A DNA stretch of 64,000 bases from Apostichopus japonicus (Eukaryota > Echinodermata > Holothuroidea > Aspidochirotida > Stichopodidae), in assembly GCF_037975245.1 (NCBI RefSeq), contig NC_092569.1:22348168-22412167 (forward strand), given 5' to 3'. Positions within the stretch are counted from its first letter, which is position 1. Every line of letters starts with the position of its first letter. The notes beneath the pieces are model-generated. The model was not told the origin of the DNA. It saw only the letters and a list, made by a program, of their open reading frames with translations, and did no database searches. Below, in pieces: positions 1 to 64,000 of this stretch. The translations under genes were made by a program, and so were the position numbers.

Positions 1-850
1 ATGGGATGGGATGGGGTGTAGGAGTTGGCTCCTCATACGTATGATTAGACTTGTTTGCATCGTTGACCGTTAACAGTTGGCGTTATTAGTTAAAATATTC
101 AAATTGCCACATATTTATGCGCATTCGAGTGTCGCAGCAGTCTGACCTAGCGCATTAGGGGAGATATTTTCCTTCTTATATAGGGAAAGGAGGAAGAGAT
201 TAAATTGATTGGGTTCGAGTAGTATAGCCGATGAGTTGCAAAGAAGATAGACGGTGTAATGAACAAATTGACCGAAGTATAATAATATACCTTACTCATC
301 CATCATTACAGTTTCTGAAGGGATTGGCTGATTCGTTTGCCGGTGGCTTCACATGTGCGGTATTTATGAGAACGCAAACGTACTCTGTAAATTCCACGAT
401 TCAATGATTCGTTTTTTGGTTAAATGTTGCTTTCTTCTATGAGCCCCTTGATGTACAAACAACAGCCTGTGAACACCAGCTAATAAAATTGTATAATAAT
501 ATATATATATACAGTATCGATGTTATTAATATATTTTGGTATTGGTGCCATTGCAATAGCATTAAGTAGTTGGTTTGTTTATCCTTCCTAGATCTACTTT
601 ACGTTCTTGTTTATATTCCTTCTTGTTTTATATGCATGTCAGTGAAATGGGATACGAACGGAAGTTTTCTTTAAGCTGTCAATATAATCATAATTCATGA
701 ACATGTTTTTGTCAGAAAGATTTTAAGAATCTTATTAATTTCCGTGTATATATGGAGTGTTTACACTATATAGATAAACATCTCAACTCTTTGTCCATGG
801 TGACATCTCACAATCTCTTGCTGTCATATTCGTTTATTCTACTCTAGTGG
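1..850. other. No gene seen; AT-rich intergenic DNA
   Basis: I see no convincing exon, RNA gene or ordered repeat here, only a short TA run near 500. Confidence 0.5.
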
Positions 851-854
851 AATA

Positions 855-1600
855 AAGGTAATAATAATATAAATAATATGTGCTATTTATAAAGCGCTTT
901 CCAATAAAATATCAAAGCGCTGTACAGAAATAAATACCTAAAAGATATCTAACAATACAACAAATTGCACCAGGTATCTAAAAATAGCAATACAAATAAT
1001 AAAAAAAGGAATAATTAAAACATAGTAGCAAATATTTACATTACATTACAAGTATAAAGTGTTCATATTAAACATTTAAATATATGTGTTTTCAAATCCC
1101 TCTTAAAATGATTAAGATTAGTTAAAGAACAGATATTTTCCGGAAGACTTTTCCAAATCTTGGGGCAGCTGCTGTGAAAGATCTCTCTCCGTAGAAGTTG
1201 GTCTTGGATTTAGAAGGATGGAAAAGAAAGAGTTGCGATGAGGAGCGTAAACTACGACTCGGTTCATATTTGGTGATGAGTTCCGAAATGTAGACAGAAG
1301 CCATATTATTTAGAGATTTGAAAGTGAGCAGTGTTATCTCATAATTGATACGTTGTTGTATTGGTAGCCAATGCAGTTCACGGAGGATGGGGGGTTATAT
1401 GCTCATTCCTCTTGGAACGCGTTACTAATCTGGCGGCAGAATTTTGTACTCGCTGCAACTTCGATATTTCACTTGACGGAATGCCATAAAGGAGACTGTT
1501 ACAGTAGTAAGCATTTTGTTTTTGTAACAGTGATCTGTGAACCTTCGGATTACTCTTTAACAGAGGCAACAAGACAAATATGCCAGCTACGTTCGACTTT
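855..1600 (-). mobile_element. CR1/L2-type LINE, decayed 3' end (minus strand)
   Basis: Minus-strand translation of 1572-1378 gives a run typical of the C-terminal part of non-LTR retrotransposon reverse transcriptases (CNSLLYGIP, ISKLQRVQNSAARL). Further 3', at 1304-1122, the usual ORF2 ending appears (YGERSFTAAAPRFGKV). The frame is broken between the two pieces. The 3' end carries paired GCGCTTT motifs (near 890 and 915) and stops in an AAT-rich tail near 855, as many CR1/L2-like elements do. It is 5'-truncated and inactive. The clade is assigned from motif style only. Confidence 0.8.
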
Positions 1601-1639
1601 CATAATCTCTGTTATTGCTGGTGATTAACCTCTCTCTGT

Positions 1640-4295
1640 ATATATGAATTAATTAAATTTATACCAGTATACGATCTCGCATCCTGTCGCTTCAATGATA
1701 TTATATGAAGTTTGTCTTTACATTTAAACATAAATTACGGAGGGTGGTTGGCCACTATCTCATTACATTTTCAGTTTTAACTATACCAATTACGAACGAG
1801 CAAGCATAAATCATATTCTGCATCTCGTGTGAGATATAAGTTAAAGGATTTTTTTGCAAATTGATATTTTCACCTAGTTTTTCCTATTAAACAACAAATC
1901 AAGGTTAAATATAATTCTTATTTACTTTCGATACACATTAAAGTGATTTATATGATAACGTTCAAAGAAATTAAAACAAAAAGAAGATGGAAAGATGCCC
2001 ATTATCTTTGAGTCCATTATCAGTTTGAACCGGCGAGTAAATTAGTGGCTGTGATGAATATGTAATGATTGTATAATTGGAATCTATAACTACTTGTGAG
2101 CTGTAGCGTATTGCCATAAAGCTTTATGTTTCTAGCACGAACATATTATGTTGAAGAGAATTTTCATATGTAAAATAGAATCATAAATACATATATATCA
2201 ATTATACAATTGTGGGAATATTTCTTTTCGTAAAAAGACAATCTAAAAGACAACCAGGGAGTGGTTGGGAAACCGGGATATTTAAAGGGAGGCAACTAAT
2301 TGCCAGGCAGTCACATAGCTAACCTTCTGTGCATGAACTACTTTCTAAAAGATCGTTGTTATAGCCTATATAGCGAGTTAGATTGTTACCTTACTTCGCA
2401 ATCACAATTTGATATGAATTGTCACTAAATGAACTTAATAAGTTAAAATGAATTAGTTGAAATGAATGAGGTTGACATTCATAATGTTTTATCTTTTTAT
2501 CTTTGAATGCTTTACATAATTTAAACGACTTACAATGGAACAAACCTTAGCAAAGAAAATATTTAGAAATATGATTACCTAGTACAATAAGCTTTATATT
2601 GATAAGGAGATTATTATGAAGTATTTGTGATCATACCCGAATTTCACAATTATTTTATTACTAGTTTATATCCAAATTTCAATTATTCTCTAAACTTAGA
2701 AAGTTTCTGTAATCACCTGATTTTTCTGTCCTGTTTTTTGTTTTTGGTATTCTGTTAATTTGATCGACACTTTTAATTGTGATTCAGTAGAACATTTATA
2801 TATTGTTTTGATTATATTATACACAATAATGTTACCGGATTTTATTGGGAATTGATGTATTAGGTAATCTTATCTTATGCCTGGCCGAGTAATATGTCAC
2901 AAAATTCGACCAAGATAACCTGACGTCAGTTCAGACGACGACAATTAGCCTAATATAGAAAAGAAATCATTTAAGTATATAATTTCGGCTATGATCACAA
3001 AATGCTTTCTGCTTTTTCATATTACGATAAATATAATATAGATTATCGTGTTTCTTAACATACCACATTCTCTACTTAATCTTTTCGTTCTTAGACTATT
3101 AAATTATGTTAGCCTTCCAAAACAAAACTGCTATGAATATTAACCTCAGTATTTTTCATCGTTAAATTGATTAAGTTCATTTAGTGGCAATACGTTTAAA
3201 GTGAGGAAAATAAGCAAATTGGAACAGCTTGAAGGAATATGTCTGTGCAATATCTTCGTTTATGTGTAACTGAACATTATGAAAAATGATACATAAAAAG
3301 TTTTCAACTGACATATCCTATACCCATCACATGATAGCTGAGGGCTTGATCTACAGTACCACTTGCACCAGTTAGACTTATAGTTAGAACAGCTACACGT
3401 GTAACATATTTAACCCAAACCATTCCAACTACTTACTAGGAGTAATATCTACATTATGATTTCTAGAATGCTTTAAATCACCTTCAAACTTATTAATTTG
3501 ACACCATCTGTTCTGTGATTTATGACAATTTCATATAGAGGCGTACATTGTTTTCATTCATCACTTTAGTTTTTTTTTAATGGATAACATTTCCGAGCAA
3601 ATGTTTATTGTTATAATTATGGAATAATACTTGAAGGGCAGAAAATGACTTGTTTTGTGTTCGTGCAAGGTGCTCACATTACACGACTTAGCAATTAATA
3701 GATCATGATGAAAAAACAGAAAATATAAAGCATTCAGTCTCGCTGCGTGAAGATGGCGTCGACCCACTTACGTATAGGTATATGTAAATTTGATTATAAA
3801 CTGCTTATTTGATCTACATACAATATTTATACAATGGTGTGTGGGTGGTCTTTTTGTTACAAGTCAAAAATAGGTAACTATAAAATAGCTCTATAGTTAG
3901 GTCAAACTGCAAGGTTGTGAGTTAGGTTGGATAGGATGGAGTGAGAAGACGGAGAGGTGGGTGGGGGGGGGGGGGCAGGGAGTGGGTGATGTGACCCCGC
4001 ACCACTGGATCATCGCTTGCTAACTGAATGCGTCAAATTATGAGAATAAGCAGCACATCAGAAGTGTTTCAATCCAAGCAATCAGAAACTTGACCTTTGT
4101 TTAATATAGCTATCCAGCACAGTTAAAGAGATTGGATTATTGAAGATGTACAATTGAAAGGGATTGTCCCACATACTCATCAATATAGGCAGACACATGC
4201 CTAGACTATATAAAACGTAGCATGAAATCATGTACTTTAAATTAACCGAATTATCTATCGTCACATTTTACCAAATTTAAAAACGTTTGAACATA
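1640..4295. other. Intergenic, no gene recognised
   Basis: No exon with convincing splice signals was found on either strand. A G-run lies at about 3963-3975. On the minus strand, 4104-4099 reads ATTAAA, a possible poly(A) signal for the receptor gene ending at 4296. Confidence 0.45.
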
Positions 4296-11450
<7,155 letters not shown>

Positions 11451-11984
11451 ACTTCGTACAGATTTGATGCCGTACTATACAGTGAAACGAGGATTTGATC
11501 TCGACATGAAATGTAAGAGTGAAATCCTATCCAGTCTTACTGGTACGCCAATGTAAAGAGTAGATGCATCGACCTTCGTGCTTCGTTAAAACATCTAATA
11601 AAGTACTTACTTATTTGTATTCTATTGTGTAGCAGAATATAATTTTTAGGCAATGATAAATAATACATGTTCCAAAACGAGACGTTTGTCGCTGCATAAT
11701 ACCATGCGTTGGTTACTTTACTGTGTACAAAGGGCTAACCTTCAGGTTTGAACGCAATCGCATAGACCGTATAGTGTTGCTGTCAGGACTGAACAGCAAT
11801 AAAGTAAGGTACGAAAAGCTTACAGAATATGCACGGTGAGCCAAAACAAGAAGATAGATATAGGGAGCATCAATACATTTGATCTCGGACAAATATTATC
11901 TTCTAGCTTAATATTATATGTGGCAAATACCTACAGTGGAATTACGACCTTCCTAACCGGTTAGGAACGTTTGCATATTGAATC

Positions 11985-12148
11985 AGCGTTCATAGCCTAG
12001 TTAGTTAGGATGTCCGCGGGAGGCCCGGGTTTAATCCCGGTGAGAGGCTGGAAGTTCTTTTTTTACTGTCCTGGATTTTCCAACCCACTACAATTTCAAA
12101 TATTTACACATTCATTTGTCTTAGTCGTTTATCTCCATTTTCATTTAA

Positions 12149-12150
<2 letters not shown>
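11985..12150 (+). mobile_element. tRNA-derived SINE
   Basis: An A-box-like TAGCCTAGTTAG (11993-12004) and a B-box-like GGTTTAATCCC (12028-12038, one mismatch to GGTTCGANTCC) are set as in a tRNA-derived pol III promoter. The family-like sequence continues to a TA microsatellite tail. It is not a functional tRNA: the two boxes are too close and no cloverleaf forms. Confidence 0.6.

Positions 12151-12153
<3 letters not shown>

Positions 12154-12216
<63 letters not shown>
12154..12216. repeat. (TA)n microsatellite at SINE end
   Basis: A TA run of about 63 bp abuts the 3' side of the SINE and is probably its tail. Confidence 0.95.
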
Positions 12217-12218
<2 letters not shown>

Positions 12219-13350
12219 AGTATTGATAGAAAATGATGTGATTCACCAAATATTTATAAAACTGAAAGGACATCAGAAGATCTCCATACTGACAAACTGA
12301 AGTAACATATTACTAGTCGCTAAACTATGTAAAGATACATATTTGTGAGACCAAAATAGAATTTCTTGAAGGGTTTGCACACGTTATTCCTATTTTTTTC
12401 CATCCCAGTTCATACACCATCGGTCTGCTAAAACTGTCCCGTATACCTTTGTATGAAGGATTGAATACGAAATGGTAAACCGTTCTACTATTAGCATAAA
12501 GTGCTATCTTGTAGCATAGGCGAATTGGAAGTATTTGCACCAACTATACTCGATGTTTATAACCCGTATTTGAATATTTTTCTAGACTACAATGATTGAT
12601 TAATTATGAGCACATGACAGAAGAACAATAATTAAAGAAAATCAAATTACGTAATTATTAAGGATTTTTCTCGATTGATAAATTGCTTGTTCTCTCAGCT
12701 CGTCATCACTGGTTACTCTTTGGCTTGAATGTCTAAGGATACAATTTATGGATTGAATTTTGTAAAATGACATTGCCCTTACTTGAATAACCTTCATCTC
12801 TTTCGGCTGCAACGCCCCCCCCCCGCTCCCCTACACAAGCACATCATCGCAATCCCTACATACACCTATTTGACAGTTATTACGTAATTTCAGTATCAGG
12901 ATGAACGAAGAAAGTATTACTAAGTGAGACGGCTTTTATGGAAATATGAATAAAATTCTTATATGAAAAAATGAGTCATAAACAGCTCTTTAATCTATAT
13001 TTGGTCATGAAATCTTGCAAAATTACGTTATTATACTCTCCACTTATTTATTAAAATTAAAATAAGTTAATCTCCACCATTAATTCTACACTCTAGACAA
13101 GTCATGATATCCTGTTTCCTTAATGTGTGCAAATGATGTTAGGTATTTTATCCTTTTTCTATTCTTATGCTTGACGTGGATCAGATCTATTGCAATTCGA
13201 ATAAATATTTTGAAAATAGTTTCCTGTATCCTATATGCTTCAAGCAAATGTCAACATATAGAAGAGAAGTAGATCTTTACCTTTCATATATAACGTGATA
13301 TGTGAATGAGAGCAAAACCTCAGAAATATCTGATTATAAAAGTGGAACAA
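12217..13350. other. Intergenic, no gene recognised
   Basis: No supportable exon. A short C-run lies near 12816. Confidence 0.4.
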
Positions 13351-13922
13351 TATATTATTGGGCACGGGCTCCCCTTAGGACAATATAATATCCCTTGAAA
13401 TCATTGCTCACTAATTGTGTTTCTTATTTTCTTAATATATCACATTTAATTACATTTGAAAAGGATATTAGTGCGTAATCACGACAGTCATACCTCGCTT
13501 ACGTTCTGAACTGACAGTGTTCCTTTACTCCTTGCCTACACTTGCACCTCCATTTCCCATAGTTAAATTTCTTGCTTGTCTTTTTGCAGCAAGGCATTTT
13601 AAACTGACTTAAGTTTTGGCTGCCAAATATGCATCGGTTTCTTATCGAAATTTATACAACCATATTCGACACATTCTGACTGAAATTCGTCTTAATTTAC
13701 ATTAATCATTTGAAATCACCGTTGCGTCTGTTTTAGATTACCCATACCCATCATCGAAACAATGACAGACTATGTTCTGTGATCAATCTGGTTCCACTAC
13801 GAGATCCGATGTCACATAATATGGAAACAAATATTTTATTATATATATATTATATTATCTTTTAAATCAATATATGTTGTAATGTATCAGACAACGTAAA
13901 GAAAGCTAAGCCTCTGTAGTGA

Positions 13923-16210
13923 ACCAGTCTCTAATACAGGGTACATGGTGTGTACACTATAGGGAGATACCACAACCAATGCAGTGTAAAATTATAATCC
14001 CCTATAATTAACCAGTATCTAAAACAGGGTACATGGTATGTACACTATAGAGAATATACCGCAACCAATGCAGTGTAAAATTATAACACCCTATAATTAA
14101 CCAGTATCTAAGACATAGTACATGGTATGTACACTATAGAGAATATACCGCAACCAATGTAGTGTAAAATTATAATCCCCTATAATTAACCAGTATCTAA
14201 AACAGGGTACATGGTATGTACACTATAGAGAATATACCGCAACCAATGTAGTGTAAAATTATAATCCCCTATAATTAACCAGTATCTAAAACAGGGTACA
14301 TGGTATGTACACTATAGAGAATATACCACAACCAATGTAGTGTAAAATTATAATCCCCTATAATTAACCAGTATCTAAGACGTGGTACACTGTATGTACA
14401 CTATAGAGAATATACCACAACCAATGAAGTGTAAAATTATAATCCCCTATAATTAACCAGTATCTAAGACGTGGTACACTGTATGTACACTATAGAGAAT
14501 ATACCACAACCAATGTAGTGTAAAATTATAATCCCCTATAATTAACCAGTATCTAAAACAGGGTACATGGCATGTACACTATAGAGAATATACCACAACC
14601 AATGTAGTGTAAAATTATAATCTCCTATAATTAACCAGTATCTAAGACATACTACATGGTATGTACACTATAGAGAATATACCGCAACCAATGAAGTGTA
14701 AAATTATAATCCCCTATAATTAACCAGTATCTAAGACGTGGTACACTGTATGTACACTATAGAGAATATACCACAACCAATGAAGTGTAAAATTATAATC
14801 CCCTATAATTAACCAGTATCTAAAACAGGGTACATGGTATGTACACTATAGAGAATATACCACAACCAATGTAGTGTAAAATTATAATCCCCTATAATTA
14901 ACCAGTATCTAAAACAGGGTACATGGTGTGTACACTATAGGGAGATACCACAACCAATGCAGTGTAAAATTATAATCCCCTATAATTAACCAGTATCTAA
15001 AACAGGGTACATGGTATGTACACTATAAAGAATATACCGCAACCAATGCAGTGTAAAATTATAACACCCTATAATTAACCAGTATCTAAGACATAGTACA
15101 TGGTATGTACACTATAGAGAATATACCGCAACCAATGTAGTGTAAAATTATAATCCCCTATAATTAACCAGTATCTAAAACAGGGTACATGGTATGTACA
15201 CTATAGAGAATATACCGCAACCAATGTAGTGTAAAATTATAATCCCCTATAATTAACCAGTATCTAAAACAGGGTACATGGTATGTACACTATAGAGAAT
15301 ATACCACAACCAATGTAGTGTAAAATTATAATCCCCTATAATTAACCAGTATCTAAGACGTGGTACACTGTATGTACACTATAGAGAATATACCACAACC
15401 AATGAAGTGTAAAATTATAATCCCCTATAATTAACCAGTATCTAAGACGTGGTACACTGTATGTACACTATAGAGAATATACCACAACCAATGTAGTGTA
15501 AAATTATAATCCCCTATAATTAACCAGTATCTAAAACAGGGTACATGGCATGTACACTATAGAGAATATACCACAACCAATGTAGTGTAAAATTATAATC
15601 TCCTATAATTAACCAGTATCTAAGACATACTACATGGTATGTACACTATAGAGAATATACCGCAACCAATGTAGTGTAAAATTATAATCCCCTATAATTA
15701 ACCAGTATCTAAGACGTGGTACACTGTATGTACACTATAGAGAATATACCGCAACCAATGTAGTGTAAAATTATAACACCCTATAATTAACCAGTATCTA
15801 AAACAGGGTACATGGTATGTACACTATAGAGAATATACCACAACCAATGTAGTGTAAAATTATAATCCCCTATAATTAACCAGTATCTAAAACAGGGTAC
15901 ATGGTATGTACACTATAGAGAATATACCGCAACCAATGTAGTGTAAAATTATAATCCCCTATAATTAACCAGTATCTAAAACAGGGTACATGGTATGTAC
16001 ACTATAGAGAATATACCACAACCAATGTAGTGTAAAATTATAATCCCCTATAATTAACCAGTATCTAACACGTGGTACACTGTATGTACACTATAGAGAA
16101 TATACCACAACCAATGTAGTGTAAAATTATAATCCTCTATAGTTAACTAGTGTTCTAAGACATGGGCATGGCATGTACAGTATCGAAAAAATACTGCAAC
16201 CGATGTAGTG
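13923..16210. repeat. 89-bp satellite with 11-mer higher-order repeats
   Basis: About 26 head-to-tail units of 89 bp (one variant is 88), each starting ACCAGTATCTAA and containing TGTACACTATAGAGAATATACC. Unit variants recur in the same order with an offset of 978 bp: 13923-14900 and 14901-15878 are two near-identical 11-mers, followed by about three more units and a degenerate edge near 16140-16210. Confidence 0.95.
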
Positions 16211-16571
16211 TAAAATTGACGTCAAAAGTGGCCACCACGACTACCATATTTACTATCATTTCGTTTCATATAGAATCAAATCAATAAGATGATTGGTTTA
16301 TAATAGTTCAATGAAGATACCGTAGTATTTAATACAAGAAAGACTCATTAGTCATAATATTTGTTATGATTTTAGCTTCAATTTTTTTCACGTCCATATC
16401 CGTGTCCAAGGTTTCAGACTTCCTTGTTCTGTTATCTACGGACGCTGTTAAGTAGCAGTTCTCATGGAAGTCTTACATGTGATGTAAGTATTTATCACGT
16501 AATGAAATTAACCAATCAATTTAGTGAATAATTTGTAGTACCAAAGATGGACACAATGATTTACTGTACGT

Positions 16572-16577
16572 TATAAA
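16572..16577 (+). promoter_or_regulatory. TATA box of gene A
   Basis: TATAAA sits 113 bp upstream of the gene A start codon and is conserved in the decayed paralogous copy at 49735-49740. That spacing would give a short 5' UTR of about 80 nt. Confidence 0.55.
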
Positions 16578-16684
16578 TTCCCCGAGGCAGCATCTGTAGC
16601 TACCCGTTAGTAGGTGAAAGTCATTGTCAACTTGTCATTCAGACAACAGCAGGTCTCTGTAGAAGACGAGACACCATCATCAAG

Positions 16685-16765
16685 ATGTACTGTTATAAAC
16701 TTTATTCGTTACTTCGAGTTTCATTTTGCCTTTGGACAGCCGGCTTCCTCGATTCAAGTAGAACG
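16685..16765 (+). CDS. Gene A exon 1: signal peptide
   Basis: 27 codons with a hydrophobic stretch ([12 protein letters not shown]), ending ACG before GTAAGT, phase 0. The start is chosen as the first ATG after the TATA box. The decayed paralogue at 49848 aligns from the same ATG. Confidence 0.8.
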
Positions 16766-19700
16766 GTAAGTGTATAAAATTTGATATATTCTTTAACGTT
16801 TCCATCATGTTTCATTGAAAATGTTAGATACTAATTCTCATCAATACAGCGCATTTTATTTATTCTACTGACAGACTGTTAATACTTTGTAGTTGCTAAT
16901 TGTCACTTCTTGTTAAATTTAGAGAAAGTTTAAAATAACTATTGAAGTATAATATTCTCAAAATGGTTTAACAATAATTCACACTGAATTAAAATAGAAC
17001 ATTTTTTTTAAATGGATGCTTCGTAAGAAAAGAAATCATCATATGGTGTGCAAATATCTGACATCTTCAAAACCATAAAAACTCACTAATCAGTATTCCC
17101 TTAGTGCAAAGCATATCAATACACATTGAGAGCTAATGAAATGAAATATTTTTTTTTTAAATATTGCTAACAGCACCAGGCGTGTGCTGTAACAGTTGGA
17201 ATATATATATGAAATATCTAACAAGTTAGTGCAGCGTTCAAGTAGACTGAGCACAGAAAATAATTTTATTTGTAAAGATTTGGAACTTTTAAATCCAGAG
17301 GTTGTATTCCTTCACCAGATTTAGTTTCCATATTTAAATGCACAACTAATCTATATGCAATTTATTTCCATTGTCAAAGAAAACAAAAAGTGATTTTGGT
17401 TTTCGGATGAATCACAAAATTGAGTTAAAAAAATATCAACAAAAACTTGAACTGAGCGTTTTCATAACTTTCACTTATTCAAAAATTTAAATTATTATTT
17501 TATTTTAATACGAATGAAATTACGAATTAAATGTAATACTGAACTTAGCAATGAATTTAAAGAAAGTTTACATACTAACTATTCAAGTATGATATTATCA
17601 AAAGGGTTTAACAATAATTTACACTGCATTAAAAAAAATTAAATTAGCAATAAATTTAGAAAAAGTTTAAATAATAACTATTTAGGTATAATATTCTCAA
17701 AAGGGTTTAGCAATTATTCACACTGAATTAAAATAAAACTTATTTTTAAATAGATGCTTCGTAAGTAAAGAAATTATCACATGGTGTGCAAATATCTGAC
17801 ATCTTCATAACCATAAAAACTCACTAATCAGTATTCCCCTAGTTCAAAGCATATCAATACACATTGACATGTAAAGATTTTGAACTTTTAAATCCAGAGG
17901 TTGTATTCCTTCTCCAGATTTAGTATCTATATTTAAATGCACAACCAATCTGAACTCAATTTATTTCCATTGTCAAAGTAAACGAAAAGCGATTTTGTTT
18001 TCATAACTTTCACTTATTCATACCTTTAAATTATTTTTTTATTTTATTTTAATACGAATGAAATTAAAAATTCACAATTGAGTTGTTTACTCCCAGTTTT
18101 AACGATTGCTTAGATTAGTACCGGGCTTTTGAAGTTTCAATGTGATTTAATTTTTGTTTTCAAAAGATTGAAACAACTTATTTTTGAAGAAAAAAATGAT
18201 AGGTAAAGTTTTGGTACATATGAGCAAATAATATAAATGTGGAGAGTTTTTTTTCTATTAAAGCTATACTATATTAATATACAGACCCGCACTCTGTTCA
18301 GATTCCCTGTTTCATGATTTAATTAATCAAAAATAATATCTCAATAGTTTATACACGTATAACTCTTCTCAAACAAAGATATCGTCACATCAAATGAGAT
18401 TTTTCCGAAAAGCTCAAATCAAAAGCAGTTGATCTAGTTGAACGAATAACCTTAAAACTTTCAAATCAGATATCAGATATATTCACATCGGATAGGATCT
18501 TATATCTTATCGAATAACCTTAAAATTTTGAAATCAGTGCTCATTCTTTGTTTGATGCAAAATATATGATATATTTACATCAGATATTACCTATATTGCC
18601 TAAGAACATATTTTTTTCTAACATTTAGCATTTTAAGGTATACTATTAAAATTGGACAGCAAATAAACATTCTTATTAACTATTGTCATCGGCAATCATA
18701 TATTATTCGAAGCCCGACAATTATATTGAACTTTTCATTTTCTCAAAATAAGAACCTCGAAGATTGCGAAAAGTGATCATATGCACTAAAGTGTTATTTG
18801 GAGCTGTTTTTGTCATATTGAATAAACAGTGAGATTTCATTAAAGCAGATTGTTTATAATAGGTTAACACTAGGATATGGTCGTACTTTTCAAGAAGTAT
18901 TCGTCGTTGGAGAACAAAGTGATCCCTTGTAAAACAAGCGCACTGCATTAAGCTCGTTTTATTTCTGTAAACAGAACTACGTTCAGTAGACGAACCTGTA
19001 CTGACTAAAGATATATGAATGTTTTAAACAAAAGTTTTGAAAGAACCATTGTTTTGTTCCATAGTTAATTGCTCGGTGGAAAAAAAAATGTTTAATGTTA
19101 CTCCACACGCTGTAGGGTCACTAGGGTAAAATCAATTGCAAATATTCATATTGTCTTCAAAGTATTATTTAATAAAGTTGAATCGAACTTTTCGGAAATA
19201 GTTATTTGTTAAAGCTTTTCATCGTTCTGCCCAGATCCATGTCAATCTATCCACTTTTACCGCTTACACGCTATCTAAAACATATTTGTTTTCAATTTCT
19301 TGTTAGTCAGTAGAGAGCTGTGACATCTGCTTCATAAACAACGTAATCAATTTAGAATACCTTAAAATAAACTTTTTTCCCCTTACATAAATGATTTTGT
19401 CATTTCGCACGGTATCGGTCGACTAAACAATTTTTATTTTCAAACCTTGAATTTATGGAAAAAGTACCTGCAAATTTGATATCCAAATAAACCATTTACT
19501 TCTCAAGGATTGTTTCATTGATTGGCCATAAAATGTCCAGGTAAACTTTTTTTGATAAATCATCTGTGCATCATAGTAATATTATAGTAAATCATAGTGA
19601 TAAACGAAAATTACATTACAATTGGTAAACCAGGACGTTAAAATAAAATTAGGAACGACGTATGGAAAATACATCACCAAAAATTGCTATACATATATTG

Positions 19701-22700
19701 CTTGATTTTCAAAAGAAAAAAAAAATCACTTTCGTAGTTTGTGTTTAAATAGCAAATATTTTCCTAAATAACATAACTGTATCTATATTTAATAGTTAGT
19801 ACTGGGGTCAGTCTGTCATTCTCCTTTAAATAACACAATAATTTTGTCTTCTTGTGTCAAATAAGCTGCTGAATAAATTTACAATTAATAGTAACTTTTA
19901 ATTTAATAAGTCTTAATGTGCAATTTCACCTAGAGAAGTGTAAAATGGTTACTTTTTTTTTACAACTTTACCTTTGTATTTTGTGCTGATTGTTGTAACT
20001 AATTTTTTAAACACTATTTAAAAGATAGACTGTCCTTTAGGAGAAACAGAAGGATGCAGCGTATATTATATAAATTCATTAAAATGTGTTACCAGACAAC
20101 TCAGTAATAAATAAAGAATCTGAGGAGTCTTCATAAAGTGAACGATTAACGTGTTTAAAGATACTGTGTACCATCGTAGATCGAACCGAAATCAACCCCA
20201 TTCTACATAATGATAGTTGACGGTAAAAAATATACAATATTTATAGTAGTTACATTCTGGTGAGTTAAAGCAAACTATGTCAGTTAATGTTAAATTATTA
20301 GAATAATCACTTTTTCACTAAATTTGTTGATGGTGCTAACTAGCACCAAAATATATATATGACTTATTTTAGGATTAAGTGAAAGCAAAAAGTAGAATGA
20401 TTTATGGGACTGTAAATTGCCAAGATCCTTCGTTTTATAATGTCCAGATCAAAATTTAGGCAAAATATCTTGCTACTGAATATATTGTTCCGAATATGGT
20501 TCAAACAAAATGTTGCATCAAGTTTAGAACTTAGATTGTTCTATCTCGATGAGCTATACATTTCTTGGCAGATATTTTGTATCCGGCAATGTCTATGCCT
20601 GTCTCTTCGAACTGATGTTGTCAAACTCTAAATCTCTAAAAATTAACTGAAAGAAACGGTAAGTCACCGATTAGAAATGATTGAATTCAACTACAATTAA
20701 AATATTCAGCTGCTTAAACAATATACCTAGCATACTCGATCCATTTAATCGTTGTAACATTTGTTTTTCTTGAGTCATAGATATCATTTTGATATCCATT
20801 TATCTAACTCAAACAAAAAGTGTACCAATTTATGTTGACTGTCTTTATACATAAAACAAGTACACACGTATAGCCAAGAACTTTAGCTATTATATGGACG
20901 TTTGGATATTGATAATATTTGTTTTACTAACACGGCCGAACTAATAATTTGACAGGTTGCTTCATGAAACCGAGTGTGTTATAGTAAATAGTTTGTATGA
21001 AACTACAATGAAGAATTGCAGCTTCAGCTTCATCAACTTTGCCAAACAGGAAGGGTCTGGTTTTGGCATGTGTGCTTATTTAGATCCGTTAAATTATTAT
21101 TACAGTGTTGAGGATATTTGTTTTTACAGGGAAGTTGAATCGTCGGATGCAAAGTGGATACACGGTTTGACGTATGTTTGGTGTAGTCTTGTTAATCAAT
21201 TGTTAGACAATGATACCGAAAATAACACACAGCACACCATTGTAATATATCTAGAAATGAGCATATAACAGTATTCGCCGCATATATATAGTTGGCTTAA
21301 TTTGAGTAAATATTGAGTATTTAAGGAAGTTGTAATCTGAGCTATATTTAATTTAAAATGATAAATTAACAATCATTTCACTTCATTCTATCCCTATTCA
21401 AAGTAAACGCAATTTGACAAACCGGGGCGATAACATGCCATTTGTCCGATTGCCTATCTGTTTTATGTTGAAGAATCATTCCTTTCAATTTGATAAAACT
21501 GATCTATTTCTATTATTACAAGGGTTTATTTGCTCTTAAAATTACAAGGCGTCCAATTCCTGAGGGGTGATGCCGTTAGAAATATCGCTTGTTTGAATTA
21601 TTGTATTGTATATTTGTTTGGTAGACTGCGGAAGCTGGAACAAGTGATGCCGCAAACAGTGAAGATGGGCCAAGTGAGTGATTTATACCTTAACTCCTTA
21701 CCATCGAAGCTTATTATAACATGTAGACTTTGTTTCATTCATTCATTTCCCATGCTTATTGTAGAATTAGTGAGGAAACCATGAGTAATATTTCCACAAC
21801 AAGCAAAACTTAGGTATGACCTTTTTCGATTGAAACAAAGTATTACACTGACACCATGTTTTGGCATAACGTTAAAGCATTTAAAACATAGCTAGGAAAA
21901 CGAAATGTTTGTATTAGGATTTATCTCTTACTAAGATTCTTTAAGCATATGTGATTGGTACATGTCTTTGAGAGAATGACAAATAGTTACAAAATACAGC
22001 CTTTGAACGTCAGAGTTTCACAAACTTCTCTTTTCTCTCACTCCCTTGTATATAAAAAACCTTCATAAACTACTGATTTGGAATTTGTTTCAGCCATGCA
22101 GAGCTCAGGTTTCTCATGCCATTAATGTAAATAGATACGTTTTTCAAAGTCACCATATTTGTGTTTTAATTGCTTCTTGGAAGTACGTCAACTAATATTG
22201 AAGATATTGATCACATTAGTTCGATATGTAGTATTATTATTATTTTTTATTAAGTGTATCATAACAGTAAAATATGGTATTTATTCCCTCTTAAACAAGG
22301 CTCTTCAGCATTTTTCTTCTATCAACAATCGACTTATCCGAGAGATTGCAAGGAAGTCCAGGAGCAATGTTCATCTCATAACTCTACCGGTGTCTTCATG
22401 ATCAAACCAGATGGCTATTTAGAACCTTTTGAGGTTTACTGTGATGGTACAGATACATCTGGTGGATGGACGGTAGGTGTATCTTTCATTAGCACTGCTT
22501 CCATTCCATGTTACACTCAATATGTCTGGAGAAACAGTGACCTCACACTTTTTAACTATGTTTCTATTGGTGCGGGTGTGTATAGTCAATTAATGACTCA
22601 GCTACTCTGTAACCATAAGCAGATATTATAACCTTACAGAATAAACCTATTTTGTTTTGTTTCATAATACTTCTTTAGCCTATTCGTATGTAAAGCTATT

Positions 22701-25700
22701 TTATTTGTTTCATAATACTCTTTTTGCCTATTCCTTTGTTAAATCATCCTCTTGGTCCTTCATTTTTAAACTTAGAATAAAAATAGTCAAGAAATTTTCA
22801 ATGTTACAGATTCCTGTTTGGTCAAACTTATCTACAGTTACTGGTAAACCTTTATAATATCAAAAGCTTACTTTCAGTGTGATTGTAAACAGTTTCCAAT
22901 CAATCCGTCTAATTATTGATCAGGTTATTCAACGACGTATTGACGGGTCCATCGACTTTGGTCGTGACTGGGATAGCTACAAGACTGGCTTCGGGTTTTT
23001 ATCTCGGGAATTTTGGCTCGGTAACGAGAAGCTATCTTTCTTGACCAATCAGAAGAAGTATCAACTGGTTATTGACATGACAACATCAAATGGTTCCCTA
23101 ATTCGTGTTTCTTACGATCATTTTCGAATCAGTGACGCCTTCAGCTACTTCAAGTTAGTAAACCTCGGACTGTATTCTGGAGAGACCGGTGAGTATTATG
23201 TTATTGTTAACGCTTGAAAATAACTTAATATGTAAAGAGTTAGACATAATGTTTAAAAATGGCCAGTGTATTCCAATTAAGAATGTAAGTAGATTAGTGT
23301 ATGTACCTGAGACAGCTTTTGCAAGCTCTTGGAAAAATATTTTCCGTAATTTAATGTTCAAGCTTGTACGACCATTGCTCATCAACATCTCCATAAAACT
23401 TATTTCAGTGTTTTCAATCACTTCACTTTATTCACACAGATGTTGTCACATTGTGTCCAACAAACATGGTGTATACAAACTGCAGTACCGCTTGTCAACG
23501 AACTTGTGAAGCTCCAGGGATATGTCAGGATGACGTCTGTACGGAAGTTGAAGCCTGTGTTTGTCGCGATGGATACTTTTTGTTGGGATCAGACTGTGTA
23601 CCTCGTGAACAATGTGGATGTTACGAATCAGAAGGGCAAACAATTGTACCAGTAAGTCGTCTGAGAGTATTTTCCCGAACGCCAATGGCTTTTTCTACAT
23701 TTGCAGAGTCATATCATCATACTTCAATAATTCCAGCGAGTTTTACTCATTGGGTGACATTCATATATCAGTGGCATTGCGTTTTAAATACACAACAATT
23801 GAATTGTTGTCTATTTTTTCCGAATTTATTGTTGTGTTTACTTTTTAGAATGTTATTTTATGTTAAACTCTTTGAGTGTTTATTCATGATATCCAATGTT
23901 AGGATCTATCTGTCTTTGAACAGTTAGAAAAATGCAACATCCTACACACTAAGGTGATTTAAATTATGTCACGGTGTGTTCCAATCAAAGCGTCAACATA
24001 AATTAATGATAGGGAGGGGAAGTGGTAAATACTAGGTATTGCATAGTTTGTGCTAAATGAAAGGCATTGATAAATCTTTGTGTACATATTTTGATCTTCA
24101 GGAAGGCGAGTTCAATGTGAATCCTAGATGTACAAGAAAGGGTGTTTGTACCGACGGACAAATCAGCTGGGATGAAACTTACGCTTGTAGTCCTAATGCG
24201 GTTTGTGACGTTAGGAACGACATAAGACGATGTTATTGTACTGGAGGCTACAGAGGTGATGGTGAAGTATGCGAGAGACCTCCTAAAGATTGTCAGGAAA
24301 TTTATGAGGATGGAACCAGTGACAACGGTATTTACAGAATCGAACCAACCGGCTGGACCGGAGAGGCATTTGAGGTCTACTGTAACATGACTGACGGAGG
24401 AGGATGGACGGTAAGAGAAATAAAGCTTTATTGAATGCGACAATATCCCAGTGGTGTAAATGATATGATTTTATTTTCTGCTGTTCAAGTCACTTCGGTT
24501 ACTACAAAAGTACATTCAAAGTTACGATTGATGTAACGTGTGACACCTCCTTACTTAATTGCAGTTCGTAAAATACATATAAATTATCAAAAAAGCGACT
24601 CATGTTAACTTGTGCTTTGACAATTGTACATATAGTTCTAATTATTTGCTGACATATGTTGTCAGAAGTCAATTATTGCACTCTTTAATTTGTACATTCA
24701 GGTCTTCCAACGCCGTGTGGATGGGACTGAGGATTTCTACCTAGAATGGAACAGCTACAAGCGAGGCTTTGGACATATTGATCACGAGTTTTGGCTAGGA
24801 AATGATAAGCTGTTTTACTTGACCAATCAAAAGAGATATGAAATCAGGATTGATCTTGTGAATAAAGAAGGTGCTCCGTACTACGCAAAATTTGACTTTT
24901 TCAGGATAAATGACGAAAGCGACAACTATCGATTATCCGGTGTTGGAACCTACAGTGGAACCGCAGGTTTGTCAACCTCGATTTCATTCAGTTATTTTCA
25001 AGTCTGGTTTGTTTTGCAATATTTTATAAAAAAAACCAAACAAATGTAACACATTACACGCGCACATTATCAATGAAGAATTCTTTTACAGTGACTCACA
25101 CTTTTTTTTTTATCAATTGACCTGTGGAGCTACTTATAAAATGGTGACAGAGAGGAACTCAAATAAGCCAGACTGCAATTAACAGCTAAAAAAATATCAA
25201 AAATAAGGATGGGACATTAAAATACTTTCACAATAATCTATAGTACCCTGGGAGAAACCTACACAGACTGAAGTAGTTACCTCTACCCTAACGCCCAAGT
25301 TATATGAATTGGTATCGGTTTAGGCCTGTACAATTAAGATTTACTTCTATAAGTTATGTAATACTTCTCGCACTTTTGTATCTCTTCTTGTAGCTAACTG
25401 TGGTCACCAAATATAAACTAAATAAACAAAATATTGTTCAGATTATGTAAGGCAAGTTTAGGTATCATAATGTCGCAATGATAGTTGTGAGTCTGACCGA
25501 TTCTCCGAGCCCATTGATGAAATTACCCAACCATGAGTCATATTCCATAAAATATACAATGTGTTAACGACTATATAATTCACTGTAGTTCCTTCAAGAG
25601 CTCAAAATCATGTTTATCTGCCCTGCTCCTAGAATCCTTGGAAGTTATATTAAATCTCTTGATCTCTTCGTGTAGTATCAATGTCAGTTATTAGTTCACC

Positions 25701-26892
25701 CAATGAGCTGTGCTCTACCTCTTTGGATCACCCAGCTTAAAGTGAAATAGCGAGCTTACTAATGTTGTTCATGTTTTGCACGTTTGCAATTCACATTTAA
25801 ATGACTAGGACGACCATCAACTTATTTGACATTCATCTGCATAAAATGGTTGGGCTTTACATATGAAAAACACCATCATTATCTTATTGTTATGGGTTGG
25901 TCAGAGTGTGTGTTATAAAAATATTTTCTTTGGCATTTGATAAGTCAATCTTCAGAATTGGGTCAACCTGTAAAGACGATAATAAGTAATTAAATTACCT
26001 TGTTAGAAACAAGACAAAAAATGTTGGCTTAACAGTGCCGAACTCAACTTATACAAACACTTTAGTCGTTTTCAGGGGAGGAATAAAAGGATAAATTTTT
26101 TTCTATGATACCGACATTCCTTTCGATGAACCAACAACAGATGAAAACAAATGAAAACAGTAAAATTATTTCTGGCCATATGTATTTTAAGCCAGATATA
26201 AGAGAAAAAATGCCCCAATTCGGTGTTAATAAATGAAATATGGTGGAGAGAAACGTTTTAGCAAGTGACTGACATAATGTTTAGTATGAAGGATAAAATA
26301 ACCAAAAAATAAAAGTATGTGACCTATCTCATAAAGAAATTCATGAATTTTCATAAAATACTAGCCTCCCCACCTTTAACCCAAATTCAGAAATAATAAA
26401 AGCAGGCACTACATATGTAGTGACGGGAAAGACATTATTTAATCCATGTAAACTATTTTATATACTTACCCTAGCATAATAATATAAGTATCAACATAAA
26501 AAGCAACAACACGGGTAACTTTCAATTATATGTAGTGACTAAACTAATATTATCTTTAAAACCAAATTTAAATAATGCTGCCAATTTACTGCTCTCTAAT
26601 TGTTAAGGTAACTAATTTAGATTTTGGGATTTTTTCCTTTACAGATCAACGGAGCAATCCCGATGGTTATGCTCTAACTTATCACAGGAACTATCAGTTC
26701 TCAACAAAGGACCGAGACAATGATGCTTATAGTGGTAACTGTGCGACTTATTATCTTGGTGCCTGGTGGTACAATAATTGCTATTATTCTAACCTGAACG
26801 GTCGCTACGGGCATAGTTACTTTTATTGGTATTACCTCCCAGGAAGCGATAATTACCTCCAATTTGTAGAGATGAAAATTCGTCCAGTCTAA
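16685..26892 (+). CDS. Gene A: secreted fibrinogen-related protein, partial FBG-TIL-EGF-FBG
   Basis: Eight exons: 16685-16765, 21625-21673, 22300-22472, 22924-23188, 23440-23651, 24102-24410, 24702-24966, 26645-26892, total 1602 nt, 533 residues. All junctions are GT-AG and phases agree. Order: signal peptide (1-27), short polar linker (28-43), FBG part 1 (44-190), TIL (190-260), TILa/EGF-like (261-312), complete FBG (313-533). The first FBG stops after the middle exon and lacks the C-terminal subdomain with the Ca site and ligand pocket. The second has it: D474-R-D-N-D (Ca binding), the C484/C497 pair, GAWW, and a final EMKIRP. Family knowledge makes this a secreted lectin-like recognition protein. 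The TIL module resembles those of mucin, tectorin and FCGBP-type proteins. I know no named protein with this order. Confidence 0.88.
16766..21624 (+). other. Intron 1 of gene A, with internal duplication
   Basis: About 4.9 kb of AT-rich sequence. A segment at 16990-17400 recurs at 17725-18010 (shared GATGCTTCGTAAG, GGTGTGCAAATATCTGACAT and AAATCCAGAGGTTGTATTCC). A trace also appears at 49955-50085, downstream of the decayed exon 1. A PAN-like orphan exon lies at 20956-21171. Confidence 0.6.
20956..21171 (+). pseudogene. Orphan PAN/apple-like exon inside intron 1
   Basis: A 216-bp open segment has a plausible acceptor (TTTGACAG) and a strong donor (GTATGT). Its translation contains [21 protein letters not shown] and FYREV, which resembles a PAN/apple domain missing one cysteine. 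Its edges are phase 2, which cannot join the phase 0 and phase 1 exons of gene A. It is either a relic, part of an alternative transcript, or coincidence. Confidence 0.3.
21625..21673 (+). CDS. Gene A exon 2: short linker
   Basis: 49 nt, phase 0 to 1, encoding a polar, Cys-free linker ([16 protein letters not shown]). Genes B and C have an equivalent 46-nt exon (SAQQTSDGS) at 37553 and 60452, which supports the call. Confidence 0.75.
22300..22472 (+). CDS. Gene A exon 3: FBG part 1, N-terminal subdomain
   Basis: Reads YPRDC, then [18 protein letters not shown] and GGWT, the standard FBG opening. An additional cysteine (EEQ... as EQC) lies between the two conserved ones and could form an extra bond. 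Phase 1 to 0. Confidence 0.9.
22924..23188 (+). CDS. Gene A exon 4: FBG part 1, central subdomain
   Basis: Reads [20 protein letters not shown], then [14 protein letters not shown] and YSGETG. No exon for the C-terminal FBG subdomain is found before the TIL exon: 23189-23439 contains no GAWW or NCA-type sequence. Confidence 0.9.
23440..23651 (+). CDS. Gene A exon 5: TIL domain
   Basis: Ten cysteines in trypsin-inhibitor-like order (TLC, TNC, TAC, RTC, GIC, DVC, EAC, VC, SDC, EQC) plus GC at the start of the next module. The motifs [12 protein letters not shown] and CVPREQCGC are typical. No inhibitor activity is implied: the fold is common as a structural module. Confidence 0.88.
24102..24410 (+). 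CDS. Gene A exon 6: TILa/EGF-like module and start of second FBG
   Basis: The first half reads GEFNVNPRC and CSPNAVC, then [14 protein letters not shown], an EGF-like ending of the nidogen/tectorin type. The second half starts a new FBG ([27 protein letters not shown]). Two modules in one exon, phase 0 to 0. Confidence 0.88.
24702..24966 (+). CDS. Gene A exon 7: second FBG, central subdomain
   Basis: Reads [16 protein letters not shown], then [14 protein letters not shown] and [11 protein letters not shown]. Phase 0 to 1, the same length as exon 4 (265 nt). Confidence 0.9.
24967..26644 (+). other. Intron 7 of gene A, nothing recognised
   Basis: AT-rich, with no recognisable element or additional exon. 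Confidence 0.45.
26645..26892 (+). CDS. Gene A exon 8: second FBG, C-terminal subdomain
   Basis: Reads STKDRDND (Ca-binding loop), [23 protein letters not shown] and EMKIRPV before TAA at 26890-26892. This is a full-length, intact C-terminal subdomain, the reference against which the damaged copies at 41882 and 45775 are judged. Confidence 0.92.
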
Positions 26893-27264
26893 AAAAAGAT
26901 GAATCGCGATCAACATAATTACCCTTAACTCTGGACAAGTGGATTCCCTTTTGAGACTCTGAAAGATGGAACTTTTTTGTTTGACAAAAAAAGGATATTA
27001 ATCTATTAGATCAAAAATATCTTTGGAATGTTCTGCATTCCAGCAACTTGAGCATGACTGTCATGCTTTCATGTTTTTCATGAAATTCATAAAATCCATT
27101 CATTTTAATATATTCTGGTTATTTCACGATTGCTTCATTTCAAGATACATTTACAAAACCGTTGATATTAAGATAATCGTCATTGTTATTCTTACCATTT
27201 TAGCAAAGATATGCTACATTACCTGTAATTTAACTTGACGTATATCAGTATAAAAAGTCAGAGA

Positions 27265-28160
27265 GAAATAAATAAATGTTGATTCGTGTGTGTTAAAAAT
27301 TACTTTGGCGTCCTTCCCAAGTTAATTAACGTTCTTATTGCCTCACTTTTTTTGAAAGGTGAAGGTGTAATGAGGGTGTAGGGGGACGCAATTGATTTAC
27401 AGCAAAGGAGTGATGGGGTAAACCTGTTCGCCCTATCGACGATTCGAGCTGCCGTGTTTTGGATCCTTTGCAATCTCGATAGTTGGGATGTAGCTACACC
27501 AAATACAAGATAATTGCCATAATCCAGCCTACTCGAGATGACAGCATGAATAAGTTTTTCAGTAGCAGGCCTATCGAGATATTTCCTAAGTTGCCCCACC
27601 TGCCTAATATGAAACATTGTCGACTTACATGTGTGGTTTACTTGCTGATCCATAGCAAGGTGAGTGTCCATATATACAACGAGATTGCGGACTACCGGAA
27701 CAGAGTTTACGATCTTGGCACCAATTCTTAAAGGAACCTAATTTGATCCCAAAACATCACCGCACCCACTTTTCTTCATCCCTTAACTTAAGATAGTTAT
27801 TGGACATCCATAGCATGACTTCCTGAATGCATGAATCTATCTTAGGTACAGCTAACTTGAGATGTTTGGATCAAAGGCAACGTAAAGTTGTGTGTCATCA
27901 TATTACAACATATAGTAAATATCACAAGAACTTATAATGTTTCATTGCGAAGAGGTTTATAGAGTAAAGAGAAGAGGACCGGGAATTGACCCTTGAGGTA
28001 CCCCATGGTGGAGATCATGAGTATCAGACCTATTGCGTGACACTTGGATAAATTGTGATCGACTTTCCAGGTAGCATCTAAACCAACTCAAAGCGACTCT
28101 GGAGAAGCCGAAATAAACCCCTATATATATTATATTCAACAACAATAGATTACTTGAAAT
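27265..28160 (-). mobile_element. CR1/Jockey-type LINE fragment, decayed reverse transcriptase
   Basis: On the minus strand 28145-27957 encodes reverse-transcriptase motifs (ALSWFRCYLESR, HGVPQGSIPGPLLF). DDTQLYVAFDP, the catalytic-site region, follows after a frameshift, and 27671-27300 gives SRLDYGNYLVFGV and LQRIQNTAARI. The 3' end is an ATTT-type tail at about 27280-27265. Stops and frameshifts make it inactive. Because of that tail, the AATAAA copies at 27267-27276 cannot safely be assigned to gene A as poly(A) signals. Confidence 0.85.
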
Positions 28161-31100
28161 TTAAAGTGTAAAATACTACAACTTCAGTATCTTTCCATTT
28201 TGAACGATTACTAGGCAACAACTCAAACCGCCGTCCTTTTTTCTTCTGCAAATTTGTAAAGAAAACTGATGTATTACATGTTCGAAACAAGATTTCGCCA
28301 ATTTGAATGCGTATGTCGAGATAGTACTAAAGGTAAAAAAATCCCACATTTAACCGTTTTCACCGACATAATTTATTATTGAGAGTTTTATTTCAAATTA
28401 TTGACGTTTTGAATGGGAATACCGAGAATAAACATTTTCAAGACTAGAGTTTCTCACCAACCGATATTGAAAATTGTGCAAAAAAGCATATACCGTTTTA
28501 ACGCAGCTTTGCTCCATGTTTTACTCTCCAAGGAAAGGAGCTTTCTAAGCTTCCGTCCTTAAGGCATTACAGTCTCAATATGTGTTTGCCAAATATTTAC
28601 TTCGACCTTTCCAGCTTACTGCCTTAAGAGCTCAGTGAAAATAATTTGCAAGCCCTGCCCAATTGTTGTTGTTGTTGATTTTTTCTCTTTAGCTATTATG
28701 TTCAGCCTTAAAATATGTTAAATCCGTGGAAGCTCCTTCAATTCTAAATTGAAGATCACCCGACTATCTAGGACATTCGCCTATGTTTATGTTAATCCTT
28801 TGTCTACAAATATTTGTAAACCCAAGTAAAACAAAGTCTTATAACTTCATCTGAAGCACAGAGCACTCTTGGGTAATATGCAACGCTATTAGTCGGTGAT
28901 AAATTTATAATGCATTGTAGAAATATTATCTAGCCCATGCAAGTATTGTTTTCCCATTTGGGATTTGTGTTTCATATGGGACAATGAGCTAACGGTCTGT
29001 GTAAGACTTAGTAGTCCGGACGCATTTACTTCATGGGTCTGAGTTACTTAAAGAAATATTTTTCAAAATGTAAAGAAGATATAGAAATTCAAGTTGAGGA
29101 CACTGTTGTTTAGCATCTTAAACATCAAATTTGATTTTGTGCATTCGGTCACCCGTTAATACTATGTTTGGTGGGCACGACGAGAAATTAAAAAAGGAAG
29201 CCCATCTGGATATTCTAGATGAATTAGCGATGATACAAGAAGAAGTACATGGTGTCTATTTGGTTTACTGTCTTCACGTTTAACATCAATATTAGTCGTT
29301 TCACGGGTCTCCTGCCCGCGGCCGGCTTCAGTCGATGAGTGAGTCCCGCATGAATGAGAACATAAACATTATGTTTACAGAAACTATTTTCTTACGAATG
29401 CGTGGCGGCGGGAAGTAAGTTCATTCAAAGAGCCAAACCCTTTACACGGAAAGCAGCAACTTCCTTGGGTAGTTGGCCTGAACTAGGAAAGCAGAACAAT
29501 GCTAGCAAAAGAAATATCATAAACATATAAGCAGAATAATGGGGGGCGACATATTTTGCTTTCTGAATAAGACGTTAACTCATTACAGACTTAGACACAG
29601 TTTGGCGAACTGCGCCGTATTATTGGATAACATTTGCTTATTACACTGAAATACCATCCACTGTTTCGATGAGTAATACGTTAGTAGTATCGGTGAGCAC
29701 GTCACATGCCTCCCAATGCGTGGTACTTTATTAATATGTAATTCGACGTTCAGTTTATTTCAGTCGAAACGTTCGTGAGCGAATAACAAATGATTGACCA
29801 ACTTTAACCATGGGTAATCTACACCTGTTGGTCTCGTATATCTCTTCGCGAGAGTTTGTATTGTAATCCAAACGGGCTTAATGCAAAGAAATAAAACTGA
29901 AGCCAATGAAATAATAATTAATCCTTAATATCAAAAATACAACTCTAATATTTGTTTTGTAAATGAACATTTTTGACACGTTATCAGCAGAGAGTGGGGA
30001 CGTGGAACTTCCCTCCCCGCTCGAATGAGCAACACATACCAACACAATCAATTATACAGGTGAGACTATGTGCAAATACTTTGACTATTATAACGACAAT
30101 TATGAACGAACATGCAAATGAGGGTGCAGTTAACACAACATCATAGGGTCTTAATATTTTCAGGAATATTTCGTGTTTGGGTTATTGACACAGGATATAT
30201 AAAGACAGCAAGTCAAATAGATAAACAAATAGGACCTTGATTTCATTCAAGGATTTGCTTCAGGCAAACACACGATTTTATATATTTCTTATCAGTGATG
30301 ATTAACTATCAAAATAAATTTGTCTCAAATCCAAATATTTCTTCGCTCACGAACGTTAATAACACATACATAATATTGGAATACTTCAATTGAAAGTTCA
30401 TTATTTGAAATTTAACTCTAACGTGGCAATGTGTTAAGCAACGTGGTACTAACATTAAATTCAACTGCAAACAGTGCTTTTAGAAAAAAAATGAGATCAC
30501 ATGTCGTTTAAAAAACTGTAAAAAAGATCTGTAGGTAATTAGTGCAGATTCTCCAAGATCATCTTCAATATCCAATTTGAAGATATCTATTTTTTCCATT
30601 AAAACGATTTAAATGTCTGTAATACTGATTTAGGTAGGTTTGATCATGTAGTCCGTGCCTCTGTTAGACATAAATTGTCAAGATCATTGCAAAGTTAAGG
30701 CATTTTAGTCACCCTTTCTAAAGGGTATTCCTTTTGTTAGCGTGAAAGAATCAAAGAATGAGATGAAGAATACAATATCATCTTCCAGGAAATAAATATA
30801 TAAGCAAAATGTTTATCAGTAAGTCGTTTGAATCCATTAAAGTCAGGTGGTTTCCATTTGATTAGTGAGTCGCTTTGAAGACTTGACTAGGCTAATATTT
30901 TGTAGGACATGGAATTACACTGGTTTGTTTCGCGACCACTGTAGAAGTATTGAGTACTACATAAAATTATTTTAAAAAATTATAAGAATAATTGTTATTA
31001 AACTTCGAACCTACTTCATTTTGGAATAGGTACTACGTTTGTCAAATATAACTCGCACATCCGTTCACTTTGACAAATAGCTCAAACATCGGCAAATTCT

Positions 31101-32056
31101 TACATCTCCACATATCTTTATCCGAAAATCCAGTTCTATAATTTTTCTATCTTTAGATACAATTTGCATCCCGCTTATTTCTTTGGAACATGAAAAGGTA
31201 ATAGTTCTTTGAATAATGATACGAACATATTTTTCCCTATTCTCTGTAAGTCTTCAGACCAGTGTATGTATATACAATTAATAAAGTAACAATTCCCACA
31301 CGAAACACTACAGACTTTGATGTAGATGTTTTCAAGTGGATTTTACTGTTAATCGTTTGCGTCCCTTTCTCATTCATTTATGTCTGATAATGGCTCGTTA
31401 TACTTCTCCATCAGTATAGCCGTACTTGTAATACATAGCTACGGTGATTTACTGCCTTCAGTTTACTGTCAGCGCATATCTTAGTTCTTTCATCGTTTCG
31501 TCAGGGCGTTAAAGAGAAGTGCATAGTTTGACGGAAAATAAGAACCTCGATAAGTCCTAGATTGGCTTCCTATATATAGTCTTCTTTCAACCCTTTTACT
31601 ACAATTTAGTTTTCTTCTGAATACAGAAATATTTAATTAAATTTAATTTAAGTAATATTCATTGAAACCACGGCAATTTTTTCTTAACGTTATGGACTTG
31701 ACAGAAAATCCCAGTTGTATTTCCCGAAAGAGATCACGAGGGGAAGAATCATATCAAGATGGCCGACTCATAGTTTGTACTGCACGATTTCGGTAGTCTC
31801 GATTTCCTTGTCCACAGGGGTTTGACTTCCTTGTTCTTCTGTCTACCGATGCGCGTAAGAGACAACATTTAGTAGAAACTACCATTTTACTAAAATGAAT
31901 TTTTTAAATGAGGTTAACTGTGTTCTGTATTTTCTACCGTACCTACTAAAGTACTCAATGTAAGGTAGGTTCTGTCGTCGAAAGAGGTGATAGACAGTAT
32001 CAACTTGAATTCAGAGAAGGGCGAGCCACCAGAAAAGATTTCACTCTTTCGTCAAA

Positions 32057-32134
32057 ATGATCAGCAAGTTTGATTCAATCTTCCAATTTTTATTTTTCCT
32101 TTGGACAACTAGCTGCCTCGTTTTTCGTGAATCG
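32057..32134 (+). CDS. Gene B exon 1: signal peptide
   Basis: 26 codons with a strongly hydrophobic core (IFQFLFFLWTTSCLVF), ending TCG before GTAAGT, phase 0. Only FLWT and the exon-intron border resemble the gene A signal exon. The gene C copy is almost identical. Confidence 0.8.
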
Positions 32135-35100
32135 GTAAGTTCTAGTACTTTTATCATTTTTAATTAAATCCAGCATAAAAATCAAAGTCAATTTTGTTTT
32201 AGTGCCTTCCAATGTAGCACAGAGTAAATATAGAAAAAAACTTAAACGCATTTCATTATTAACCTTCCTCGGTCATATGTCGTAGTATATATTTCAATGT
32301 ACTTGCTCGGTAACAGAATATGAAACTAAAGTTTTGATTGTTCAAAAGATGATATAAGATATTGGAAATGGAGACATCATAATTCCTCAAATTCAGTACA
32401 ATTTTCATAGTTGGTATATTGTAGTGATCTGAAACACGATTGTCTGTAACGCTTCAATGTCCGTAACAAATAGTTCAACAACAAAAATAAACGCAAAGGA
32501 TATTAAAGTGTTTGGAGTAAACGTTCAAGTAGATGAAGATATACTTCTTTCAGATTAATGAAATACTTAAAATTAATGTTAATCTCCCACAAAAGAGTCC
32601 AAATTTAAAGCAAAGTAAAAAAAAAATTCAAATCTTGAATAGCAATTCTCCTTTTGACTTTATTTTAAAGTAAAGTTTTGATTGTTCAAAAGAGACATTC
32701 ATAATTCCTCAAATTCAGTACAATGTTCATCTTTTGGAATCCTGTATTTGTCTGTATCAAAGTTAAAATTATGGTCTGTGTCGCTTCAAAAGTGCGTGAC
32801 AAATAATTCAACAAAATAATAATAAACGCAAAGGATCTTTCAGTAATTGGAGTCAACGTTGGAGTAGATTCAGGTATACCTTTTTCAGATTAAATTAAGT
32901 ACTTTCAGGGTTATTTTAAACTCCCCACAAAAGAGTCTCGAAATTGAAACAGAAGGCAAGCAATCAAATCTTGAACTGCAAGTCTCCTTTTGACTATATT
33001 TTAACGAATCAAGAAAAAAAAGAGAGATTCGAAAATCATTAAATATTATATTTTTGGCAAAGATATTGAAATTAGATTTAAATTAAATTAAATCTAATGC
33101 TTTCAAGTTTTTTATGTTTTCCATTTATCTCAGAAATGAAAAGTGTTAACTTTTAAACTTTCTGCAATGTGTTGAAGAAGTCACTAGTTGTATGTAAAGT
33201 AAAGGTGTAAGATGTAAGATCGAATAAGAGGTATGGGATTTTTCTACTTTTTTAAATGCCTTTAGCCTCTGAGGAAGAGCCTGCTAGGATCGAAACGTCA
33301 GGCAAACTTACTTTTACACATTCGATTACACAGGCTCTCTAGTGGATAAGCAGTTTGCTAACAGTTGTATTATATTTTGAAGATAGTTTATTGTAATATT
33401 AATAGTCACTTAGTAACGCTCTCGAATCATTTAGGACACAAACATGTAGTAAAACATTCAAAGTTCCATAAATATCATAGGTATAAAAGATGTATAAAAT
33501 ATTAAGCTCTTGTTAAGTTAGTAATTCATAATCCTGTATTCCTCACCTATAACTTTACAACTGCAAATTAACCTGTTAATGGTATATCTTCCTCACTGGC
33601 ACAAATTCAGAACTTTCATGTGTTAATAAAAGACGTGCTAAACTTGTTAATATGATTTTAATATTAATGATAGCAGACACAATACAGACTGTCATAAATG
33701 CAAGTTTTACCGATAGTATAAATCAAATACGGTTCTTTCAATTATATTAATAGAAACGTAATAGCTAAAATAAACATGCCCATTCTTTGAATGGATATCT
33801 TTAGTTTCTTAGCTTTATCATAATTAAGGACAAAAGAATGTTTTTACTTTATATTACTTAAAGTTTTCATCATGTTACTTCAATTCACATTGAAACCTTT
33901 GATTTATTATAATGCACCAAATTTTGTATTCCGATGCTAAAATATTAGATCTTCTTTAGTTAAAAGCAATCTATGAATTTCAATGAAGCAATGAACACAT
34001 AACAAAGTTAAATTTTAATTGGGTAACCAATTCAGCGTAAAATCTACATGATTTACCGAGGATAAAGAAAAATAAGTTAATGCCAGACGTAAAAATCTCT
34101 GGACTTTTGTCCAATTTGCCAAATTTAAATGAGAGAAGGCAAATAAACATGAAATATATATCGTTTCAATATGCAAAGACCTTTTTGCAAAGCCTAACAT
34201 GAAATTTCAAGCAACGTATTAAATATTTCTTAAGATTTGCAGAATCTGTCGAGCATTTGTAGTTAACCCATAGATGCATTTTTATATCCTTCAAAGATTG
34301 CGAAAAAAAAGCAAATCAGTCATAATGCACTTCGATTTGGCGAGATAATGAGTCAAATAATTCCACCTTCTAAACTTTGAAAGCCATTGGCATATCGTTC
34401 TTCTCAATTGCTTCCTCATTTAATGTGTTGCAGTCTTCCAAAAGCTATACAACTCTTTTAAGATAATACACGGATAAGAGAAATCGAAAAGTAAATAAAA
34501 CATGTCTGAATTGAAAATAAAATAATAGACCAGCATACCTATTTTTACATCTTCGTCATATGATATATTAAATCTTATTTTGTGTGTAGCTTCAAGAATG
34601 TTCAAGAAAGATTTTCCTATAATAACTCAAACGAAACAAATTGCAAAAACCGAAATCAATGTTTTGTAAAAAGGACCCTTTCTTTGTCACTTAAAATTAA
34701 GGTTAGGTGACTAAAAATTGTTTTTTTATTAAAACATTTTTCGGCACCAATAGTTTGTCAAACATAGAACATTCTCGTCAATATGAGTTTTTTTGGAGGA
34801 AATAATCAATTCCTAGTTAGTCGTGGTAATGCTCGGTATCGCCTCATAACGTTATAACGTCATTATATTTTCAACTATTAAGTGCCTGTGAGACTCGCTT
34901 CACCAGTGCAAAGCTATGTCAATCGTAGGTAAACTGCATATTACGACCTTCGTTTCAGGACAAAAAATTAAGAAACGGACGAAATGTGTACTGTCAAATT
35001 AATTACTAAGAGTAATACCTTCCACTATATACTTGTAAGATAAAGTATTCCGCAACGTAATATGCAACTATGTTGATGTAGGCCTATATACTTATTAATA

Positions 35101-38100
35101 TTTGTTCTTACTTTCATTTATCTACAACAGTATGTGGTCTGTGGTTATTTTCGCGTATTGTACCACAATTCCCTACACTGTTAAGATTTTTTTTATTTAC
35201 AAACAAAAATCAGGAGATCCTAAGTAAATGTAAAACATTGGTTTGTACTCGAAAATAAAGAAAACACATATTTTGCTTAATTAAAATGAAATTTGAAAAT
35301 CATTACTTTATGAGTATTGATTATAGCTCATACAAAGTAATATGATTCGCGATCAATATATATTCTTGGTTTAACAGATGGTAGCCGATTCCATCAAATG
35401 TCTTATAAAAGTGTTAAGTCCTAATTCCTTGCGGTTTCGCAAAATATAACTTCCGATAGCTTTTCTCGACTACTTACTTAAAGTAAAAGTTTCCGGGATA
35501 CAGGATACATTTGGAAAGACCTTATATCCAACTAAATAGGCTGGGACTTTTTTAAATTTCGAAAATTCAACATTGTTGATTTGATCTTCTTTTTGTTTAT
35601 GTCAGACTCTTAATAATTAAGATCACAGCGACGAGATGTCTGTAATTTAACACTGAAAGTGTATTGCTGAACATTGATACTTAATATATTGACGATACGT
35701 TTGTACATATAGCTACCTCTGTTTATTCTTGTTAAGATTCGCTCGGCGATATTATTAGTTATATGTATACGTTTCTTAAGCGAGTAAGTTATAGTAACTT
35801 TAAAAAGGCACCATGTTACTTAAAATTCATCACATCTTACAGATACACCAATCCCATACTCGTAGATAAATAACTTTTATGTCATTAGCTATTATTTAAA
35901 TAACAACACAAATAAAGTGCTACTTAGAAAAAATATCGAACAACCGTAAGATAAAAAAATCAAGGAAAGTCTAATGCCATTTCTTGTTGATTTTGCTATT
36001 TTCATAAAAATATCTTACCTAAATTTTCCTCTAAAATTTAATACGCCATTTTCGATTGTAAAAAAGTATTTCCTTTTCAAAATAGACCGAAATTCCGGAG
36101 CAATGTTCTGTTTTTTTGTTGAAAAATACAATGATAACAATTCATTTAAAGGGAATATCACGTAAAGAATTTTCTTTAAAAAATGTCGTAATTTATTTAT
36201 TCTGTAATCATTAGCTAAAAAAATCTATACTTGAATTTGCTCTTTCTGGTTCCGTTGTCACTTTTTCAATAAAAGTGTTGATATGTTTGTACAACAAAAC
36301 CTGAAACTACGTGTGCATTGTTCAATCTTCTTCACTTTATTGATTTCGTCATGTTTAACAAAGCTGGTACGACAATGTTAAATCCTCTCCCTCCCAACAC
36401 CTCCACCCCTTCCCAAAAAATATTTTAGTTAAGTTTTCGAAAGTAAATTAAAAACCTTATTAGAAATGATCAGGATTTAACTATAGTTACTATAATGATC
36501 TTGTTGCATCGTAGATATAAAACTTTTACCGTGTTTTAACGAAATAAATGTATTTTCGCTTTAAATGTCTCGTCAATTTGTTTCTCTTTAATATAAAATT
36601 TCGAATGAAAAAAGATTGAGATTACTCTTTGTTTGGAAAGAACGACAATGCCTCGATCAATAATTGTATTGTCAAGCAGAAAGGTTTTAAGATTGGGAAA
36701 TGCAAGTTAGACTTGTAGAAGGAAGAGTTATCGTTGTAAAAACGTAAACACAACTGAGTAGAATCATTTTGATTCTAGTCTACACATGTAATGTGCTTTT
36801 TGATTCATGATCATTCGAGTGTTGTAGGATGAGCCCTCGTCGGATTTATGAGTATTTATTATTTGTAGTGGAGTTAGGCTGTTTAACTGAACTCTGTTTA
36901 GTGTTAACCTATAGCATGTTTCTTATAACGGTATATTACCAATATCTGTATTAACACCTCTAAATAGATTCAAACACCCCATGCCTTGGCGATACATATT
37001 TTCACTCTCCCCCTCCCGTTTGTTTGAGAGAGGAATGTGTGAGATTGTTAGCGAAAATATTTTGAAATGGACAACTTGAGGATAGATTAAAGCGAGGCGA
37101 GTGATATGTGTCCATCATCCGTCCCCCTCTCGTTCCTCTTATTTCAATTGGAACACATTTTCTTTCTCATTTTAAATGAACCAATTTCAATAATTTCAAT
37201 TTTCAAGAAAAAGATTGTAGCACCCATATAGTAACCGACATCTTCGCCACCCCCAAATCTATCCAACCGGCAATCACTACTTGTTTTGTTAATTGATCTA
37301 TTCAAGTACACCCAATAAGTATTCCCAGTAATACTTCTCAACGTAAATGGGACACATATTTCACATTGACTCGGAAATATAATGAGAACTTGTTTTCAAA
37401 AAAGTTTGAAATCTTTTTCAGAGCTTGATATCCAGAGGTCACTGATTCGAATCATGTTTTATCCATAAACTTCTTTGCTCTATCCCATTGTTTAAAACAA
37501 CAAAGTCACATTCCTGTTATTTATTTACATATATGAATTTTTCTTCGGTTAGAGTGCCCAACAGACAAGTGATGGATCTTCTAATGAAAAGATATTAGGT
37601 GAGTGATGCTTACCCCTCTTGATTCCAAACATGTAATTTAAATAAAATTTAAACTCTTGTTACAATATACTAATCATGTAAACAATGCCTGGAATATATA
37701 CACAGGCAATAGGGCGTGATTTGCGGGGGTTTGTCTGAAGTATTAGTGGACGAGAATGATAGAGGAGTTAAGGTGTTTTTTGGCATTCAAATAGAAATCT
37801 ATCCTCACAGTTAAACAAAACAGTCGATATAATTCATGTCAGAATTGAAAGTATAGTGTAAAGTACGCAGTGATCGGTTGTGCTATTAAAGTAACATTTT
37901 CTACAAAACTACCCGTGTGAGGCCTTTCGAATAGTTGAAATTAAGAACGTGTTGTATGTTATATATATAAACCAACATAAAAAATGCAAACTTAAAAAAA
38001 AATGTAGACAAGTTTTTTTTTCATTCAATTGCTTCATAGGTTCATCATCATTTTTCTTCTATCAACCATCGACTTATCCGAGAGATTGCAGAGAAGTTCA

Positions 38101-41100
38101 GGGGCAATGTTCATCCCATAACTCTTCCGGTGTCTTCGTGATCAAACCAGATGGTTATCTGGATCCATTTGAGGTTTACTGTGATAACACCGACAGTTCC
38201 GGTGTATGGACGGTATGTCTTTGGTTTTTGCTCTTATATCAACAATTTTCATACTGAAACAATAATGTTCACATCAGCTGGAAGAGTAGTAACGATGTTA
38301 GTTACTTCGGTGACCATGTTATATATTTGTAAGTTACAAGATGGTGGTAAGAAAAAATACGTTCTCTTTTCATTGAGTAAAGATCAAGACGGATATGCTG
38401 GATGCCAAAATTTAAAGCATCGAATGAAGATCAGTGACTCACAAACCATTTCGGTAACGACTCTGTCCATAGGTAATACAAAGGCGTACCGACGGGTCCA
38501 TCGATTTCCGGCGCGGCTGGGACAGCTACAAGTCTGGCTTCGGGTTTCTCTCTCATGAATTCTGGCTCGGCAACGAGAAGTTGTCTTTCTTGACCAACCA
38601 GAAGAAATACCAACTGGTGATTGAGATAACCACATCAAACGGTACTTTAATCCGGGTTTCTTACGATCATTTCCGTATAAGTGACGCATTCAGTCACTTC
38701 AAGCTGGGCAACCTCGGCAATTATTCTGGAGAGAATACTGGTGAGTTATCACGAATAAATTAGATATAAACGCAATATTATACCCACATTTCTTAAAAGG
38801 CTTTAATATATGTGAAGATGTATCGTTTCGTGACGTCGTCAAACATTTCATAAGATAACAGATATGCAGGGTCATCGGGGGAATATCACTGATAAACCTC
38901 TCTGGACCCATTTGGTACATCCCTCTATATTCAACCATCGTTTCGATAAAATAATATATCTGAACTTCACTTATCAAACACTTAGTTTACTTCATTAGGT
39001 TACATACATTCCTAGTAACATTAATGTAATAATAATTCCGATTAATTTTATCTTACAGATGCTATAACATTCTGTCCCGGCAATATGGACATTGATGACT
39101 GCAGTACCGCGTGTCAACGAACTTGTGAAGCTCCAGGAATCTGTCAGGATGAGGTCTGTACTGATGGTGAAGTCTGTTTTTGTCCCGATGGATTCTTCAT
39201 GAAGGAATCTGACTGTGTAACTCGTGAACAATGTGGATGTTACGTATCAGAAGGACGGACGATCGTAGCAGTAAGTACAGGAGCCATCCATTAAAGAAAT
39301 ACAAAACGACTCTTTACTTTAATGTACAAATTGTGCGTTACTACTTTGTTATATATAACTTTAATCTCAATGTAAATAATTGCTACAAACTGGAGTAAGA
39401 GATGACTGCATATTGTGATATCAACAACCATTTTTCTGACAGGAAGGTGACTTTTTCGTGAATGCTGGATGTACCAGAAAGGGTGTTTGTACTAACGGTG
39501 AGGTCATCTGGGATGAAGGTTACGCATGCAGCCCTAACGCAAACTGTGAAGAAAGAAATAACATAAGACAATGTTATTGTGATGATGGCTACGGAGAAGA
39601 CGGTGAAACTTGTACTTCAGTGACTCCAAAAGATTGTCAGGAAATTTATGATGATGATAGTACCAGAAACAACGGTATATACAGAATCAAGCCGACCGGA
39701 TGGACAGGGTCAGCATTTGAGGTATACTGTAACATGACCGACGGAGGAGGATGGACCGTAAGTGTTATAGCCTACGATAGGCACGGAGATTACATTATGA
39801 ACTATATAGTTCATTAGTAGATATTGCACTGGAATGCATTTTTCTTTAATGTAAGACTTACTTTCATCGTAACTATTCGTTTCACAGATCTATGTCCTAT
39901 GTCGGATTGTTGGATATTTTCTTTGTCATTGTTTTTAAAGATATTCGTGTTTATATACAAGAACATTTGACGTTGTACCACAGTCTATTGACATTGGTAT
40001 TCTTTACCTCCATGATTGAGAAAGTTTTGTTTATTCTACTTATTAACTCATTATATTGCCAGGTTGAAATTTTTTACGTATTAAATTACCTTAAAAGGTA
40101 GTTCATTTTGAGAAAAAGATATTTCAGATTTCACACCCGGGAGGCCACTAATATTATTCATTTTTGTGTTATTAACTACATTTTTTTCATTTTGAAATCT
40201 TTAAGGTGTTCCAACGACGTGTCGATGGTAGTCAGGACTTCTACCTTCGATGGAACAGCTACAAGCAAGGATTTGGAAATTTAAGTATTAATTTTTGGCT
40301 CGGAAATGATAAACTTTATTACTTGACCAACCAAAGGAGATATGAAATCAGAATCGACTTAGTGAACAGATACGGAGCTCCATACTACGCCAAGTTTGAC
40401 TTTTTTAGGACAAACGACGAAAGCGACAACTATCGGTTATCCGGTGTTGGGACCTACAGTGGAACATCAGGTTTGTAGTCCACACATCTCCTTTAATACT
40501 AAATGTGGTATTTCTGCATAACTAGATAATGAGACACAACCAGGTTATCGTTTCATCGATACTACCTCTCTCTCTAGAAATAGATTATTACTTCAGTTAA
40601 GTATAGTATATATTGACATCATCTTAAGGATAAAGAAATAAATAACAAGGTAAGAAGGCCAAGCAGATGAAAGATAGATTATATTTGTAATTAATAGCCT
40701 GAGAATGGAAATTGTATCAAAATAGGAAACTACCTACATTTGTCTGTTATAGTTCTACAGTCCTGTCATAATTGTTTAATACCTTCAAAATTGCACTGGC
40801 TGGAAACTAATTATAAGCATCGTTCAACCATTAGTTAGAATCAACGACTAACTGATAAATACAGGCAGGAAGATAATGCTGTCTGTACCACCTATTAGGA
40901 TAAGGCAAAAGTCAGTCCAAAGAGGAAACAATACACACATTTGAACTTAAAATTCATAGTATTCAAGTTATCAATATACAGACGAGCGTTAGTGTTGTCT
41001 TCGTTCGTCTTTAAAAGTAGTAAATAACTGACTGACATACTCAGAACATTTAGAAATACTCCACATACCTTTACATTTGTTAATTTCTCTGAGACGAATT

Positions 41101-42111
41101 CTGGGAGTGGTAGAGGGAGCTTTGAACGGTAAGATATATTGCGCAAAACTTTTTTTTTTACCAAAGTCAATAATATAAGTAGAAAATAAAACATGCAGTA
41201 TTGACATTTCACATAACGCTAACAATACATATGCCACAATTATGTGAATTTATTTCATCACAATGCATACGTGTAATTACACCTCTTATACATTGGTGTT
41301 CAATAACAAACCACGAACGAATGTAGACACCAATTCTAGTGTGATTATTTAATAGAGCAATTACAAAACAACTGAATCTTACTATGGAAACAAATATAAG
41401 CATTGTGTACATAGTTTATTAAGGTCTATATAAAATGACGATGTTCGTATTTGTGATCAGCTAGATATATATTTAACAGCTTGATGGTGATCCTCGGTGA
41501 TCAGATGTCTCTTAGAGATAAACACTGTAATGTAATTTTATAGTATGGTGTTCAATAACAGTAAGAAGTATGGTCATAGCCTATGTGTAAATCTGACTAC
41601 AATAAAATATATATCAACAACGTATACCATTTATATATTACCCAGAATACAACGACCCAATAACAAAGAAAAAGCACTGCAACATTTTGTTTACCCTGAA
41701 ACTAGATTTACAAATGTGCATATCACAATTTAAGTTTAAATATTTCAGCAACCAGACTGAGTATATGTTAGTGCGATTTAATTACAGAAAATGGAATATA
41801 CAAGGTTAGTCATGTAGCAAACTTACAACAGTTATTTATATGATTGTTGTGTTTCTTTTAATTTGATTCTTTTTTTTCCAGGAGATGCTCTAAGTTATCA
41901 CCTGAACCAGCAGTTTACAACAAAGGACCGAGACAATGACCCTTTTAGTTAAAACTGTGCTCTTCGTGAATTTGGTGCATGGTGGTACCATAATTATTGT
42001 TCTGAATCTAACCTGAATTGTTTCTACGGGTATAAGTACCTTCATTGGCTTCACCTTCCCGGAGATTATTTTTATGTTAAATTTACAGAGATGAAGATCC
42101 GCCCTATCTAG
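32057..42111 (+). CDS. Gene B: fibrinogen-related protein, same plan as gene A, early stop in last exon
   Basis: Exons: 32057-32134, 37553-37598, 38040-38212, 38473-38740, 39059-39270, 39443-39757, 40206-40470, 41882-42111. The predicted product is 475 residues because TAA at 41950-41952 interrupts exon 8. The old stop codon is at 42109-42111. Domain order matches gene A: signal peptide (1-26), linker, partial FBG (about 42-189), TIL (189-259), TILa/EGF-like, FBG. The stop falls just after the Ca loop (KDRDND) and removes GAWW and the terminal EMKIRP. Beyond it the frame stays open, but the usual second Cys is shifted (HNYCSES for NNCYYS). Exon 3 also has GVWT in place of the nearly invariant GGWT. 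It is either a young pseudogene or a truncated secreted protein. Confidence 0.82.
32135..37552 (+). other. Intron 1 of gene B
   Basis: 5.4 kb of AT-rich DNA collinear with intron 1 of gene C (about 55303-60451). It contains a local duplication (32340-32660 recurs at 32680-33010) and the insertion with a hammerhead-like motif at 33245-33375. No further exon is recognised. Confidence 0.6.
33245..33375 (+). mobile_element. Insertion specific to gene B copy, with hammerhead-like core
   Basis: This segment is absent from the aligned gene C intron (near 56370). It contains CTGAGGA (33269-33275) and GAAACGTC (33292-33299), flanked by pairing GCCT (33265-33268) and AGGC (33300-33303). Such cores occur in Penelope-like elements. 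Helix III has no loop in this copy, so self-cleavage is doubtful. Confidence 0.4.
38040..38740 (+). CDS. Gene B exons 3-4: partial FBG
   Basis: Exon 3 (38040-38212) reads YPRDCREVQGQC and DPFEVYCDN but ends GVWT. Exon 4 (38473-38740) reads [20 protein letters not shown] and YSGENTG. Exon 4 has one codon more than in gene A (268 against 265 nt). As in gene A, no C-terminal FBG subdomain follows. Confidence 0.87.
39059..39757 (+). CDS. Gene B exons 5-6: TIL, TILa/EGF-like, start of second FBG
   Basis: Exon 5 (39059-39270) keeps the ten TIL cysteines ([18 protein letters not shown]). Exon 6 (39443-39757) has CSPNANC, CYCDDGYGEDGETC and then KDCQEIYDDD to DGGGWT. These are the sequences missing from gene C. 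Confidence 0.88.
40206..40470 (+). CDS. Gene B exon 7: second FBG, central subdomain
   Basis: Reads [30 protein letters not shown] and [11 protein letters not shown]. Intact and 265 nt long, as in gene A. Confidence 0.9.
40471..41881 (+). other. Intron 7 of gene B, nothing recognised
   Basis: 1.4 kb, AT-rich. Open frames on the minus strand here lack any family resemblance. Confidence 0.45.
41882..42111 (+). pseudogene. Gene B exon 8 with premature TAA
   Basis: The exon aligns with gene A exon 8 throughout and is six codons shorter near its start. Where gene A has AGT-GGT-AAC-TGT, gene B has AGT-TAA-AAC-TGT. Reading on, GAWWYHN and EMKIRPI are recognisable, so only one stop separates it from a full-length frame. 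Confidence 0.85.
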
Positions 42112-42214
42112 AGATTGACGCAGATGAAGGAAGAAAACTGTTGCATCGCTGGTCAACAACAACAAAATACTTTATAGATTCATTTAAAGAACAATGGCTT
42201 GTTTTTTATTTGAA

Positions 42215-42220
42215 AATAAA
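42215..42220 (+). terminator. Possible poly(A) signal of gene B
   Basis: AATAAA lies about 100 bp after the ancestral stop codon. Confidence 0.35.
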
Positions 42221-42229
42221 AATGACTAC

Positions 42230-43855
42230 TTGTCCATATTTTAATGGCACTACTCGCATTTTTTTCCAAGTTATCTAACTTATATAATATATTTTCCCAT
42301 TCAACGTACGATTGAATATAGTGAAATGAAAAGGAGTTTGATACGATTTGTGCAATATTCCAAATGAAATAGATTAAATTCAAAAGGAAATATGCTAATG
42401 CACAGTGGATCAACAATAGGTGCAAGTGCCCCCCCCCCCACCCCACTTCAAATACTTTTTTGGAAAAAAACACATGGACGTTCAAGAAAGATAAGGAAAT
42501 GTTAATTATATAGATAGGATAAGCTAATTCTTTTAACAGTTAGGATGCAATATGGAATTCAAGGAGCGCGCCTCCTATTGGTTGTCGAATAGGCTATTTT
42601 TATTTAAATGATAAAACAGTTTAAAACAAAATGAGACAACCACCCTTATATTAAACAAGATTTCCTTAATAGAAACAGAAAACCCCCTCCGTAGGAATGC
42701 CCCTCCCCCCATTCAGGCTCGGACCCAGTATGTTGTTGGTATTGTACCAAACCCCTCTCGCACACCTTTAAAGCTCAGACAAACTTTCAGAATAAGTGGT
42801 AGGGATTAGACCTAATTATAGGCATAATTTAAAGTCTAAATATCATTCGGAATGCACTACTTGTCCTATAACACCACATAGATTATACATATCTGCTTGA
42901 CCAACCACCATGTAGTTGGTGTGGGGGTTTTTTTCCGGATGGAAGGCAAAAATAAACCAAATTTGCGCCAGAAAACAGCTTCTGGGAATCTTCAGGAAAC
43001 GTATAACTCTAGAAGAGACGGTTTACGACGCCGTTTTATGAATCTATTCCCATTATTTCTGTATGCGTGTTTTGTCTCATCAGTGGCGGCGCCAAGGCAG
43101 GTGGGACTCCCATCAAATCAACATGTTATCCAAGTTCCCCTCACCCAGCCCCCCCCCTCCGCTTGGTCGCTGCGGTAAAGGAAACGAAACATTCTCTTGG
43201 ACGTCCAAAATGAATTTGTTTGGGTAGTAGTAGGCTAACAAACGATATAACTTCCTGGGCCTCGCTCCCTGGATACCTACAGGCTCAAATAAATTGACAC
43301 CTCTAAAGTGTTTTTCTGCTCACGTTAAACAGCTACAAGTAAGATGTCTGAGACCACTGCCGCTTCCGGGCTTAGAATACCTCCCACAGAAATTAAATTC
43401 AACTTTCTAATACGTGCGTTTGTTCTTAAAGTCGCTAAAAGAGAATAAGAGATATCTCAAATTCCAACTATTTCCGGGGACTTTGAACTTAATACTGCTT
43501 TTTTGTACTTTCAAAATGTTCCAATTTCACCCCTTTTCCAGTTACCCCTCCCCACCCCCAAATTGGCCGTCACTGTCACGCATTTTAAAAAGAAACAATT
43601 CTAAGTGTCCTTTCAAATATATAACAAAATCCTTCTTTTTTGCCATTTCAATTATATTAAGGTTATTTATAAATTGTCTTAACAACGTTGCAATGCTCCA
43701 TTCGATTATTTTACTTGATTCCCGATACAGAATACAGTTTCAACACCCATTTCTAAGTTACTGTATTATGTATTGCAAGGTGAATATGTCTTAAACCGAC
43801 TGCAACCGACCACAACTCGTCTCGCGTGACTGCCTAAGTGTGACAAATTCAATTG
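42230..43855. other. Intergenic, no gene recognised
   Basis: Contains C-rich runs near 42430 and 43150 and a CAGTGGCGGCGCCA motif near 43080 that resembles some DNA-transposon ends. No partner end was found, so nothing is called. Confidence 0.35.
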
Positions 43856-43859
43856 AATC

Positions 43860-44292
43860 TTTATGACGACGTCATCGGCTTCTTCTTTTCGAACGCCGAG
43901 TTTTATCGAATTAGAACCAGTAGGGTGTGTGAAGGAGACTGTATTGAGAAAGTCATCATGCAAGGTCGAGTTGAAGGGAGCAGAAAACCTGGAAGACCCA
44001 GGACCAGATGGTTTGACCAAATAAAATCTTTGGTCGGATCGAGTTCTCTTCAAGATCTTTATTCTCTTGCCAAAGATCGTCAGAAATGGCGTGCCATTGT
44101 TGACGTCACGAGCTGTCAGTCATGACGGGATCGAACCAACCAGGGTGTGTGTGTTTATTTTCGGTTATAGTGATTTATCATTGTTTAAATAGAACGATTA
44201 AACTGAAGTGTAAATGAGAGAAACACACACACAACCACGAGACTGAAAAAGTGACCTTAACGAATAAAACGTGTAAATAATAATAAAAATAA
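43860..44292 (+). mobile_element. LINE fragment, ORF2 C-terminus (RTE/I-like)
   Basis: The plus-strand frame reads MQGRVEGSRKPGRPRTRW, then LYSLAKDRQKWR, the usual ending of several non-LTR retrotransposon ORF2 proteins. A 3' tail rich in AATAATAAAA ends at about 44292, exactly where fibrinogen-related sequence begins. It is 5'-truncated. Confidence 0.75.
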
Positions 44293-44294
44293 TT

Positions 44295-46010
44295 CTCAGC
44301 TATAATGAGAGTGACAAAATACCGCCTGTAGGGACTTGGGACTTACAGTGGAGCAGTAGGTGGGTAACATACTACATATAAATGATTTAACTGCTTCTGA
44401 GTTGCAAAAATATTTTCTTTCCTTAAGTAACTTTAGGCTTGGTTACACTATCGGATTACAACATCTAAAAAAATATATATGATATGCATATCTCACACTG
44501 AGCTTATCGAGATTTCGAGAGATTTATGTAGCAAGCTGTTTGATATATAAAATTTGTAGCAGTATTTTTTCTTTAGCATTATAACTTACAATGTCAGCAA
44601 AATAAAATAGAAAGACAAAATAATAACAAGCTAGACTAGCGGTTATTTTCGTGAATAACAATAACCTGGTAATATGTGGATCCCAGCAAGAAAGAGGATT
44701 GAAATTTATAAAGTTATTAACCAAATTCATGGATTGAAACTAAATAAGCAATACCTCCTCTCTATTACTTACAATACCTAGAAGAAAGGTTGGGTTACTA
44801 TAATGATTTGATTTAAAAAAGAAATACAATAATGAAATGGTTTTGAACTTTGTTCATATATTAACAGTAAACAATAGTTCATAATAGCATTGAAAGGAAA
44901 TTCATAGTGAAAACTGCATTATTACAATTCACAGGAAAATATATCAAGGGGTGACTTCCTAAACACCGACAAACGAGAATTTAAAAAAAAATCCGAACGT
45001 ACAACTTGTTATATTAATAAATTACAGACACATTAGTAAAGATAACACGTTTGTGACTCTCCGACCTTCGTCCCACGGATAAATTGGTAGTAAAAATCAT
45101 CCAAACTACCAATAAATGCTGAACAGAAGGGATTTGCGCTATTGCATGTATATTCCCAATGCACAGTAACGCCATATTGTATTTAACTGTAATCGTATCA
45201 AGCGGTTAATTGAATTTCTATTTATAAAATGCTATAAAGTTAAGAGAAAAAAACCTTCCCGGCAAGCACTTGATGCGTTCAACAGTTTATTTGGCATTCT
45301 GTTACCAATTCAAAAGCTGGTCATTTCTTACCAATGTCAGTTGCTTACAAATATAACAAAAATTTTGAACAACTGCGGTAATTATTTCATAGCTATATGC
45401 TACATGCTTCTGAAACTGTATTAAATAACGAGGCAAGTAAAAGTACGGTAAATATAATAATTGGAAGTTTTTTAAGCTCAATTCTTAGTAGTAATTATTA
45501 TTTTATGGGTATTGATACCAGTTTAGGAATGCAAATATCACCAAACTGAAGATCAATACCAGAAATGGTGAATAAGAATAAGTAAAATATAGAAATTCTG
45601 CAAACCCAAAACATTATTCAGCTTTATTATTGTAAGAAAGCAAGCCATACTCCTGCCCTCTCTCTCCCTATGAACTCCTTTGTCAGCTGGTATACACACA
45701 ACCGTAAGTACGTTGAACCGACTAACTTATATGTTTCCCTATATCACGTGCTATGTTTCATTCCATTCAACAACAAAAAAGAAGCAACGGAGATGGTAAT
45801 TTCTTGCGTTATTACCTAAATCACGAGTTCAGTACCAAACAAAGGGACAACGATGTTTATAGTGATAACTGTACGTTTAGCCTTCATGGTGGTACGATAA
45901 CTGTTACTATTCTAACCACTACCACGTCAGTTTAGAAAGTGATTCTAGCATATATTGTTATTATATCCCAGCATCGAATTGTAAATCAAATATACTGAAA
46001 TGAAGAATCG
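44295..46010 (+). pseudogene. Fibrinogen-related relic: end of exon 7 and decayed exon 8
   Basis: 44295-44361 matches the 3' end of an FBG central exon (NESDK, YRL, a stop, then GLGTYSGA), starting right after a LINE tail. 45775-46010 matches the last FBG exon: LNHEFSTKQRDNDVYSDNC is readable, then a frameshift where GAWW should be, then WYDNCYYSN in another frame, and a stop in place of EMKIRP. No other exons remain. This is the wreck of another gene copy between B and C. Confidence 0.8.
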
Positions 46011-47050
46011 TCACGTTAAACCTGAGTAAGGGACAGCACTACCGCAAAGGTTGTAGAAGAAGCCACAAAGTATGAAATGTCCGATCATTACATATAACTT
46101 TATGTATTTATGAAGATCTGTGTGTTTGTTGGATACTAATGAATCTCATTGGATATTACATCTTCCACTTATTATATGATTAATTTACGTGTTAACTTCA
46201 AAAGCATTTTAAACACCAAGATGATATTCCAGAATGTATCTTTTCTCCCTTCTTCAAGCGACAATTTTCTTACTTCTTAGAGCAAGTAAAATATAAAACT
46301 CAAATAATAAATGTGATAAACAACAACAAGGGTTGGTTCTTTATGTTTGGTCACCTGCATAACGCTTTAATATAAAGGGCAGAGTCGCATCAAAGAATTT
46401 TTTAAGTAACAGCAGTCAATGTAAGCGATACTAATATACTATTAACTCCTATACGGAAGACATATATATAAGTACTTACAACTGACCAGTTCTGAAGTGG
46501 CTGAAGCGGTTCAATAAAAAACGCTGTTATAATTCACGAGTAAAATCACATGAAAACATCTATACAAGTAGTAAACGTAAGCTAGAGAAGCATATTGGTG
46601 CCACAACATATTTGAAATGATGAAAAAAACATTTCGAATTTACGAAAAACACTTTATTGGAATTACATAAAGATGTTTTGTTTTCGTGGCAACATTACCC
46701 TTCTGTATTAAACGATATTATAATTTAACAAAAATTAATACATAAACAAATTATTAGGGCACAACCTTATATTAAATAACATTGATAAACACAAAATATA
46801 ACATAATTTAGCCCTCATAGGTGCGCGGTTTAAGAAAAAGACTGCAGTGGGTTACTATGAAACACGGTTACAAAAACTGCACTATCTTTACAAACTTACG
46901 ATAGCACAGAGCATTTTATTGTATTATTGTATTTAATTTAATAAGTATTTTCTTTTTCTCTGCTTTATATATTGTTTGAATACAATATTATCGTGTCTTT
47001 TTTTTAGTTTCATACGTATTAAATGTTAAATAAGAAGGCAATGTATCATA
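46011..47050. other. No gene recognised
   Basis: AT-rich DNA between the relic and the duplicated gene A 5' block. Confidence 0.4.
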
Positions 47051-47270
47051 GGACACGGGGAATCAGTAGGCTAATGAAATATCCCAGGAATTTATTGTTC
47101 ACTAATTGTGTGTATCACAGCTCCGAAGAAATCACAACTACGTTTGATAAAAAAAGGAGTCGTATAGGAAGAATTTCGGTTTATTGATTAAACACGATTG
47201 TCACACCTCACTTACGTCCTGAAGTGACAGTTTTCCTTAACTGCTTGTTAAACTCTTGTACCACATCACA

Positions 47271-47558
47271 CGATACACACGTAACACAGTTACTACTGTA
47301 AATCTTAAAGTTTGTGACTAGGTAAAAACTGGATCGTGCTATGAATCGGTAGCATGTGCTATTTTGATTACAGTAAGAACTGAGGAAATGTTTAATATAA
47401 ACAAATCCAGTCGTGGGCATTTGTTGGTATTACACATATCCTCAGTTCTTACTGTAAATCTACTAGCACATGTTACCGATTTATCAGCACGATCCAGTAT
47501 TCACTGTGCTACAAAACTTAAAGATTAACAGTAGTTACTGTTATCTCTGTGTGAATCA
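47271..47558. mobile_element. Foldback MITE, copy 2
   Basis: Same family as 8793-9093: inverted arms share CTGGATCGTGCT, CATGTGCTA and CAGTAAGAACTGAGGA. It interrupts the alignment of this block with 13360-13800, so it inserted after that duplication. Confidence 0.85.
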
Positions 47559-47884
47559 GCTGACCGCAGACTTCAAGTTTAATTCTAAAAAAGTAAAAGC
47601 GAAATTGAATACAAGACCGTGAACTTATTGCTTGACTTATACAGCAAGGAATTTTAATCTGAATTAATTTCGGCGGTCAAATATAAATCAGTTTCTTGTA
47701 GAAATTTAGACAACCATAGTCGACATATTCTCATTGCAATTAGTTCTTAATTAACATATATCACTTGACATCACTGTTCCATATGTTTTAAATTACTATA
47801 ATTTAAATAATGACATACTATTCTCTCTGATAAGTCTTGTTTTTCTCGCTACGAGATCCGATGTCACATAATGTGGGAAGCAAG

Positions 47885-49310
47885 CATTTTGATTTTTGCT
47901 TTAAAGTCAACCAATCCGTTCATGCGGTAATGTTTTGTAACGCGTAAAGACATGAGCGTCAATGCCAATTGAAAAGTGGGGCGGTATATAAAAGAATGAA
48001 TACGGATAAAACTGAAGGAGTCTGCTTGTAGCGAGCGCCTTGGGGCAAAATATTTTTCGGGTGGGGTCAAAGGGCCCGCCTTAGGGCCCTGACGGGGTCC
48101 AGGGTAAAAGTCCCGGCGAGAGCCGAAGTGTTACAGTTTGTTACTGTTTGGTTACTGCATTTTTACCAAAAGTCAGTCCTGGCAAGTTATTAGACATACG
48201 AAAGACTTATATATGTAATATCCGGGTGAAACTTAGGGCCTTTATCATGATTGATAAAATCGTATCCTGAACCCAAACGGAAACATTCTCAATGTTTGGT
48301 TTCTCAAATACAATAATCTTGTTATACAGATGTCTACAATATGCACACATAAGGTACCTTAAGTACAATAAAAAAAATCACCATTGGGTATCTGGGCACA
48401 TTCACTTTATCGGAAAATAAAAATACTTCAGTTCCCAAGCCAAGGTAGAATCTCTACGGGTAGTTGAGTGATATCGAGAACAATTATGTATCGTCTAAAT
48501 GATGTGGGTATATACTAGGGCCTATTACGAAATTGTTAGTCGGTGGGCCACCTCCCAAACTGGACCATTATGACACTATCGAAACGTAGCGCCAGCATCG
48601 GTTGGAGCGTAGCTCAGCAAGATTTTTTTTGCGAAAAATGCCCGCCCCAGATTGCCAGAAATGGTACATTGCGAGCCATGTAAGTTGCATATGAACATTC
48701 TAAAATATGAGATCTCATGTTGTAGAAAATTTTACTCTCCACAAAAAAAAAATATATGAGAAAAATTCTTTGCGGGATAAAATCACTTCGTAAGGGAGAA
48801 ATAGGTCTTGACGTTACTTCAGAAGCTATAATATTTGTTTTACATACCAAAGAAGGACCTACTAGAGGGTGGGGGGGGGGGGAAGTGAACTGAGTGGATC
48901 GGCCGTGTAACTGACTGAGCCTCAATATTGTTAGTTAAATCAACGGGTCACTGATTAAGGGGCTAACAATTTAACTGATACCCTTTATGAAACACAAAGA
49001 CGTAATAAGTATATAGTCCAGGCGTTCACATAATCATAGGCCTACTTCCATCTAGGAAGTTGAACTCTTAGGGGCGCAGCTGCCCCCCCTCCATGCAGGT
49101 TAAAAATAATATGCTGGAAAGGGGATTAGCGAATGCTGTTGACTTTCATGATCTGCTGGCTCATTATATAGCCTGAGAGTTATATGGGCGTTGTTCCTCA
49201 TTTAATTTACGCTACAAATAAAATCATTTATTCTTAAGTATCAGCCTGCCCCCCCCCCCATTCCTTCTCATGATTGATGACCTTTAGCCAAGTCAAGGTA
49301 AACATAGTCA
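47885..49310. mobile_element. Unclassified insertion of about 1.4 kb
   Basis: Present here but absent from the gene A 5' block at the equivalent place (near 13830-13900). It is more GC-rich than its surroundings in patches (near 48060-48120) and has G- and C-runs at 48870 and 49085. No coding domain or clear terminal repeats were seen. Confidence 0.35.
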
Positions 49311-49734
49311 ACCCTCTACTGCAGCCAAGTATTTAAGACATGGTAGACTGTATCCAACAGAAAGGACACCACAACCAGATCAAATTAGAATTTGCTCTAT
49401 TGACGTCAATTAAAGATCATTTCGATTCAGAGAGAATCAAATCGATAACATGATTGGTTTCAAAAAGTCCAATGAAGATACCGTAGTATTCAATACAAGA
49501 AAGACTCATGAGTCATAATATTTGTTATGATTTTAGCTTCACTTTTATTTCAAGCACAAATCCGTGTCCAAGGTTTCAGACTTCCTTCTTCTGTTTTCTA
49601 CGGACGCTGTTGAGTAGCAGTTCTCATGCAAGGTCTTCCATATGTTGTGTGTATTTATCACGTAATGAATTGAACCAATACATTTAGTGAATTATTTGTA
49701 GTAACAAAGATGGAAACAATGTTTTACTGTACGT

Positions 49735-49740
49735 TATAAA
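49735..49740 (+). promoter_or_regulatory. TATA box of the decayed gene A-like copy
   Basis: TATAAA and its flanks are conserved with 16572-16577, 113 bp before the decayed ATG. Confidence 0.4.
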
Positions 49741-49847
49741 TTCCCCCAGGCAGTATCTGTAGCAACCTGTTAGTAGGTGAAAGTCATTGTCAACTTGTAA
49801 TTCAGACAAGAGCAGGTCTCTGTAGAAGACGATACGCCACCATCAAG

Positions 49848-49919
49848 ATGTACTGTAATAAACTTTATTCGTTAGTTCGAGATTCATTTTTCCTTTGGAC
49901 AGGCGTCTTCCTCAATTGA
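49848..49919 (+). pseudogene. Decayed signal-peptide exon of a gene A paralogue
   Basis: Aligns codon for codon with gene A exon 1 (MYCNKLYSLV, FFLWTGVFLN), but TGA at 49917-49919 ends the frame and the donor GTAAGT is lost. No downstream exons of this copy follow, so it is dead. Confidence 0.85.
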
Positions 49920-50279
49920 AGTAAAATTGTTGGTGTCTAAAATACATCTCTTTAAATAGATGCTTCACAGGGGAAAAAATATCATACGGAGTGCAAATAT
50001 GTGACATCATCATAACCATTAAAAGTCACCAATCATTATCCGCTTATTTCAAAGCATATCAATACATATTGATAGCTGTTGAAAGAAAATAACATATACA
50101 TTTTATTACATTTTTTTAACTCCATATATTGATATCTTTCGTTTCCAATGAACAATCAATTTTCAACTGTAATTCGATTTGCTAAAAATTATATAAACGA
50201 TTACATTAACGACCAACAAAGTAACACTTAAACTCATAAGCAATTATAAATAAACAAACAGAATTAATAGAAAAGAAAC

Positions 50280-51840
50280 TCACATAGCACAACCCCCCCC
50301 CCCAAAAAAAAAAATTAATAATAATAAATAAATATTGTCATTGTTACTTAGAAAGTAATTAATACATTCATTTATTGAACATGTCATTTTTAAGGGTGTA
50401 CTACGGCATTCCTTACTTGCTTTGTTAAGTATGTAATATTCTACCTGTAAATAATATTTGAGTTTGGAGTAAAATGCAATAGCATCTGACAGCTTATCAC
50501 TTAATTTGCAACTGAGGACATAATACTTTGCATGTAAAAGATAAACAGTTGATCGGATGTTTAGCTTCTTCGATATAACCAAACTAAGCGTGATCATGGT
50601 TAATACCAACGTTTCTCTCCAGGCAGAGGTTATCAGACTCTAACCAGAAGGTTTTACCAAAATCACATTCTCAAACCAAATGCTTTAGTGTTTTATTTTC
50701 TTTCTGACAAAATTTACAAAACGAGCTATCATTTACATTGATCTTGAATAAAAACATGTTGGTTCTAAGTATTCTATGCAAGAAACGGAACTGAAAGTAA
50801 TGTGTTTTGGTATCTCTAACAGCCAGATAAGGTAACGTAAACATGATTTCCAGTCATACGTCTTGCTATCAATTTCATGCCATTTCTGGATTGCTGTTGG
50901 TTGTTGTGATTTATTCTCTATTAGATACTTGTAAAAATACTTCGTTACTTTGGGTGACGTCATAGCTTTTACAAGGCGTTGCTTAATACCATTGTGTTGT
51001 GAGCGTTATTTACACTTTTCTTTCAAGGTTTTGGAACTGCCGACCAAATTTCGAAATAAAAAGTAAAAGTGAAATGATCCAGATCGAGCTTAGTACAAAA
51101 ACCATCATAACCAATAAACATTGTTGTCAAAAAAGTCACGCAATCGAAAAGCACCTTTTTGTTTGAGAATATTTGAAAAAAAAAGGATCTTATTATCAAT
51201 ATTGATGAATTCATTATTCAAAACAAACTGGTTACAATACGAATCTGGGGGTCTGTAGTAAAAATCCGACCATGAATAACTCACGTCACGAATACAATTA
51301 TTTGAGATATTAATGTCATTTTCATAAAAGTTGCATTTGAATACAAATCCTTTTCCATATCTCTTAAGTTCTTTATCTAATAAAACTTTCCATACACCTT
51401 TAATTTCATCAAGATACAGTTTAACCCACTTACACTTTAAACTTGTTACGAAAGACATTAAGTCAATTATATTCAGGCCTCCTTTACATTTCTCTTTAAC
51501 GAAAACGTTTTACTTTACTTTCTTGGGTTTACTGCACCAAATGAATTCAAACAGAAGACTTTCATTTTCTTTAAAAACAATTGTACTCGGATTTGGTAAA
51601 ACGGTAAATAAATAGACAAGTTGTGAAATAAGGAACGTTTTAATGAGAACAATTTTTCCAAGGGGCGTAAGATCTCCGGAAGACCAGAGATTATTGATAA
51701 TACTTTTATTACGCGACCGTTTGGAACATAGTTTAACTTATAAAAGTCTTCTTGGTGATTAGTGAAAGAAATACCTATAATTTACAGGATCGTCGCTTAT
51801 AACCAACTTTAAATTTCGAAAATAACGTGGTGGGGTCGAG
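50280..51840 (-). mobile_element. L1/Tx1-type LINE, ORF2 C-terminal part
   Basis: Read on the minus strand, fragments in order are SGDLTPLGKI-like near 51680, KEKCKGGLNIIDLMSF near 51480, VTSLKCKWVKLYLDEIKGVW from 51456, and then KFCQKENKTLKHLV with ECDFGKTFW near 50700-50640. This order, including the final Cys/His motif, is typical of L1/Tx1 ORF2 C-termini. Internal stops and a missing 5' part make it inactive. Confidence 0.82.
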
Positions 51841-51854
51841 GACAAAGTTAATAT

Positions 51855-52030
51855 AGTTAAATAAATAAATGTGAATTCCTGTTTATTAAAACGTACTTTG
51901 TCGTCCTTCACAAATTAATTTCATAAAATTCAAAAAAATAACCGTTCTTATTGCTTCACTCTTTTGGAAGGTGACGGGGGGGGGGGGGAGAGGTCGGATT
52001 TTGCAGGGGACGCAATTGATTTACATGTAC
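51855..52030 (-). mobile_element. LINE 3' end, same family as 27265-28160
   Basis: Matches 27265-27400 (tail AAATAAATAAATG on the plus strand, GTTCTTATTGC, GGGGACGCAATTGATTTACA). The coding part is missing. A G-run lies near 51975. Confidence 0.65.
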
Positions 52031-52129
52031 ATTGTACTTTGTACTAAATGTCTTTCTTTCGATTGCGACAGCTTTTCTTTTTTAAACATATCTGGTCGGA
52101 ATGCATTCATAATTTCGGTGACATTTAAA

Positions 52130-52190
52130 GCAATGAAATATAGTATTTAGGAGGCCATGGGTTCGATCCCTGACCGGCAAAGTTACGGTG
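52130..52190 (+). mobile_element. Possible tRNA-derived SINE fragment
   Basis: GGTTCGATCCC at 52160-52170 is a perfect pol III B box. No clear A box precedes it, and the equivalent place in the first segmental copy lacks it. Confidence 0.35.
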
Positions 52191-55100
52191 GATTCTCATT
52201 GTTGCTTTTGTTTCTTTAGCTATTCCGGTTTTCTCAATTTCAGTCTTAAAATATTTTAAATCCGTGGAAGCGCCTTTCATTCTAAATTGAAGATTACCCC
52301 GACTACCTAGGACAGGCCATGTTTATGTTAATCTATTGTCTATAAATATGAATAAACTCAACTAAAACAAAGTCTTATAACTTCATATGAAGAAAAGGGT
52401 AGTGTTGGGTAATATGCAACGTTATTTGTCGGTCATACATTTGTAATGCATTATAGAAATATTATCTTTGGACTTAAAAGTCTTGTTTTCCCATTGAGAT
52501 TTGTGTTTCATCTGGGACAATGACGTAACGGTCTGTGTTAGACTTGGTAGTCCCGACGCTCTACTTGATGGGCGTGAGATACTTAAAGAAACATTTCTCA
52601 AAGTATAAAATAGCATAGAAATACAAGTTGACTGAGGACACTTGGTTTACTGTTTGCAAGTTTAACTTCAATATTAGTCGTTTCGTGGGTCTCCTGCCTG
52701 CGGCCGGCTTAGGTTGGTGGTCGAGTCTCGCATGAATGAGAACATGAACGTTATGTTCACAGAAACTACTTTCTTGAGAATGCGTGGCGGCGGGAAGTAA
52801 GCTCATCTAAAGAGCCAACTCCTTCACACGGAAAGCAGCAACTTCCATGGGTCGTTGCCCTGAACAAGAAAAGCAGAAAGATGTTAGCAAAAGAAATATC
52901 ATAAACATATAAGCAGAATAATAGGGGCGAAACTTTCGTGAGCGAATAACAAACGATTGACCAACTTTAACCATGGCTTTTCTACACTTATTGTTGTCTA
53001 CGCAAGAATTTCTATTGAATGCAAAACGGGCTTAATACGAAGAAATAAAACTGAAGCTAAGGAAATATTAATCAATCTTTAATATTAAATATACAACTAA
53101 AATATTTATTTTTTTCAAATGAAAAATGTTGACAGGTTATCAGCAGAGAGTGTGGACCTGGAAGTTCCATCCCCGCTCGAATAAACACCAGATACAACAA
53201 AAACAATTATATTGGTACGACTGTTTGCAAATTCTTTTACTTTGATAACGACGATTATGAACGAACATGCCACTGAGGTAGCAGGTAACAACAACACATA
53301 TATGAATAAATCCGCGAAACAGGCTTTACTATTTTAGGTGAAAATTGCTTTGTTTGGGTTAGTAACACAGAGTATATACAGACAGCAAGACAAATAGATA
53401 AACACATGCTCTCGATTACATTCAAGGACTTGCTTCCGGTGAACACACGATCTTACATATTTCTTCTTAGCGAAGGTTGATGATTAACTATTAATATATT
53501 TTTTTCTCAAATCCCAATATTTCTTCACTCATGAACATTCATATCCCAAACATGATATTGGAATACTTAAATAAAAAGTTCATTACTTATTTAACTCTAA
53601 TGTAGAAATATGTTAAGCTACTTGGTGATAGCATCAAACTGGACAGCAAACAGTGATTTTAGAAAACTTGAGGTAGAGTTTCTAATGGTCCGTGCCTCTG
53701 TTAAACATAAATTACCATGATCATTGCAAAGTTTACACATTTTACTAACGCTACCTAAAAGGTTATTCCTTTTGTTAGCGTGAAAGAATCAAAGAATGAG
53801 ATTGAGAGAGCTAATGCAATATCATCTTCTATGAAATAAATAGATAAGCAAAGAGTTTATAGGTGTGTTGTTTGAGTCGAAGTAAGCCATGTGGTTTCCA
53901 TTTGATTAGTGAGTCGCTTTTGAGGAATTTACTAGGCTACTATTTTGTGGGACATTGAATTGTATTAGTTTGTTTCGTGACCACTGTAGGAGTATTGAGC
54001 ACCATATAAGATAAAGAACCCGGTAGCAACTATAATAATTATTGTTTATAAACTTAGAGCCTACTTCATTTTCGGAATAGGTACTACATTTGTCATATAT
54101 ACCCACTCACAGCACCAATTCAACAGGCTCGCACATCCGTTCACTTTGACAACATAAACAGCTGCTCAGACATCGTCACATCTTCACATATCTTTATCCG
54201 AAAATCCAGCTCTATAATTTTTTACCTTTAACTACAGCATGCTCTTCCGATTATTTCTTTTAAACCTGAAAAAGTAATGATTCTTTGAATAGCAATACGA
54301 ATTTCATTTTCCATGATTCAATTTTACTCACCTTTTAATCACAAAACATAAGCTCTAGCAAAGAAAAAAAATTGAAATTCAACAAATATTTCGAACTATC
54401 CTTGTCAGATATCTTTAAGTCTTCAAACCAGTGTAATAATGTACAGTTGATAAAGTAACGATTCCCACACGAAACATTACAGACTTTGATGTAGATGTTT
54501 TCAAGTGGATTTTACTGTTAATCGATTGCGTCACTTTCTCATTCATTTATATATGATAATGATAGTTTGACTTCTCCATCAGAAAAGCCCTACTTGTAAT
54601 ATATAGCTACGGTGATGTACTGCCTTCAGTTTACTGTCAGCGCATATCTTAGTTCTTTCGTCGTTTCGTCAGGGCGTTAAAGAGAAGTGCATGGTTTGAC
54701 GGAAAATAAGAACCTCGATAAGTCCTAGATTAGCTTCCTATATATAGTCTTCTTTCAACCCTTTTACTACAATTTAGTTTTCTTCTGAATACAGAAATAT
54801 TTAATTAAATTTAATTTAAGTAATATTCATTGAAACCACGGCTATTTTTCTTAACGTTATGGACTTGACCGAAAATCCCAGTTGTATTTCCCGAAAGAGA
54901 TCACGAGGGGAAGAATCATATCAAGATGGCCGACTCATAGTTTGTACTGCACGATTTCAGTAGTCTCGATTTCCTTGTCCACAGGGGTTTGACTTCCTTG
55001 TTCTTTTGTCTACCGATGCGCGTAAGAGACAACATTTAGTAGAAACTACCATTTTACTAAAATGAATGTTTTAAATGAGGTTAACTATGTTCTGTATTTT

Positions 55101-55224
55101 CTACCGTACCTACTAAAGTACTCAATGTAAGGTAGGTTCTGTCGTCGAAAGAGGTGATAGACATTATCAACTTGAATTCAGAGAAGGGCGAGCCACCAGA
55201 AAAGATTCCACTCTTTCGTCAAAA

Positions 55225-55301
55225 TGATCAGCAAGTTTGATTCAATCTTCCAATTTTTATTTTTCCTTTGGACAACTAGCTGCCTCGTTTTTCGTGAATC
55301 G
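55225..55301 (+). CDS. Gene C exon 1: signal peptide, possible 1-nt deletion
   Basis: Same sequence as gene B exon 1 apart from a T-run that is one base shorter by position count. With the deletion the hydrophobic peptide would be lost after codon 13. A homopolymer sequencing error is equally possible. Confidence 0.55.
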
Positions 55302-58300
55302 GTAAGTTCTAGTACTTTTATCATTTTTAATTTAATCCAGCATAAAAGTCAAAGTCAATTCATTTTTGGTGCCTTCTAATGTAGCACACAGAAAATACAG
55401 AAAAGAATTTTAAACGCATTTCATTATAAACCTTCTTCAGTCATCTGTCGTAGTATATATATTTTAATGTACTTGCGCGATAACAGAATTTGAAACTAAA
55501 GTTTTGATTGTTCAAAAGATGATATCCGATATTGGAAATGGAGATATGATAACTCCTCAAATTCAGTACAATGTTAATATTTGGTATATTGTAGTGATCT
55601 GTATTGAAATAAACATCATTGTCTGTAACGCTTCAAAAGTCCGTAACAAATAATTCAAAAAATAAACGCAAAGGATATTGAAGTGTGTAGAGTAAACGTT
55701 CGAGTAGATTAAGATATACTTTTTTCAGAGTAATGAAATACTTAAAATTAATTTTAAGCCACCTACAAAAAGAGTCCCAAATTAAAACAAAGTAAAAACG
55801 TTCAAATCTTGAATAGCAATTCTCGTTTTGACTATATTTTAAAGTAAAGTTTTGATAGTTCAAAAGATTGTATATGATATTGGAAATGGAGACATAATAA
55901 TTCCTCAAATTCAATACAATGTTCATCATTTGGAATCCTGTATTTGTCTGTATCGAAATAAAAATGATGGTCTGTATCGCTTCAAAAGTGTGTGACAAAT
56001 AATTCAACAAAATAATAATAAACGCAAAGTATATTTCAGTAATTGGAGTTAACGTTGAAGTTGATTCAGTTACACCTTTTTCAGATTAAATTAAGTACTT
56101 AAATTATTTTAAACTCCCCACGAACCACAAAAGAGTCTCGAAATTGAAGCAAAAGACAAGCAATCAAATCTTGAACAGAAAGTCTCCTTTTGACTATATT
56201 TTAACAAATCAAGAAATAATAATCTAATGCTTTCAAGTTTGTTTATGTTTTACATTTATATCAGAAATTAAAAGCGTTAACCTTTAGAATTTCTGCAATG
56301 TGGTAAAGAAGGCTGTTGTATGTAAAGTAAAGGTGTTAGATAAAAGATCGGATAATAAGGATGGATTTTTTTTTGTGCAAATTCGATAAATAATTGTAAT
56401 ATTACTAGTAACTTAGTAACGTTCTGGAACCTTTTAAGACACAAACATCTAGTTAAACATTCAAAGTTCTTTAAATAAAAACGATATAAAAGTTGTATAA
56501 AATATTGAGCTCTTGTTGTGTTAGTAATTCATAAACCTGTATTCCTACCTTTCACTTTAAAAGTGAACATTAACCTGTTAATAGTATATCTCTCATAGGT
56601 ACAATTTCAGAACTATCCTGTGTTTAAAAAAGACGTGCTAAAATTTGCAATAGGATTTTATCATTAATGAAATCAGACATAATGCAGACTGTCATAAATG
56701 CAAGTTTTACCGATAGTGTAATTCAAATACGGTAGTTTTAAATATTAATAGAAACGTTATAGCTAAGATTTACATACCCACACTTTGAATATCTCGCTTC
56801 AGTTTCTTAACTTTATAATAATTAACGAGAAAAGAATTTTTTACTTGATATTAATTACAGTTTTCATCCGTCTAATTCAATTCACATTAAAACTTATGAT
56901 TTACTATAATGCCACCTATTTTGTATTCCGATGTGGATCTTCTTTATTTAACAGAAATCTATCAATTTCAATGAAGCAATGGACAAATAACAAAGTTAAA
57001 TTTTAATTGAGTAACCAATTTAGCGCAAAATTCTACATGATTTACTGAGGATAAAGAAAATTAAAGTTAATGCAAGACGTAAAAATGTCTGGACTTACAG
57101 TTTTGTCCAATTTGCCAAATTTAAATGAGAAAAGGCAAATATACATGAAATATATATCATTTAAATATACAAAGACCTTTTCGCAAAGTCTATAATAAAA
57201 CTTAAAGCAACTTAATAAATATTTCTTAATATTTGTAGAATCTGTAGAGCCTTTGTAGTTAACCCATAGATACATTTTTACATCCGTCAAAGATTTAGAA
57301 AAAAGGCAAATAAGTCATATTGCACATCGATTTGGCGAAAGAATGAATCAATATGATTTCACCTTCTAAACTTTGAGAACCATTGGCATATCATTCTTGT
57401 CAACTGCTTCTTCATTTAATGTATTGTAGTCTTACAAACGTTATACAACTCGTTTAAGATTATACAAGGATGAGAGAATTCAGAAAGTAAATAGAGCATG
57501 TTCTGAATTTCAAATAAAAGAATATACCAGCATACGTAAATTGTCATAATGTGATCTATTAAATCATATTTTGTGTGTAGCTTCAAGAAAGTAGACAATT
57601 CTATAATAACTCAAACAAGACAAATTGAAAAAAAATCGAAATCAATATTTTGTTAAAAGGACCCCTTCTTTGTCACTTAAAGTTAAAGGTTCGGTTATGA
57701 CTAAAACATTTTTTTTTAAAAACATTTTTGGGCACAATAATTTTTCAAACATAGAACAGTATCGTCAATATGAGTTTTTTTAGTACTGGTAAAGTTCCTG
57801 TGAGACTTGCTTCACCAGTGCGAAGCTATGTCAATCGTAAGTAAGCTGCATATTACGACCTTCGTTTCAGGTCAAAAAAAAAATTAAGAAACGGACGTAA
57901 TGTGTACTGTCAAATTAATTACTAAGAGAAATACGTTCAACTAAATACATGTAAGATAAAGTATTCTGCAACGTTATTGGCAACCATGTTGATGTTTTCT
58001 TATATTTGTAACTGTTTGTTCTTACGTTCGACTATCTACAAAAGTATGTGGATTTACAAACTAAAATCAGAAGATAGTAAGTAAATGTAAAACATTAATT
58101 TGTACTGTAAACATAAAGAAAACACATATTTTGCTTAATTCCAATGAAATTTGAAAATCGCTATTCGTCTAATACTTTTATTGCTCATAACTCCTACAAA
58201 GTAGTATGATTCGCGATCAATATAAATTCTTGGTTCAACAGATCGTAACCCATTCCAGCAAATATCTTATAAAAAATGTTAAGTCTCAATTTATTGCCGT

Positions 58301-61300
58301 TTCGAACAATATAAGTTCCGATAACTTTTCTCGACTACTTACTTAGAGTAAAAGATTCCGGGATACAGGATACATTGGAAAGACCTTACATCCAACTAAA
58401 TAGGCTGATAATTTTTTGAATATTCGAAAATTCAACATTTGTTGATTTGATCTTCTTTTTCTTTATGTCAGACTCTTAATAATTAAGATCACAGCGACTG
58501 TATGTTTGTATTTTAACACTGACAGTTTATTGCTGAACATTGATACTTAATATATTGACGATACGTTTGTACCTAAGGGCTACCTCTGTGTATTATTGTT
58601 ATGTTAGCTGAGCGATACAATTAGTTATTGGTATACATTTCTTAACCGAGTATGTCATAATAGCTTTAAAAAGGCACCTCATTTTACTTAAATTTGATCA
58701 CAACTAACAGTTACATCAATCCCATACTCGTAGATACATAACTTTTACGTCATTAATTATTATTTATAACAACACAAATAAAGTGTTACTTAGAAAGAAA
58801 AAAAAAACAACCGTAAGATAACAAAAAAGGGAGGAAGTTTTAATGCCATAACTTGTTGTCAGCCAGCAGAAGATTTTGCATTTTTCATTAACTATCTTTT
58901 TATCTATATTTTCCTCTGAAGTTTAATACACCATTTTCGATTGTAAAAAAAAAAGTATTTCCTTCTCAAAATAAACTGATATTCCGGAGCAATGTCTGTG
59001 TCTGTTTTTGTTTTAATGAAAAATACAATAGTAACAATTCATTTAAAGGGAATGCCACTTATAAGTTTTTCTAAAAAATATATGTCGTAATTTATTTATT
59101 CTGTATCATTAGCTAACAAATCTATACTTGAATTTGCTATTTCTGGTTCGGTTGTCACTTTAAAAAAAAAGGGGGTGTTGATATGTGTTTACAACATAAC
59201 CTGAAATTACATGTGCATTGTGCAATATTTGTCACTTCATTGATTTCGTTATGTTTTACACAGCTGGTACGAACATTTTAAATCTTCCCACTCCCTAACA
59301 CCTCAAAAATAGTAATATATTAAGTTTTCAATGTCAACATAAAAACCGTATAGGAAATTATCAGGATTTAATTCAGTAAGGTTATAATTATATTGTTTCC
59401 TGGTAGATATAAAGCTCTTACAGCATGTAAACGAAATAAGTGCATTTTCGCTTTAACTGTCTCGTCAATTTCTTTCTCTTCAGTGTAAAATTTCAAATGC
59501 AAAGATTGAGATTGATCTCTGTTTAGAAAGAACGACAATGCCTATATCAATTATTTTTTTGTCAACCAGGAAGGTTTAAGATTGGGGAATGCAAGTTAGA
59601 ATTGTAGAAGGAAGAGTTATTGTTGTAAAAACGTAAACACAACAGAGTACAATCATTTTCATCTGCTAGTCTAGTCTACACATTTAATTTGCATCTTAAT
59701 TCATTATCATTCGAGCGTTGTCTAATGAGCCCTCGAAGGATTTATGAGTACTGATTATTTATAGTGGTGCTAGGCTGTTTATCTGAATTCTGTTTAGTGT
59801 TAACCTATACCATGTCTCTTTTAACGGTACATTACAAATATCTGTATTAACACTTCTAATAGATTCAAACACTCCATGCCTTGGCGATACATGTTTTCAT
59901 CCTCCCACTCCCGTTGTTTGAGAGAGGAATGTGTGAACTTGTTAGCTTAATGTTTGAAATGGACAACTCGAGTAAAGATAAAAGCGAGTCGAGTGATTTG
60001 TGTTCATCATCGGTCCCCCTCTCTGTCTTCTCATTTCAATTGGAATACATTTTTCTTTCTAATTTCAAATGAACCAATTTCAATAATTTCAATTTCAATA
60101 GCAATATTGTTGCACCCATAGAGTAACTGACATCTTCGCTATCCCCAAATCTATCCAACCGGCAATCACTACTTGTTTTTTTAGTTGATGTATTCAAGTA
60201 GGCCCAGTAAGTATTTCCAGTAATACTTCTCAACGTAAATGGGACACACATTTCACATTTACTCCGTAATATAATGAAAACCTGTTTTCAAAAAAGTTTG
60301 AAATCTTTTTTCAGAGCTTGATATCCAGAGGTCACTGATTCGAATCATGTTCTATCCAAAAGCTCTTTGCTCTATTCCATTGTTTAAAACAACAAAGTCA
60401 CTTTCCTGTTATTCATTTACATATATATATATATCTTTTTTCTTCGGTTAGAGTGCCCAACAGACAAGTGATGGATCTACTAATGGAAAGATATTAGGTG
60501 AGTGATGCTTACCCCTCTTGATTCCAAATATGTAATTTAAATATAGTAAACCCTTGTTACATTATATTTATCATGTAAACAACACATGCATTAGGGCATG
60601 ATTTTTTTTTTTTGGGGTGGGTGTGGTTCGTCTGAAGTATTAGTGGACGAGAATGGAAGAGGAGGTAAGGTGTTTTGGAGCATTCAAATAGAAATCTATC
60701 TTAACAGTTAAACAAAACAGTCGATATAACTCATGTTAGATTTGTATGTATAGTGTAAAGTACGCAGTGTTAGGTTGTGCTGTTAGAGTAACTTTTTTCT
60801 GCAAAACTACAAGTGTGAGACCTTTCGGATAGTTGAAATTAAGAACGTGTTGTATGCAATATATGTAAACCAATATCAAACATGCAAAGTAAAAAAAATA
60901 ATGTAGACAATTTTTTATTTATTTCTTTGCTTTTTAGGTTCATCATCATTTTTCTTCTATCAACAATCGACTTATCCGAGAGATTGCAGAGAAGTTCAGG
61001 GGCAATGTTCATCCAATAACTCTTCCGGTGTCTTCATGATCAAACCAGATGGTTATCTGGATCCATTTGAGGTTTACTGTGATAACACCGACAGTTCCGG
61101 TGGATGGACGGTATGTCTTTGGTTTCTTGATCTTCTATCAACAATTGTCAGACTGAAACAATCATGTTCACAGCAGCTAGAAGAGTATTAACGATGTTAC
61201 TAACATAGGCGTTGGAGGCGGGGGGGGGGGGGGGGCTGGGGTGGCTGCAGCCCCACAACCAATTTTTTTTGTGAAACTTCGGGCAATATGCTGAGAATTT

Positions 61301-64000
61301 TTCGGGCACCAACTGAAAGAAGAAAAAATTGCAGTGTGTTTTTCAATATTTTTGGTGAAAATTCGGTCTATATGCTGAGAATTTTTCGGGCACCTACTGA
61401 AAAAAGAATAATTTGCAATGTGTTTTTCATTTTTTTTTTGGTGAAAATTCGGGCAATATGCTGAGAATTTTTCGGGCACCAACTGAAAGAAGAAAAATTT
61501 GCAGTGTGTTTTTCATTTTTTTTTTTGGTGAAAATTCGGGCAATATGCTGAGAATTTTTCGGGCATCTACTGAAAAAGAATAATTTGCAATGTGTTTTTC
61601 ATTTTTGGGGGGGGGGTGAAAATTCGGTCTATATGCTGAGAATTTTTCGGGCACCTACTGAAAAAGAATAATTTGCAATGTGTTTTTCATTTTTTGGGGG
61701 GCGAAAATTCGGGCAATATGCTGAGAATTTTTCGGGCACCTACTGAAAGAAGAATAATTTGCAATGTGTTTTCATTTTTTGGGGGGTGAAAATTCGGGAA
61801 ATATGCTGAGAATTTTTCGGGCATCTACTGAAAAAAGAATAATTTGCAATGCGTTTTTCAATGGTTAAACTGATATTATTATTATCGTTATTATTGTAAC
61901 GACTTCCCAAATAATTCTAACCAATATGGAAGGGTAATAACACGGAATATATAACCAAAATTTTTCGCGCTCTCCGCGCGCGTTCAACATCTTAATGTGC
62001 ATGTCAAATAGGCTTTCATCGGTTATCGGCATGTGATGTAAAACCGATGAATGCCTATTTGATAGCACATTAACATGTTGAACGCGCGCGGAGCGAACAA
62101 AAGTTTTGGTTATATTTTTCGGGCAAGTCGTTACAGCCCCCCCCCCCCCCCCCCCCCAATCAAATTAGGCTCCTACGCCTATGGTTACTAATATCGGTAA
62201 CAATGTTATATATGTTTAAGTTACATTGTGCTATTCATTTATTTTTTAATTACCTAAAGACAGAGACGGCTGTGCTGGATGCCAAATATTACGCATTGAG
62301 TGAAAGATCAGTAACTCTCAAATCATTTCGGTAACGACTCTGTCCATAGGTAATACAAAGGCGCACCGACGGGTCCATCGATTTCAGGCGCGACTGGGAC
62401 AGCTACAAGTCTGGCTTCGGGTTTCTCTCTCATGAATTCTGGCTTGGCAACGAGAAGTTGTCTTTCTTGACCAACCAGAAGAAATACCAATTGGTGATTG
62501 AGATAACCACATCAAGCGGTTACTTAATTCGGGTTTCTTACGATCATTTCCGTATAAGTGACGCCTTTAGTCACTTCAAGCTGGTCAACCTCGGAAACTA
62601 TTCTGGAGAGAATACTGGTGAGTTATCACGGAAAAAATTAGATATAAACGCAATATTATACCCACATTTCTTAAAAGGCTTTAATATATGTGAAGATTAC
62701 TTGTTTCGTGACGTCGTCAAACATTTCATTAGATGACAGATATGCAGGGTCATCAGGGGAGATTCACTGACAAACCTCTCTGGCCCATTTGGTACATCCA
62801 TCTATGGTCAACCATCGCTTTGATAAAAGAATACATCTGAACTTTATTTATCAAACACTTCATTCACTTCATTAGTTTCCTAGTAACATTAATGTAATAA
62901 TAATTCAAATTAATTTTGTCTTACAGATGCCATAACATTCACTTCATTGACACCAGCAAAAGATTGTCAGGAAATTTATGATGATGGTTCTAGAAACAAC
63001 GGTATATACAGCATCAAACCAACCGGATGGACGGGGTCAGCATTTGAGGTCTACTGTAACATGACTGACGGAGGAGGATGGACGGTAAGTGTTATAGCCT
63101 ACGATAAGCACGGAGATTACATTATGTAAAACCGATGAATGCCTATTTGATAGCACATTAACATGTTGAACGCGCGCGGAGCGAACAAAAATTTTGGTTA
63201 TATTTTTCGGGCAAGTCGTTACAGCCCCCCCCCCCCAATCAAATTAGGCTCCTACGCCTATGGTTACTAATATCGGTAACAATGTTATATATGTTTAAGT
63301 TACATTGTGCTATTCATTTATTTTTTAATTACCTAAAGACAGAGACGGCTGTGCTGGATGCCAAATATTACGCATTGAATGAAAGATCAGTAACTCTCAA
63401 ATCATTTCGGTAACGACTCTCTCCATAGGTAATACAAAGGCGTATCGACGGGTCCATCGATTTCAGGCGCGACTGGGACAGCTACAAGTCTGGCTTCGGG
63501 TTTTTCTATCATGAATTTTGGCTTGGCAACGAGAAGTTGTCTTTCTTGACCAACCAGAAGAAATACCAATTGGTGATTGAGATAACCACATCAAGCGGTT
63601 ACTTAATTCGGGTTTCTTACGATCATTTCCGTATAAGTGACGCCTTTAGTCACTTCAAGCTGGTCAACCTCGGAAACTATTCTGGAGAGAATACTGGTGA
63701 GTTATCACGGAAAAAATTAGATATAAACGCAATATTATACCTACATTTCTTAAAAGGCTTTAATATATGTGAAGATTACTTGTTTCGTGACGTCGTCAAA
63801 CATTTCATTAGATGACAGATATGCAGGGTCATCAGGGGAGATTCACTGACAAGCCTCTCTGGCCCATTTGGTACATCCATCTATGGTCAACCATCGCTTT
63901 GATAAAAGAATACATCTGAACTTTATTTATCAAACACTTCATTCACTTCATTAGTTTCCTAGTAACATTAATGTAATAATAATTCAAATTAATTTTATCT
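55225..64000 (+). CDS. Gene C: rearranged fibrinogen-related gene, runs off the window
   Basis: Exons seen: 55225-55301, 60452-60497, 60938-61110, 62350-62617, 62927-63084, 63429-63696; the window ends in the following intron. Exons 1-4 match gene B (signal peptide, linker, partial FBG). Exon 5 is a fusion: the first five codons of the TIL exon joined in frame to the FBG start of exon 6, so TIL and EGF-like modules are gone. Exon 6 is a duplicate of exon 4, giving a hybrid FBG whose N-terminal part comes from the second FBG and whose central part comes from the first. Phases agree from exon 2 onward. Exon 1 counts 77 nt against 78 in gene B because one T appears missing from a T-run; if real, this shifts the frame and stops in exon 2. 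No C-terminal FBG exon is visible. Confidence 0.75.
55302..60451 (+). other. Intron 1 of gene C
   Basis: 5.15 kb, collinear with intron 1 of gene B and AT-rich. No independent exon is recognised; a short TA run lies just before exon 2. Confidence 0.6.
60452..60497 (+). CDS. Gene C exon 2: linker
   Basis: 46 nt, phase 0 to 1 (SAQQTSDGSTNGKIL), nearly identical to gene B exon 2. Confidence 0.75.
60938..61110 (+). CDS. Gene C exon 3: FBG N-terminal subdomain
   Basis: Reads [30 protein letters not shown] and an intact GGWT, unlike the GVWT of gene B. Phase 1 to 0. Confidence 0.9.
61275..61865. repeat. Minisatellite inside the hAT-like element
   Basis: About seven units of 82-88 bp containing ATATGCTGAGAATTTTTCGGGC, with variable T/G-runs. 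The open frames seen on the minus strand across it are repeat translations, not a gene. Confidence 0.9.
61955..62110. repeat. Long inverted repeat (hairpin) at right end of the hAT-like element
   Basis: Arms of about 65 bp (AACCAAAATTTTTCGCGCTC; CGCGCGTTCAACAT) pair across a short loop near 62020-62036. The right arm plus terminus recurs at 63124-63270, starting in the loop. Confidence 0.85.
62350..62617 (+). CDS. Gene C exon 4: FBG central subdomain
   Basis: Reads [28 protein letters not shown] and YSGENTG. 268 nt, phase 0 to 1. Confidence 0.9.
62927..63084 (+). CDS. Gene C exon 5: fused TIL-start/FBG-start exon
   Basis: Opens DAITF as the TIL exon of gene B does (39059), then continues TSLTPAKDCQEIYDDG to DGGGWT as the FBG half of gene B exon 6 (39614-39757). 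About 541 bp relative to gene B are missing and the frame is kept. Phase 1 to 0. Confidence 0.88.
63429..63696 (+). CDS. Gene C exon 6: duplicated FBG central subdomain
   Basis: Duplicate of exon 4 with five substitutions, all in the first 100 bp: three change the protein (T to I after QRR, L to F and S to Y before HEFW). The remaining 170 bp are identical. Phase 0 to 1, so it splices in frame to exon 5. Confidence 0.88.

Follow-up and report, generated by a model that had tools for sequence, protein, structure and literature searches.

A likely intragenic tandem duplication would add a second partial FBG module to a clustered fibrinogen-like gene of the sea cucumber Apostichopus japonicus

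At the end of a 64,000-nucleotide stretch of the Apostichopus japonicus genome (C9:22348168-22412167; genome of 671,581,487 bases in 35 contigs), which we refer to as the window, a fibrinogen-like gene carries two adjacent copies of a 1.08-kb block, and the best explanation, which we hold to be very likely, is a single intragenic tandem duplication of this block, consisting of exons B1 and A2 with their introns. Three related fibrinogen-like genes, members of a large tandem family whose products are probably secreted, lie on the plus strand within the window. Genes 1 and 2 have the exon order A1-B1-TIL-EGF/A2-B2-C, where A, B, and C stand for the three FBG exons, and gene 3 has the order A1-B1-A2-B1'-A2'-B2-C. 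The segmental copy in which gene 3 sits and the predicted exons of the gene are as follows, in window numbering throughout.

52199-63126, + strand: segmental copy of 28672-39799; gene 2 and gene 3 sit in these duplicated blocks
59183-59266, + strand: putative signal-peptide exon (MCLQHNLKLHVHCAIFVTSLISLCFTQL), tentative, with a non-standard GTACGA donor
60452-60497, + strand: short exon ahead of A1, entered in phase 0 and left in phase 1, conserved in gene 2
60938-61110, + strand: exon A1, predicted to encode the A subdomain of the partial FBG that comes first
62350-62617, + strand: exon B1, predicted to encode the B subdomain of that same FBG
62927-63084, + strand: exon A2, start of the TIL exon fused to the FBG part of the EGF-like/A2 exon
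63429-63696, + strand: exon B1', second copy of B1, from which it differs by T to I, L to F, and S to Y
64006-64163, + strand: exon A2', past the window end
64635-64899, + strand: exon B2, past the window end
66331-66557, + strand: exon C, past the window end

Exon usage in gene 3 is predicted from splice sites and reading frame. An AG stands ahead of all eight exons from the short exon onward and a GT behind the first seven, and joined together they are open for 520 codons, followed by a stop. The A exons are entered in phase 1 and left in phase 0, and the B exons are entered in phase 0 and left in phase 1; a B+A unit is thus 0-0, and its doubling causes no frame shift. Omitting B1 and A2 from gene 3 also preserves the frame and yields a two-module form. 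Where coding begins is uncertain. Gene 2 likewise has an open reading at the signal-peptide candidate exon, as do at least four further places in the cluster, where the donor again begins GTACGA; the signal peptide itself is putative only.

The duplicated block is delimited by the following features.

62036-63123, + strand: duplication unit, copy 1, with the right part of a mobile element, B1, an intron, A2, and the start of the following intron
63124-64202, + strand: duplication unit, copy 2, ending at C9:22412369
63115-63134, + strand: joint between the copies, GATTACATT-ATG-TAAAACCG

An earlier note, made from the window alone, had described a direct repeat at the window end, and alignment of the copies from 62036 and 63124 bore this out: in-window, 866 positions match, 11 are substituted, and a run of C differs by 9 nt. 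The repeat is as real as the note had it, with two corrections to its numbers: the single offset of 1087 bp becomes 1088 on one side of the C-run and 1079 on the other, and the repeat starts at 62036, 1 bp before the 62037 given. Also correct were the order, with the central exon of the first FBG copied behind the N-terminal exon of the second, and the 0/0 phases said to allow splicing. The idea of a longer array did not survive. Copy 2 runs 202 bp beyond the window end, where the assembly continues, and behind it the original intron resumes as ATGAACTATA, as in gene 2; one has to go 17 kb further along to reach another B1 exon, and the array in the assembly is exactly two units. With the flanking genome included, the full units differ by 13 substitutions and the C-run. 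Five of the 11 in-window substitutions fall within 76 bp of B1', a clustering that was not significant in simulation (P = 0.060). Judged from its length and identity, a near-identical 1.08-kb block that includes exons and introns as well as a stretch of mobile element lies far outside what chance would produce. The copies are adjacent and near-identical, lie within one gene, and keep its frame, as an intragenic tandem exon duplication does.

The left end of the unit lies in a mobile element within the A1-B1 intron of gene 3.

61204-62183, + strand: non-autonomous hAT-like DNA element (980 bp)
61263-61860, + strand: array within the element, an 85-bp unit repeated about seven times
61944-62121, + strand: long imperfect palindrome in the element, predicted fold -70.9 kcal/mol, z -14.35

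The element is flanked by 8-bp direct repeats (GTTACTAA) at 61196-61203 and 62184-62191, and its ends, CATAGGCGTTGGAGGC and GGCTCCTACGCCTATG, are complementary as read at 14 of 16 positions. Target-site duplications of 8 bp and terminal inverted repeats are hallmarks of the hAT class, to which we assign the element from these two features only. It is absent from the A1-B1 intron in gene 2 and in gene 22575 (genes outside the window are named after the position of B1 in kb). The apical loop of the palindrome, placed from sequence and fold, comprises 17 nt at about 62025-62041, within which the fold draws a 4-bp mini-hairpin. The duplication unit starts inside this loop, at 62036, and ends behind A2. 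For one event, and for a test picked after the result, the chance that a 17-nt loop holds the breakpoint in a 1239-bp intron is about 1.4%, and we regard the link between the palindrome loop and the breakpoint as suggestive.

The two ends of the unit have just ATG in common. Unequal homologous exchange was ruled out as the origin of the joint by this 3-bp homology between the breakpoints, far from the long homology of non-allelic homologous recombination. Because long homology is absent, end-joining or template switching is the likely source, and the joint points to microhomology-type joining rather than to exchange between long repeats. Among all sequences fetched from the genome, the joint occurs at one place only. 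The unbroken intron word is present exactly in gene 2, behind copy 2, and in six of the eight other fused-exon genes described below (not in 22575 and 22721).

The modules that the duplication would add are partial. In the predicted 520-aa protein, Pfam finds the FBG family PF00147 with 472.3 bits (cut-off, 22) in three stretches, and the only other match reported is COLFI (PF01410; 43.8 bits; cut-off, 26.2), which overlaps the second module and is taken for a shared fold region; no IgSF match appeared at E values up to 0.001. A1-B1 spans profile positions 2 to 137 of the 221 of PF00147, and the last module is complete (positions 2 to 220), so that the final module alone has the full-length domain (A, B, and P). 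Broadly taken, an invertebrate fibrinogen-related protein (FREP) is a secreted protein that ends in a fibrinogen domain; the predicted protein has its complete FBG at the C terminus, and its signal peptide is putative. On the fibrinogen gamma chain of 411 residues (PDB), A1-B1 aligns to residues 151 to 285 and the hybrid A2-B1' to residues 140 to 276. In the second module the B exon is the copy of that of the first, and behind it there is again no C exon; A1-B1 and A2-B1', both without the C exon (P subdomain), thus read as partial FBGs. From the alignment and the residue ranges of the gamma chain, we take the exon end of the partial modules to be the B/P boundary. Inspection by eye of the interval between B1 and A2 of gene 3 found no FBG-like frame that could be a hidden C exon. 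The hybrid FBG domain announced by the earlier note would therefore be a new in-frame combination, A2-B1', but a partial one that ends where the C exon would begin.

Partial FBGs of this kind recur in the family. The order A1-B1-TIL-EGF-A2-B2 was found at all three places sampled on C9 outside the cluster (about 6.29, 11.09, and 17.91 Mb), where B1 identity is 81, 83, and 63%, respectively; A1-B1 without C is the usual state of the gene family on C9. At the single place sampled on C20, a C exon comes after B, which is the arrangement of a whole FBG. Values of dN/dS, pooled over all pairs, which are not independent, were 0.135 for B1 exons (14 sequences, including both copies and the possible pseudogenes 22563 and truncated 22590), 0.309 for A1 exons (12 sequences), and 0.191 for B2 exons (10 sequences). 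The partial FBG thus does not look like decay, and these values indicate purifying selection. In gene 2, TIL (PF01826) scored above its Pfam cut-off, and EGF_3 and TILa scored below theirs; two residues of the test protein at the TIL/EGF junction are probably not coded, and the matches avoid them, save for the start of TILa nearby.

Exon B1 has 32 matches in 31 genes at C9:22.371-23.242 Mb; in the genome-wide search 150 of 1196 candidates were scored, and the distant copies are a lower bound. The doublet is present in gene 3 only, so the exon shuffling that the note had proposed as a source of new FBG combinations comes down to one intragenic duplication in one of the 31 genes. Gene 22985, a candidate second doublet because B1 matches there twice at a spacing of 89 bp, was taken to hold one broken exon. 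A second kind of rearrangement is more widespread in the cluster. Relative to gene 2, gene 3 lacks 541 bp between a point within the TIL exon and a point within the EGF/A2 exon, a deletion that removes the TIL and EGF-like parts and fuses the two exons into its A2. This fused A2 exon, without TIL and EGF, is seen in 9 of the 31 genes (B1 at 22410, 22521, 22563, 22575, 22721, 22971, 23154, 23187, and 23229 kb; p22520, p22562, and p22720 are alternative names, after the A1 exons, for 22521, 22563, and 22721), and TIL and EGF matches are seen in 21; both counts come from sequence in which 14 of the 31 genes were read over only about 1.9 kb and some others over 3.27 kb, so that 3' exons are not all covered. 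One of the 21, gene 22445, matches EGF only in part, and the 11 kb read downstream of it contain no match to A2, B2, or C; 22590 shows neither a fused A2 nor TIL/EGF in the 7 kb read downstream of its B1. Of the nine fused-exon genes, all but 22575 have the palindrome tip. The cluster holds two near-identical pairs, 22521/23187 and 22563/23229, each about 666 kb apart, and 22563 and 23229 carry a stop in B2.

The history that we infer would begin in a single gene, with the deletion that fused its TIL exon to its A2 exon. The A1-B1 intron of that gene would then have received the hAT-like element and its long palindrome, and the element-bearing gene would have spread through the cluster by segmental duplication. 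In the gene 3 copy only, the loop of the palindrome would next have been the site of a break or template switch, with the loop end joined to the intron behind A2 through the 3-bp microhomology. Because the introns at both ends of the unit are phase 0, the frame survives. The product would be A1-B1 / A2-B1' / A2'-B2-C, two partial FBG modules lacking P and then one complete FBG; if A1 were spliced directly to B1', a two-module form like that of the unduplicated relatives would result. The protein may be lectin-like, with additional A-B units placed before one P-bearing head.

The age of the duplication is harder to place. Over the 934 sites compared outside the element, 12 separate copy 1 from copy 2. 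Against five further element-bearing genes the differences number 11 to 17 for copy 1, with 11 against gene 22563, and 13 to 21 for copy 2; in another alignment, with seven element-bearing genes, copy 1 showed 11 to 17 differences and copy 2 showed 13 to 19. Pairs among those seven genes differ at 12 to 18 sites, except for 22563/23229 (1) and 22521/23187 (0), the latter being identical over 934 bases. The two copies differ like most pairs of element-bearing genes, and therefore the duplication cannot simply be called very recent. The copy difference was rejected as a clock, because it resembles most gene distances within the subfamily and because copy 2 has the look of a mosaic; gene conversion within the cluster, or descent of the copies from two alleles, may have blurred it. 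The tree leaves the node joining copies 1, 2, and 22563 open, and by these comparisons the copies are not clearly mutual closest relatives. Polarized by gene 2 alone, 10 sites in the in-window part outside the element divide into 3 that look derived in copy 1 and 7 that look derived in copy 2.

These distances bear on where the copies came from. It is possible, if somewhat unlikely, that the unit copies stem from different source genes through exchange between paralogs or alleles, with later gene conversion making copy 2 a mosaic. Copy 2 matches gene 23154 at 5 of the 13 differing sites (62342, 62364, 62366, 62774, and 63037), two of these states occurring in 23154 alone among nine sequences, and both copies have states at other sites in common with 22563/23229. 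The nine-sequence comparison also contains, however, four differences private to copy 2, three private to copy 1, and one state, at column 710, common to copies 1 and 2 alone among the nine element-bearing sequences, and the joint, which lies at non-homologous positions, was therefore not made by ordinary homologous exchange. Column 710 also speaks against an older duplication in the ancestor of the element-bearing subfamily that was lost from the other seven genes through recombination between units. The copies are about as distant as most subfamily pairs, and such a loss would leave a clean single copy with no scar, but this history takes one gain and several losses instead of one gain, and no other gene of the 31 has the doublet and no other fetched sequence the joint; we consider it quite unlikely.

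The array could also be an artefact in which the assembler laid two alleles, or near-identical paralogs of the cluster, head to tail, which we think highly unlikely. A copy difference of 1.2% is within the range for alleles or sister genes, genes as alike as 22521 and 23187 do exist in the cluster, and the heterozygosity of A. japonicus is reported as about 0.73%, a value called an underestimate (PMC5638244). Stacked alleles, however, are expected to leave homologous ends, and here a palindrome loop is joined to an intron with 3 bp in common; the 13 differing sites speak against a simple assembly echo, the frame is intact across gene 3, and the 50 kb around the array contain no N. The two-copy array, at about 2.2 kb, is also far shorter than the fragments of about 15 kb given for HiFi sequencing of an A. 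japonicus assembly (PMC10344927). Finally, gene 3 might be a decaying pseudogene in which the duplication has no effect on a protein. Against the B2 stops of its subfamily members 22563 and 23229 and the uncertain start of its own coding region stand 520 codons read through eight exons without a stop and the purifying selection on the family's B1 exons, in a set that includes 22563 and the truncated 22590, and we judge this reading unlikely.

Tandem duplication is a known and common type of event, and the change in gene 3 is fairly ordinary as gene changes go. What the locus offers is a view, at base resolution, of one step that changes the domain number in a clustered gene family of immune type, together with the ingredients of this step: symmetric intron phases, a palindromic element as the likely weak point, and a 3-bp join. 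Beyond the duplication, the FBG without P is a stable part of the family: purifying selection acts on it, and relatives at other places on the chromosome have it too. This raises the testable question of what role an FBG without P has. Searching titles and abstract openings, a weak survey in which subscription journals were mostly outside, we found neither an intragenic duplication like that of gene 3 nor a conserved FBG without P. As a long shot, the family may build its proteins from countable A-B half-FBG modules without P, the palindrome making in-frame growth recurrent and the module number varying between animals, which would add to receptor diversity.

An expansion of FREPs in A. japonicus has been described, in which 21 FREP genes sit in tandem on a single scaffold and FREPs are up-regulated as the viscera regenerate (PMC5638244), and a preprint on Holothuria glaberrima cites this expansion (PMC13228809). 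The FREP genes are tandem clustered there as they are here; the available part of that report (PMC5638244) covers family size and expression, and the present analysis concerns partial FBGs, TIL and EGF parts, and an intragenic duplication. Among Drosophila FREPs, four have two or three FBG domains, truncated FBGs are reported, and tandem duplication and shuffling are named as sources of expansion (PMC2429915). The truncated FBGs of Drosophila are possibly due to sequencing error or automated annotation, according to the same source (PMC2429915), whereas the partial FBG here occurs in many genes, ends at the same exon boundary, and is under purifying selection. The FREPs of Biomphalaria glabrata vary through gene conversion and point mutation and combine one or two IgSF domains with an FBG (PMC7588048), unlike the sea cucumber family with its FBG, TIL, and EGF-like parts. 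In the structures of Angptl3 and Angptl4, the C-terminal part of the FBG is the P subdomain and holds the ligand site, and the C-terminal strand of Angptl3 packs between strands of the B subdomain (PMC5928061). Angptl3 and Angptl4 retain P (PMC5928061), whereas the partial modules of the sea cucumber family would be without P and without that C-terminal strand.

In two pairs of genes of the fibrinogen-related (FREP) cluster, the two members lie 666 kb apart. The genes at C9:22521410 (fetched in stretches L002 and L015) and C9:23187548 (L004) showed no differences across the 934 bases aligned among the element-bearing, fused-exon genes, with the mobile element left out. The genes at C9:22563996 (L019) and C9:23229839 (L040), separated by the same offset, differ at a single site in the stretch compared and carry an identical stop, VFQ*RVDG, within fibrinogen-domain exon B2. 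The latter two are likely copied pseudogenes, and the identity of the former two reflects either a recent large segmental duplication within the cluster or an assembly duplication.

Several other members are incomplete or irregular. The gene at C9:22590432 (L022) has the first two fibrinogen-domain exons, A1 and B1, but no matches to TIL, EGF, A2, B2, or C were found in the 7 kb searched downstream, and it is a truncated member of the cluster. In the gene of stretch L042, exon B1 gave two matches, at C9:22985196 and 22985285, 89 bp apart and with identities of 68 and 89%, which are probably one broken exon; no A1 match was found in the fetched stretch. The gene of stretch L041 has two neighboring TIL matches (C9:23242704 and 23242826); these could represent either one match that was split or a segment that is repeated.

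Exon A2 of gene 3, at 62927-63084 of the window, is a fusion exon. Compared with gene 2 it has lost 541 bp, and this deletion, which created the fusion, took out the TIL and EGF-like parts. This fused exon is present in 9 of the 31 cluster genes, gene 3 and eight others.

Two tandem arrays were also seen in the window:
13922-16217, tandem array of an 89-bp unit, about 26 copies
5700-5902, tandem array of the 9-bp unit TGTGTACAA, about 23 copies

The segmental copies holding genes 2 and 3 have a mean identity of 76%, whereas between 31425-32194 and 54593-55361 (770 columns) identity is at least 92% in each 60-column window. This stretch falls outside the recognized exons and has inner repeats close by.
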